NCBI GenBank assembly: GCA_019059635.1
Contig: JAGVRJ010000009.1
Location: 839,001-903,000 of the forward strand
Direction of reading: 5' to 3'
Length of the DNA stretch: 64,000 nt
DNA from: Proales similis
Taxonomy: Eukaryota; Rotifera; Eurotatoria; Ploima; Proalidae
A program made the translations under genes and the position numbers. Positions 1 through 64,000 of this stretch are shown here, one piece after another. Within the stretch, counting starts at the first letter, position 1. Every line of letters starts with the position of its first letter. A model generated the notes under the pieces. It did not search any database, was not told the DNA's origin, and saw only the letters and a list, made by a program, of their open reading frames with translations.

Positions 1-1489
1 TCCTCAGTCAGGTTCTTGCCGTCATCACTGAACGCGCCGCCTTTATCTCGGAGCTGTTTCTCCAGTGCGTGTTGTTCGCTTCGTAGCTCGCGTAAGTTCT
101 CCGCGAACTGGTCTTTCTTGCGCGATAAAATAAGCGCCTTTGATTCAGCGTTTAAGTAAAACAGGTCGGTTCAAAGAGACGAGTCGTTCGGGCACTATTC
201 ACCTGATTGCGGAACATGATTAATTTGTCGTCGGACATGTCTCTTTTTGAGTCACGCTTCTCGATCAGTTTGCTTATCTCTCTGTTTAATTCGTCTATTT
301 GGGTTTTGATGTCGTTGATCTCTGACTGGCCGATGACAGCTTTGGCTGCCACCGCTTCGCAATCGCTTATTTTCTGTTTGTAGACTTCGATCTCTTTTGG
401 ATAGACGTCTCGCACCAGATAGTGATTCACTTGATTTTCCTCTTCCATTTTCTCGATGATCGCTACGAAAGTAGAAAAAAAATTGTAAAAATAAAACAGA
501 ACGCGCCGACAAGATCGTGCACTCACTCTCTGGCTTCAGATCGTGATATGAAGTCTGCTGCTCCTTAAGCACCTTTTCAAGCCGATCAATTTTGTTGTCC
601 AATTGGTTCAAGCCTGACTTGAGCTCGGCCTTTTGCTGATTCGTTTTCTCTTCGCGTTCGACTTCTGTTCGATACTCTCTGGACAGCTCGAGCATCGCTT
701 TTGAATTGCCCAAACTGTCGACTCGCTTCTTGACGCGCTCTAGTCTCTTGGTCAGTTGCTCTTTCTCCTCTTCCATTTGATTTATCTCTCTTTTCAAATC
801 AGCAGTTGTGTGCTGATTAGACAATAGATGGTCGTAATTTTTGTGTGTGTCAACAAACTGTCCAATCAGGCCTTCGTACTTTGTGCACGTTCGGGGTTCA
901 AATAAACTGGCCAAGTGATTATCTGCAAAAGACAAGAGCTTACCTGAGCGTAGAGATCGCGAATCGAACCGTCGTTCATAAAGTCGGGCGGAATTTCTAG
1001 CTTTGCCAAGAAACGCCCAAGATATGCTCGTTTCTTTAGTTCGGGCACTTTTTCCAGGCACCATTTCATTAAAGGATGAATGATAACTTTGTCGCCGGCG
1101 ACCAGGCCTTGACGAAACGAGTTCCTACATTTAAGCGCCAATCAAATGGTGCCTGTCCGCATCGAGATCAGCCAAGAGCTTACCCATCGTCGCTTGGAGG
1201 CTTGTACTTTAACACTTTGAGTAGAGTGAACATTCGAACGGCAGTCTGTTCGGGAGTCTCATCGCGAATGTCGACTTTATGCTTTTTAAAGCAAAATCGC
1301 CAACTGAGCAATCAAAACGAACTCGTCACTCAGGCCAATGATTACCGTTTGATCGATCTCAGCAAATACGTCGTTCAAAAGCTGCAGAAGGTTGTTGCCT
1401 TGCAGATTGTCAAAGTTGATAAAATTAATGCTCTTGTTGAACGGCTCTCGATTGAGTCGTTCCACAATGAACCTAACTTGGTCGTTCAT
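1..1489 (-). CDS. IFT81: Intraflagellar transport protein 81 (3' part missing)
   Basis: Predicted subunit of the IFT-B complex, which carries cargo such as tubulin along cilia. Coding exons on the minus strand are 1346-1489, 1184-1281, 944-1124, 527-878, 203-462 and 1-137, where the window ends. All five introns are GT-AG, 59-65 bases, and phases match. The start is the ATG at 1489 because [13 protein letters not shown] aligns with the start of animal IFT81; an in-frame ATG at 1540 would add 17 unlike residues. The first ~120 residues match the calponin-homology-like tubulin-binding domain ([32 protein letters not shown]). The rest is charged coiled coil ([40 protein letters not shown]). About 390 residues are present, roughly the first 60% of the usual length. 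Its presence implies ciliated cells. Identity is from remembered family sequence; I am sure of the family. Confidence 0.93.
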
Positions 1490-2924
1490 GCTGTCCAATT
1501 TGAAAGAGGCGAAATCAGCAATTTCTCTTATGAGTAACAAGTCAATTACATGCTGGGGTCAGTTGCATGCCAGGCATTCGAACCGCTTCGGTTGCCATGG
1601 AGACGGAATTTGTTGAGGAAAAAGGCTTTTAATTTTGTCTTTGATTTTTCGGTGGCCTCAGACAGTCAGCCGCTTGAGAAATGCTTCAAATTTTTTTTTT
1701 CGGAATGTCATCTTTGGGATTTGTATTGCCAGGACGGTCAAGAGCGCTATTTTGAAAGGCACTTGTTGGTCGAGAAGGGAAGATGGCCGCTCTGCTTTGC
1801 GGCGATTTGCGGGAATTATCAGTGAGATTAAGAAGCTCAAAAGTCAAAACGGAGCTTGAGTGACTGGTTGTGATGAGGACCAAGCGGTGATGATTGCCGA
1901 CATGGTTCGAGTGTTTTTCAGTGGATTTTCTGAAGTGAGCCAAAACCAGCTCGGCGGAAAGTATAAACAGAACCAGGGAGAGGAGAGAGACCAAAAAGGA
2001 GAAGAGAGAAACAAAAGAGAAGAAGTGTGGAACATGAAATCGAATGTGATTTAGGTCGATTAGAAGAGCGGAGTAGAAGATTAGAACAAGTCGTGGAAAT
2101 AATCCGGCCTTTGAGAAAGCGCTGTTGCCGTGCGCGTGCACTTTCCGCAAGCTTAATGCACAGTGTTCAGTGGCTAATCACGACGGCGCTTAACTTTTAA
2201 CCGAGATTGTGTGCGCCTAATTAAAAGTTTATTAGTTTGAATGGGCAGCCAGGCCAGCAGTCCACATAACATACCTGCACAGGCTGACGAACTAAGGCAA
2301 ACACGAGCCGGCTAATTGAATTAACAACACAAACAGCATTCCGGCCGTGTCGATCGAATAGATGCGACTTGGCAAAATATTTTCGATTTGGTCCCGGCCA
2401 GGAGGGGAGGGACTACTTGAGCGAACGAGCCGGAGAAAGAGAAAGCTAACATGCAAGCCAGTGAGTGTGGGCATGGCGATCATGATTAAACGAATGTTCA
2501 CCAGCCGATCATTCGTTTGGTTCCGCATGATCGATTATCCCAAACGGTAAAGTATCAAGTGCGCGCGGCGCGTCCTATTCGGCCTGGACGACGCGGGACA
2601 AGAGGCGTAAAGAATGAGATCGGTGCGCGCGGTTCAGCTAGGCGGGATAAGGCGAACTGAGAATTGAGTTATGTCGATCGGGCGTAAAAGATAATTGACT
2701 TAGTGAACGCAGGGGTCCGGATCAGACGCGGCGCGGCCCACTTGATACAACTGTTCGTGAGCCTTCTTACGAGCGATTAGACGCCGTGACAAGCTCGCAA
2801 ATCATTCTCTCGATCATTTCGTCTCTCTTCTTTCTCTCCCTCTCTCTCTCTCTGTCCTCGTTGGCTCTCTCTCTCTCGCCTAATTTTATCTATGATCGCT
2901 CTTGTTCGGTCAGGAACGTTCAGA

Positions 2925-2987
2925 CGCGGCGTGTCTCTCCTACGCGTACGCAAATGCCGGATATAATTTCCGCCCTGACACGCCGCG
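2925..2987. repeat. 11-base perfect inverted repeat with ~41-base loop
   Basis: CGCGGCGTGTC at 2925-2935 is the exact reverse complement of GACACGCCGCG at 2977-2987. It lies about 350 bases upstream of the FEZF-like start codon. It may form a hairpin or be a paired binding site; the function is unknown and chance is possible. Confidence 0.5.
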
Positions 2988-3043
2988 ATTAGCTCTATGC
3001 CTCAAATGGCTTCACGTATTTCGATCTGCGCTCCTCCGCTCGT

Positions 3044-3091
3044 CCAATAAAATCGGCTCGCGTCTGAACGCGTTTGACACCGACGGCCAAT
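3044..3091 (+). promoter_or_regulatory. Paired CCAAT boxes upstream of the FEZF-like gene
   Basis: CCAAT at 3044-3048 (TCCAATAAAA) and at 3087-3091 (GGCCAATCAG, the usual NF-Y form) lie 250-300 bases upstream of the ATG at 3339 in a GC-richer stretch. Spacing is about four helical turns. The promoter role is inferred from motif and position only. Confidence 0.4.
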
Positions 3092-3338
3092 CAGATCGCG
3101 TCTTTCATACTTGACGGTGAACAGCGAATCGGCTGCCTTGCCTCATCCAACATTTCGTTGTGTATCATTCACTTCATTTTCAGCCCTCTCTCTCGCTTTT
3201 TCTTTCTCATTTTCGCTTCATTTCTTATCGATCCGACGCCACAATTACAAACTGTTCTGTCGATCTCGACTCTGTAATTTTCTGCCACTTCCAAATCTAA
3301 TTTCATCGTTCGTGCTTTTCTTCAGAATTTGAACCGCT

Positions 3339-6166
3339 ATGACACAACCGCATGGTTCGGCATTTAATCCAGTTGCGCCGTTCACTTCTTCGCTATCCTC
3401 TTCATCGCCGCTAAGCTCATCATCGTCAACTCGTTCGAATTTTTCGATCAAAAGTCGTTCTAAATTGAGAGAGACCACTGCTGGCACATTTCGGCAAACA
3501 GAATACTCCAGCCAGTCCGACTCAAGTGGCCATAGTGAATCAACTTCCAACCTGCTTGACTCTCCGATTGCCAATCAGCTATACATGGAGCGACTCATGC
3601 ACTTTCAAAACATGCTCATGTTCTCTGGCGCATCCGTGAAACCGCAAGAGAACGGCCAGCTCGGTCGGGCCACAAGTGCCGAAAATGTGCCCACTCAACT
3701 TCAAGAGTTCATGTTGAGAAGAAATTTGTTTCTCACTTATTACAATCTCAATCAGCGTGCGAAGATGGCCAATCAGCCAGCCGTTGCCGGCAAGAGCGGC
3801 AGAAAATCAGAGCCGAGCAATTTTTCAATCGAGCGCATCTTGTCGCTCCCATCTAAAATCGAGAACCGTCAAGAGCCTGGAGAGTCGGTGGAACGTTTCC
3901 AACCTTTTGCGGACCTGAGACATTCGGCTCCACGTGAGCCAGTCAATGAAGCCGAGCTCAGACGCGGTTATATGCCATTTCCTGCGGCCGATTTAAGCAG
4001 ATGTGCGCCGAACTTCACGTCTCGATTTGCGACACCGATCGCAATCACGGCGCCAATTCCATCGTCATTGACTCTCAACTATCCTGCTTCTCAGACGGCT
4101 ACCGCGTCAGTTCCGCCAGTCACTACCGGCTCGCAGATGAAACGAGCTCGTTCGCACTATTTGAACAGACTCGGCTATCAAACAGGAATCAAGTCGAAGA
4201 ACGCCAAAAAATACAAATGCGATCTGTGCGGTCGAGGCTTCTCTCGCAGCAACACGCTCATCACTCATCGGGTAAGCAGCTCGCCTTTTCTGTTTGCTCG
4301 CCGACGAAACCCATTTCCTGGCTCTGACTCGTCGTCCTCTACTCATCGGATAGGTGCATGCCTGTGCACGTGTGTACCTGTTCGCCATAAATGTGTTTGT
4401 GTGTCTTGGCTTGGTCAAAGTCGATTTCAAATCTGCAGCCGATTTTAACGGCACGTACGCTACTCTTCCTGTTTGCTCCTATTTTCTGATGCTCTTTGCA
4501 CTCAGATGGAAATGCGACCAGCCGACAGTGTCTAATGTGTATTTGTGTGAAATCGACTAGAAGACGATCAGGCAGTAGCGGATGTCGAGTGCGAGCTCCC
4601 CCCCCCCCTTCGACTGGATCGGCATGATCCATGTGATCGAACGTGATTTTCATTATCGCCTCAAAAACTTTCCTCTCCGATCGATTTTATTCTTTTGGCG
4701 ATTTTCGAGCCGTAAATGAATTGCGCCGACATTGTCCATCCATTATTAGTTGCATTGTGCCCACTCGTCTACGCTTCGCCAAACATATCTATTTCCATAA
4801 CACGAGACAGTCCCTGTAAACTAATGAAGCGCGGACACTTGTTGGCCGAGTTTCCGACTTGCTCCCGAATTCTCTTCTCAAACTAATTGGCTGCTAATTT
4901 GTCGAGATAATTGAGCCACTGGTCATCTCTCGCTCTATATTGATTACTGGCACACGTCGAGTTACTGTCTGCGCGAGTTCAGTCTGCTAGAAAGTCCATT
5001 TGGCGGCATGTGACTCATATTCTTTTACGTAAGCTGTGAAGGCAGATGCCCGTAGTTCGTAGCTTGAAGCGGTCGGCCGTCTCTGAAAATCAAAGCGCGC
5101 GCGCCATACGCAAACATTCTGGTTGGAGGTGTTTTTTATTTACGCTCGAGCGCCATTTAATTTGTTGGCTCATAGGCCACCATTAGATTAAGCACTAATT
5201 AAATTTTGCTACTCTTACTCGTCTGGCAGTCTAAATGCCGCATTGCACATACAAACACGCACACAAAAGAAAACAATCAAAATAGCCACATGAAAAACAA
5301 CAGAAGAAATACGTAACTAATCAAACATTTAAACAGAGAATACACACGGGCGAGAAGCCGTTTGAATGCAACATATGCGGACGGGCGTTCCGTCAGCCGG
5401 GCAATTTGACGAGACACAAGCTGACGCACACGACCATCAAGCCGTACTCTTGCAACCAGTGCGGCAAATCGTTCAATCGAGTCTCCAATCTGCATGCGCA
5501 CATAAAAATCCATTCGGACGGCAAACCGTTCGTCTGTGTTGTGTGCGGAATGGGATTTCAGCAAAAGTCAGAGCTTAAGCTTCACTCGCTCACTCATGCG
5601 GGTAAGTAGACAGACAACACTGAACAGAATTGCTCACGCCCTTGACTAAATTGGTTCAAACAGGCGAAAAACTGCATCAGTGCAGTTTTTGCAAGCGATC
5701 GTTTAAACAAGCTGCTCATCTCAAGTACCATCTGCACTCGCATCTAAAGCAGTTTGATCCAAATGTGATGCTCGCAAATGGAAAAATGGACGTAAATAGC
5801 CGGCAAGAGTCTGCCGCTAGCGCGGCCGACTGGGAGTTTGCCCTGCAACGAAACATGTCAGACGCAAATGAATTGATAAAGCGCCAGGGCGCACTCGAAG
5901 AGACACCGGAGACAGAAGAGTTCGAAAGAGACGAGGAGTTGGAAGAGGACGAAGAAATGGAAGAGGACGACGAAGAAGAAGAGGAAGAGGAGGATGAGGA
6001 GGATGAGGAAGAAGAAGACGAGGACGAAGAGGAAGAAGGCGATGAAGACGAAGAGGAAGAAGAAGGAGAAGCCGACGAGCACGAGCTTGACCCAACCTCC
6101 TCGGCCGTGGAGGTAAACGAAGCCGATTCAAGCAAAGATTTCGTTGAGCAACACCAGACTGCATAG
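3339..6166 (+). CDS. FEZF-like C2H2 zinc-finger transcription repressor with Eh1 motif
   Basis: Nuclear DNA-binding protein of 566 residues. Exons are 3339-4271, 5337-5601 and 5664-6166; phases match. The N-terminal third is Ser-rich and disordered. FSIERIL at residues 162-168 is an engrailed-homology-1 motif, which recruits Groucho; FEZF proteins carry nearly the same motif. Five C2H2 fingers start at about residue 294: YKCDLC, FECNIC, YSCNQC, FVCVVC and HQCSFC, with typical TGEKP-type linkers, except that finger 4 follows a variant linker (HSDGKPF). Order and residues of fingers 2-5 resemble FEZF fingers, but FEZF has six, so orthology is not certain; a GFI- or Glass-type relation is the alternative. 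Intron 1 is long for this window (1065 bases, with an 11-C run at 4598-4608) and splits finger 1 from finger 2. The C-terminus has an unusual acidic tract of about 55 residues, nearly all Glu and Asp. Confidence 0.85.
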
Positions 6167-7223
6167 AGCACCTTGTCTTCTTTTTTTTTTTGTTAAAAAA
6201 CTTTCCAGCTTAGTTCTATTTGATTTGTTGGTCGCTTCTATTCAGTTGGCTCCTTTGCGAACAGCAAGAACTATTCAGAGGCATGGCGGATCCAACATTA
6301 ACGTTTGTTTGCCTATTTAACAAATCGAGCCCTTTTCCAATACAAGTGAGCCCATCGTTTACTGTCCTTGATCGCTATTGTTAGTTTTTGCAGTTTAATC
6401 ATTTCGAAAAATTCGCAATTTTCTTTATTCTTTCGGTTTTTCTCAATCCCTCGCTTCTCCTTTGCTTCTTGAACTAAGTGAGCTGGATCAAGATAAGAGT
6501 GTTACTATTCGTGATAAGTAATCTCATCTCATATAGTTGTTGATTTATTCGGAAAATAAAATGCAATCATCAATATGTACTGCAATCTGCATCTTGCTTG
6601 CAATCAATCTTGAAAGGCGTCGGATATAAATCGGCTAAAAGCGAGTGGCACACCAGTGCGCATTAAACGAGAGTGAGTGTTTGGCTAGCTGGGGCTGTAC
6701 GCTAATTGAGATCCAGTAAGAGTGGAAGCGTGTCTGACTAGTTTTAGGTATCTTTAGCTACTTTACAAAAGCTAACAATCGCGCTCGATGACTAACTGTG
6801 TTTTGCTTGTGAACGGAAAAAGCAACTCCGCCAACACCGATTACTCATTCCATGGCCAGGATGAGTAGACAAGGCTGATGTTGCTAGTCAGCGTCTAGCA
6901 TGTGTTTTTCTACTCGCCGGAAAGTTCGTTCTTATTTTGCAAGCATAATTGACACTTTGAATTAGTAATAGGATGCTGCCTACTGCTTTGGCTTGTGTTT
7001 TTGCCGCTGCTATTACTGCCATTATTATGCTCGCGCCTCATTTGGTTGGTTTCGGCGCAATTTTGTTAGCAATTATGTAATCGAGAATAGGCCGGCGGCT
7101 TTCATAATCATTCATTATTAGTTAGATTGTAAAGCAGGCAGAAGAAAAGAGGCCAAGAGGGAGAGAGAGAAGCTTAGAGAAAAAAAGGAAAAAAAGAATA
7201 TAGAAAAGACAAGCGCCGGTACC
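6167..7223. other. 3' UTR of the FEZF-like gene and spacer
   Basis: AATAAA at 6555-6560 would end the FEZF-like transcript with a 3' UTR near 400 bases. The rest, up to the receptor-like gene at 7224, shows no coding frame that I can support. A purine-rich run (7141-7205) directly precedes the next ATG. Confidence 0.5.
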
Positions 7224-8342
7224 ATGAACAACTCCAGCTACATTGGCTTCGACGACTCTGGCTTTGACACTGGTCAGCAGTCAGAACCGTTTGTGCAACG
7301 AGACAATCTATTCGCGTTGATTGTCATCGCTCTAATTTCAATAATCGTAATCAGCCATTTGATTGCGATCATCTACATTATTTTGTGTAAAAAATACCGT
7401 CAAGCTCCGACCTATCACTTGTTGCTTCATTTTTTCATTTTCAAACTTTGTTTCTGCGTGCTCGAGTTGGTTAACATATTCTCGTCGAGGCCAATGCGCG
7501 ATTCAGCATTCTATCTAATGCCCACCGACACCTGGTGCTTCAAATCCCGCTTCGGCACATTTCTTTTCGAAATGAGCAACAACTTCCAACTGCTTCTCAT
7601 CTGGCTGGTGCTGCTTTCGCAGCGAGGCATCATCGGCTTTGAATGTCTCTACTATGACCATGAACTACGCCAGTTACAATCAAGAGGAGTGTCTACTGAC
7701 AGCATGACCGAAGCCGAGGCGGGCATCATGCGCCTGAGCAACAAGTCGATCCGGAGCAGGATTCTTCTCAACAGTCGATCCATGACCTTGTTCACCTTTT
7801 ACATTTTGGTGTTTTTGATTGCGTTCATTCCACATATGGCGTTGGGCGCTTCGGCGATGGGCTGCAGCATTCATGGCTACTTATCGTTTCTCTACTTTAT
7901 AATGAACGCCGCCTTCTTACTCTTTTTCGTGTTTCCCATATTCTACTGGATTCTGGCGCTCACCACTTTATTCTCAAAGTTTTTCGGCGGCTTCCGCGAT
8001 CCCATTCAGAATCGCCTCTCAAGCAAACAAATCTACCATCTCAAGTTTATCAAGATCGCCAGCGTCATGAACTTTGTCGAAGATTTCTTTCTTCATGTAA
8101 TCTCAACTCACGACTTTCAAATATCCTACAGCTTGTATGAGTTCAGTCGAATAACGGGCCTGGCACTCATTCTTCTCTCAATAATGCTATTCATACTCTA
8201 CGACGACGTGCTGGGCGAATTGAATCGTCGACTGAACTCGGGCGCCCAAAGCGATCAGGCGGTCAGCTACTCGGCGTTCAGAGACCGCGATGAAGATGAA
8301 GACGCCATTGTCTATAACGAGCTGGTTGCATCGACCGCATAA
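7224..8342 (+). CDS. Divergent seven-helix receptor-like protein 1 (single exon)
   Basis: Predicted plasma-membrane receptor of 372 residues with no intron. Seven hydrophobic spans fit residues ~30-56, 62-87, 112-133, 187-208, 221-250, 274-294 and 306-326, with an N-glycosylation-type NNSS near the N-terminus. Class-A GPCR hallmarks are partly kept: Cys105 just before helix 3 and Cys214 in the second extracellular loop could form the usual disulfide. At the DRY position helix 3 ends in SQR (132-134). An FGG-x-x-DP motif follows helix 5 (254-260), and YEFSRITG opens helix 7. Helix 2 has an acidic residue (E in ELVN). The same landmarks recur in the three other single-exon genes here, so they form one family. 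AATAAA at 8369-8374 is a likely poly(A) signal. Ligand unknown. I do not recognise the subfamily. Confidence 0.85.
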   Translation: MNNSSYIGFDDSGFDTGQQSEPFVQRDNLFALIVIALISIIVISHLIAIIYIILCKKYRQAPTYHLLLHFFIFKLCFCVLELVNIFSSRPMRDSAFYLMPTDTWCFKSRFGTFLFEMSNNFQLLLIWLVLLSQRGIIGFECLYYDHELRQLQSRGVSTDSMTEAEAGIMRLSNKSIRSRILLNSRSMTLFTFYILVFLIAFIPHMALGASAMGCSIHGYLSFLYFIMNAAFLLFFVFPIFYWILALTTLFSKFFGGFRDPIQNRLSSKQIYHLKFIKIASVMNFVEDFFLHVISTHDFQISYSLYEFSRITGLALILLSIMLFILYDDVLGELNRRLNSGAQSDQAVSYSAFRDRDEDEDAIVYNELVASTA

Positions 8343-8962
8343 AAGCCTAATTTATTTGATGAGTCTAAAATAAAATTGACCGAATCCCGAGAGTTGTAAG
8401 CCATGCGCGCTGGTCAGGGTGTTTTATTCTTTTCGCGCTCTAACTAAAAGCTGCCCGGGGCCGAAACCTCCAGCTGGTTGAGAGGCGTAGGCCATTCGTT
8501 GAATATCATTCGCAAGCTCGATTTAGAGCGTTTGCAGTCCGATATGAGTTGAATTAAGGAGCGAGGGGTGGGGAGGGTGAGGCAATCATTGTTAGATAGG
8601 AAGACTCTTCGTTTAGACTTTATTCTCTCATCAATCAAGCAAGGATTGGAGCGGAGAGAAAATAAGAAAAAAGAAAAGTTGAGATAAAGCAAAACTCATC
8701 GTCAAATGCGCACTTTCTTTCAGACTTCACACAAGCACCAGCACACGGATGACATAGATGGACAAATGAAATGAATTTTAATTAAAAACATCGCCGCCTC
8801 TCTTTCTCTCTCTTTTTGTTCACCAGCTATCTCAAAAGAGGCGATTGTTCAGTTTCATTTTGTTTCAAATATTCTAAAGTCAAGCTGTTGCTTTCCTTAC
8901 GCCAATCGGAGCAAGATAAAAAGAGGAAAAAGAGAACTAGAAGCGAGAGAATTCTGTTTAAA
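8343..8962. other. Spacer between receptor-like genes 1 and 2
   Basis: Holds the 3' UTR of receptor-like gene 1 and the 5' region of gene 2. The frame of gene 2 is open back to 8816, but I start it at 8963 because that is where similarity in length to its paralogues begins. Nothing else is visible. Confidence 0.5.
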
Positions 8963-9994
8963 ATGCCCAAGTTAAAAAGCATCAAAATTGACGATGACTC
9001 GTTCGACGGCTCTCCGGAAACTTTTCTCGAAGAGAACAGAATAGAATGGAATTGGGCCGAGAATTCTCTCATGCTCATTCTGATCGCAATAATCCTATTT
9101 TGCGTCTTGGCAATCTCATTTATTCTCGTTCATCTGATCAGACAAAAGAAATTATTCTCCAACATACTTCACTTTCTTTTGGCCCAGTTCTTCGCCTTCA
9201 AGCTATTGTTCAGCTTGTTTGAATCGGCCAACATTGTTACATCGACCGCACTTCACAAGTCATGGTTCTACTTTGAGCCGGCCAAACTGTCCTGCTTTGT
9301 CCTACGCTATTCTGTATCTTCAATTGAAACGTTTCAAGTGTTTTCGCTCTTACTCATCTGGCTCTATTTGTACAGTAGCCGGCACTTGCTCAATTTGGAC
9401 CCTCTATGGCAAGGCTTCAGCTCCACTGTCGCTAATTCGTCATTCGTTGCTCGCAAGGCTCTCATTTGCATTTGCGCCCTCTTTTACGTCTCTGTGCTGG
9501 GCGTGAATGTGGCAATTTACTGGCAGACAACATACTCGGAATATTTCAACGCTTGTGCATTCACGGTCAGCTACCGGTACTTGATAGCCGGCGCCTTGTT
9601 CGTATTTTACCTGCCCACCTTATACCTTGGACTATTTGGCTCGACGCTGTTTTACAGTTATTTTGGGGGCTGGCTAGATCCTCTACGTGGCGAGCTAAGC
9701 TCTCAAGAGCGACGCCTAATATTCTTGGTCAAAGTGATGACTCTGCTCAAGTGCGTCGAGAAGCTCATGTTTAGATTTTTGTCCTCGCACGACTTTCACT
9801 ATTCAAGGACACAGTACGAACTGTTCAGAATCGCTGGCTTCAGCACAGTAGCCTTATCCGCGGTTGCCTATCTTCTCTTGGAAGTCTGGAACGGCCTCTT
9901 GCCAAGCTCTTATCTAGTTTCGCTCAGCTATCGCAACGATCGCGAGAACCTTATCAGCGGGGGCAAGCCTGACGACAACATCGCCTCAGTTTGA
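8963..9994 (+). CDS. Divergent seven-helix receptor-like protein 2 (single exon)
   Basis: 343-residue paralogue of the gene at 7224. I chose the ATG at 8963 (MPKLKSIKIDDDSF); an upstream in-frame ATG at 8816 would add 49 basic residues that no paralogue has. Seven hydrophobic spans are visible. Landmarks: acidic residue in helix 2 (FESAN), Cys111 before helix 3, SSR (138-140) where paralogues have SQR, Cys198 in extracellular loop 2, FGG-x-x-DP after helix 5, HDFHYS before helix 7 (HDFQIS in gene 1), and YELFRIAG at helix 7. It is closer to gene 1 than to the other two. AATAAA at 10071-10076 is a likely poly(A) signal. Same strand and orientation as its paralogues, which suggests tandem duplication. 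Function is inferred from topology only. Confidence 0.83.
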   Translation: MPKLKSIKIDDDSFDGSPETFLEENRIEWNWAENSLMLILIAIILFCVLAISFILVHLIRQKKLFSNILHFLLAQFFAFKLLFSLFESANIVTSTALHKSWFYFEPAKLSCFVLRYSVSSIETFQVFSLLLIWLYLYSSRHLLNLDPLWQGFSSTVANSSFVARKALICICALFYVSVLGVNVAIYWQTTYSEYFNACAFTVSYRYLIAGALFVFYLPTLYLGLFGSTLFYSYFGGWLDPLRGELSSQERRLIFLVKVMTLLKCVEKLMFRFLSSHDFHYSRTQYELFRIAGFSTVALSAVAYLLLEVWNGLLPSSYLVSLSYRNDRENLISGGKPDDNIASV

Positions 9995-10335
9995 TCAACA
10001 GACAATTTTAATCGAATGCTATATGCTTTTATTAGAATAAGTTGTCGCAGACTGAATCAGACTGAATAAGAATAAATTCTCTCCAAGCTTATTTTTCCCA
10101 ATCGCTATGTTAAATATAGAAGGAATGAAAACAAAATTTGAAGAAGATGAAGGGAACGCTCGCCTCTCAAGATGTTGCTTTTAAGCCGGCTAATGGAGCC
10201 TCCGCTATTTACTTTTGAATTTTTACTTTTTGCTAATTTTCACGGTGCAGGTTAGGTGGCTGTTTGTTTGATTTAAATAAGAGTTTAAAATAGATTCAAG
10301 CTTTTTTTAAGAAAATATGTTTGATAATGGCTGGA

Positions 10336-13300
10336 TCACATCAGGTTGACATTGTTTTTCTCTAGCAATCCAAAATCATTCTCGTCACCGACTCTTTTCT
10401 GGTGGTCTTGCTTAAGAACTTCGACGAACTTTTCACGCTCTTGGAAATTGTTTGCTTGAATGTTCTTTGCCACAGCGAGCTTAGACCTCTCGTTGAGCGG
10501 CTCCTGGTGAGCATATGGCGACTCTTTAGTTCCATGCAACAATAGAGTCCATTCAAGCAAATCACCGGTGGTCAATTCATCATCACTGTCATTCTCGAAC
10601 AGGACCTCGAGCTTCCATTCGCCCGCTGCTCTCTCGCCCCATGCGTGTGTGGTCATAAATGGCCACTTGTTGAATCCATGCTCTGAGTCAGTGTCCAAAG
10701 GACGCTTGCTCAGCAAAAGCGATTTGGTGCCAAGTGGCGAAGTCAAGTACATTATTGTGTTGCCTCGCCTGCTTGTTTTCAGACTGATGAAAGCCTGAAC
10801 GTGTTCGAGAAATTTGACTTCATTCGGCTGACCAGCGCACGAATCTGTCTCGATTTTCAGAGTCAAATTGCCACGCGGCGGGATCGGGCTATTGAATTGT
10901 TCGTTCAGAGTCAGAGACGCATTTTGCTGAAAAAAGAACAATTTACTCACTGCTGTCTCTTGATGCTGCCAGCCTCGCAGTGAGATCGGGCAGGAAGTGG
11001 TTTCCACACGAGCGCCGTACGAACCATCTCACCAGCATCGAGGACACCATAGCCGAATAGATGGTTGAATTCTAGGCCGGCGCCGTTGATCTTCCATAAA
11101 TGCTTGCCGTTCGGATCGTAGAGCTGGTTTCGTTTGGCTGTCAGGACAGTCAAATGCTGAAGGTCACGCCATGTCAGATTTTTGTTTGCCTCAAGAGTAA
11201 GAGCAAACACACCGGCTGCCTCGGGCGCCGCAGCTGAGGTGCCTGAGTGACGTAGGGTGCATTGGCCGTAGAGGTCAGTGGTAGCAACTCCAGCCTCTGG
11301 ATCGGAAGATCGTCCATTGCTGAACGTAGAGGCTAGTGTCGACGAGCAGGACTCATCATAGAGGGCGGTTCTGCCGTCGTTTATTGCTGAATTGATTGAA
11401 ATCGTCCACATACTGGCCGCGTAGCCGTCACAGTTACAGTCGTCATTATCGCCGCCGTCGCCTGAAGCCCAAACATAAATGCTGCCCAGCCCATTGCGTC
11501 CCTCGTTTATTCCACGCACCAGAGCTCTCATGGTCGCATGTCTTGGACCGTCAACCGTCTTGCCATCATCGGTCGGACCCCACGAGGCACTGTATATGTC
11601 GATCTTGTTCGGCTCATGGCCCATTGAGTTGGCCTCGATCAAATCAGTCATGTACGGCTGGTCAAGCATTCTCAATCCGGCTATTTTGGAGCCATACGCA
11701 ACGCCGACGCCACAGATGTTATTGTCGCGTGCTGCGGCGATTTCGCCTGCACAGCGGGTACCATGACTGATGCACACACGAAATTACTAGAAATTATCTA
11801 AAATCCAGATGTTCAAGTGCTTACTCACCTATTGAACCAGTCGTCGGTGTATCGTGGGTATGGAAATGGATCATTGCTGCTGAAATCGTAGCTGGCCTCG
11901 TGGTTCTTGATAACACATGGGCAAGATTAGCGATAAGAAAAAGCAGAGTGCAATGTTCTCGATGCTTACAAAGTTGTTCATGAGATCTGGATGAGTGTAG
12001 TCAACACCGTCATCCATGATGGCTGTGGTCACATTTTTGCCCGTAAATCCCATTGCCCAGGCCTCTTCAACGTTCAAGTCTAGCTTTGGCTTGCCACTTG
12101 CCTGACCGGTATTGCGCTAGGCAGTTGACACAAAACAATCAAGAAAAAAATCAAGTGGGCTGAGGGCAAAGAACATCACTTACCAAGTACCATTGATGCT
12201 TGAAGTATGGATCCTGCGGTGGCTGGTAGCTCGGATATTTCTTCTGAAGTTCTTCTACAGAGCGATAGCCCCTTTTGACGCGCCTGTAGCCATACTGCTG
12301 TTCAATATGCCTGACGCTCTCCTCCTTGGCAAGTATGCTTTTGTGAACCGAGGTGTCTCGTCTTGTGCGCAAGTGAGGGCTTCGCTTGTGCACGAAATGA
12401 TAGTGCCTCTTTGAAGCTAGGACCTGAAATGAACCAATTTATTATTTAGGATACAAGTTCCATGAGCCGGGGGTGGAATTTAAGGGTGGGCGTTGTCGAT
12501 GTGATGTGCGCATACAGACTGGTTTCAATTAGAGGGGCCAGCAAGTTGATAGGATGCTCAAGAATTGAAAACATTTAACGCAGTATTGCGTATTTAGTTG
12601 AGCAAAAATCAAAAGAGAAATATAAAAGTGGCGTAAAATTTCAAATAGAGTAAATAGACACCCAAAAAGAGACAATGTATAGACTTGTGGCCCAAATACT
12701 CGAATCGAACGAGACCGTCCGGATCAGACGAGATTTGTCTGATCTGACTGTGTATGGTACTATGGAGACCGCAATTTTGATCCTAGTCACAATTCTATTC
12801 TTCATGAACCTGCTCTTTCAATCGGCGATTATCTATCATTTGATAAAAACAGGCAAGTTCCAGCAGTCGGTAATCTACGAGCTCTTGCTAGTTCTCATGC
12901 TCAACTTCATGCCCTATTCAATATCTGAATATGTGTCAATGTTCGAGGGCTCTCTCATTCAGTTGGCGGCCAACGTTTGGAAAGCAAGTGATGCAATGTG
13001 CCAGATTCAATACTTTTTCGTGTTTACCACCAGCATAGTGGAGCTCATGGTCCTCATGATTTTATGGCTGGTGCTACTTTCTCAGAGAAATTTGGCTAAA
13101 TTCAATTTTCTTATGGCCGACTTTGACCCGTCGAACACACCGATGCCGATCGGCATGGCCAATCCGATAGTCGCCTCGCCGGATTCCAATGTGTCTGCAG
13201 TTCTAAGCCGCAGGTCAGTCTTCAACGTTCGTCGCATTATCATGGTTTGCTGGGCCTCGTTACTGCTTATTCCGAGCATTATAATTGCCACACACGCTCA

Positions 13301-14080
13301 TGTGTTCGACTACATGACTCATCCCGCTTGCTACATAGAGCTGACTGGCTCGTCCGGATTCATGCTTTTCACTCTCTCGTTCTTGGGCACATGCGCAATG
13401 CCCATGATCTACTGGATCCTGTGCTTCTCAACTCTTCTCGGCCCTATGTTCGGCGGCTCTTTGGACCCGACAGGCTCACAACTAGATCAAAATCAAAAGC
13501 GAATTCTAATCTACATTAAAGTGGCGTCAGTTCTAATCGTCTTTGACGACATCTTGGTGCATCTTAACATAGCAGGTCGCTATCAGGAAGATGCTATATT
13601 ATTCGAGATGGCCAAGCTCGCCGGCTTCGTGGGCATATTTTTCGTCTCGGCGCTTCTTTTCCTTGTCTTGGGCATACACAAGGATCTTTTGTGGCTGCCC
13701 ATAAGAACAAGAGCCAGAGGCTAGACAGAATTTTTCGAAGCTTTTCGAATTGCAGATGTAACGTAATTCAATGTAGAATAAAAGTGACTGATAGACCCTT
13801 TGACTTTTCAATGCGCCAAGAAGAAGAGAAGTGAACAAAGAATACGGGGAAGAGATAGATGCTCGGGATGGCGTATAGAAATTTGACTTACCGGACCGAT
13901 GTTGGCGAAACCATTTCGGGCAGCGATTTCGTCGGCCAGCTGGCGCTCAACGTCGTGCCCGAATTCGACCAGATATGAGTTGGTGAGGATCTTATTGCAT
14001 TTTATGCTCGCAATTCCAAACACAATTAAGAAGAATATGATTTCAAGTCCATTAAATCCCCGAATGTTCGAGAGATTCAT
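10336..14080 (-). CDS. PCSK2: Proprotein convertase 2 (subtilisin-like prohormone convertase)
   Basis: Ca2+-dependent serine protease that cuts prohormones and neuropeptide precursors at dibasic sites in dense-core vesicles. Exons: 13892-14080, 12184-12423, 11970-12116, 11829-11905, 10951-11766 and 10336-10888; 673 residues, all phases consistent. In order: signal peptide with hydrophobic core (residues ~12-26), inhibitory prodomain ending at RVKR (about 111-114), catalytic domain with Asp178 (IMDDG), His219 (SHGTRC) and Ser395 (HSGTSAAAPEA), then a P domain. The oxyanion-hole residue is Asp321 (ASGDGG). This Asp, in place of the Asn of other convertases, is diagnostic of PC2, so the enzyme probably needs the 7B2 chaperone. 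The last intron (62 bases, 10889-10950) was placed by gap-free alignment with human PC2. Intron 1 (12424-13891) contains a complete gene on the opposite strand. Invertebrate orthologues are egl-3 and amontillado. Confidence 0.96.
12621..12628 (+). promoter_or_regulatory. TATA box of the nested receptor-like gene
   Basis: TATAAAAG lies 54 bases upstream of the ATG at 12675, inside PCSK2 intron 1. A start about 30 bases downstream would leave a leader of only ~25 bases. This suggests the nested gene has its own core promoter. Confidence 0.55.
12675..13724 (+). CDS. Divergent seven-helix receptor-like protein 3, nested in PCSK2 intron 1
   Basis: 349-residue single-exon paralogue of the genes at 7224, 8963 and 15729. 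It lies entirely within the first coding intron of PCSK2 and is transcribed the opposite way. Landmarks: acidic residue in helix 2 (SEYVS), Cys109 before helix 3, SQR at 136-138 in the DRY position, Cys219 in loop 2, FGG-x-x-DP after helix 5, and FEMAKLAGF opening helix 7. NET near residue 12 is a possible glycosylation site. AATAAA at 13777-13782 gives it a poly(A) signal still inside the host intron, so with the TATA box at 12621 it is a complete transcription unit. The third intracellular stretch carries RRSVFNVRR, basic as in G-protein-coupling loops. Ligand and coupling are unknown. Confidence 0.86.
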   Translation: MYRLVAQILESNETVRIRRDLSDLTVYGTMETAILILVTILFFMNLLFQSAIIYHLIKTGKFQQSVIYELLLVLMLNFMPYSISEYVSMFEGSLIQLAANVWKASDAMCQIQYFFVFTTSIVELMVLMILWLVLLSQRNLAKFNFLMADFDPSNTPMPIGMANPIVASPDSNVSAVLSRRSVFNVRRIIMVCWASLLLIPSIIIATHAHVFDYMTHPACYIELTGSSGFMLFTLSFLGTCAMPMIYWILCFSTLLGPMFGGSLDPTGSQLDQNQKRILIYIKVASVLIVFDDILVHLNIAGRYQEDAILFEMAKLAGFVGIFFVSALLFLVLGIHKDLLWLPIRTRARG

Positions 14081-15728
14081 ATTCTCTAAAGCAAAGGTTT
14101 AGGCGATAAGAGAATAAAAGAGATAAAATGCCTTCAGATTTGAGCTAAGCTTGCCCATAGGCTTGCAAGACAAACGCAGCCAGAGTGCTTCTACTTCCTT
14201 TGGTCTGAAAAGATGAAAAACGCAATTTCTTCTCAATAGCGAAGCGGGCCGCAAAAACAAGAATTGCTGCGATGGCTTCAGCGGCACTGAGCTGATGTTG
14301 GGTTATAATCTCATGTCCCTGAGGAAACGCTCGAATGATATGCTCGCCAATGAGGTAGAAGGATTAGCTAGATGTGGCATAATGCTCTTGCGACGTTCAA
14401 TTAGTCGATGATAAACCTTGCACGGTGAAATGCATAGACAGAAAATGGTCATAAGCGCCTATACATAACGCTTGAAAAGCAGAATAAATTGCAAAAATAT
14501 CGATTTTTGCCGATTTTAGAGATGGCTGCGACATTCGCTAATTCATTTGCTGCTTCCGATCCGATTTCATATTCATAATTGAAAGTTGGGCGTTCGCTTT
14601 CAGTCAGGGCATAGCCTTGTCTTTATTGTCGCCGTCATTTGCGATACGGTCCGCCCTCTTCATATCCATTTGTTTTATTAATACTTGGCGCCGTCGCTGC
14701 CGTCACTCGACACCAATCCACACAGCTTTGCTGGCGTGTTTCGATTATGCTCTTGGACGCAACCAGAAATTATTATGCTAAGTTGCTCAGTTTCCGCTAT
14801 TTGTCCCGTTTTTCGTTTCATTTCATAAAGTCTGCGAATCATTTGTTGTCATGCATGCCGGAATGGCTGCGTTTAAGCCAAGATTCAAGAGACAAAGAAC
14901 CAGAAGAAGAAGAAGATGGCTTCCGTATTGAAATCTCATTAAACATCGAGATTCAGACCGGTTGCGGCAACGCTTACGCAAGCAACTAAAAGCGTGCGAT
15001 TTGCTTAATTTTCATCAACGGTCGTAAGCAAAATATTTCCAAGGACTCTGCACGACATTTTTCCTGACAAGCTGTCGTGTAAAGAGCGGAAATAAGCAGA
15101 AATTTTTCGTTTTAATTCAGCTGACGTGCCTCAAGGGCACTCGATTAATTGGGACCAATAGAAACGAATTGACTTTGTTGAAAGATTAGACAAGCGAGCT
15201 AATTTCTTGTTCTTGTTCAGAAAACTAATCTCTTGAATTATATGACGATTTAAATGGTAATTTGACCAAGAAAACTCTCTTGAGCTAAGGGGGAGCTGAT
15301 TTTCGGAGATTTATGAAAATAGAAGCCCTGAACAGTTGATTTTGATTGTCATTTGATTGTCATTTCCAAGTCAGAAAATAGAGGAAAACGAAGACTTTTG
15401 CCGTTTGTCTGGATCCAATTTTAATCGAAACCTGAAAATGCCCGTTTATCTCCTTGAAATTCGGTTTCCTACTCCTCCTCCTCCTTCGGCGGCTCGCTTT
15501 TCTTCACTCTTGATTTTTTACAGTCCTCATCTCATTCACAGATGTTTTCAATTAGTGTCTGATATATGAAATTTCGGCGTCAAAAATAACCGTTCGTACC
15601 GGAAAAATTAAAATAGAAGCGCAACGGTCCTAAATTGGGTTGAGAGACTCTGTTCAAAATAGCGCCATTGCTTCTTGTTGATTCAGAGAGAGAGACAGGT
15701 AGAAAGTTTTTAGTATTTACTGTGCCCA
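14081..15728. other. Spacer between PCSK2 and receptor-like gene 4
   Basis: Should contain the PCSK2 promoter (minus strand) and the promoter of the gene at 15729 (plus strand), a divergent arrangement. I saw no clear TATA box for either. A 116-codon open frame at 14639 lacks an ATG start and any domain, so I do not annotate it. Confidence 0.5.
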
Positions 15729-16700
15729 ATGGATTACCGTCAACTGCCCACCGACAATACAGCAGGAAACTTTTTCGCGATAACGATTATAGGCGTCGAG
15801 GCCCTAACTCTGCTATCGCTTGCCTTTTCGATATTTTCAATTCTGCTCAATCGCAAGAACAAAAAGTCAGCCGTCTACGAGCTTTTGATTTATTTGTTTG
15901 CCAACAGCATTCTCCGAAGTTTCTTTGACACAGTCAATCTATTCGGCAATGACAAGTTCATCTCGTCGCTCTTTCATTTATCAACATCAAAGTCGTTCTG
16001 TCGTTTCGAAGTCGGCCAGCGGCTATTTTACGGAATAATGGAATTTTTCATTCTAACCACGATATGGCTGTGCATGATTTCGCAAAGAAAACTGGCTCCG
16101 TTTAAATTTCTCTTCTCTGACTACGAGTCAGGCTTGCTGTCAATGAGAAATCCGGTGGCCAATTCAAATGAGGAACTGGCCAACTCGACTCAAGAGCTCT
16201 ACACGCCGTACACGAACAGTCCGTTGCTGAACAAGCGGCGAGTTTTTCTCCTCTTCTCTTCCGTGGGATTTTTGGCCGTTTCTACAATTTATGGAATGAT
16301 AACCGGTGGACCCGATTTGTTCGAAGGCAGATGCACTTTGGCCGCAGCTCCGGCTGGACCTAAAAGCGCCGCTATCATGATTGTCATTTCACTCTTAATA
16401 TTTTTTTCCTTCGCTTTTCTCGGCTCGTTCAGTGTTGCAATGAGCACATTCTTCTACAAAACGTTTGGCGGCGAATTAGACCCGGCAAGAGAGTCGCTCA
16501 GTATCGAGGACAAGAGTCTTTGCAAACTGATCAAGTTCATCAGTCTAATAACTGTGTTCAGCGAGCTGTTTACCGGCATTGGTTGGGTATTCTCGCGCGC
16601 ATTCAGCACTAATTTGTATGAGTTTATTGAGCTGATCGGCTTCGTTTGTCAACTTGTCAACCCGATACTTTACATTCTTCATGAGCGCAAAGGAATCTAG
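15729..16700 (+). CDS. Divergent seven-helix receptor-like protein 4 (single exon)
   Basis: 323 residues, no intron, the shortest of the four paralogues. Landmarks: acidic residue in helix 2 (FDTVN), Cys91 before helix 3, SQR at 118-120, Cys202 in loop 2, FGG-x-x-DP after helix 5, YEFIELIGF opening helix 7. Its last helix ends NPILY (residues 311-315), which is the class-A GPCR NPxxY motif, and it has almost no cytoplasmic tail after that. This is the best single piece of evidence that the whole family descends from rhodopsin-type receptors, since the other three have lost NPxxY. AATAAA at 16792-16797 is a likely poly(A) signal. No TATA box was found near the start. Confidence 0.85.
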   Translation: MDYRQLPTDNTAGNFFAITIIGVEALTLLSLAFSIFSILLNRKNKKSAVYELLIYLFANSILRSFFDTVNLFGNDKFISSLFHLSTSKSFCRFEVGQRLFYGIMEFFILTTIWLCMISQRKLAPFKFLFSDYESGLLSMRNPVANSNEELANSTQELYTPYTNSPLLNKRRVFLLFSSVGFLAVSTIYGMITGGPDLFEGRCTLAAAPAGPKSAAIMIVISLLIFFSFAFLGSFSVAMSTFFYKTFGGELDPARESLSIEDKSLCKLIKFISLITVFSELFTGIGWVFSRAFSTNLYEFIELIGFVCQLVNPILYILHERKGI

Positions 16701-18623
16701 AAATTCGTTTCTCATTTCAAATGACCCCTTAAAGTAACCACGAGTCGGATTCAAAATAATGGACTCGGACGAAAAAACTTTTAAAGCAAACAATAAATGC
16801 GGAAAAAAACGTTCACTCTCTTGTTCAGTTGAGTAGAGGGGAATATATGACGAAAGCGTGTTGAGGGAGAAAAAGCGAAAAAAAAAAACAGAAGGTGAAA
16901 GAAAATATAAAATTGATGCAAACTATTTGTTATCGTCCTAATTAGAGACGGTATCTTGAGAGATTGGCGCAAAGCAGCTTTAATCTGTGAACCTACGGTT
17001 CATGAACAAACACTTATGGCCAGTAATTGAAGTTATATAACAAAGGCCGAATGCTTAGCGATCAGATTCGATCCAGAGTTGAATTCCGACTGAGAGCCAA
17101 GAGAGCAGCCGCGAATCACAAAGCGAGCGCAAACGAGCCTCATTGAGAGACTGTGTGAGTGAGGGAGTGGGTGAATTTAGCCTAAGATAGATATTTGCAG
17201 TCTTATATATATTCGTACACAGTATATGAAGCAGAGCTTAAACGCTTCATACAATTCAAGTGAAATCTGGCGTAATGCTTTCTAAATCGGGGAATAATCA
17301 TCGATATTCGGAGCAAAAAATCTCTCCTATCTAGCACTCATCCATGCGCCCACCTATTCGCTCAGTGGCGCACTCGGCGGCTCACTCAAGCCCGCCCGCC
17401 CGCACGCCCACATATCCTACCGACCAAGTAGGCAATCGACGGTGTGCTGCAAACCAGCCAAAGCGATTTGATCAGCATCGCCATTCGATCGCATGACGGC
17501 AACAAACAATTGCCATAATTAGATCTGGTGCTATCCAATTGGCGCCTAGACCTTAAGCCAAGCTTTGCTAATTTATGAACACCTAGCCCAGCCGGCATGC
17601 CTACCCGGCCACTGCCTAGGCAGGCGCTTCTCTTGGGCCTCCAATATAAATACAAACTCTGGGCGCGCGCGCGTGTGTGTGTGTGTGTTTGTGCGCATGA
17701 TGCAAACTGCGCAACTCTCAGCCGACATTATCATTGCCTCAAAAACTATTTTCCCAAGCGCCTGCATAATCCCTAAAGGTGCCTAAGGAACTTTGAATCG
17801 TCTTATATGAAGCCTTTGGCCGCTCAATTCCGATCAGATTCCAATTTAGAGATTTTCTCTACGAAATGAAAATTTGCCATTTTTTCAAATCTACCAATCT
17901 CGATCGAATACGCATCGAGTGGTCAAATATATGTCATTCAGTTTGCGATCAGTTTTTAGTACTCGACTTTCAAGGCCCGACTGGATGCGAATGGATTGAA
18001 GCATTATGATAAGTCATTTGAATTTATCTGATTAGGCTCTTACAGGCGTCTGCTCGTTTCCAGGCGAATCAAATCCAGCCAGCAAACAAACAAGCCAGCC
18101 AACAAAAAATAGATGAAGATAATGATGCAAAACGTCTTGCAATTGATTTTGAAAAACGCCGGGCCTACTCTGGCATAACAGCGCGCTGTTTTGTTGTTTT
18201 AACTCGCATCTAGCTGGCAAGCCGATGCCGTTTTCTTCAGTTGCTGCCGCTGCTGTATGATGCGAGCTGTTCCATATAAAGCTATGTTGATTACGCACGT
18301 TTAAATTGATAGCGTCTTATATATATATATTTTGCCGACAGGCGCTTGGGCTTCCAAATGCATGCTGTCTTGAGCGACCCGGCTTTTGTTAACAAAACCA
18401 TGTTCTTGCTCTTGCCGGCTTGTTTTCATTCGATTGCTCCTCAATTTGTGATTGGTTTTTCTTTTTTATTTCATGTCATTCAGATTTGAAAACAGCCCAA
18501 GCAACGCGATTCGAATTCAAAATCTTTAATCTTTAAAAAATGCATTTTTGTTTAGAGAGAACGTGCAGTTTAATTTAAAATATATAATAGTTATTAAGCA
18601 ACTCCTTCAATCAAGTTCTCATC
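16701..18623. other. Spacer upstream of the SAM-domain gene
   Basis: No supportable gene. Contains a GC/GT microsatellite (17663-17688) just after TATAAATA at 17645, a short TA run near 18321, and several TATA-like words too far from a start codon to assign. Confidence 0.5.
17663..17688. repeat. (GC)n/(GT)n microsatellite
   Basis: Alternating GCGCGCGC followed directly by GTGTGTGT. Such purine-pyrimidine alternation can adopt Z-DNA in principle. No gene overlaps it. Confidence 0.8.
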
Positions 18624-19211
18624 ATGTATCAATCAGAGGTCGAGCAGTGGCTATACTCAATCGGTCTGCCTCATTTGTATGACTATTTCGTCGAGGACGG
18701 TTTCACCACACTGGACGCTGTGCGCCGAATGAGACAGAGCGACATTGACGCCATAGTCGACCGTCAAGGCTACATGATTATCTTGAACGAGGAGATTGAC
18801 AGGCTTAATTACGGAGATAACTACAACAATTACAGTAGCTACGCTCAAAACGATCGAGCTGGCTCGTACGTTGAGCCAGATGTGTACGAGCCGCGAGAAT
18901 CGTTGCTCAGACGCTACGAGGGCGTGAATGTACCGGCGGTTGGTTTCGTGAGCAGCCATTTCGCTCGCCGGGCCAAGTCAAAGTGTAGAAAGAATCGAGC
19001 GGCGAGCGTGTTGGCTACTCGATCGTCAATGGAGAGATATGTGCCCAACAGCGCCTCAAACGCCTATGAAGCCCTTTTCGCCTCGAGACGAGCGGCCAGC
19101 GTCGCAGCAACTCAGGCCAGAGAGGCTGAGACATCGGCCGTTGTTGCTGCTCTTGAAGAGAGACAACGCCGACGAGAAGAAGAACGTCAGCGCCGAGCCC
19201 AAAGCGGTTAG
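18624..19211 (+). CDS. Small SAM-domain protein
   Basis: 195-residue single-exon protein. Residues ~5-60 fit a sterile alpha motif: VEQWLYSIGLPHLYDYF, then FTTLDAVRRMRQSDIDAIV, then a closing helix with ILNEEIDRL. SAM domains mediate protein-protein or RNA contacts. The middle is Tyr/Asn-rich (YGDNYNNYSSYAQ) and the C-terminal third is Ala/Arg-rich, ending in a very basic-acidic helix (EERQRRREEERQRRAQ) likely to form a coiled coil. The frame closes with TAG at 19209-19211. A weak donor (GTTAGT at 19208) overlaps the stop, so continuation into a further exon cannot be fully excluded. I do not recognise a specific orthologue. Confidence 0.65.
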   Translation: MYQSEVEQWLYSIGLPHLYDYFVEDGFTTLDAVRRMRQSDIDAIVDRQGYMIILNEEIDRLNYGDNYNNYSSYAQNDRAGSYVEPDVYEPRESLLRRYEGVNVPAVGFVSSHFARRAKSKCRKNRAASVLATRSSMERYVPNSASNAYEALFASRRAASVAATQAREAETSAVVAALEERQRRREEERQRRAQSG

Positions 19212-20970
19212 TCCTCAATTTTAAGCAATAATTCCCAGCCCGAGCTTTCGACTCCAACTTGTGCCAATTCTTTTTCATGCTCGTCTGCACTTTTTCTTAA
19301 TTGGATCAAAATCTGAAGCTTTCATTTGGCTACGTCAAACCAACTTAGTGCCCAAACCTGCCCTTCTCCTTCTGTTACAATGCTTCAGTTCTCTCCCCCC
19401 CCCCTCTCTTTCACCTTTTTTTTTTATTTTATTTTCTCTTTCGCTTTTCTGATATTATTAGCCAGCACGCATCTATTTGCCGAGACTAATCAGATATCAA
19501 TCGAATACTTATCGGCGTGTATCTGAAGCGAGAAGGAGTCGAGCTCATTAGGTATTAGATAAAAGCGATGAGTGCCCGATGAACTAAGCCAAATGGTCGG
19601 ATGCCCGTTCATGAAAGATTATTTGCAGGAAGTAATCGAGTTGTGCGCAGCGAAATCCGACGCTGGAAAATAACCGCAGTGCGATTAAGTGTGTTCAAGA
19701 CTCGGCTAGGTTACTACTCTAGCCATCGACTTTTAATCGCATTCGCATCTTTTTCAATCTGAGTCAAAGTGCACAAATCACCTAAGACGCACTTCTCCTC
19801 TCTCTCTCTCTTTTTCTCTCTAATGCTCCGACTGCTCTTAACATTGAAATTACTTCATGGCTGCGAAGAGCGGAATTATGTGCATTTGGATTGAATTGAG
19901 CGGCGAGCTAAGGATGCTGGTTTGCACTCGGCACGCGAATACCGGCTGTGGTTAATGAACAATTTGCCGAATATTATCTATTTTATAGCTAGCATCGAAC
20001 ACAATCTGCAATCGAATTGAGTATTGTATGCTAATGAACGCAGTTGAACCTTGTAGCAGCGGCGGCTTGAGTCGAAATCCGATCTAGCAAGCCAGTAGCA
20101 GAATGAGAAGACTTGAGAAGGCAAGCGATGCAACAAAGAGAGCGAGAGCTAGAGAGAGAGAGAGCGAATTGGAGAGATAGAATGAGAAAACCAAAGAGGC
20201 AGAGTGAGTCGATAAAAAGTGAGCAAGGCCTGAGTTGCTCTTTTTTCTCTTCTCGCTGGCATTCGCCGAGTGTTCACAGACACTCATACGCGGCCAGAAT
20301 GCGTCTTATATATCTCACAGTCTAGTGTCATAATCGATGATTGAAATATGCAAGATTAATCATTCCTATCGTGTTATTTAGCCTCTAATCGGTACAGTAA
20401 GGCATTGAATGTAAACAAGACGAGCAATGGTTAAATGTTAGCTGCTTATTGCGCAAGAAAAACCAAAAGAGCCTTGGATCGACGCCTTGAAAAAGGCCTG
20501 CATCCAACGATCGAAAATGCTCATTTACTCCGACTAGCAATTTCGAATCGGCCTCAATCACTCCCCTAATTTGGAGTTTGATTCTTATTGGCTCAAGGCC
20601 GATCGCTTTGCGATTCTCATCACTGTATCGTTCGGCTTAGTTGTGGCATAAAGGCGCATATTGAACAAGCGATGGCCGTTGCCGATCCGAACAACCAGCA
20701 ATAGAGCGCAATCATTATCCAAGCTTCATTATGAGCTGTTTTAGATCAAGATCTCAACCAAGGAGCTAGCGCAATGATAAAATATTATTTGCTAAAATAA
20801 TAAATCAGTATGAGCTCTGCTTTTATCAAGCAGCTTAGATCGCGCATCGAGATGCAGTTGCAGAAGAGGCATCAGCAATGGTGCCTGCTTTGCCAGTGGT
20901 GGCAGTGATGGCTGCAGCCAAGCGGCATCGCAGAGGCACACACACACTTAGGCAAAGCTTAGCGCATAAA
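19212..20970. other. Spacer with CT and GA runs
   Basis: No supportable gene. Polypyrimidine runs near 19395-19440 and 19797-19818 and a GA run near 20150-20170. Upstream part of the next gene's promoter region. Confidence 0.5.
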
Positions 20971-20978
20971 TATAAAAG
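20971..20978 (+). promoter_or_regulatory. Candidate TATA box for the gene at 21240
   Basis: TATAAAAG, the same octamer as at 12621. It is 269 bases upstream of the ATG, but a strong acceptor-like sequence (TTTTTCAATTTAG) ends two bases before that ATG, so a 5'-UTR intron could connect them. Inference from motif and context. Confidence 0.4.
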
Positions 20979-21239
20979 CTCGGTGCAGCGGTTCTCTCTA
21001 TTTTTAGTGCGAGCGAGTTATACGCTATGGTGTGTGTTTGTATGAAACAAAAGACGCGTCCGTTCTTGCACTAACTTACTAAACTGCTCTTAGCCTAAGT
21101 TTCTCTTCACTCTTCATTCACTGCTCGCCTTTTGATTCACTCACTTTCAATCGATTCAGTCTTAAATGAGCTCGTTTGAGCGCAAATAACATTGAGTTTT
21201 GCAACTTTCGGCTTATACTTTGCCTTTTTCAATTTAGCC

Positions 21240-21861
21240 ATGCATTTCGCGGACAGCGTTGACGTCAGCCCGAGCGAAATCTCCGACAAGAGCCGATTCC
21301 GTGAGCACTATTCGACCGAGGTGAGTGAGTGAGCGAGTTGAGCCAAGTCAACTAGCTCTCGAGCAATCGCAAGACAGCAGCTCTTAATTCTCTTAATTCT
21401 CTAGTACGTGTGGGTTGAAAAGAACCACATCACGGACGTGGGTGTCAAATATGACGGTATCGCTCGACGAGTCGACCACAAGCCCAGCCACTGGAGATGT
21501 GAGGATGAGATCGAGAGGGGAAAGTACGTTAATTGCAATTTTGCGCTCTATGATGATGGCAGCTAATTCTCAACATTGCAGAGAGTACAAGCGAATGAAC
21601 GATGAGTGCGCCGATAAAATTGCTGATAACCGCATGTCTATTGCTAGCTCACGCGATATTCTGGTTAACGAGGGCGGAATTGTTGACCGCATTCATCGAA
21701 TGGACGCCAAGACTGTAAGTAGACGAGCGAGTGCTCACCTTTCGAAACAATCGATAAGAAGGCAAATTTGCGCCATCTAGCTCAAAACTCGCTATGATCT
21801 GGACTCAATCAGACGAAACATGAACAACATCAGGTCAATGAGAGCGCAACTCTTCAAATAA
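21240..21861 (+). CDS. Small conserved-looking protein of unknown function, 137 residues
   Basis: Four exons, 21240-21320, 21405-21523, 21582-21714 and 21781-21861, with consistent phases and introns of 58-84 bases. The protein is hydrophilic, highly charged and without signal peptide or membrane span; it has Tyr/Trp-rich patches (EYVWVEKNH, HKPSHWRCEDE) and ends in a basic helix (RYDLDSIRRNMNNIRSMRAQ). I do not recognise the family. Short, charged, multi-exon proteins of this kind include sarcomere-associated proteins, but that is a guess. A second, phase-matched terminal exon lies downstream at 22121. The ATG is preceded at once by an AG acceptor-like tract, suggesting a 5'-UTR intron. Confidence 0.7.
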
Positions 21862-22120
21862 GCAGTTCGAACAAGCAAACAACAAGAAAATGAGCAATTT
21901 GAACCAGAACATAAATTTCAGAGCGCATTTGCCTTTTATTTCTGTTCATTTTCTTTCAGAGTTTTCTTCAAGTTTCTTCGTACAGTAGAGATCGCTCGAG
22001 TTTAAACGCTGCAGCATTTTACCCATACTCACTTAACTAAATCTATTTGCAATCATTTTATTAATTGTTTCGCGCTCTCTCTCTCTCTTTCATTTCTGTC
22101 TAATCGCACTAACTCGCTAG

Positions 22121-22207
22121 GAGCTGGTGGTAGGTGTCAGTCCTCTGCATCTGAATACGATGGCTCGGTTCACCGGTCAACTCGCATATTTATTCAGCAG
22201 CAGCTGA
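22121..22207 (+). CDS. Possible alternative last exon of the gene at 21240
   Basis: A strong acceptor (long CT tract, CACTAAC branch-like word, then CTAG at 22117-22120) is followed by 28 open codons and TGA at 22205-22207. Joined in phase 0 to the exon ending at 21714 it would replace the last 26 residues with 28 others, beginning ELVVGVSPLHLN. AATAAA follows near 22249. The two tails are nearly the same length. Predicted from splice signals only; it could instead be a 3'-UTR exon. Confidence 0.5.
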   Translation, partial: ELVVGVSPLHLNTMARFTGQLAYLFSSS

Positions 22208-22959
22208 ACCCAACAAGAGAAAATTTTTCGTCAACAAAAAGAAATTTTCAATAAAAACCGCCTTTTCTCTTTTAACCGACACTTACAACTTACTTATATC
22301 TGAAACCTTGAGTCTTAAAGAGAAGAGTGGAGTCGTCGAGTTTATAGTAGATTAGAAAAAAAAAAAACAACGAACGAGAGAGATTGTAACACTCGTCCAA
22401 AATTGAACCTCTTTAATACGTTTAGACGAGAGCTAAGCTTCGATTTGGCGACTAGAACTAACCAACTAACAGCCCTTCCTGAAGAATGGGTTCTGTTAAA
22501 ACCCTCGCTTCGCTGATCCCTCTATTAGACCCTCATATTTCAGGTCCTTCAATGTCCTTCAACTCCTGCCCCTTTGTCACATTAAGCACATGCCACAATA
22601 AGTCGCTTGGTATTGCTTCTGTTTTTCCTCATCTGTTCTTCTATTTCAAGTACAAGTATTGCTGAAATGAGCGGCTAGCTGCCTGGTCTCATCTCTCTTG
22701 TTCTCATTAGACCGTAATAAACTCAGTCAGAAATTAGTTCAATTTCATTTATCTGTTTCAGTTGTCTTAAGCGACTTTTTTATGAGTAATTTAAACTGGA
22801 ACTGAAGGGAAAGAAAGTAAAAACAAAACCAGGTCAGGTAAACGGATGAGAAAAATGAACAAATTAAGCGATTAAGGAAGAGCTAGTGAGATTGGGTTCT
22901 AGCGGCCAGCGGGGTGAGCAATAAATGTAAATGTTTAAGTTATGTCGACTGGTTCTGAA
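22208..22959. other. 3' regions of two convergent genes
   Basis: Lies between the gene ending at 22207 (+) and the TRPC stop codon at 22960 (-). AATAAA near 22249 suits the plus-strand gene. No further coding frame is supportable. Confidence 0.5.
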
Positions 22960-25900
22960 TCATGTTCCAGCTTGCTTTTGATCGTCCTTGATCTCAAAGT
23001 CTTGATCGTTGTCCAGCTCAATGTTAAAAGTGTGCGAAATGAGATCATCAAGATTTGTCTGATTCTCTTTGCCTTCTTCACTCGGCTCATTTGCCTCTTC
23101 ATCTTTTCCTTGCTCCTCTTGTTTAGGCTGAAGCTGAGTTGGCATTTCAATCTCAGTCGATTCGCTCTCTTCTGCTTGCTTTTCTCCAAGATTGTCGAGC
23201 TCGTCGAACTTGGACTCTTGGCTCAGCTTTACGCTGTGATCAAAATGGACGGTCGGCTCAAGATTCTTTTTTTGTTCAAAGTCCCCGAGCTCGTCAGTTT
23301 GCTCTTCAGAGCTCTGCTTGCTGGCGTTTTGCTCTTGAATAGAGCCCAACGCGGCGTCGAATTCAAACTCAACTGTTTTAAGTCGGTTAAACTTGATGGC
23401 ATTCTCGCCGATCGAATCTTTGAACAGCTCGCTGCCAATCAATACTATGCCAGAGCCGATGTGATTTATTAATTTGACTGTGTCCTCCCTCGATCGCTTG
23501 AGATCATTTATCATCTCATAGCGCACCATTTGCAAGTCTTGTTTCAGCTCTTCGAAATCCGCCTCGCCGACTTCATCCGATTCTCTCTGCTTATGGAGCA
23601 GGAATCGTTTAACAATGCGTTGCATTACTTTCTGAAAAAAGAGATTTCAAACTTGAGCAAATACACAGAACAGAGCAAACAGAAAAACTCACCACATAAG
23701 TTAGTTCGTCATTGCTGGTCGAGGGTCGACGCGAAGACTTTGGCGCGCCGTTTGGACCTCCGACTCGGCCGTTGCGTGTCGGCGGCAATTCTAATTCAAT
23801 CTTCGGAGCTGCTACCGGTTTCCTCTTCAAGCAGCCAATCAGCTTTTTGACCGACTCGAAAACTCCTTTGGGCGTGGGTATAATGTTAAACGGGATGGGA
23901 AGAGCACCGCCGTCTCTAATATACTCCATGTAGAGTGTTGATCGAGCGAACTTCCATTCGACGTCCGACTCGAGCTTTAAGCGTCAATTTAAAACTTTTC
24001 AGACTAATTCATGTTGAAGAGGAAATGGGAAAAGTTTTACCAAAATTTTTTCAAACGACTGAGTCATGCTGGCGACAAGCATGTTCAGCAAGACGATGAC
24101 GCTCGCAATGTGATAGGCACCGTACAAAAGACCGCCAAACAGCTCGGTCAACTCGTTTCGATATTGACCGAGCGAAATGCTGTCCTGGCTGCCCAAGCCG
24201 AACAAGGACCAGAACATTGTTTGAAATGTTAAAGCGATTCTGTTAAATTTCATATGGTGACCAGCTTCTCAATCATTTACTCTTTAGCCAGCTTACGTTC
24301 CAAAATGCTCTTCAGCCTTTATTGAGTCGTCGGCTATCGGCGCAATCGAATACTGTTCGACTCGAACGGACGTGCGAACTGATGCCTGGTAGTACCAGTA
24401 GAGGTTGTTCAGTGCGAACATGAAGGCGAAAAATATGATGAAGAAGATAATGAGAAATTTTGTGACGTCCTTAAAAGTTTTGTCAAAGGCTGAGCTAGGA
24501 TGCGATTCTGCTGGGCTCAGTCGAACTTACGGCGATCATGTTTCCGAGAGAGATTTGCAAGGGACCAAGCTGTTGATTGGCTGGCAATAGGAAACAGATT
24601 CGAGTAAAGCTGAGTAAATTGGCCACGGCGAACAGGCCCTCCGCCATGTTCACCGGGTCCATTGAAACCCAATAGTACCGGTCTAGAGGCAGATGAGCAC
24701 ATTTTAATCGAGTCAGAGAGAGAGAGAGAGAGAGGGAATGATTGGAGCCTTACCATTGTTAAGCCAATAGATGGTTTCGACAATGTATTTCTGACCATTT
24801 AGATCGGTCTCGTTTACGGAAAGTGCTAATTGCCAGAATGAAGGGTCCAGCACTTTGGCCTTGTTCAGACGCACCACGAGCATCGTGTAATACTTCAGAC
24901 CGAACGATGAAAAGTAGAGAATGTTCATGGCCGAATTGACAATGTTGTTCCAAGAACGAAGGTAGTCTCGCAAGCCAAAGTCAATTACATGCTTTATCTC
25001 GTTCCAGATCGAGCCTAAGTAGAAACGGAAGATTCAAGTCGTCGTCCGATTTAAGCAAGATCGAATTGAAAAACGAACCGATGATGAATATTGTGATGGC
25101 GATGTCTAGCTCACTGGGCTCGTCCATTCTGATTGAAAAATCATAGAACTGAACTCGATTGGGCAGCTCTGTGCGGTTCACGTAGCTGGTGTAGTTTCGG
25201 TACAAAGTGCTTGTCAAATAAGACGAGAAGCGTTTTGTGCTCTTTTGCTCGCCGGAAAACTGCACACTTGAAACGATGATCATAATAACGAACACGAAAT
25301 AGGTTATTGTGTGCGAAATGAACTTGATGCAGGGCTGGTGCATGAACTTTCCAACCTGAAAGAAGATAGAAAAGCTTATTTAGACTTTGACACTCGACCG
25401 AGCGCGTAATGAGAAGCGGAAACTTGCTTTTGAATTGGGCGCAAACACGTAAATAACGATTGTGAATGGCAGCGCCAAAATAAACAGCAGCACCATCAGC
25501 AATACGAGCATCTGATTCATTTTGGATATTTTTCTGATGCCAGTGTACCAGATCTCGACCAACTTTTGCTGACAGTTTGAATGGGCCACAAACTTGCGAG
25601 GAGGCGAATAAGAAACGAGCCGATTGTACCCGATTGCATAAACTTACCGGCTTCTCTTCGTATTTGATGGCCAAGTCAAGTCTGGCCAGACGTTCGTACT
25701 TTTCCTCAGTCTCTTTGCCAGTTTTGTTGAGAACGATCTCGAGTTCGTCTCTACCTCTCACGTTGTTCAACAGCTTGCAAACGTAGCCGCTCAGGTTGTC
25801 GGCAAGTTCAAGGTACTCGTTCTAAACAATTTTAAGACAAGCGAACACGCCGAATGAACGAACATGTTTACCTTGAAGTATTTCTCTTTGGCAGAGAGCA

Positions 25901-26799
25901 GGCGCAGTTCGTGACCGAGCTCAAAAGAGGTCAAAATCGGATCGATACTTGCTAGAGAAATGTACGACTCGCTCGCAAGGCCTCGGTAGGAGTTCAGCCG
26001 TGACTGTGCGTGGCGAAGAGAGTCGAATTTAAACCGATTGAAACACTCATTGCATTTGCAGTGAAAATCGTGCGGCTTTGTGATGCGGTCGCCGTTTATG
26101 AGCAAAATTTGCACAATCTCGGTGCGGTTGTATTGGGAGGCGAGCATTAGAGGCGTGATGTCGGGCGGAAACTGGGCGTCGTCAGAGCTGGGCGTTTGCC
26201 AGAACGAGTCTGTGTCACCGTTGAGAAATTTCTTATCATTCAGAACCTTGTACTTTGGATGTCTAAGAATAGACTCGGCGATTTGTGTGTGGCCGAGGTA
26301 AATGGCGAGTAGCAGTGCCTCGCGAATTTTCGGAGCATCAGACCGACTGAGTAATACTTGGACGACCTTGATTCAACAAAGCGCTTTGGCGTCGTTGGGT
26401 TTTTACTTGCCAGGCTCAGCGAGTTACCTCTAGATGCTCGTTCTCGACTGCCAGGCGAAGTGCGCTCCGGCCCAAATTGTCTGTCACGTCAATGTTAAAG
26501 TCCTTTATTGAGTCGAGTATTTTGGTCACAGTCGGATAGTCTCCATTCTCGCACGCATCCACGAAACGCTCGTTAATGTCGATCTGGATTGAGAAATGTG
26601 CAAATGAAGAATAAAGCCCGAGAACGAGGAGTTGATCTGCTTACCACTGGCATATTGGGATCGAGCAAGCCGTTGCCCACTTGAACCATTGGTGTTTTGC
26701 CTCGTTTTTTGTTCATCATTTTGAACTTGGCTAAAATGTTCTTGTTTATCGAGTAGTTTGCCTTGGCCAAATATTTCTTGGCTACACTTCTCCCGCTAT
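22960..26799 (-). CDS. TRPC-type cation channel (N-terminus uncertain)
   Basis: Tetrameric plasma-membrane Ca2+/Na+ channel gated downstream of phospholipase C. Exons: 26645-26799, 26428-26583, 25872-26366, 25648-25821, 25428-25592, 25079-25355, 24754-25014, 24531-24682, 24297-24469, 24041-24239, 23693-23974, 22960-23631; all phases agree. In order: ankyrin repeats ([32 protein letters not shown]), the TRP_2 linker ([18 protein letters not shown]), six membrane spans, pore region with [12 protein letters not shown], then the EWKFAR TRP box with PFNIIPTPK, and a conserved helix (RYEMINDL). The acidic C-terminal tail (~120 residues) is lineage-specific. The first exon I could place begins at acceptor TTTAG (26800-26804) in phase 1, so a short upstream coding exon is missing; alternatively translation starts at the ATG near 26718. 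The intron at 25356-25427 appears GC-AG. A GA microsatellite sits in the intron at 24716-24735. Confidence 0.92.
25356..25427 (-). other. GC-AG intron in the TRPC gene
   Basis: Splicing after AAA at 25428 with donor GCAAGT and acceptor TTTCAG joins frames in phase 0 and gives a gap-free fit to TRPC proteins (FAPNSK then VGKFMHQP). The nearby GT donor, four bases on, would break the frame. Confidence 0.7.
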
Positions 26800-28241
26800 C
26801 TAAATCAATCGCGGTTTTATTTATCGATTTTTAGGTGGTGTTAGTCGAAGACTGATGCAAATGACACGCTAAGCGACGTTGGCATCAGTCAGTAGCACGG
26901 GTAGAAGAATAGAGCATTTGCCCACGGCTTTGTCGCCTGTTTTAAATTAAGCAATTATGATTAAGTTAAGCGTTTTAAAATGCTCATCTCGAAGACTGGT
27001 TAGTCGAAGCGGCTCTCAAGGCTATTTAGCTGCGGTGAAGATTATCTCATTTGAAGCTTCTACCACATACTGGTTAGCAGCAAAAATTACCGATTGAATT
27101 AGTTCGTTTCATATTCCTCTAGATGTTCCCACGCAAAAGAATCTTCTTGTTTCTAATTTCAAAATTCTTCCCCCCTGAAGAATCTATTATTCAACTGTTA
27201 GCCCTTCTGGGAGATGCTAAGCCTTGATGAAGAGAGAGAGAGAGAAAGAGAGGGGGAGAATTGTAAAAGAAGATTGTGGAAGGGATTGAGTGAAACCAAG
27301 TATCTGAGTAATGATCAGATCAAGTGAATGACATTTTGAAATTCGCATCGCTCCACTTTCAGCAATAATTACTAAATAGAAATGGCCAAGGAACGATAGA
27401 AGAAGTAAACATGATCTGGAACGGTAAAAGGTATTAGGAGCCGAGCTGAATGCGTCGGCTCGCACATTTGAGCAGCGTATGAGCTCATTTGAAGCAAAAT
27501 GTATCAGATGCTTCTTGCTTGATCTGCTTGATCTCGTTTATTTTCTCCAATCAACTCTTCTACGTGTCCTTGTTGTTGTCGTTGTCTAATTAGAATGAAT
27601 TATGCCATGTAGGCTAGAAGTGAAATTTCGGAAGATTGCTTTTAGCGCTGGCAGCGCAGTGTTTTATCAAATTGCATCCAAGTCACGAGCAACAAACGAA
27701 ATTAATATCATTTAAAATTCAGTTTACTTTCATTTCCGCCTTATTTTACACAAAAACGCGTCTAAGCGTGCGAGACAATATCGATTCTGTTAAAAATGGC
27801 AGCCAACCAACAAAATAAAAAAAAAGAGAAATAAAAGACGAGGCTATCAGTCGGTGCAGGAGCTCTCCTTCAATAGTAATTCTTTGCTTTAATTGAACGC
27901 ACATGCATTATTGTCAAACATCCGTCTAAGTGAGGGCTAGCTGCTCATCCGTTGAATGAATAACACTTGCCTCACCTGGCTCAATCTATTCTTTTGTTTG
28001 ATAAGCTTCGAGCCTTCCGCTTCGAGTCATGCCAGCTAAATATTTATTCATTTATGCATTCATCCGGCCGCCACTGCGGTCGATTGATAAACTAATTGAT
28101 CTTCATACATTTGCTAAACTGCCAATTTGCTAAAAGAGCTTCAAGCCAATACCTGCTTTATTTTTCCTGCAACATAAAACAGTTGGCTTTCATTTTCAGT
28201 TCACATTTTTATTTTTGATTCGGCTTTATCTCTCTCAATAA
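26800..28241. other. Spacer between TRPC and collagen genes
   Basis: Should hold the missing TRPC 5' exon and promoter. A possible mini-exon (ATG near 26885, donor GTGTCA) is in the wrong phase, so it is not annotated. GA run near 27232-27252. No other gene seen. Confidence 0.45.
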
Positions 28242-29796
28242 TCAAGTCAATTTCGGCATGCAGTCCAGGCCGTCGAACCCACGCGTTCCCTTGTCTCCTT
28301 TTGGTCCTCTCAAGCCTCGCAATCCTTGCTCTCCTCGTTCGCCTTTGGCTCCCTTAAACAGCCAATTTCAAGCCCAAGATGCAACATATCAATGCATTGC
28401 TATCTTACCATCAAGCCATCAGCTCCCCTATCGCCCTTTGATTTTTAAAAATAAATCCATTTCCTTTTCAACGCACAAGGCCAATTTTTTACGAACCTTT
28501 TCTCCTTTGGCACCGTCCAAGCCTGCCTCGCCCTTTAAGGTTGTTTCTCTATGACTGAAGGTTTCTGTCGCTGAAAGCCTGCAAATTATCACCTTGATTC
28601 CGGGTGCACCCGGAGGGCCTCTTATTGAACTTGGCTCGCCTTTTGCTCCTTTTTCACCGGTTTCCCCCTACAAAGATGGGTCCAGTGTTTATTTGCCCCT
28701 CGTCTGAGCGATAAACAATCTACCTTTGGTCCAGGAGGACATTTACAGTTGCTTTCTTGTTTAGGCGCATTCAATCGAGTGCTTGTCTCTGGATACTAAG
28801 AAACGAAAGAGAATTCAATGTAAATCAGACCGAATTTTGAATTTATCTGTCTACGGTTCGAGGCATGGATTCGAAGAGGAAAAATGATCCTGGCGACGAT
28901 GACGGAGCCGAACGCGGTGACGGTTCCATTGCCGAACTGTCTCTTCTATCAGAGTCCCCCTTTTCTCCCTGGCAAAACCCAAACTAGGTAAAGAGGTATT
29001 GAGGTTAAAAGACATTTTGAAACCTTTTGACCCGGAAATCCAGGAATTCCGTCGATTCCCGTTAAACCTGGTGGTCCTTGGTCACCTTTGTCCCCCTTCT
29101 CCCCTTTCGTTCCCTTGATACCAGAGTTGGCAAATGATTATCGTCGATAATAAAAAAAAGATTGAAATACCTTCTCCCCGTTTGGTCCGGTCAAGCCGAT
29201 TGGACCCTTAAATGTCGACAAGCTCAAGGGGAAAGTTGTTGAAACTGGCAATAGAGTTCAATTACCGGCATTCCCACCAATCCTTGGTCACCCTTCTCTC
29301 CTTTTAGCCCTTTGAAGCTGCTCAGTAATTCAGTTTTTGAAAATCGCGCTTAATTCAAACAACCTGGCGGGCAGTTAAACACAGTACTGATTTCACGCTT
29401 CAAGCTGTAGTCAGAAGACGTCTGTGGAATTCAGCTTACGTCAGCAGGAGAGCAATATTATTAATTTTAAATGTTAAAATGGAGACTTACTCGGAGATCC
29501 GAACGTTGCTTGAGTAGATCGAGCTGCTTGGCAATGCTCTCAACGCGGGCCTGAAGCGAGAAGATTTGAAGAAAATTGAATGCAACTAGACAAATAATCG
29601 TTATGAGGACTATGATCAGAGTGAACACTTTCACTCTGTTTGAGTGCGCAGGTAGATCGCTGTGGATGTATGAAGTAGCTGCATAGCTGAGTCTGGGCGC
29701 AAAGTCTCTGTTCAATGCCGGATTCCTTGGCTCCATTTTTACATAGGCTTTGAGTGGCTTCGCTTGCATATTGCCGCCCGTTTGGGGCATTTGCAT
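28242..29796 (-). CDS. Type II transmembrane collagen-like protein
   Basis: 322 residues from exons 29491-29796, 29364-29421, 29266-29309, 29171-29206, 29024-29113, 28855-28968, 28724-28795, 28593-28667, 28497-28532, 28409-28435 and 28242-28352. Phases all match, and all eight exons from 29206 downward are multiples of three, most beginning with a GGN codon, as in collagen genes. In order: cytoplasmic N-terminus, one membrane span (VFTLIIVLITIICLVAFNFL), short coiled coil (ARVESIAKQLDLLKQR), then Gly-X-Y blocks broken by a Ser/Pro-rich non-collagen segment and Cys-containing junctions (VFNCPPG, NCKCPPGPKG), ending GLDCMPKLT. I read the start as the ATG at 29796; a stop lies upstream in frame. 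The layout recalls nematode cuticle collagens and other membrane-anchored collagens, but I cannot assign a subfamily. Likely extracellular matrix or cuticle role. Confidence 0.85.
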
Positions 29797-32446
29797 CAAA
29801 TCGATAGCCTCTCTGTTTGCTTTCTATTTTTTCTACTTGCTCTAATTCGAAGCAGTTATAAACTCGGGCAGAGTACGGCAGAAACCAACAAATAAAATAG
29901 ACATGGCGCAAATTGTTAGGAGCTCCAAGAACACTCGATTATTTACTCTAACTAATGAGGATCTGGAACACTCAAAAGCGGCTGATGCCTACCCTCTTGA
30001 CGTGTTATCTTGGCGCCCTTAGTCATTCTGGCAGCCGAATGGTTATCATCCTATTTTCAATTATAGAATATTCAACTCAATTACAGGTAGTCCTAAGCGC
30101 ACGCATCTACGCCAGCAATCATGCGACTCGGCGTTATTTGGCAGAAAATTGAGCTCGTTGGCGATAGATTCAACTCAAAATTCGAGTGATCCTCACGAGA
30201 GAATGGCTTTGCACGTTGATTCCGCCTATTAAGATCACGTAAACATCAAATATCGATCGGCAAACTGATGAAATAAAAGACGAAACAAGCAATACGATTC
30301 TCGGCATGTTAAATCGCCTCTCGATTTATCGCTTTGTTTCATGATCTCTGTTCGATTATTTTTCAAGTGAAGCGATCCTCATTATGACCTTGTTCGTATG
30401 TATTTCATTCTATTTTATTTCAGACTGCAACAATCGGGATTGAGCGGATGTGAGCTGGTGGAATTCCTTCTAGCAGATTGGTGTGCCAAATCGGGCAAGG
30501 CTGCATGTCCCTCTAGTTATTGAGGCATTGCCAAAATTATTTTGGAGCCCCCCCTGAGCGTCTAAAAGGCGTGTTTGGAACGAGAGACTTGTACGCCAAC
30601 AAAATAAATGACGAGTCGACAGATGCGCTCAACTTAGGATGGTTGGGAGGAGTTTATAGGGAGATGCGGCCAGGGAGAGGTGCGACTGCAAGACCAGGGG
30701 GTTTAGGAGGCCGGGAAGAGTAGAAGGAGGAGCAGATCATGGCTCAAAGGCTCGAATGTTCACAGGCGTCTCATGTTGTTCTGTTTGCACAGGTTTTAGA
30801 CAACTTGTTCGCCAGTGATGTCACGTACGATGGACGTGTAATTTAAGAGGCTATTTATTTTCATTTTGCCCATTGTATCTTAAGCGAAAGTGAGCCAAAT
30901 GCTGATGGTATCGTAGGCTCGAGGCTATTGTGTGTTTGATCGCTTTCTATCAGTTGTCTCGTTCGCTGTTGTCTGATCTATATTGAGAGCAAATGTGTAA
31001 CCCGAGTCGAGCTCTCTAAAACGCATCTCAAAAGATAGCTAATCGAATGTACCGGGCTCAGTTAACCGGGCCGGCTCAGGGGTCGTATGAGCGCTCTTGA
31101 TCGATTTATTTATTTAATTGAATTAATTGTTCCCTGTGAGAGTGGACGAATGCGCTTGATTAAATATTTACGCGTTGTTCGACACCGATCCGATCTTGTT
31201 TTTATTCGGTGCGATGTTCGACATCAAAGCGTCGATCTTCTTCTATTGTCCACTTTTCTCTTTACTGCTTCTCTTAATCAACTAAGATTAAAACCAACAC
31301 TGGTCTCGTTTTAGTAGCACACACATCTGAGTGTGCGTGGTGCGCCCGCACACGAGTAAATGTGTGAAAATCGATCAAAGAGAGAGAGAGAGAGGGGGAG
31401 GGGGTAAGTAAGAGAGAAAAGAAGCGAACGATACCTTAACAACTTTCGGCTCCTGCTAATCTGGTGTCGTGCCTAGAAGGCGACGACTAGAAAGGCCAGT
31501 GTATTTACACTCTCATCAATAAAGCAGTCAAATGTTTGACGAACGTGGTTAATTATAGCCGCCAGACATTGCCTCTCAGACTGGTGTTAGTGAGACTAGT
31601 AAAAGTTGATTATATTGAACTAGAGCTCCATGACACCTTAAGCTTTGGCGTCTGAAAGTTGTTTATTCAATTGCCAAACAACTTTTGCTTGGCTTTTATT
31701 TTTTCAACAGATTTCATCTGGCCTCTCTATGCCCGATTCTGCTTCTACTCTCTCCCTCTGCTACTTTCTACCTGTTTGCCATCTAATCGGCACACACTCA
31801 CAATCAGGGAGATTGAGTTCAATTTGAATTGTTTACGCTTGGCGGCTGAAAAATTTTTGTACTTTCGATTTTGTTCGTCACCCAAAAGCGAGGCGAAAAA
31901 AGAGGAGAAGCTCTACTGGCCAACTCTTGAATCAAGCACGTGTGCAAGCTCTCAACGCTCTTCAGTTTACGTAACCCACCCAACTCGATGGCCGTGTTGA
32001 AATTAAATACCTGCCAGGATTTGTGGGACCTGAGACACGCGCTGCTTGGTGCAAATTAACGCCTATTCAAGCTCTTATCAGTGAGCGGTGAGTAAAACGA
32101 GATCCGCAATAGCATGTCGTCTCGCAAGCTGAAACACTTTTTCTCAAACTGTCGCGAGCGCGCGTGAGTTAAACTTGCAAGCATATGGTCGAATATGGCC
32201 ACATTCTCGCAATATCTAGACCATAAGCGACTTAAAAATTAGTGTCGATTGTGTCGCTTTGCTTCAGTTCAGCAATAAAAACAACACGAGAAGACGAAAT
32301 TAGTGAGCAGTCGCGCTAAAATCATTACTCGCCTTGAGAAAGCTTGCATCCTTGTTTGCCAAGCTCAACCGAATTTTCGAACGGCCATAGAGTAAACGGC
32401 TGCAAGTAGTTTTCAAACCAAGAACTGGGGGGCATCACATCAAAGC
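29797..32446. other. Long spacer upstream of collagen and ETO genes
   Basis: Divergent promoters of the collagen gene (minus) and the ETO gene (plus) should lie here. G-rich stretch at 30640-30725 and a GA run at 31379-31394. Open frames at 30520, 31087 and 31659 have no domain and no splice support. Confidence 0.5.
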
Positions 32447-35235
32447 ATGAAGTCGAAGCTTCTCAGTCAGAGTTCGAACAAAAGTTCGTTTCTACCGCCT
32501 CCGCCACCAGTAATCTCGCATCTAAAGGCTAGCTTTGAGCCCTACTCGCGGGCACTGAATTATTCCAAGAACGGTAAGCTACAGCCATTATATTGTCGGC
32601 TAAGAATAGCAGCTCAGCTCACAAGCTTCTGAATTGTTTTCGTCCTTTTTCTGCTTTTATTTTGCTGCGCTAACGCTTGAAAAAAAGCCACTCAGAATAA
32701 TGCAGCTTCTTTGCCAACTAATAATAGATCAAAACAGTCGATCATCAGACGAGCACAGAACGGACCATTTTAGCCGAATTTTGCCACAACCGGTTTTATA
32801 CAGCGAGCTGATGGCCGCCATCGAGTCGATGATCAGTCCGGAGAATGCCACAGACACTTTAGAGGACGGCTCGAGCTACTCATCGCCGCCAGGATCTCCT
32901 CTGCATTCAAGAGGCAAGGGCCATTCGCAGCATGCAATCCGTTTGGAGCAGTTCTGCGCCTCTTCTCCATCATCGACCGCGTCATACAATCGCTCGCTTC
33001 ACGAACGAGCCAAAAACGGATCTCATTCAGCAAAGCAGATGCTTCCTCCTGCAATGCCGACAGGCCCGACAAACGGCGGCCCTCTACCGCCATCTGGTTC
33101 CACTGGCGCCAAGCAGCTCAGTAAATTGAAGCGCTTCTTAACTACGTTACAACAATTCGCCGCCGACATTTCGCCTGAAATTTCTGAACAAGTCAGGAAT
33201 CTAATACTTAACCTTGTGGTAAACTCGCACCCTTGGCGCGGCGCTAGAACTTCTCTTTAATCTTCAAATCGTCCAATCTTTTAGAACTCGGCGATAACAA
33301 TCGAGAGCTTTCACTCTCGCCTTCAGGAGATCACCAACTTTCCGCTCCGACCGTTTGTCATTCCGTTTCTACGAGCCAATTTGCCTCTGCTCCAACGAGA
33401 GCTCATGTATTTTTCCACTTTGGCTAAAACAAGTCCGTTCGAGTATTTGTCAAATGGACCGATCGAGCAAGGCCTTTTGATTAAGAGCGGTAAGCGCCAT
33501 ATTTGAATACTTCCGAACTGGGCGTCGCTTTCAAAGAGCGAAGCCTCGATTATTCAACGTCGCCTCGTCGACTAAGAGATCTCTAGTAAATCCGTGACGC
33601 TTAGATTGTTTTTTTTTTTCTGTGCACAGGCTGCCGTGCAAATAAAACACAAGCCGAGCAAAGTGAGAGAGAGAGAGAGAGAGAGAAAAAAGAAACATTT
33701 TAATTAGAATGCGCATTTGTACTGCGTTTTGCGCGACGCCTTGTTCGCGAAGCAGCATTAATACCTGAACAAACATTTAATGAGAAAATAGAAGGTAAAC
33801 AAAGCAGCAGTCTGCCGAGCCAACACCAATCCAATGAGCCAATCAGCGGCCAATATGCATCGTTGTCCGCCAAAAGCGGAGAAAACAGTAGCTATAAAGA
33901 GAACGAACCGAACGTGCGAAAACGAAAATCACCAGAGGCGATCGACAAAGACAAGGTCGCCGAGTATATAAGCGGCAAGAAGGCGTCCATTAGCTCGAGC
34001 GTTCATTCGCCTCATTCAAACCATCAGTCAAACTTGATGTTTTCGAATTCACACCTGCACGGCGGACAGCTGAAGGGTCCTGCGCCGCCTCTGCCTTTTC
34101 CATTCCCGTTGCCCAGTATGTCCGGCATGCCGAAGGCTCCTCTTCCCTATCCGCCCTTTCCGCCGTCTATATCGCCCCACACATCCCCGTTTCAGAGCCG
34201 CTTCTCAACGCATGCAATCGCGTCAAACTCTAAAAGTCAACACTTCAAAACTGAAGAGCTCGCAGAGAGCGGCAATAGCTCTGGTTAGTTGAAACCAATT
34301 GTAAACTACCGGTCAAGTCGAGCTCAATTTCAAGCAAACTTAAGGTGTCCCAAGCGAAGAAAAGAGCGAAGATGAAGAGATGAAATCGATTGATTTGGTA
34401 AGTTTACTCTTTATTGTTATTTGGCAAACTCTGTTTAAAAGTGGAAACTTTTCCGCTAAAGATGCTGCAAGGTCTGATTGAAATGGCGCAAAAAACCAAA
34501 CGAGCCCTGAGCGAGTATCATGCAAAGTCGAAAAAACTCAAAAGAGACGCGACTCGCTTGAGCGAAGATGACCTGCGGCGAAAGAACGGTAATTGACTCG
34601 GCAGCTATTTGTCTTCTAAAGCATCTGTTTAATTGATTTGAATTGGCAAGACGAGGCAATGAACGAGGCCAGGCGTCATGCATTTATTGAAATGCAGAAA
34701 ATTGTCAACGTAAACGAACAGCGCACAAACGAAATAATTCAGAACGAGCGGGAAAGATTCGAAGCAATCTTAAAAGATTCGCAAAAGCAAGAGGAGAATC
34801 TACGCGAGGCAAGCACCCTTATTTTCCCGCATCATTGTCTACTGAAAGAATCAATAGTTCATGTTGATTTAGAACTGCTGGAACTGCGGCCGAAAAGCAT
34901 TTGACACGTGTTCTGGCTGCTGCAAGGCAAAATATTGCGGCCAATTTTGCCAGCATAAACATTGGGACCTTGCTCATCACAAGCAATGTGCATTAAGAAG
35001 CTCAGAGAGTAAACAAGGTGGCGTGGAGCCGACTTCGAACAGTGAGGTCGCCCTGGTAGACGAAGAAGCCGACCGAGGAGAGGCGGAGGCCAATGAACCG
35101 GATATCGATGTGTCAGAAATGAATGTCGCCGATCAGCGCGCTGCTCCCTGCCAAGACGAACAGACTGATTCGCCAAGCAAAAGTCTAAACGAATCCAAGA
35201 GCCCTCTCTCTCCATGTGATACCTCATCAAACTAA
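32447..35235 (+). CDS. Nervy/ETO (CBFA2T, MTG) transcriptional corepressor
   Basis: Nuclear scaffold that links DNA-bound factors to histone deacetylase complexes. Exons: 32447-32573, 32728-33218, 33285-33489, 33792-34283, 34345-34397, 34462-34588, 34651-34808, 34873-35235, about 671 residues. Exon 2 could instead start at 32749; both acceptors fit the phase. The four Nervy homology regions are present in order: NHR1/TAFH ([20 protein letters not shown], then [20 protein letters not shown]), NHR2 oligomer helix ([20 protein letters not shown]), NHR3 coiled coil ([20 protein letters not shown]), and NHR4 MYND zinc finger ([20 protein letters not shown] with the remaining Cys/His ligands). A Pro-rich linker separates NHR1 and NHR2. 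The last intron has a GC donor. The C-terminal ~70 residues after MYND are acidic and not conserved. Orthologous to Drosophila nervy and the human RUNX1T1 group. Confidence 0.93.
34809..34872 (+). other. GC-AG intron in the ETO gene
   Basis: 64-base intron with donor GAG|GCAAGC and acceptor TTGATTTAG. It joins ENLRE to NCWNCGRKA in phase 0, as the MYND alignment requires. No GT donor fits. Confidence 0.75.
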
Positions 35236-35399
35236 CCCTCTCAGTAGTTGTTCATAGTCTTTTTATTTATTTTACTTAAAGTATTTTAAAAAGATCAAAC
35301 CCACTGCCTTTCGATTGGAATAAAATAAAATGAAAGCGAAGAGTAAAGAATAATCACTCGGCGAGGAAGAAGCACCATCACAAATGAGCATGAAGAGGC

Positions 35400-36740
35400 T
35401 CATTTTAGATCACTGCCGAGACTTCCAGGTGGAAGACAAGCTTCAGAGGTAGAAGGCCGAGCGGCCTTGTGCATCTCGATCTCCTTTTCAACTTGCTCTC
35501 GAGCAGTGCTACTGAGGTATCTGGCTATTTTGCATAGTTTGTTTTCTGATCGCTCCTTGGCAACGATGCCTTTTAGAAAAGGCTCATCCTCACCCACTGC
35601 TCTCTTAGTCACTTCTATTAGCTGGTCGATGTCGAGTTTGGATAGCGATTCTCGACTGCTGTTTTCTTTAAATCGGAACCAGAGATACTTTTCGTACTCT
35701 TGTTTGCTGGCGGCCACTCGCTTGAGATGCTCGGCGAGAGCATCGACCGTCTCAAAGTCGTATACGTTGATGAAGGAGCCACGTGGCAGGAAGCGCAGGT
35801 AGTCGGGCTTGCCGTCGCGGCCGGCCACGATCGGCACCGAGCCGCTGGCGATCGCATGCACCAGCTTCTCGGTCACATAGTCCTCGCAGTTCGAGTTCTC
35901 GATGGCCAAGACGAACTTGTATCGCGAGTAGAGATCAATGTTGCCTGCCATTCTCTGGCTAGTATGCGAATTTTTATTCTTTAAGCATTGTCCAAATGAG
36001 TCGATTGGAATGCGTTTCATCAACTTTTCCACCAGTTTTTCGCGGCCGTTGTGTGCATGGCAGTTGGATAAAATCCAAGATATCGGCGCAGAAGTTTCTT
36101 TGTCTTCAAAGCGAACCTTAGGACGAGCTAGCATATCCGGCAAGTAGCCCATTAAGTCAAAGTAAGTCGCAGGCTCGGGAAAGGACTTGTCCAGGTGGTA
36201 CCACATTTTGAAATCAGCGTGAGTCCAAGTAGTTCCTCCCGAAGAATGTGGCTCAGATTCCATTGCGTAGACCATGTGATAGTGTGGACTTTGTCCAGAA
36301 CTCCCGTGGTCATAAACAGGCACCATATTCAGGAAATAGCTGAAATCCGCTTCTCTGGAGCCAGGCTTGACTATTTCTACTTCTAATCCATTTCGGCATT
36401 TGGTCACACCTCGATTGACGCTTGCCATGCCGTTTCCGTCAACTGCATAAAATCTTGTTTTCGCACCCGGCGGTATTTCTGACTGCGCTGGTCTTTTCAA
36501 TTCAATCGGCTCATCAGGTTTTTTGTCCTTGCCTGGCTCTTCGGCCATTTGAAGCCGCACACGTTCAGGCGATTGAGCATCAAACTGAATCAAATCGATT
36601 TCTGATACGATTCGATTGTTTACGGTGTTTGTATGATTTTCACTTCTTGAGGCACCCATCAAGACCAGGTAAATCGAACAGATGGCCAACAAGAGCAAAA
36701 GAATCGAAATTCTCCTGCGCCTCGAGGACAGGAATTTCAT
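35400..36740 (-). CDS. Alpha-1,3-fucosyltransferase A (GT10), single exon
   Basis: 446-residue Golgi type II enzyme that should transfer fucose from GDP-fucose onto glycans. Short basic cytoplasmic tail (MKFLSSRRRR), a membrane anchor (residues ~11-30), a variable stem with NHT glycosylation site, then the catalytic domain. The GT10 signature is clear: YKFVLAIENSNCEDYVTEK, followed by VPIVAGRDG and SFINVYDF. The N-terminal half of the catalytic domain is divergent but keeps DFKMWYHLDKSFPEPATYFD. Bases 35676-35939, which encode the GDP-fucose site, are identical to 39864-40127 in fucosyltransferase C, while flanks differ strongly. Start is the ATG at 36740. The acceptor substrate cannot be told from sequence. 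Confidence 0.9.
   Translation of the reverse strand: MKFLSSRRRRISILLLLLAICSIYLVLMGASRSENHTNTVNNRIVSEIDLIQFDAQSPERVRLQMAEEPGKDKKPDEPIELKRPAQSEIPPGAKTRFYAVDGNGMASVNRGVTKCRNGLEVEIVKPGSREADFSYFLNMVPVYDHGSSGQSPHYHMVYAMESEPHSSGGTTWTHADFKMWYHLDKSFPEPATYFDLMGYLPDMLARPKVRFEDKETSAPISWILSNCHAHNGREKLVEKLMKRIPIDSFGQCLKNKNSHTSQRMAGNIDLYSRYKFVLAIENSNCEDYVTEKLVHAIASGSVPIVAGRDGKPDYLRFLPRGSFINVYDFETVDALAEHLKRVAASKQEYEKYLWFRFKENSSRESLSKLDIDQLIEVTKRAVGEDEPFLKGIVAKERSENKLCKIARYLSSTAREQVEKEIEMHKAARPSTSEACLPPGSLGSDLK
35676..35939. repeat. 264-base identical block shared by fucosyltransferases A and C (copy 1)
   Basis: Read side by side, these bases equal 39864-40127 with no difference; divergence starts abruptly on both sides. 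The block is also richer in G+C than its flanks. It encodes 88 residues of the catalytic core. Best explained by recent gene conversion. Confidence 0.88.
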
Positions 36741-38263
36741 ATCAGTCGAACTGGTCTCGGTGTATGCACAAGTCTAGACAAGCAAATTCAAGCGTCCTCT
36801 TCTCACCCTCGTCTCGGTGTGTTCCTTTTTATGATGATTTCACAAATTTATGCTACCATAGTTACTGACCGCTAAATATAATAGAATAGACGTTTGACGA
36901 GCCGTGAATGCGTGGCGTTCTAAATTCGAATCAAAAGATATTCATATCAACTAGTTGAATGTTCAAGAACCTAACTAGTAAAATAACTTCAGCTTCAACA
37001 ATTGTGCTAATCGGGGACAGGTCTTAGAAACCAGCGGCAAGCAGCGAAATTTATGTTTAATTAGAAAAAAGTGTGTTTTAGCAAAACAGAGCGAGAAAAG
37101 TCTGGGTAGCTAAAAAACGATGAGAAAGAGCAAAAAAAGAAAAAATCAAATTAAAAAACTAAAGCCGATTTGATTGAGGCGAGAAAAGTCTGGGTAGCTA
37201 AAAAACGATGAGAAAGAGCAAAAAAAGAAAAAATCAAATTAAAAAACTAAAGCCGATTTGATTGAGGCGAGAAACGCGAGCTAACGAAATTTTCATAAAT
37301 TATTTGTCACCCGTGTTTCAACAGGCCTCAAACGAGATAAACCGACACAGCCGAAATTATGCTCAGGCTTTTACATTCACCTCTTTGTTGAAAATAAAGT
37401 AAAATAAAGCCGAAAAACAAAAAAGCCATTGAACGTCAACGTGTATCTTGGCAATAATCACGCAGCTCACGTTCGCCGGTCGATTGGTCAGCCGCTTTAA
37501 TCAGATGCGTTCTCGAACAGTACTATGCAAATACAATTGGAATTCAATTCGCTTTATCGCCCATTTAGCTTCAGGACAATTCATGCGGTTGCTCTTACCT
37601 GAACTGGTTGGGGTCAATTATTTTTTAGAGGCTCGATTTTACACCGATTCTAATCGGATCGTCTGTCTCGCGCTGCCAATGCCCGACCGGCTTTTGTGAG
37701 ACCGAGCGGCGTTGGCGAACGTTGGCCCAATTTCCTTTATTTATGATGGAAAATATTCCCCCCAAGCTAAATGAAGCATTAGATGAATTAGCTAAAAAAT
37801 TGCAAATTAACATGGATTGCAAAGAAGGAAAGAAGCAAGCCGAGCGGTTGTTAACATCTAGGTTATTAATTAAGATCATTCAGAAATCCATGTCCCAATG
37901 GACTTGAAATGAGCAGTTGATCGACATGGAACTGTGCTCAAATGAGCAGTAAATGAGAGGCGCATGAAAAAAATTTGATTTTTACTCATCGCTCACTTGA
38001 TACTGGTTTCAAATACTCGACTATTTCGTAACCTGTTTGGGAAATTTGATCTAGATAGTATGGGAGAAATAGAAGCCTTGAACTCTGGTTGGGTTTGCCG
38101 GAGTCGAATTCTTGAAGGAGTTCTAGTCGATTCTAGTTGTCGATCTAGGTCCTGTGCCTTACTTTCATCCACTCGAATTGGCCATGACGAAAGCAAAGCA
38201 AGAGTAGAAACTGCAGAGAAGAGTAAGAAACATTTAGTTACATAGGACCTCTTCAAAGACAGA
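36741..38263. other. Spacer between divergent fucosyltransferases A and B
   Basis: Promoter region for both genes. Contains the 88-base tandem duplication at 37091-37276. A 61-codon ATG frame at 37722 has a helical, charged product but no recognisable domain, so it is not annotated. Confidence 0.5.
37091..37276. repeat. 88-base tandem duplication (two copies plus stub)
   Basis: The unit starting GCGAGAAAAGTCTGGGTAGC at 37091 repeats without visible change at 37179, and a third partial copy starts at 37267 (GCGAGAAAC). It is A-rich and non-coding. Perfect identity means it is recent or conserved by homogenisation. Confidence 0.88.
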
Positions 38264-39499
38264 ATGAAAGTGCCACGGAAGAATGAAAGACTCTTCTGGT
38301 TTATATCTTCTATTTCAATTATTACTTTTTTGTTCACATTCGAAACGAAGATTGAAAGCGAATTGAATCGAACAAAGCGAATTTGTGTCGAAGAGAAAAA
38401 GCAGGCCAAAGTGACAATAGACGGCCGCGTTTACCCAGCGCGAGTGCCATTGTATTTGAATGAATCGATTGACTTCAAGTCTCTGGACGAGGCCCAACGA
38501 ACAAAGACCATTCTATTGTGGAACAATTTCACCTATCACCCGCCGATATTGTCTTACGGCGAGGGAGTTAGGCAACCGTTTGTTGATAACCGATGCCCGG
38601 TGACGAGTTGTGAACTGACCACAGATCGAACTCGTCTCGCTTCGAGTGATGCAGTTCTGGTTCATCTGAGGTCTCCCATAGACCGGCTACCAACTCGTTA
38701 CAGCTCGAGACAGTTGTTTATAAGTGTGAGCTATGAATCGCCCATCTACTGTCCGTTCTGCAGTCGATTTTCAGGATTATTTAACATGACCGCCAACTAT
38801 AGATTTGACTCAGACTTTACATCCCTTTACTGGTCCGACTCGAAGCTCAGGTGGATCGCAAACAAAAAGCAGGTCGCAGAGGAAACAGGCAAATTAAATA
38901 AATCAAAAAAACTTGTTGCCACCATGATATCGCATTGCAACCCGGTTTCAAACAGAGCCAGGGTAATACAGATGCTCAATGCCTACTTGCCCATCGATGT
39001 GTATGGAGCATGCGGGAGACCTTGTCCTAAAACTGGCGACTGCCGCAGGTTCATTGCCGAGAGGTACAAGTTCTTTCTGGCGTTCGAGAACAGCTTGTGC
39101 ACTGATTACATAACAGAAAAGTTCTTCGACACACTTCGCTATGATATTGTGCCGATTGTTTATGGCAAAGGTCCGTACGATAAGTACATACCGCCGTCGG
39201 CCTACATAAACATATTGGACTTTAAGAACGCTCGCCATTTGGCGTACTTCATTCGATTCCTATCTGCAAACGAAAAGGCTTACATGAGCTTTTTCCGCTG
39301 GAAAGAGCACATCGTTGTCGACGAGAGCACGCCCAGACAAGCTTACATCTGTGAGGTCTGTATAAAGCTTCATCTGATGGACAAGAGCCCGTTGCAGGCG
39401 GAACAAGTGGTCAAGGACACAAATCGAATCTACTCGCCGATCGGCAACTGCCTCTTGCCGCGTTCGAACCCATTCAAAGCCAGAAAACAACGCCCCTAA
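38264..39499 (+). CDS. Alpha-1,3-fucosyltransferase B (GT10), single exon
   Basis: 411-residue type II Golgi enzyme. Membrane anchor at residues ~10-26 (FWFISSISIITFLFTF), then the full GT10 fold: ILLWNNFTYHPP and SCELTTDRTRLASSDAVLVH in the N-terminal lobe, SYESPIYCP, and the fucose-donor motif YKFFLAFENSLCTDYITEKF with VPIVYGKGPYDKYIPPSAYI. This is the more canonical of the three; N-terminal lobe matches well-studied alpha-1,3-fucosyltransferases, while A and C have diverged there. It does not share the converted block. Its stop is 82 bases from the stop of convergent gene C. Start ATG at 38264; an upstream in-frame extension was not seen. Confidence 0.92.
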   Translation: MKVPRKNERLFWFISSISIITFLFTFETKIESELNRTKRICVEEKKQAKVTIDGRVYPARVPLYLNESIDFKSLDEAQRTKTILLWNNFTYHPPILSYGEGVRQPFVDNRCPVTSCELTTDRTRLASSDAVLVHLRSPIDRLPTRYSSRQLFISVSYESPIYCPFCSRFSGLFNMTANYRFDSDFTSLYWSDSKLRWIANKKQVAEETGKLNKSKKLVATMISHCNPVSNRARVIQMLNAYLPIDVYGACGRPCPKTGDCRRFIAERYKFFLAFENSLCTDYITEKFFDTLRYDIVPIVYGKGPYDKYIPPSAYINILDFKNARHLAYFIRFLSANEKAYMSFFRWKEHIVVDESTPRQAYICEVCIKLHLMDKSPLQAEQVVKDTNRIYSPIGNCLLPRSNPFKARKQRP

Positions 39500-39581
39500 T
39501 CATCTGATCTGATCGCAATTGATCATCTCTAAAACAATTGAATAATTTATTATTTCATCGCGAAAACAGTTTCCTCGTTGT

Positions 39582-40850
39582 TCAATTAAGTGTAAAGTCG
39601 AGCGCCAAATTTGATCGACCGAGACAAGCCTGCTTCGCATCAGGCCTTTTAGATCTGTGAGCTTTTATTTCGGCTTCGATTACTTCGATTGTATTGCTTG
39701 ATAAATAGCGCGCTAGTTTGCATAGTTTGTTCTCTGACTTTTCCCTGTCAACTAATTTCGACATGAAAAGCTGGTCTGGGCCCATAACTTGCTTGGTGAG
39801 CGCAATTAACTGGGAGAGCTCTAACGATTTGAGGTAGTCACTGGTATAATTGTGATTCATTTTGAACCAGAGATACTTTTCGTACTCTTGTTTGCTGGCG
39901 GCCACTCGCTTGAGATGCTCGGCGAGAGCATCGACCGTCTCAAAGTCGTATACGTTGATGAAGGAGCCACGTGGCAGGAAGCGCAGGTAGTCGGGCTTGC
40001 CGTCGCGGCCGGCCACGATCGGCACCGAGCCGCTGGCGATCGCATGCACCAGCTTCTCGGTCACATAGTCCTCGCAGTTCGAGTTCTCGATGGCCAAGAC
40101 GAACTTGTATCGCGAGTAGAGATCAATATTGCCTCTCATATGCTCTTCCGGGTGACTGTTCTTGTTACGCAGACACTGACCGAAAGAGTCAACACCGATT
40201 TTTGCCATCAAGGCCTCAATGTATTTCTGCCTGCCGTTGTATGCGTTGCAGTTTGAAACCACCCAGACAACAGGTGCTGAACTGGTCTTTTGCTGGAATG
40301 AAACGGTCGGCGGCGATAAAAGGCCGGCCAGATGCATTTTAATGTCAAAATATGTGGCCGGCTCTGGAAAAGACTTGTCGAGATTGTACCACATTTTGAA
40401 ATCGGCTTTGTCCCACGAATCACCGCCGTGTGAATGCACTTCTGATTCAAGTGTGAACACCATTGAATACGTTCGCTTTGTTCGCTCGATTTGACTTGAT
40501 GGCACGCTCATGTGGAAATAGGCTATGTCGGCGTTTTTAAGTCTACTGGCAGATCCGGTGACTTCAACTTCGCTCGAATCAGCGCATTTGACAACGCCCG
40601 AATTTACTGAGCCAAAGCCTCCGCCGTCAAACGCAATATAGCGTCTCGGCTCTCGCTTCGACGTTCTGCTTGCCGTAGTGTTTGTTGTTTGCTCGTTTCG
40701 GAGAGGCTCAATCTGCTTCACTTGGTCGGCCGAAATCTTTGCTAACTGTTCATCGTCTCTGGTCTGTGGTGAACTGAATAAAATCAAAACAATTATAAAT
40801 ATGAAAACTCCGGTCAAAATAGGCTTCCTGTGGCGCCAATAGATGGCCAT
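39582..40850 (-). CDS. Alpha-1,3-fucosyltransferase C (GT10), single exon
   Basis: 422-residue type II Golgi enzyme, paralogue of A. Membrane anchor at residues ~11-28 (LTGVFIFIIVLILFSS), glycosylation site NTT in the stem, DFKMWYNLDKSFPEPATYFD in the N-terminal lobe, and the GT10 donor motif YKFVLAIENSNCEDYVTEK. Bases 39864-40127 are identical to gene A, whereas the rest of the two proteins shares only part of its residues. The C-terminal part (ENKLCKLARYLSS) also resembles A (ENKLCKIARYLSS) but differs in DNA. Start ATG at 40850. With A and B it forms a three-gene cluster, two on minus around one on plus. Confidence 0.9.
   Translation of the reverse strand: MAIYWRHRKPILTGVFIFIIVLILFSSPQTRDDEQLAKISADQVKQIEPLRNEQTTNTTASRTSKREPRRYIAFDGGGFGSVNSGVVKCADSSEVEVTGSASRLKNADIAYFHMSVPSSQIERTKRTYSMVFTLESEVHSHGGDSWDKADFKMWYNLDKSFPEPATYFDIKMHLAGLLSPPTVSFQQKTSSAPVVWVVSNCNAYNGRQKYIEALMAKIGVDSFGQCLRNKNSHPEEHMRGNIDLYSRYKFVLAIENSNCEDYVTEKLVHAIASGSVPIVAGRDGKPDYLRFLPRGSFINVYDFETVDALAEHLKRVAASKQEYEKYLWFKMNHNYTSDYLKSLELSQLIALTKQVMGPDQLFMSKLVDREKSENKLCKLARYLSSNTIEVIEAEIKAHRSKRPDAKQACLGRSNLALDFTLN
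39864..40127. repeat. 264-base identical block shared by fucosyltransferases A and C (copy 2)
   Basis: Partner of 35676-35939; see there. The first difference at the right edge is ATG versus ATA (35940 against 40128). Confidence 0.88.
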
Positions 40851-43190
40851 TTTTAAACTGGTCTAATGGAAAATACTCGGCTCAATGTTGACGATGGACT
40901 TCATCTAAAAGCGATTTGCAATTTTAAATTGAATTATTTGCGACTACAATTGAATCTTGAACACTGAGCTGATGTGGCGCAGAATAGTTACACAGAGCTT
41001 GCAGTGCCAGATGCAGCCGCCAATCTCGCAAATATGGTCACTGCGCTCACTTCTTGTAAATCGAAAGAAATGAGCGCGATCGGGGGCGACCATGCTCATA
41101 ATGATAATGAGCGGCTTCAAGAACAATTTAAAATGCCAACCATAAGAAGTGTTGAGTGTGCGAATAAATATTCATTGATGCGCTCAATTAATAGAAGAAT
41201 AGAAAATGCGAACAAAAAAAAACGAACAGAGAAAGAGAGATGATGCAAAAGACGGCCGGTGAAGGTTCATTATTGATTTTCTGCCCGCCCGTATCACATA
41301 ATCACCCGGATGAGAATTGAATGCGTTTGATCGAATGGGAGGCTTAATTTGGCCAATGGCGCCTTAAGCGAATATGTATAAGCTTGCGCGCTCATTCACT
41401 TCATCAATCATCTCGCTGCGTGGCTTGTTCTCTTCGAGGCCCTGTTTGCTCGGCTAACCAAGATGCACTTAATTTTCTCGAAATGCTCATTGCAATTGCC
41501 GCTTGGGCCGCACGCCGCCCATTTGATTCGATTTCGATCTAATCATCGATGCGACCGAACAAGTGGCAGCCTTCTAGTGCAAGACCAAACTTAAATCGAA
41601 TGGGCATTGCATAACTTGAAGAGAGCCAATTGAATGAAAGCTGCCGTTTCGAGATAAGACGGCAGTTTATGCGAGATATCTGATTGAACATAAAAATTGA
41701 TCATTTTTCAAGCAACAGTCTTATTTTACTCGGCTTCTGCTCTCTGCACGCTTGAACAGCATTCAGCTTGCCTGTGCTTACGTCTGCTAATGCCTCCCTC
41801 TAATAAGTAGGCTCCACAACACACCAACACGTACGTCCATGTATTGCTCTTGTCTAATGAAATTGAGCGCTTCAATTCATAATCTGCGAATCCTGCTACC
41901 AGGCGAAAACATCCAAATTTCTGGAAAAATTTCTTATCCTGACGGACTGAGAGTCAATGAGCTACTGATTAGAGTTGCGTGACTCTCGATATTGAGTGGA
42001 GAATTTGCCTATTTTAATTCTTGCTTCTTTAATTTGGATTCGACTCGGAGTCGAGTCGATCGTCAAACTCGATCTGTTGAGGGCAGAATATTTCTTTTTT
42101 CTTTTTTTGATTGAAATTCATAATTCTGATTAATGAAGCAAGAATAATAATTGAGAGAGTCCAAGTGAAATAGAGGATCGAGACCAGCAAGTGGACGCAG
42201 ACAGTCGCATGAAACCAAAGAATCTGAGGGCAGCAATCAGAAATATGATTGACACGAGTGGATACTGGAACACACTCACAACACTCAAGGCGGATGTTTG
42301 CTTAATTAGGCCCCGCAGACGAGCCATTAAAAATCGCGGAGAGTAGATCGGCAATTCTCAATAATATATGCCGAGGATTAGGATAATAAAGATGTGGCCT
42401 GGGCAATTTGCTGTTTCTACCAGCACCAGGTTCATGTTTAGAAAAAAGTGAAGAATGAAAGAAATTTTCCTCAGAGCTATATGACGGTGGGGCTTCGAAT
42501 CCAAAGAAAACTCGAGTGTCACAAAATTCTGACCGCCTCTCTTGCCTCGTCGCGGCTGGGTCAGTGAAATTGAATTATGAATTGAGAAAAATGAAGAGAA
42601 AAAAAAACATTACAACCACACAAATGCATTTTAGGAAAAAAAGGAGATAGAGTGCCCTGCTTCGAATGCACGGCTGCTATTCGAGGTCAAGCAAGCAGGT
42701 CGAAAAGCGAGCCAAGCGAAGGTACATTGTGTGTGTATGTGTTTGTGTATGCGTGTCATTCAAAGGAAATTAAATTCAACCTGAACAAAGCCTGTAAAGT
42801 TTTTCAGAGGCCTTGTGCACTTAAACAGGCCATTGGCCGTGTATTATCCTTATCAACTTAAATCGCTTTGCTAGGCTCGTTTGCTCGAGTTGTTGGCAAA
42901 TAAGGCAATTTTGGACTTGTGCAAATTCGGCGCATGGTTGGCAAAATAATTTCTTTGCCAATTTTCTATTCAATGATTTTAAGCCCGGCCAACTTGTCCG
43001 CCCTTGGTCGCTTTGTTTGCCTCAATCTCGCGTTACAATCAATCTAATCTCTTCATTCAAATGTAAATTAACGCCACCCTGCCTCATGCCAGCCTAATAT
43101 CGATCACATTAAACTCAATACAAATGAAAACAAAACGCCATAAAAAGCATTTATTGGCCACACGCACACACACACACACAAATGTATAAA
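40851..43190. other. Spacer between fucosyltransferase C and anoctamin A
   Basis: No supportable gene in 2.3 kb. A CA run lies at about 43161-43182 just beyond the anoctamin A stop codon. The frame at 40974-41243 starts with GTG, not ATG, and has no domain. Confidence 0.5.
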
Positions 43191-46100
43191 CTAGACACGA
43201 TGGCTTGCTTTTAGTTCGAGACCGTCGACCTCCTCAGACAGCTCTTCTTCATCTTGGTCGACTTCCAAGTCTTCGTCATACTCTTCGTCTTCATCCTCTT
43301 CTTGCTTGGGGTCATCACCGTCAATATCACGCTGTTGATCAACGAGCTCCGAGCGCGCGCTCAGCGCCGACGGACTCACGAGTAAACTATCCTCCTCATC
43401 AGATTTCACGCCTCGCTTTTTTCTACTCTCCGGCTTGCTCTGCCAGATCGCCTGCTGCGTTAAAATGTTCTCGCGTTCGATCTGATCCTGAACAACTTTG
43501 GGCACATCGGGTATGGCAAAGTGTATCATTGATACGATAAAGAACACGATATGCTTTGGTTTGATAAAGTAAAATTATTTGGTTAGACGATCGAGCCAAG
43601 ATGGAGGTGATTTTTGTGCATTACTTCGAAGCAGAGCACGAACACTAGCCGCGCGCAGAACTCAATGTAAAACTCACGTGTAAGCTGATATTTGTTTTCT
43701 GAGTCATACGGCTCCCGTTGATCTCGATAGCTGCACAAGAGGGCGCAAAAGGAATCAATCGATTAGAATGCCAACAGGTTTTTGAATGACTCGCTTACTA
43801 GCAAAGTTCGACGGGCGGGTTGACGAAGCCGAAATCGGTCAGGTTCTTGACTGACAAGGTCGTTTCGGCGTAGCCGTTCAAATTGCTCTTTTGGAATAAA
43901 TAGAGCATTCGAGGCACAAAGTCGGTGGCAAATGCGATTATGAAACCCTGTCAATTAGATCGTGTTAAACTCGAGTTCGGACTCGAGCTCTGAAGACGTT
44001 TGTGAACTTACGCTGGAGATAACGCCCACACGCGACACTCCGTTCAAAATGTACAGCCATATTCCGATGTCTTCGGCTTTCTTTGGCAAAGGCCTCTTTA
44101 GCTGCGTGAGAACTTTGTATGCGTCGATTCGAATTTCAATCACGTTGTTTATAAATGCAAACAGCGGCGCCAGCGGGAACGCCACCACAAACAAAGCAAT
44201 AAATCCGAACTGCATGACTTGATTGTTCAATGCTTACTGGTGCTCTGCGTCTTATTCTTGCTTGCAGCTTATTTACCAATCTCAAGATACTCTTCGAAAA
44301 GAGTAAAGTCGGTCCAGTCCATCAGATTAAAGTCCTTCTCCCATTGGGGCGTGTCACCGTTCGGGCTGACTCTCACTTTTTTCATCCATCTGTTTTTTAT
44401 CTTCCTTGATGATTCGTTTTGAAAATTTGGTTAAGCAGAAACAAAGCGGACTTGTATTACGGAATGACGATCTCTTGAATGTTGTTTATTATCTGCTTGC
44501 CGACCATGATGATGAAGAGCTGAGTTCCGAGATCGGCCACACAGCCTGACGCCTCGCACTAAACAAAACACAAATTTAGCTGAGTGTTCAGCATTTGCGC
44601 AGCAGCTTGTCCTACTTGCTCTTTCACTTCGAAGTCACCGATTTTGGTGGAAAAGTTCCTGAGAAATGTTTTAGGATCTACAGCTTGCCAGAGTTAAAGA
44701 AGCTGATTTACCTTCCCTTGAAGAAGGCGATGTAGAATATCGAGCCGTAGTAGTTGACAAATTCGAAAAAGTACATTTTTATTGTCCATGAGTTTTCGTA
44801 CTGTGTGTCAGTGCGATGGTACTCTTTAGCCCCAAATTAAGATGATTAGAAGTGAATTTGAGGAAAGCGAAGCGAACAGAATTGCCAAACTGCACTCACC
44901 CAAGTCCGTAAGCTTGGTGGCCAGCCAACGGTAGAATCGGCCGAGTAATAGAATGGCGATGAGATTGATCAAGGCGGCCGATATGCTTATGATTGGGCCG
45001 GAAAGCATCCGGATTTCTTCTGAGTTGGAGAGTAGAGCACGAAGAATCACCCGGTACACGATTATGCCAAAGAGAAACGCCAACACGACAAAAATCTAAG
45101 TTAAATACGTTGGAGACTTGGGCCCTTGAAAATTTCGCTAACATGACATTCAGTACCATCAGTAGAACGCTGGCAAATGAAATCGAATAGCTGAAGATGT
45201 GCTGCCACAACGTGACGTATGGCTCCGAAACCTGAATGATTAAAAGCCTTGATTAGTTCGATCTTTGGTCACAACATTTGGCCAATGCTCACCCCGGTCA
45301 CTGGATTCACTTTGGTTTTTTTTACTTTTTTCTCAAATTGCGGTCGGACGAGCTCGACCGTTTTTTCATAGTCGACCGTGTCCCAGTCGAATTGAAGCTT
45401 TGACTAGAAAAGCAATAGATTAAGAAGTATTAGACTCGAAAAAAGGAGCAGAATTCTTGAAGTTTACTTGACGCCGCTTCCAAATTTCGATAAACAGCAC
45501 ATTCCAAACGGCCATGAAGATGGAGAATAGAACCGAGGCCGGATTGTCCAGTAAATAAGTTACTTTGGAGGAAAAGCAGCTCTCATAAAGCTTTCTGTAC
45601 TCGCAGTAGTCTTTGTCACAGATCGGGCACATGGTCACATTTCCGAGGCCTTCTCGATTGCAAATGTCATTTGTTGGTTGGTCAAAGCTAACTGTTGCTA
45701 ATGCATAGACGGTGGCCAATAGCCCGATTAAAGCTGGTATGAACGTCCAGTTTGTGTAAAAGCCTATCCACGCAAAATAAAACGCCAGCTTCTCTCCAAA
45801 GTATTGTGCGACCAAATTTATCGGCTGAAACTTGAAAATCTTATTTCCATTGCCCCAGTACTCTCGTAGAATCTTAACGTTCAAGTGAATTTTTCAGCTT
45901 CTTTTTCAGATGGGCTAGAGGAGAAACGCAAACCTCGCGCTCATTGGCATGTTCAACTGATTCCAGTTTTTCGCTGCTGTCCAGCGGCTGCGAGAGTATT
46001 TTACAGTCAAATATTTATGCTGCGAGTTGGCGATTCAGAAAATCTTACGTCGTGCATGATGAAGGCAGATTCAAACACATTGTTGGCCAGAAGGCGGTTT

Positions 46101-46905
46101 ATTCCAACCTCGGCATCATCTTCTCTTGGCCCGAACACTTCAGAGTCGCTTTCCACCAGGCGGCTAAAGCTCGTGCGATTAAGGAGCTCAAACGTCAATA
46201 TGCTCCGATCGGTCGATGGCAGCGTTTTCTCAATATTTTCTTGGTCGAAAAACCGCTCAAATCTGGTCAGTTTAAAGAAAGAAGCTTCCTTTTTCTAAGC
46301 CACGCCTCTGCTTCTTACTTTTTGTGGAGACTAGCTGCATATGGCGCCGTGAAGTATCTGTTCGCCTTCTCCTCGCCTATGTCGGACGGCAGTGCGAAAA
46401 GCGGGTTGAAACAACTAAATATCGAAGTGACCAGTCCCTCTTTGTTCAGTTCATTCACCTTATTTTGAGAAATGTATATTAACTCGCTTCGACAGCGTAA
46501 ATCAACGAGAGTAATCAACCTCGATTGGCATTTTCCATTTGGTTTTCTCCGCCACTTCGAGCAACTTTGTGAATGGAGTGTGTATAAGCAGGAAAACAGT
46601 CTTATCGTCAAGCGAATAGCGCTTGGAGGTTGAAACACGAATGCGAGTGTGAGTTTAGACTTGTGCTCGTCAAGTTCACTCACTTTCTGAATTTGAATGC
46701 CGCTCGTTTTCAAATTTTTAAGAAATGTCTTTCGGTACGTAACTCTTTTGGTCTTTGAGTCATTGCTGCGCTCCTCCAAGCTTTCCAGCTTAATTCCTTT
46801 CAGTTTCTTTACTTTTCGATAAACAAGCACAAAGTCGACCAGATTATCCCTTATTCTCTCCTCCCATATTGGATCGTCGGCTTGACCACGTCGCTTTTTC
46901 ATCGT
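43191..46905 (-). CDS. Anoctamin A (TMEM16 Ca2+-activated chloride channel or scramblase)
   Basis: Homodimeric ten-helix membrane protein. Exons: 46684-46905, 46520-46621, 46319-46458, 46049-46262, 45934-45987, 45468-45872, 45293-45403, 45157-45231, 44900-45095, 44712-44823, 44616-44658, 44461-44558, 44277-44404, 44012-44217, 43799-43947, 43625-43730, 43191-43553; 17 exons, phases all consistent, about 906 residues from the ATG at 46902. In order: cytosolic dimerisation domain ([11 protein letters not shown]), [16 protein letters not shown] leading into helix 1, Cys-rich first loop ([14 protein letters not shown]), then the channel domain. [10 protein letters not shown] and ATDFVPR hold the acidic Ca2+ ligands of helices 7 and 8. 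The C-terminal tail is Glu/Asp-rich ([20 protein letters not shown]). Channel versus scramblase activity cannot be told. A further 5' exon at 46959-47222 is possible. Confidence 0.93.
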
Positions 46906-46913
46906 CTAATAGC

Positions 46914-47222
46914 TTAAAGAAAGAGCCAATTACTTGTCGCAATCTTTTTTTTTTCTACCAAATAGTCATAGACCAGAGTTGAGAGTGTATCTCGTATCAG
47001 CGAGCGGCGATAAACACCTGGCATAATGATGTTGTTTAAAAATTTCGTCGCTTCGATTTCTATGATAATTTCTTTTCCATCGACAACGATCAATCTGCGC
47101 TGGCTCAGCCGGAGAATGAGGGCATTCTTTAAAGACGCAACAAGCTCATGCAGGTAATCTAGATGGTGAGTACCGAAATGAACGGAGCACCTGCGAATGG
47201 CTTCGTGAGCAAACAGTGCCAT
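46914..47222 (-). CDS. 102-codon frame: possible first exon of anoctamin A or a separate small gene
   Basis: ATG at 47222 opens 102 codons with a believable globular composition (HHLDYLHELVASLKNALILR, KEIIIEIEATKFLNNIIMPG). Two readings fit. It may be an independent small protein ending with TAA at 46914-46916, only 11 bases before the anoctamin ATG. Or codons 1-88 (46959-47222) are spliced by a 53-base GT-AG intron (46906-46958) in phase 0 to the anoctamin exon, adding an N-terminal extension. I do not recognise the sequence. RNA data would settle it. Confidence 0.45.
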   Translation of the reverse strand: MALFAHEAIRRCSVHFGTHHLDYLHELVASLKNALILRLSQRRLIVVDGKEIIIEIEATKFLNNIIMPGVYRRSLIRDTLSTLVYDYLVEKKKIATSNWLFL

Positions 47223-47641
47223 TCTAAGCCAATATCACATTTATCATCACTGCGCCAATTTGGCTAACAAGATTTAGACCGCAATCCGAGCAAGAATGGT
47301 CCCTTATCGAGTCTGCGGAGCGCCATGGCGACGTTATCATCCTATAAATGTCATAATTTAAATATTTGCTTGTTTTCCATTTTTACGATCGAACACGTTC
47401 TTGGCAGAGAAATGCATTCTTCTGGTCTATGGAGCTGAGCTAAACGTTAAGGAACGTGAGTATAAGGCTAATCGAACAATTTCAAACAGCGTAGGTTGTG
47501 GGTAAAGTTTTTTAAAAATTGCGTTTTTTGTCCTTTGAAACGCCGGAATAGTTGGAATTTGCGTTTTCAAATTTGTTCGAAATTTATTTCAAATAATGTG
47601 AACAAACAAGGACCGATGCGATGAAATCGCCGATCAACTTT
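47223..47641. other. Spacer between the two anoctamin genes
   Basis: About 420 bases holding the 3' end of anoctamin B and the promoter of anoctamin A. No coding frame and no clear core promoter seen. Confidence 0.5.
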
Positions 47642-50600
47642 TCAACGGTAGCTTGGAAGCTTCTTAGGAGCAGTTGTGGGGCTGGGCACCAACAAGCTGG
47701 TGTTTGACTTTCGGTCGGGTTTTATTTGCCACATGGAACGCTGCATGATCAGGTTCTCTCTTTCGATGTGGTCGCGAATTACTTTCGGCACGTCTGGAAT
47801 CCAATGCATTATGAACACGACCGAGAATACCAAATGCTTTGAAAGAAATTGAAAAAAAAAAAAAAGAAAAGAAGATTAGTGCCATCAGGCTGCGTTTGGG
47901 TCTGCATAATTGAATACCTCGAATATGGCTAGAAATGCAAGCCGTGCCACCAGCACAATGTAGAAAGTCTTTGTCAAAGCGAATGGCTCCGGTGAGTCGT
48001 AGGGCGTCCTAAAGTCGCGGTAGCTGTTTTTGGTTGAAAAAATGAATCGGCACCGAGAGAAAGAGAAGTAGAAAGATTGCAACTGACTAGCATTCGAGTT
48101 GAGTGCCATTCACAATTGTGTAGTTTTTTGAAAGAGTGAAGTTTATGTAGCCGGTGAGAGAAGTGTCCTGCTCGGCCTCATAAAGACTGTAGACCAGTCG
48201 AGGAATGAAGTCGGATGTGAAAGCAATTATTATGCCCTTGATTTAAAGTGGCCAATTAAGTGGCGACTCAGGGTCCAGATAAGCATCAGCTACTTACATT
48301 GGTGATAACACCAATTTTGGCAATGGCGTTTAAAATCGGAAGCCAAACACCGATGTCTCCGGCCCGTTTGGGCAGTGGACGTCTTAATTGAGTGAGAACT
48401 TTGAATGCATCTATCCTGATCTCAATCACATTGTTGAGCAGGGCGAACAGGGGCGCCAATGGAAACGCGACCACAAAAAGGGTTATGAAGCCATATTGGA
48501 TCACTTCAACGTACGGCGCGGTTGAATTCAGAGGAAGGCAGCCAAGCCGAATTCATCGTTGACCTACCCATTTCAAGGTATTCGTCGAAAAGGCTCAGAT
48601 TGGTCGAACCCATCAGATTGTAGTCCTCTTTCCATCGGCTTCGGCTGGAAAGAGCTCCAAGATTTCGATTGGACTGAAACTTGGACCAAAAGTTCTGAAT
48701 CAGTCTAAATGAACATTTGCTTAAATCAGCTTAGTAAACTAGATCAAACAAAGTGAGCTGACGGATTGAGAATCTCCTGTAGATTGTTGAGAACTTGTTT
48801 GCCGACCATAATGATAATGAGCTGAATGCAAAGCTCGGATAGACAGCCCGACTGATTGCACTAATCTCGACTCGTTCATTAATGGGAGCATAGAATTGGA
48901 CAAAAGTTGAAAGGCTCTCACCGGCTCCACAAACCATGTTTTGATGCTTAGTTGAGCAATTTCAAGTCATAAAAAGGTTGCATGACTGAAAACTGGTGCA
49001 CTTACCTTCCTTTGAAAAACGCGATGTAAAATATCGACGCGTAAAAGTTGACAAACTGAAACAAGTACATTTTGATTGTGAGCGACTTCTCGTATCTAGA
49101 ATCGGTTTTGTGGTACTCTTGAGCAGAAAGGTTCTTTTTTTTAATTCTGTCGCTTGGCCTTTTAAATAAATTACCCATGTCGGTCAGTTTGACAGCTATC
49201 CAAGTGTACACGCGACCAAGAATGAGAATGAGAAACAAGTTGATACAGGCGGCCGACACAGAGGACATCAAGCCGACCAAAATTTGGTCCGAGTCAGAAA
49301 AGGCCATAATGAGCGAGACGCGATAGACAATCACACCGACCACCAAGGCCAGCACGAGTAGAATCTGTTATAAAATGATCAAGTCGCATCTTGTCTGCGC
49401 TCGTCAAAAGAATCGCAGCACGAACCATAAGAGCGACCACTGAAGTTGAAATTGAATACTTGAGTGCTTTGATCAGCTTTGGTACGTAGGGCTCGTTCTC
49501 GCCTGTTGCCCTGTTGATTTTCTTGGGCGCATTGGCCACCTCAATTTCGTACTTTTGTTGAAATGCGATGATTTCAGAACCGCTTTGGACAGAGGGTTTT
49601 GCTCAAACCTGAGGACGAATCGGTTCGCTTGTTTTTTCAAAGTCAGTTGTGTCCCATTCAAACTGAAGTTTGGACTTTTTAAAAAAATAGAATTTTCATC
49701 TCTGACTTGAATTTGGGCAAAGCTTAAGACTTGCTTGTTCTCTTTTCCAGAATTCAATGAACAGCACGGTCCATATGGCCATGAAAACGGAGAAGAACAC
49801 AGTCGAATGGTTGTCAACCACATGAGTGATTCGCGAGTAAAAACAACTTGAGCTTAGCTTCCATTCAGGACAGAGGCATCTACTTGCGCAAAGTGGGCAC
49901 ATGGTCAGATTGCCGATTCCTGTCTCATTGCAAATTTCATTTCTTAATAGAAGCAGAGCAGAGAGCTTTTGAATTTCTAGCTTCAAGGTCGAACGAAGGG
50001 ATAATCTTACGTGGGAACGTCAATGGTCGTGTGATACAGGCCGTAGAGGAAAACAATCAAGCCGACCACGGACGGAAGGACAAGCCAAGCGGTGTAAAAG
50101 CCGAGCCAGGCGAAGTAGAACGCAATTTTCTCGCCAAAATACTCGCGAATACGCTGAATGGGCTGATGAATGTGAAAGAATCGAGGTCGAGCCCACTTTT
50201 CCCACAAGAACTGCCGGGTTGTTTCGGTGCCGTTTACCGAGCCGTAGCACTCATGCAGTGGAAACGCGGCCAGAAATGTGCCTTCATTGAGGAGACGTTC
50301 GATGCCTACAAGCCGGTCGTTCTCGTTGCTGTTGAATATGGCCGGCTCGTCCAGCACATGAGAGTAGCTTGTCCTTGAGAGCACCTCATAGGCGAGCAAG
50401 CATTTGTCCTTGTCCGGTATTGGAATATCAAAAAACCGCTCGAATCTAAGCGAATGCTCTGAATTCTAGCGAAACTCGATTGGGCTTCGATGGCTTATCC
50501 TTACTTGTGGCGCAGGGCGTCAGTGTAGGGCGCGTAAAAGTAATCTCGCTTCTCGCTCTCCAAATCATACGAGGTCATGTAGAAGAGTTTATTGCAGAGC

Positions 50601-51297
50601 GTGCGGTAAATAAAGCTTGTGTCTAAGTCGTTCACTTCGATTGGCATTTTAAATTTCACTCGTTCGGCTATCTCCAAGCATTCTTCGAACGGTATGTTCA
50701 CCAGTATGAATGTAAGCGTCTGCTTGCCATGAAACTCCTAATCAGCAAGAGCTCAATCAAAATCGTGCTTGAATCAATCAACTTAGAGAGTGTAAACAAA
50801 ATTACAGTTTTACGTCGCAACTCAAGCCCGTTGATTTGAAGATTTCGTAAATATATTCGACAATGCATTAGTTGCGCGAGCGATAGTTCGTCTTGATTGA
50901 ACACGAGCACGAAATTAGGCTCGCCCTCGAAGTCTGTCGTGGCCGGATCGTAATCGAGCAGTGAAACGTCATCTTGTGCATCTCGTTCCAATTCACCTCG
51001 TTCGTTGAGCACTGTTCAGTTCGATTAAGTAGATTTTATACGCCCTAATGAGTTCAAGGTCGTTTAGGTGAAATACCCGAAATGCGAGGGCAGTCAAATC
51101 GAGTGGTTTTCTCAGCTGTGCAACTTGAACTGAGCAAGGCCTGGTCAGTTTCATTTAGGTTTGTGTCAGTTTGATCAGTTGAACCGATTGGCGATAGTTC
51201 GTTTGCATCTTCAAAAAAAAGTCAAATAATTTCGAATGGAGACGAATAAAGAGACGAATTGAAGTAGCTTACTTGGAACTGAATGCGTCTCGTTCAT
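47642..51297 (-). CDS. Anoctamin B (TMEM16 family), tandem paralogue
   Basis: 882 residues from exons 51273-51297, 51077-51208, 50806-51011, 50505-50737, 50011-50445, 49735-49942, 49609-49674, 49426-49551, 49175-49364, 49006-49117, 48922-48946, 48763-48860, 48568-48704, 48298-48503, 48089-48236 (one base uncertain at the left edge), 47918-48023, 47642-47836. Organisation mirrors anoctamin A, and most 3' exon borders coincide, so the pair arose by tandem duplication. Landmarks: [15 protein letters not shown] (dimerisation domain), [29 protein letters not shown] loop, [10 protein letters not shown] and [10 protein letters not shown] for Ca2+ binding. Unlike A the early exons are fused (50505-50737, 50011-50445) and the acidic C-terminal tail is absent. 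The intron after WKRREQ-like residues at 49735 uses a GC donor. First exon is tiny (25 bases, MNETHSVP), found by its donor and phase. Confidence 0.92.
49675..49734 (-). other. GC-AG intron in anoctamin B
   Basis: 60-base intron, donor CAA|GCAAGT, acceptor AAAAAG. It sits exactly where anoctamin A has a GT-AG intron (45404-45467) and joins FWKREQ to SKLQFEWD in phase 0. The GT four bases on would break the frame. Confidence 0.78.
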
Positions 51298-52026
51298 TGT
51301 ATATGCCGCTATTGTAAACACACTCGGCAGAAGAAAGCTGAGTGAACTTGAAAGCAAAAGAAAGCGAAAGTCGGCAGAGAGTCGGTGAGAGCAATGCGGA
51401 TTGAGTTGAAAAATTTCTAAAATTTAAGAATAAATTATGAGGGTGTATTTGCAAAGAGAGACTGGCGCGCAAAATAAAGAGTAAATATGAGCGTATCGGC
51501 GATAGCCAAGTCGATAATTGTCAGTTGAACATAAAAGAAGAAAAAAAAAGAAAAAGAAGCGTGAGCGGTTATTCATTCATGTCAGTTGGAAATTTAATTT
51601 GCTAACTGGGCGGATAACAGGCGAAAAGAGGAGCAGAAGCAAGCAGGCAGGGAGGAAGAACGAAAGGCTCTTGAACCAGTTTCTGATGCAAGCAATCATG
51701 CTCCATATGTTCGGATAGGATCTACACTGAGACGCATCACTCCGATCGAACTATCTCCAACATAATTCGTCTAGCAAGCTTTACTTTATTCACCAAACCT
51801 TCTCTTCATTTCTCATCTCGGTTTCAGTTTTGATTTAGTTTTATAATCTTTTATTTCAAACCAACAAACAAGAGGGTGACTTGATAAACAACGAAATGAA
51901 GCAGCTTTTAAATCGATGAAACTCACTACAGCCTTGACTGTGTGACTTTTTCATTGTCAAACATAGCTATCGGTGATCTACAAGACGATCTGGCTTGCAT
52001 TGTTTATTGAACCGCTAATCAGGAGC
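51298..52026. other. Spacer between anoctamin B and the Dispatched-like gene
   Basis: No supportable gene. It contains the anoctamin B promoter and the 3' UTR of the gene at 52027. An A-rich purine run lies at 51533-51560. Confidence 0.5.
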
Positions 52027-55000
52027 TCAAGTAGATAGCTCAGCAATAGCTGGAGTTGCAACAAGAGCCCTTCGAGGTCTTTCCAGGTCATACGAGCGAC
52101 GCATGCCTCTCGAGTCGGGAAGATTTAAAAATTCTTTTTGACGAGCTGCGCAAGGATCCTCAGATGTTAATGTGAGTCTTCTAGATGAAGTTCTACTTAG
52201 CATCGACTGATCGAAGCGAACGCTTTTGTTTGCACTGAACTGACTAAGGGTTCGTCTCCTGTGTTCTGCTTCGTCGATCAGATCCATTTCCAAATAAAAC
52301 GAACTCGTAGCTGCATGCGAGTAGAACACAGACGGCGCCTGCGATAGTAGCGAGTTGTTTCGGTCTTCATAGTAGATCACTGGCCGATATGGACGAGAAC
52401 GATTGTTCGTTGGCCTCGAGCGACTCAACGCGAATACGAGCGGATAGAAATTAAAGAACAAAATGAAAATGCTCGTCAAATTGGATGCAATAAATATTGT
52501 GGCGATTTTGCCTAAAAATTTCGACTCGTGAAAAAGCAAAGTGGACAAGGCAAGCGCATTAGAACTGCAAAGCATGGCGTTTACCGAAGCGAAACTCTTC
52601 ATACTCCATTTGATTGACAAGCGCTCGTCCAAATGAGAACAATATCGAAACGATGCGCCCAGCGACAAGAACATTTCGGCCGAACTGATTAAAACAAAGG
52701 GATACAAAAAGAAATTAAAGCTGTCCAACTTCCACCTCAACCATGATGTAAAGGCAGCTGTGATGACAAAGACCTGTGCGACAGAGACCAGAACGCAAAC
52801 TGAAACAAGAACATCTCTGGTGACGAGAGGAGCCACAATCAAAATAAAAATTATTGCGAATACGAGATCTATGGTGAGCGAGCCAATAAGGTTCTTTTGG
52901 AGCAGAATCTCCTCGAGAAATGGACTTGTCCACCAAGCTGAGTTTGTATCGTATAGTTTGAGTATGCCAAGGCGCAGCCACAAGCTGCTCACTTGATCGT
53001 AGAGCTTTTTCTGCTGATTCAAATCTTCGGGCCGAATTGAAATATTTGTTTGAACGCGAATCAAATAGATCGACGGCTCGATTTCATCGTCGTAGAACAA
53101 AGGGCCGAAGTTGGGATTGAAAGCTCCTTGTAAATGCTGATCAAAGAAGGAGGCCGTGTCCATTTTGGAAATTGTCCAATATTTTATGCAAGAGAACGGA
53201 ATCTGGGACGGATAGGCACCACTGTCATTGTGAGAGCAAGCAGCCGAAAAGTTGAACGATAATGAAGACAAGTTTGGTTTTTGAATCCAAGGAAGCAGCT
53301 GGCTCTTGGCCACAAAGTCTTTTGGTTCAAAACGTACTGGATTCGGCTTGAAAATCCAGCGGTCTGAAACTTTCGGAAAGCACGAAGCAGCGAAAAGGCC
53401 AAGCTGTTGCTTAATTTCATTTAGAAACTCATCTTTTTGATTGAGGTAGTCCGGCTGGAGACGGTAGCAAAGTTTCGAAGCCCTATGAAACTGGTAATCG
53501 GGATGTGAGCTCATCAAGCGTTCAAAATTTTCCCTTAAATCCTCAAAGCGCTGAGGACTGAACCAGCTGCTTTTCAACGGTCGCAAGCCCCAAACGATGT
53601 AAAAATCAAAAAACTGCTGCTGCTCTGTCAAGACGTTCTGAATCGAACGAGAACTGGATTGGTTTGCTTGAGACGTTGTTTGCACAGTTGACGATAAGCC
53701 GATGCCAGGATAGTGCAGAAGAGAAAACAGACTGAGCAGGAAGAGTGAAAACGGAAGCAAAAGAATCAATTTGGTAAATTCGAAAAACAAGTTAGGAAAT
53801 TGTTCGAAGAAAATCTTTGACACAACGTGGCGGATGTCCACCCTCCAAAGCTTGATTTCAATCGAATAAGTCGTCCGGCTGAAAAGTTTAGACGAGAGAG
53901 AGACAAAGAAAAGATTGAAGGAACACGAGACGAACGCTTGAACGAGCAAGAAAGTCGAAGAGAAAAGCGCCATGTCAAGCGCCTGGTTAGTTCGATTAAA
54001 TGCGAACAAGAGCATTGAGATCGCTGACAGGCAGGTGGATGGGACTGCGAATGCGGTCGCCTGGTGCCAGCATGAGGCGATCATTTGGCGCAGATTTTCG
54101 GGAGAATGTCTGTCAGTTAACGTAACGGTCTCGGTCGCGACCTGTTTGGTGATTTTGAAGCTCCTCGACCAGAAAGCTGACACAGACATTGCGTGAGAGT
54201 GAGAGAAGAACAGAAATGCGAGAAAGTGCACTGGAAAATCGAATTTGTTCGACATGCAGGTGTAAATCAGCCATGCGATTGGCAATGACACGCACTGGGT
54301 AATGTAGGCGATGCAAAGCACAGAGATCGAAGGCACGTGCAAAGCGACGGCCAGAAAGGAGAAAAACAAAAATATTAAACCAAGTGCAACATATTTTAGC
54401 GGATTGGTCTCGTCACACTTGAGCTCGTTTTCCGCTGGGTCGTCGCTGAGCTTCATCTGAGCCAATGAAGTGAACTGAATGTGTTTAAAGCTGCTCAAGC
54501 AATCGCATGCAGCTCTGTGGAACCATTCAAAAATTTGACTTGGCTTGAATCGATTTTCGCCTAACCACACATTAACTCTCATTTTTAGGTTCATCTGCGA
54601 ACCATCTAGACTCAGCGGATGCAGATAATTGGCCAGCTTATAGAACTCGAGGCATTCATTGTCCAGATTGGCGACAAGTAGCCCATTGTAGCATCTCAAC
54701 AGCTCTTGACTAGTCGATTCATTTGCACTCAATCTGAGCTCATCTAAAACATTGGCTAAGCAGACAAATTATTCTGAATAACTGCTGCTTTCTGTTGATT
54801 TTCTATCGCCTACCAAGAGTGCAGGTTTTCACAAATAATTGCTGCTTGGATGCCAGGCCAGCTTTGGCGAGTTCATTTCTCAACTCGATATTGAAATTGT
54901 CGATAAACTGACTGTATCGCTCGATTGTAGCATGATCAAGACTCGATCCAAATGAGCGCAAATTTATATTGATTGTCAAGCTAGCGACCGATTCAACTAA

Positions 55001-55568
55001 TTTATGGCCCAAGTCAAACTGTCGATCAACTCCTGAAAGAGACTGCCATCATTACCATTGAATGCAGGTGTTAGCTGAGAACATTTGAGCTCATTTGATG
55101 GCTGTTGTTTGTTTATCGATGACTCGGCCTGTATGTGAGAAGATTTGAGGACGAGCGTTAGGAAAAGAGTTTCTGAGTCTTACAAGGACGGGATAGGGAA
55201 CATGATGAAGAGTTCCGTTTGGCAACGCTTCATTCAGAATTAGCCTTAAGGTCTCGAATTTGTCGAAATCATTCGAACCAAATAGCTTAAGCTTCTGTGC
55301 GGTGAAAATAAAATCAAAATTGATCGAATGTGACACTTGCTTAGACTAGGCCCTTACGCTTTTGAACTTCATCTCTTTAGGAAATGTGTCTGTCAGAGTT
55401 AGATAAGCGATCGACATCATCAACACACCGGCCACCAATAGCGCTGGTACGTAATAAAATCGAAAACACACATTCATGATTCTGAAATTGTGAAAAGTAA
55501 ATTTTCAAAATGCAGCTAAATGGATGAGACTACGAATGTGTTTTGACTTACGATTTTGTCCGGCTCAT
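52027..55568 (-). CDS. Dispatched/Patched-like RND-superfamily membrane protein
   Basis: 1086 residues from exons 55552-55568, 55358-55481, 55184-55294, 55056-55128, 54814-55032 and 52027-54743, phases consistent; the first exon encodes only MSRTKS. About 12 membrane spans in the RND order: one near residue 10-30, a large extracellular domain, a cluster of six (YVALGLIFLFFSFLAVALHV onward, then a span with HSHAMSVSAFW, then FEFTKLILLLPFSLFLLSLF), a second extracellular domain, and a final cluster of five starting SLTIDLVFAIIFILIVAPLV. The arrangement and CDETNPLKYVALG fit Dispatched, which releases lipid-modified Hedgehog. The ion-coupling Asp residues expected in spans 4 and 10 are not where I would look: span 4 has HSHA and span 10 has SSAEMFLSLG. 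So it may be a divergent or non-transporting member. Patched or other sterol-sensing-domain proteins are the alternative. Confidence 0.72.
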
Positions 55569-55688
55569 TCTAAAAGCGAGGAAGCTCTCTCGCGTGTCTA
55601 CAGAGGTTCGCAGGATCAGAGAAATAATATGAAAACGCAAAGTCAGAGAAACATGTTAGAACCTGATTTGTCAACAAAGAAATCGGTG

Positions 55689-55719
<31 letters not shown>

Positions 55720-57169
55720 TCGCTCGTTATCCGTTCGAATGAATGGATATTTCAAATAACAGCTAATCAAAGAGTGCTCGCGCTTAGCAAATTCGCAATT
55801 ATAAGAGCCTGAGTGTGAGATTAATCATAACCCCAGGCAGCATGCGATTCCCACACCTCTCTCAATCAGCGCCACTGAAAATTACAGATTATATGTATTT
55901 GTTGGGGGGTGAAAATTGATTTCGATGGAATTAAATTTGTGCATGCAGCGAAATATCAAGTCGGTTGATCTGGCAAACGTATGTTCAGAGCAGAGCCTTT
56001 TATAGAATCAGGTACAATACTTCAGAGGCTCTTTGCATATTGATTAAATAAATCCTGCTGCTCTTGCGCTAGAAGATTTAAATGTTACTGTCGCCTGGAA
56101 ATGACATGCTAGCAGCGAACAGTCATAAATTGGGTGCAATACGGTTAGACGCTGAATCTTGCATATTGGGATCAAATCAATATTTCTAATCGATTCCAAT
56201 GATATAACATTCAGTTATTCCAATGCGTCTTGTTCTATTTATGATAGACATCTCTTTTTTTCTTAATTTGCCCAAAAAGATCGCCACCTTTATTCTATTT
56301 ATGGACGCATAGCGAACCTGAAATTGGCTTCCATCAAGACCTGAAGCCCTCGAAGAATTAATTCCCAAGATAATTTTACTGTAAGATGCTCTTATCTGGC
56401 ACTTTAATTATCAAAACCGACAAATTATTTTCAACAACTCGTCCATATCTTTGAAGCATAATGTACATCTCTAATATCGAATTCAATTAATATTTTCAGT
56501 TCATTTTTGTACCAGTTCGAGGCAGTGTTTAAGAATCGATCAAATTAAGATGGGGTGTGTTTGACAATCTACCGCGGTTGGCGCGACTTGATAGGTTGAG
56601 AAGGAAAATGAGAAATTGAAAGAAAAGCATTGAGGAGGAGGAAAATGTAGAAGGCACGAGGGAGACGGGAAACTATGAAATGGGAGAGCATGGACGGAAA
56701 AATGAAAGAGGAAAGGTGGGAAAAGATGCAGTCTGGTTTGTTGTCAAATGGCGACACGATTATCGGCTTAATGCTAATGAATCGCCGCTTCTATTCGAAT
56801 TCAAGTGCTTGACCCATAAACGCAGGCCAGTAGGTGCAGTCAAATTATGAACAAGCCTACTAATGGGCTGGTCACGCATACGTCGTTAAGTACGAGTGAA
56901 TAGGACGTAGGAATAAAATATGTTACGATCTGGTCACTCATAATATCATTTGGTCAGTTTCAGACGGCCAGGTAGTCGTCGGGCTTCAAAATTATTTCGA
57001 GTTTTATTCATTCGCATCGATTGACCGACTATTGTTGAGTGCTAGTGAGTCGTGAAGCATTCATCGTGTACGCCCTCATTTGTTGTATCCATCCGAGACC
57101 GAAAGGTTTAAAAATAAGAAGAGAGACTATGCAGCTCTTGTTAAGCCATTGAGTCTAAATCAGAGATTA
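55569..57169. other. Spacer upstream of the Dispatched-like and CD225 genes
   Basis: Divergent promoter region. TA microsatellite at 55689-55715. A purine-rich stretch at 56600-56735. The frame of the CD225 gene is open upstream to 57056 but has no ATG before 57170. Confidence 0.5.
55689..55715. repeat. (TA)n microsatellite
   Basis: Uninterrupted TA dinucleotides, about 13 units, 120 bases upstream of the Dispatched-like start codon. Confidence 0.85.
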
Positions 57170-57822
57170 ATGCTGCAACCAATGGACCCAAAGCGCTTCG
57201 TTTCGCACGAAGATCTCCAGCTTCAAACAAGCTCCAACAGAACGCCCAACATGAGCGTGCAAGCGGACTTAAACGCACCATCCTACTACAATGGAGCGAA
57301 CAACAATGCCTCACACGCCGACAACAAGTCGATCTCGTCCACACCTTCACGAGTGTCCAAGTTCACTTACAGCGGTAGATTTTCTCACGCTCCTATCTAC
57401 TCTGGTCTGAGTTTTGACTTGATTTTGTCTTTAAAGAATATCCGCAAATAAAACCAACAAATCCGCTGTATACAAGCACTGCGACTATAAAAACAGCCGC
57501 ATCAGCCGCCTCACGCGCATCTCGCGCCAGCACCATAAACACAGTGAGCCGACGAACCAAATACAATCCACACGCTCCTCGTCGCATTCAGGACTGGCGC
57601 TGGATGAGCGCCCTGGCCCTCCTCATATTCTTTCCCACTGGCCTGATAGCGTTTGGCCTCGCAATGAAAGCCCAGACAAAATTCAACGACGGCTTCATCG
57701 ACGAAGCCAAAAAGCTTAATCAGCGTTCATTCACCCTTAGTGTTGTCTCCTTCATACTTGGCATGGCTTGGATCCTGACTGCGTTTTTCCTTATCGATCA
57801 GTGGCCCAGAACTAACGGCTGA
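57170..57822 (+). CDS. CD225 (dispanin/IFITM-type) two-helix membrane protein
   Basis: 196 residues from exons 57170-57374 and 57437-57822 (62-base intron, phase 1). The N-terminal 120 residues are polar and disordered (Ser/Asn/Ala-rich). Then comes the CD225 pattern: a re-entrant or first helix (MSALALLIFFPTGLIAFGLA), a cytosolic loop with a charged amphipathic part (KFNDGFIDEAKKLNQRS), and a second helix (FTLSVVSFILGMAWILTAFF). The family acts in membrane fusion control, synaptic vesicle or ion-channel regulation depending on member. A second ATG at 57182 is a possible start. AATAAA words near 57945-57965 mark the 3' end. Subfamily cannot be assigned. Confidence 0.78.
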
Positions 57823-58337
57823 ATACCGTCTGAGGCAAACATGCCAATCAGCTAGCTCTTCTTCTCTCATTCCAGAATAGAATTGAATCTCAGCTTGTTT
57901 AGCGTTGAGTCCAGCGCATTCTCTTTCTTTACACCAAATCTTGGATAAATAAAATCTTGAATAAAGAATCTGATTACATGCTACGTCTTGTACTAATCTA
58001 ATCTAATCGTCATTCGGTTTATCTCAAACATCACCATGACGTAAACAAAAGAGCTCGTTGGTCGGGAAAAAGTATGGGCTCGCAATCTTCAAAAAGAATA
58101 AGAAAAGCCGCCTTTCAGCCGGTATGAGTCGAGATGAAGTGATGAAGCATTTTTCTTATTCAACTGTCTGATCATGCCCATCAAATCAGTTGAGTGTGTA
58201 ACTTGTGAAATTTGGATATCAGCTTAGCCAAAAAAGCAATTTGCGGGTAAAAGATAGTAAAAGACTGACATGAGCATGAGACGAAATTTGCGTAATGCTC
58301 ACCTGTTCAGGTGCATGTGCATTATGAAATCGATTCG
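57823..58337. other. Spacer between CD225 and DHFR genes
   Basis: 3' UTR of the CD225 gene with AATAAA words near 57945-57965, then the DHFR upstream region. No coding frame supportable. Confidence 0.5.
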
Positions 58338-58344
58338 TATATAA
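58338..58344 (+). promoter_or_regulatory. TATA box of the DHFR gene
   Basis: TATATAA lies 47 bases before the ATG at 58385. Transcription about 30 bases downstream would give a leader of under 20 bases, a spacing like that of the nested receptor-like gene. Confidence 0.45.
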
Positions 58345-58384
58345 CGGCCGGTTTGATTTAACTGAGTCTGCAAGAGCGTTTGAA

Positions 58385-59014
58385 ATGTCATCGCAGATTA
58401 AACTAAACGCTATCGCGGCCATGTGCGCCGAAAATCGAGGAATTGGCAAAAACAACGGTCTTCCCTGGTCCATACCAGACGACTACTTCTACTATCTGAG
58501 AGTGGTACGAACCACGCGAGATATGAACAAAATAAACGCAGTGCTCATCGGGCGCAATAGCTGGGAGGCGATTCCAATCGAAGAGCGACCTGTGGAGAAC
58601 TGCCTAAACGTCATAATCTCTTCGAGGCTGAATACGGACCAGCTTGAATACAATTCAAACGCGGACAGCTCCAAGATAATTATTTGCAGTTCAGTCGACG
58701 AGGCCGTCGACTTGATTCGAAGCGAATACGCGCACTTGATTGAAAGCATCTATGCGATTGGTGGCTCTGGAATTTATCGGGCTGCAGTCGAACATCCGAC
58801 TTTTGACCGATTCTATCTCACCAGAGTTTTACGCCACTTTGAATGCCACGTTTTTCTAGAGCCGTCTGACTTTTTAGATCAATTTCGCAAGCTCAACTCG
58901 GCAAGTCTGAGCCAAGAGCAGTCTCTGTTCAAAGTAGATTACAATCAACTTCAAATAGAGCCCAACGAACAGACACCGTATGTGTTCGAGGTCTATGAAA
59001 AGATCTACTCTTAG
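58385..59014 (+). CDS. DHFR: Dihydrofolate reductase
   Basis: Cytosolic enzyme reducing dihydrofolate to tetrahydrofolate with NADPH, feeding thymidylate and purine synthesis. 209 residues, single exon, close to the family's usual 160-190 plus a short tail. Visible motifs: AAMCAENRGIGKNNGLPW (residues ~11-28, substrate and NADPH loop), acidic Asp33 where the catalytic acid belongs, FYYLRVVRTTRD (alpha helix with folate contacts), VLIGRNSWEAIP (53-64), IIISSRLN-like strand, and SIYAIGGSGIYRAAVEHP with the NADPH-binding Gly-Gly pair. Good match throughout, no truncation. No thymidylate synthase fusion, as expected for an animal. Upstream TATA box at 58338. The 3' end converges on the Bet1-like gene. 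Confidence 0.95.
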   Translation: MSSQIKLNAIAAMCAENRGIGKNNGLPWSIPDDYFYYLRVVRTTRDMNKINAVLIGRNSWEAIPIEERPVENCLNVIISSRLNTDQLEYNSNADSSKIIICSSVDEAVDLIRSEYAHLIESIYAIGGSGIYRAAVEHPTFDRFYLTRVLRHFECHVFLEPSDFLDQFRKLNSASLSQEQSLFKVDYNQLQIEPNEQTPYVFEVYEKIYS

Positions 59015-59025
59015 TAATAATGGAT

Positions 59026-59031
59026 TTTATT
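59026..59031 (-). terminator. Poly(A) signal of the Bet1-like gene
   Basis: TTTATT on plus reads AATAAA on minus, 163 bases beyond the Bet1-like stop codon and inside the DHFR 3' UTR. Confidence 0.45.
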
Positions 59032-59122
59032 TGATTATATTGTGAATGTAGTATAAACAGCTTTAAGCTTTTGTGTTGCTTTTTAAATGAATTGCGAAAT
59101 AGATTGTTCTTTTTTTTATGAA

Positions 59123-59128
59123 AATAAA
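59123..59128 (+). terminator. Poly(A) signal of DHFR
   Basis: AATAAA 109 bases after the DHFR stop. It lies beyond the opposite-strand signal at 59026, so the two 3' UTRs would overlap by roughly 100 bases. Confidence 0.45.
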
Positions 59129-59193
59129 ACAAAGGCGATTTTGTGCGAAACCACCAGGGCCAGAGAGGAGCAAGCAGAGGCGGATGCCAGATT

Positions 59194-59624
59194 CTAAGAG
59201 CGAAGCCTGAGCAAAATTTTGTAGAACAGAATAAAACCGACGGTGAGGCCGAGAATAGTGTAGAGCATGAGCTTTCGGTTTCCTTTGCCCGTGTTCATCA
59301 TCGATCCGATTCGATTCACTCCACCTTTAAGGAGGTTGCTTGTGCTGCCGAAGTCAAAGCCCTTCAAGCCGCAGGGACCAATGGTGAATGGAAACGCTTC
59401 TTCTAGTCTAGAGTTTGCCTACCATCGAGTCCAGATAGCTGTTGTGGCTTTTAACTTCTTTATCCAGCTCAAGAGTGACCTTTAAGGGCAATCGACCATG
59501 TTCTTGGTAACTCATCACACAGAATCGAATTTGAGAAGCTCACCTGTTTTAGCCGATTGACCTTGGCTCCGAGTTCTTCGGTGCGCATTTGGTTTTCGGC
59601 ATCCATGTTGGACCAGTATGCCAT
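59194..59624 (-). CDS. BET1L: Bet1-like Qc-SNARE (GS15 type)
   Basis: 101-residue tail-anchored SNARE of ER-Golgi or intra-Golgi vesicle fusion. Exons 59544-59624, 59423-59479 and 59194-59361, phases 0, introns 61-64 bases. Order: short N-terminus (MAYWSNMDAENQ), SNARE helix (ELGAKVNRLKQ, VTLELDKEVKSHNSYLDSM), a linker resembling human BET1L (DFGSTSNLLKGGVNRIGSMM, NTGKGNRKL), one C-terminal membrane anchor (LYTILGLTVGFILFYKILL) and a basic end. BET1L is favoured over BET1 by the linker. At the position where both have the zero-layer Gln (…QN) this protein has His39 (SHNSYLD). That is unusual for a Qc SNARE. The gene is head-to-head with the EF-hand gene at 60037 and tail-to-tail with DHFR. 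Confidence 0.85.
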
Positions 59625-60036
59625 TTGACCGTAACGAATTGGATGGCGAACGACGTCAAATTAGTTGTCGTCAACGCATTCAATTGAAATTTGTTTTTAT
59701 TTCAACTCGAGCTTTAGACACGTAGTCTCATTTGCAAGGCATAATTTCTTCTGGCCGCGCACAACTCGAAGCAGATCCAAGTTGAACAAACAGCCGACAG
59801 TCCTAAACCTATAGTCTTGAATGATTGAACTGCAATCAGGCGCAAAGAGCGCGCCGCTTCGAGATGATTCACTTGGAAATGGCTGCTGCTAACCTACTTT
59901 CGCCAGTCGAAAAGATTATCTCTGGACTGTTTCTAATGCATAATGCTTGTAATCGATGAGCTGGCTGTCGGATCCGAATTTAATGCGGTTCGCATCTTAA
60001 TATTCCGATTGAGCTCAGAAGTTGGCCAAACCGAAA
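59625..60036. other. Short divergent promoter region
   Basis: 412 bases separate two genes transcribed away from each other, both working in the secretory pathway. A shared bidirectional promoter is possible. No TATA box recognised. Confidence 0.45.
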
Positions 60037-61928
60037 ATGTTAAACAGAAATTTCTTTCTCATTTGCTTCGCCTCGATACTGACTTCTGCATTGGCGCGGA
60101 TCGTGGAACGTCAGCAAGAGAGCGTAAGTTTGAAAAAGAGACTAACACAGTCCGTATATTTTTATTTTAAAGTAAAAAACAAATTCAAGACCCTAAGCGA
60201 TCAAGTGCATTTCGACAATGAAAACCACAACGCTGACTATGATCACGAAGCGTTTTTGGGCAAAGATCAAAACGAGGAATTCAAGCGCCTGAGCCCCGAG
60301 GAGAGCAAGATTCGTCTGAGGTAAGTTGCATCGTGAGCCAACATGTCGAGCGAGAAAGGCAGAAGAGATTTAATTAAAACACTGTCCAAAACTGTTTTTA
60401 ACCAAAAACGAACAAAAATTAGGGCCATTCTAGAACGGACAGATGGCGACAAAGATAGATTCATAACGATAGAAGAGCTTCATTCTCACTTGAAACACAT
60501 GAGGGACAAGGCAATAAGAAAAGAAGTCGATTCTGTTTGGTCAAGATTAGGCCATCATGCAAATGCGGACGAGTTTCTTGCCGAGCTCTACTCTTCACTT
60601 GATCACTGTAATCAATCAAATTTTCGCGCTCGGTCTTTGTCTCTTTGAGTTGATTTACGATCGAATCATTGACGAATGTGAAACGCTCTTCGGCCTTTTG
60701 CTAATCCAGTCTTGTCCCCATCCGTTCAATGCAGAGTTTAAAAACAAGAAAAATGTGAACTTTTAAGAAAATTGGCCGCTAAAATTGACAAGAACAATAA
60801 CGGCCTGTTGAGTGAAATAGAACTGAGAAATTGGATAAGAAATCAGCAGAAATTGAGCAACGAGCGAAATTTGGAGAGAAAATGGAAACAAGCAAACACG
60901 AACGGAGATGCGTGGCTCACATTTAATGAATTGATAGAAAACACGATCGGAGGCGAAGACACTTGTGCGTTTGATTCTCTTTACTTCAACAGTCACTTAT
61001 TAAGTTTTAACTGAAACAGGGAGCGAGGAGGAAAAGAACCAGCGAGCGAACGACTTTAGAAACTATAAAAAAATGATGGAGCGTGATCGGAAAAGGTAAA
61101 TAGAGCTCAGGCGAGCACATCAACAGTTTCACCAGTTTACAATTCTCGATAATTTTTCAGATTTCAAACTGCCGATCAAGACAGAGATGGAAAATTGTCA
61201 AAAACAGGTACGTTCTGTTCAGGCTTGTTGGTAAGATCGTTTCGAAATGGCCTTCAAGAGTATGCCGATTTTTTGCATCCGGAGTCGTCTAAAATAATGC
61301 GAGAACTCGTCATCACGGTCAGTTGTCAGGCTTTGCCTTTCCTCTTTCAGATTGCGTCAAAGACTAATCCTGATTAGGAAACAATGGACGATCTTGACCT
61401 TGACAAAGACTCGCTCATTTCGCTCGAAGGTAAGACTTTTGCTGTCATCTAAAAACAAATCAATTTTCTTATATCAGTTTGAACTAGAATTTATGGGTAA
61501 AGAGACTTGATGTTCAAGATGGCGCCTAAATTTCAACTTTTCTTTTTGCCTTAAAATAATCAGCCGATTTGGGAATGTCGAGTGAATCGAGCGAGGAGCC
61601 TGATTGGATAAGAACTGAACGAGAAAACTTTAAGCAATATCATGACAAAAACCAGGATGGTCATTTGGACAGAAATGAACTGGCCGAATGGGCTCTACCG
61701 GCGGATTATGATCACACGCTAAGTGAGGCCAGACATCTTTTACTTGAGGCTGATTCGAACGAGGTGAAGTTTACATCGGTTTAAATTTTATTAAGAGAAT
61801 ATTGATCCAAATTTTATATTCAGGATGGAAAGCTGAGTATTGAAGAAGTACTTGAAAACTTTGAATTGTTTGTGTCGAGTCAAGCGACCGGATACGGTGC
61901 GGCCTTCCACGATTCTGAAGAGCTTTAG
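60037..61928 (+). CDS. Calumenin/reticulocalbin-type ER EF-hand protein (CREC family)
   Basis: Soluble Ca2+-binding protein of the secretory pathway lumen, about 320 residues. Exons: 60037-60123, 60190-60320, then either 60423-60607 or 60768-60964, then 61020-61095, 61161-61207, 61259-61317, 61378-61429, 61488-61496 (9 bases), 61564-61763, 61824-61928; every junction fits in phase. Signal peptide (FFLICFASILTSALA), the CREC start TLSDQVHFDNENHNADYDHE, then EF-hand loops including DKNNNGLLSEIE, NTNGDAWLTFNE, DQDRDGKLSKTE, DLDKDSLISLEE, DKNQDGHLDRNE and DSNEDGKLSIEE, matching the six loops of human calumenin. C-terminus HDSEEL is a KDEL/HDEF-like retention signal. Start is ATG 60037, with an open but ATG-less extension upstream. 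Its TAG overlaps the stop codon of the minus-strand neighbour. Confidence 0.9.
60423..60607 (+). CDS. Alternative EF-hand exon 3a of the CREC gene
   Basis: Acceptor AAAATTAG, 185 bases, donor GTAATC. It starts in phase 2 and ends in phase 1, exactly like exon 3b. It encodes one good EF loop (DGDKDRFITIEE) and a second, shortened and probably dead one (RLGHHANADEF). It cannot be joined in frame to exon 3b by these sites. Confidence 0.6.
60768..60964 (+). CDS. Alternative EF-hand exon 3b of the CREC gene
   Basis: Acceptor CTTTTAAG, 197 bases, donor GTGCGT, phase 2 in and phase 1 out. It encodes EF loops DKNNNGLLSEIE and NTNGDAWLTFNE and fits calumenin better than exon 3a, so it is probably the ancestral form. 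Confidence 0.7.
61488..61496 (+). CDS. 9-base microexon of the CREC gene
   Basis: AATTTATGG lies between acceptor GAACTAG and donor GTAAAG. With flanking bases it supplies E-F-M and part of the next codon, matching the EEYIGD position of calumenin. Without it the reading frame still holds but the conserved residues are lost; without the second splice, TGA follows after GKET. Confidence 0.7.
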
Positions 61929-63859
61929 GAACTCCTTGCTTGAGATTGAGGTGAAGCCGAAGATTTGCGTTTGTAATTGGAAAATGCTCTCTTGAATTCG
62001 TTCAGATCTAAATAGCCGTTTTTGTCGCGGTCTAGAACGTCAAATAAAACATTCAACTCATTTTCCCCGTAGTTTCTTCCGAATTCAGAGTTCAAGCGGC
62101 GAAGAAGCCTATCAACAGACTCGTGTCCAATTCTTCCCTCTTGACTTAAGTCAACTCCGTTGAAAATCTCTCGAACTAATGATGAGGTTGTACTTTTGTC
62201 GGAAATAACAGATAAAGGGGATCTAGGAGAGTTCGACACGGAGATAGATCGTCTGGAGGGTACGTTGCCCAAGTTTGAAGATAAATTTGATCTGGCACGA
62301 GAGGATGGATAAATAGAGACATTACTTCCGCTTTCAGTCGATTCTCTACTTCTCAACTCAATCATGGACGATCCTGTGCTACTGTTTTTTTTGGGACCTG
62401 AATTTCCATTCACAAGCGATCGATATTGAGCCAACCCCTCTCGCTCAAGGTCGATGAGCTTGAGGGCGTGCAGGTCGCCTTCCAGCTCGTGGAACTGGCG
62501 GGGAGGATGGTCGGCAGCCAGCTGGATTCCGTCCGGAGCCTTGATGTCCAGCACGAACGCGGGCAGGTCGCGCGACGAAGTGAGCTCGTTGCCGTAGCGC
62601 TGCACGTAGTCGGCTGGGTTGGCGCGCACCACGCCCAGGTACTTGAACTCGCGCTTGATCTGGACTTGGGGTGCCTCCCACTGCACAATCACGTTCTTGG
62701 GCTTGACCACGACCGGGTCTGCCTCGGCCGGGCGCTGAAAGATGACGCGGCGCTTCACTTCAGAGTAGGGCAGCCAGCGCTCGATGAGCACCGACTGAGG
62801 TTTGGTGGGCAGAGGGGCGAGGCGCTCGATGACCACCTTGCGCGGCGGAGGGGGCAGCCGTCGGCCCGAGATGGCGATCACCTTGCGTCCCACGGCCTCG
62901 GGAGCGAGCGGTGGCGCCTCGCGGATCACGATCGGCTCCGGGGTCTCCGGCCGAGGGGGCTGCTGTCGGATGACGAGTGGTGGCGCCGGGCCGGTCACTA
63001 TGTTCGGTTCCTGTCTGATCACAATCTCGCCGGGCGAAGGCGGCGTTGGCGGACGCAGGTACCGGATGGCGAGCTCCTGGACGTACTCGAGACGCTGGTT
63101 TGTGCGCTTAGTGATCACCTCGGGCTGTGGATCCACGTTGATCTCGTAGCGCTCGATGGGCAGCTCGCCGCGCCAGGCAAGCACCTCGGCCTTGTTGGCC
63201 CACACGCCTCGCTCGCCGTTCACACTGATCTCTTCTGTTTCGTTTACTTGTATGGGATGTTCCGATCTCAGAATTGCTTCTTCTACTGCACTAAGTAAAT
63301 CTAATGTGCTACTCTTCTTTTCCGATTTTCTCGCCAAATTGGCGTTCTGGTCTGATTGAAATGTGTTATATGAGTTGATGCTCGATTTTCGGCTAAATGG
63401 CGCATATGAAGTTCTCTCAGCCCTTGAATTCAAAGACTGTGATCGGGTTCCCATGATATCCGGCCGACTCGGCCTATAGTTTATCCTCGAAATTATCCTC
63501 GGTGGTGAATTTTGACCATAAGGAAGACTTGATTGTTGGTGTGGAGTCAAGTTGGGGTTAGATGCATACTTTGAGCCGCTGTTTATATTGACGAATCCGG
63601 GCAGAGTTGTATTAAAAGTAGAGCTGGGAAGTATTCCGCCCGGAAATTCGTTAAGAAAAGAAGAAGCGCTCTGTGTTAGGTTTTGGCTGCTTCCAGCTGA
63701 AACCAACTGGGCGCTGCTTCGAAAAGAAGGAGCCGAATTCTCCATTAATCCAAAGTTGTGAGTTTTGCTTTTCTGGTACAGTGAATTGGCCGGCAGTATC
63801 TTGGAGCTTTGTTGACTTGAATAGCCGCTCGTCTCAGCAGGTTCATTGAAGAAACTCAT
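61925..63859 (-). CDS. Alveolin-like protein with C-terminal EF-hands, single exon
   Basis: 644 residues, no intron. N-terminal ~200 residues are Ser/Asn-rich and disordered. Residues ~215-460 form a strongly patterned domain of alternating Val/Ile/Arg/Pro blocks (IVIRQEPNIVTGPAPPLVIR, PIVIREAPPL, RKVVIERLAPLPTKPQSVLI, KNVIVQWEAPQVQIKREF), typical of alveolin-like cytoskeletal proteins that line membranes in alveolates and also occur, uncharacterised, in animals. Then a Ser-rich linker and two EF-hands, the first degenerate (VDLSQEGRIGHE), the second canonical (DRDKNGYLDLNE). The patterned domain (62427-63230) is much richer in G+C than either flank of the same exon. Start ATG at 63859. TAA at 61927-61925 overlaps the CREC stop. 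A role in cortical or ciliary cytoskeleton is a guess. Confidence 0.8.
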   Translation of the reverse strand: MSFFNEPAETSGYSSQQSSKILPANSLYQKSKTHNFGLMENSAPSFRSSAQLVSAGSSQNLTQSASSFLNEFPGGILPSSTFNTTLPGFVNINSGSKYASNPNLTPHQQSSLPYGQNSPPRIISRINYRPSRPDIMGTRSQSLNSRAERTSYAPFSRKSSINSYNTFQSDQNANLARKSEKKSSTLDLLSAVEEAILRSEHPIQVNETEEISVNGERGVWANKAEVLAWRGELPIERYEINVDPQPEVITKRTNQRLEYVQELAIRYLRPPTPPSPGEIVIRQEPNIVTGPAPPLVIRQQPPRPETPEPIVIREAPPLAPEAVGRKVIAISGRRLPPPPRKVVIERLAPLPTKPQSVLIERWLPYSEVKRRVIFQRPAEADPVVVKPKNVIVQWEAPQVQIKREFKYLGVVRANPADYVQRYGNELTSSRDLPAFVLDIKAPDGIQLAADHPPRQFHELEGDLHALKLIDLEREGLAQYRSLVNGNSGPKKNSSTGSSMIELRSRESTESGSNVSIYPSSRARSNLSSNLGNVPSRRSISVSNSPRSPLSVISDKSTTSSLVREIFNGVDLSQEGRIGHESVDRLLRRLNSEFGRNYGENELNVLFDVLDRDKNGYLDLNEFKRAFSNYKRKSSASPQSQARSS

Positions 63860-64000
63860 CTTTTCTCCTTCTTTTAATTATTTTTCTATTTGTTTCAATT
63901 CCAATTCGATCCTCCAAATAGAGTCGCATTTTTATAGAGCCAATTTTAAATTGAATTTCCTACGAGCTAATTTAAAATTTTTGTCTATTTTCAGCGATAT
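63860..64000. other. Upstream region of the alveolin-like gene
   Basis: AT-rich, pyrimidine-rich on the plus strand just before the start codon. Nothing else visible before the window ends. Confidence 0.4.

Follow-up and report, generated by a model that had tools for sequence, protein, structure and literature searches.

The closest described systems come from flatworms. PROF1 receptors are described as 7TM proteins with an extracellular N-terminus, apparently all intronless, that keep traces of the rhodopsin motifs, are not significantly similar to any known GPCR, and have an unknown ligand (PMC3261222). The flatworm-specific rhodopsins (fwRhods) are portrayed as highly diverged and without similarity beyond the phylum (PMC6114109). 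In the literature searched (without supplements and without the 2021 paper of Kim et al.), we found no text on such a receptor family in rotifers. That paper deals with the Proales similis genome, and its title reportedly counts 401 GPCR genes.

We analysed a window of DNA (the whole stretch of 64,000 nucleotides) from P. similis, a tiny marine rotifer of the monogonont group, which holds four receptor-like genes (Table 1). Going by its description, PROF1 is the nearest parallel, as single open frames, degenerate rhodopsin motifs, and the lack of a database family are found here too. In the published motif table, helix 3 of PROF1 carries D[R/K]C, DR[L/V], or D[R/S]C, whereas the rotifer proteins have S-[Q/S/E]-R, and the FGG-x-x-DP motif of the rotifer family does not appear in that table; for two flatworm species, 19 and 47 PROF1 members are given, compared with four genes in P. 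similis (PMC3261222). The fwRhods, as described, were selected for ubiquitous rhodopsin motifs, whereas the rotifer family keeps few of these (PMC6114109).

Table 1 Receptor-like genes and the gene lying among them (positions in the window)
Feature	Position	Strand	Length	Basis or remarks
Gene 1, receptor-like	7224..8342	+	372 aa	Open frame and model
Gene 2, receptor-like	8963..9994	+	343 aa (from first ATG)	
Gene 3, receptor-like	12675..13724	+	349 aa	Open frame, homology
Gene 4, receptor-like	15729..16700	+	323 aa	Open frame and model
Proprotein-convertase type gene	10336..11783	-		Peptidase_S8 and P_proprotein; outside the receptor family

The original prediction placed four single-exon genes on one strand between 7224 and 16700, and all four open frames were found there on the plus strand. 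In gene 2, the frame opens with TTG at 8816, and the first ATG is at 8963. The gaps between genes 1 and 2, 2 and 3, and 3 and 4 are 620, 2680, and 2004 bp. Their description as a tandem array is right in that they are same-strand neighbours, but the run is split between genes 2 and 3 by the subtilase/P-domain gene on the opposite strand (frames 10336-11028 and 10947-11783). Likewise, the genes are intronless as far as single open frames go, but this is nothing special here, as the same is true of all 40 class A ORFs of P. similis chosen for comparison, which had been picked for looking full length.

The four genes belong together. Within the window, gene 1 matched genes 2-4 with E values of 4.5e-24 to 3.9e-19 (tblastn). 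Pairwise identity among the four is 21.0-29.7%, in agreement with the claim that the duplications are not recent; a recent expansion is ruled out by identities of 21-30%. A genome-wide expansion had been named as possible support but is not borne out. Searching the genome with the proteins of gene 1, gene 4, and the relative P0004 (see below) returned these four loci only and no further ones at E 10, although protein searches of this kind are a first-look filter that may overlook distant members.

Using a profile of the four genes, we found four metagenome relatives among the best 7995 candidates, termed P0001-P0004. Identity to gene 1 is 42-44% for P0001-P0003 and 31% for P0004. Their FYMINK ratio is 2.55-2.90 compared with 1.68-2.02 in the window genes. 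A FYMINK-rich composition is what AT-rich genomes give. The genome of P. similis has a GC content of 45.51%, and other monogononts, among the table rows listed, have 25-31% (PMC11954553). A rotifer origin of P0001-P0004 is plausible, since their composition would fit AT-rich monogononts. No branch of the tree passed both support limits, and genes 3 and 4 have long branches that come together; the window genes came out as a single group in 0% of 200 bootstrap trees. Therefore, the duplications are probably older than the split between P. similis and the organisms of the relatives. This is an old, small, and real family, present in P. similis and in organisms sampled in metagenomes.

The motifs were compared across eight rows, the four window genes plus P0001-P0004. 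A Cys before helix 3 and another in extracellular loop 2 are each present in 8/8 members, and FGG-x-x-DP in loop 3 is invariant (8/8), both as proposed. S-[Q/S/E]-R closes helix 3 in every member. It reads SQR in genes 1, 3, and 4 and SSR in gene 2, as had been noted, and SER in P0001-P0004; hence, the acid before the helix-3 Arg is Glu in the four relatives, and Gln or Ser takes this place in the window genes. The distance from the helix-3 Cys to this Arg is 29 in 8/8 members and 25 in 27/40 class A ORFs (the remaining 13/40 lie outside the [DE]R pattern). In the alignment, the four additional residues fall within helix 3 and amount to about one turn, which this helix appears to tolerate.

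The helix-2 acid, E81 in gene 1, is present in seven of the eight members, the exception being P0004. It lies about two turns outward of the 2.50 place, at a position which we take to be about 2.57-2.58. At the aligned 2.50 place itself, no member has an acid (0/8). The predicted motif at the opening of helix 7 was correct for [Y/F]E in 7/8 members but not for P0004, and the spacing is E-x5-G instead of x4. The acid before helix 7 (E306, 7/8) is presumably near 7.36. A Gly near 7.42 is as in class A, and an aromatic residue occupies the 7.53 place in 8/8 members. In the extended set, too, NPxxY is found only in gene 4 (NPILY, 1/8), as stated by the original prediction. Gene 4 is without the helix-5 Pro, which is kept in the other seven members, and W-x-P in helix 6 is absent from 8/8.

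D2.50, CWxP, and NPxxY are typical of class A but not universal. By our own patterns, [ND]PxxY is present in 12/40 class A ORFs of P. similis and a CWxP-like motif in 7/40. Motif loss alone is unexceptional in this genome because most of these 40 ORFs lack the motifs as well. The family can serve as a natural test of what a class A receptor can do without: it retains the Arg, the Cys pair, and the inner face, and D2.50, CWxP, and mostly NPxxY are gone.

No named family could be assigned, as had been expected. There was no match in Pfam or among PDB sequences, and PF00001 (7tm_1) was unlisted at E 10 for all eight members. In the P. similis genome, 7tm_1 had 162 matches, with each exon counted separately, and among the matches listed, none falls on the loci of the four genes. 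Receptors of this kind escape the standard 7tm_1 profile, so that GPCRs may be undercounted in under-studied phyla. An insect-type gustatory receptor is ruled out by PF08395 (7tm_7), which matched no member and nowhere in the P. similis genome scored above the cut-off. The tested defining motifs are mostly unmet as well; hence, no named class A subfamily was assigned.

A weak link to class A emerged from profile comparison. The comparison set consists of the longest Met-to-stop ORF per stretch, 40 in all, picked by eye from the 162 matches for coverage; it is defined by these genome matches without a Pfam rescan, and its strands agree with the matches in 40/40 cases. HHalign aligned the family to this set with P 3.2e-5 and a probability of 72.6, and to 31 of the ORFs with P 6.8e-5 and a probability of 63.6, in an alignment of 263 columns that runs through helices 1 to 7. 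In this alignment, C105 corresponds to the helix-3 Cys, R134 to the DRY Arg, C214 to the loop-2 Cys, the helix-5 Pro to the class A Pro, G312 to the helix-7 Gly, and S319-I320 to the NP of NPxxY. Reversed-profile controls were negative (1.0 and 1.6), and the ELO proteins, seven-helix enzymes of the same genome, scored 0.1 with the family and no higher than 2.2 with class A. For the positive control, a class A subgroup was compared with the remaining class A ORFs and reached 99.9. When the class A set was halved at random, P was below 1e-3 in 19/30 draws, and in 0/30 when reversed. Against the nine left-out class A ORFs, a single subgroup of our own choosing (six from a cluster on C15 and three look-alikes from C1 and C2), the family scored 0.1. 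When the members were compared with class A one by one, gene 2 reached 47.2, the best of the eight, and the other seven gave at most 13.5 (gene 3, 0.2). With a plain HMM built from the 40 ORFs, the family scored no more than 10.2 bits. We take these values as support for, not proof of, a remote homology of the family to class A. For class B, the probability was 0.1, a value which excludes little as the control was weak (three class B sequences, against which class A gave 0.7).

The structures of genes 1 and 4 were predicted with AlphaFold from eight-row alignments, with middling confidence (pLDDT 65.2 and 59.7). In both models, seven helices are predicted in the class A arrangement. In gene 1, they span residues 24-54, 62-86, 102-133, 184-206, 221-250, 267-295, and 302-326, followed by helix 8 at 329-339. 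Kyte-Doolittle peaks indicate seven helices in 5/8 members and six in 3/8. The Foldseek matches were class A GPCRs, with weak best E values (3.0e-4 for gene 1 and 6.4e-4 for gene 4) and TM-scores of 0.46/0.61 and 0.45/0.50, respectively. A structure predictor may default to a common fold. If the genes coded for seven-helix membrane proteins without relation to GPCRs and the models merely looked GPCR-like, this would agree with the lack of a Pfam match, the middling model confidence, and the only moderate best single-member profile match. We regard this reading as very unlikely. Two GPCR-like models and a class A profile link that is weak but has negative reversed controls favour the rhodopsin-type seven-helix receptors of the original prediction. 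With class A GPCRs of P. similis, the family would have in common the predicted fold, the Cys pair, the helix-3 Arg, the helix-5 Pro (7/8), the Gly near 7.42, and the aromatic residue at the 7.53 place (8/8). It differs in that 7tm_1 detects only the former, in the longer Cys-to-Arg distance, in the missing acid at the D2.50 place, and in the invariant FGG-x-x-DP.

We consider it likely that the four genes encode paralogous orphan receptors of rhodopsin (class A-like) fold which are gated by a ligand, with a ligand side facing outward and a coupling side facing inward. The N-terminus is predicted to lie outside, and a disulfide would link extracellular loop 2 with the outer end of helix 3. This topology agrees with the charges, as the N-terminus is net-negative in 7/8 members and loop 1 is basic in 8/8. 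N-terminal sequons are present in genes 1 and 3 and in P0001-P0004; genes 2 and 4 have none there.

Conservation differs between the two sides. Mean pair identity is 31% in the cytoplasmic columns (171) and 22% in the extracellular ones (132; Mann-Whitney p 0.006), calculated for six of the eight rows (P0002 and P0003 are close to P0001 and were dropped) with helix bounds taken from the gene 1 model and N-out topology assumed. Of 19 invariant columns, 15 are cytoplasmic, and the Cys pair makes up two of the remaining four. From a variable outer and a conserved inner signalling side, we infer that different ligands are read via one coupling partner. The ligand would bind in the outer half, which varies strongly between the paralogues, with the helix-2 acid and the acid at the mouth of helix 7 as candidate contacts.

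Tandem paralogues with a variable outer and a fixed inner half are a pattern known from chemoreceptors. Chemosensory receptors which detect environmental cues such as food, mates, or water chemistry in sensory cells are therefore conceivable, and the strong divergence of the tandem copies would suit them. We hold this role to be rather doubtful, as only four copies were found in the genome, gene 1 is kept elsewhere at 42-44% identity with common end motifs, and a class A cluster at C15:143108-156715 (nine matches among those listed) is a likelier chemoreceptor expansion. Tentatively, the small size of the family and the conservation of gene 1 across organisms lead us to give an internal ligand more weight than an environmental one; the relatives with common end motifs would fit a conserved internal role no less well. 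For rotifers, this adds an orphan receptor family, and gene 1 is a good first target for ligand finding because it is kept in other organisms.

In the proposed class A-like receptor, the inner half would comprise the S-x-R of helix 3, L-x-x-D of loop 2, and FGG-x-x-DP of loop 3 and would bind a single partner common to the family, most likely a heterotrimeric G protein. In its details, the switch would have to depart from that of class A, because the DRY acid is absent from the window genes (the four relatives have Glu), D2.50 and CWxP are lacking throughout, NPxxY remains in gene 4 only, and helix 3 has an extra turn. A further-reaching reading keeps the rhodopsin fold and has the whole switch rebuilt around the longer helix 3 and the lost motifs (including the sodium-site Asp), with the invariant FGG-x-x-DP, unchanged at an overall identity of 21-30% among the four genes, having taken over the transducer contact, so that the route from ligand to G protein would be unlike known class A. 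We find this improbable; it is weakened because the class A ORFs used for comparison have often lost motifs, too. The family looks like a rhodopsin-type orphan branch with an odd helix 3, not like a novel type of molecule.

The ends of the proteins carry motifs of their own. Gene 1 has an acidic N-terminal DDSGF stretch and an acidic C-tail ending in AIVYNELV, and P0001-P0004 have both its N- and C-terminal motifs. Decoy chemokine receptors are examples of atypical receptors that, instead of signalling through G proteins, bind and internalise a ligand or hold a partner in place. A role of this kind would suit the absence of the DRY acid from the window genes, of D2.50 and CWxP from the family, and of NPxxY from all members but gene 4, as well as the acidic tail with Y-x-x-L; we think it unlikely, given that the helix-3 Arg is present in 8/8 members, the cytoplasmic loops are best conserved, motif loss is widespread among the class A ORFs, and the tail motif is missing from genes 2-4. 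For a ligand-gated, coupled receptor, the tail may have a role in trafficking. Y-x-x-Phi is a clathrin-adaptor sorting signal, and the acidic stretch followed by Y-x-x-L-V at the C-terminus of gene 1 and its four relatives is possibly an uptake signal of this kind.

The Pfam 7tm_1 search of the genome placed nine matches in tandem, among the matches listed, on C15, a contig of the same assembly outside the window. Scores in this cluster are low (about 52–67 bits), and the six loci retrieved (L044–L049) hold ORFs of 317–337 aa. The cluster probably reflects a class A expansion specific to this lineage, and as candidate chemoreceptors its members rank above the four receptor-like paralogues of the window.

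At the extreme C-terminus of the first of these paralogues (gene 1, 7224–8342) and of the related metagenome proteins P0001–P0004, an acidic stretch precedes Y-x-x-L-V. This tail is retained even at 31% overall identity and is a possible sorting signal.

The two GT10 genes, the only copies returned by the genome search, share 264 identical bases (window 35676–35939 and 39864–40127, minus strand) within the C-terminal domain of these fucosyltransferases. The tract edges are sharp, as the flanking 60-column blocks are 43–63% identical. The tract is either gene-conversion-like or an assembly chimera.

The 913-residue frame is rich in hydrophobic segments and appears Patched-like by eye; a Pfam scan of it gave zero matches at 0.001. 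The 650-residue frame carries an EF-hand pair at its C-terminal end, and its middle, inspected by eye, is repeat-like with many prolines and valines.

Features in the window and on contig C15
Feature	Position	Strand	Source
GT10 fucosyltransferase gene, first of tandem pair	window 35400–36773	-	
GT10 fucosyltransferase gene, second of tandem pair	window 39582–40862	-	
Open frame, 913 residues, uninterrupted	window 52027–54768	-	
Open frame, 650 residues, uninterrupted	window 61925–63877	-	
Tandem 7tm_1 cluster, loci L044–L049	C15:143108–156715	-	Pfam 7tm_1 search of genome
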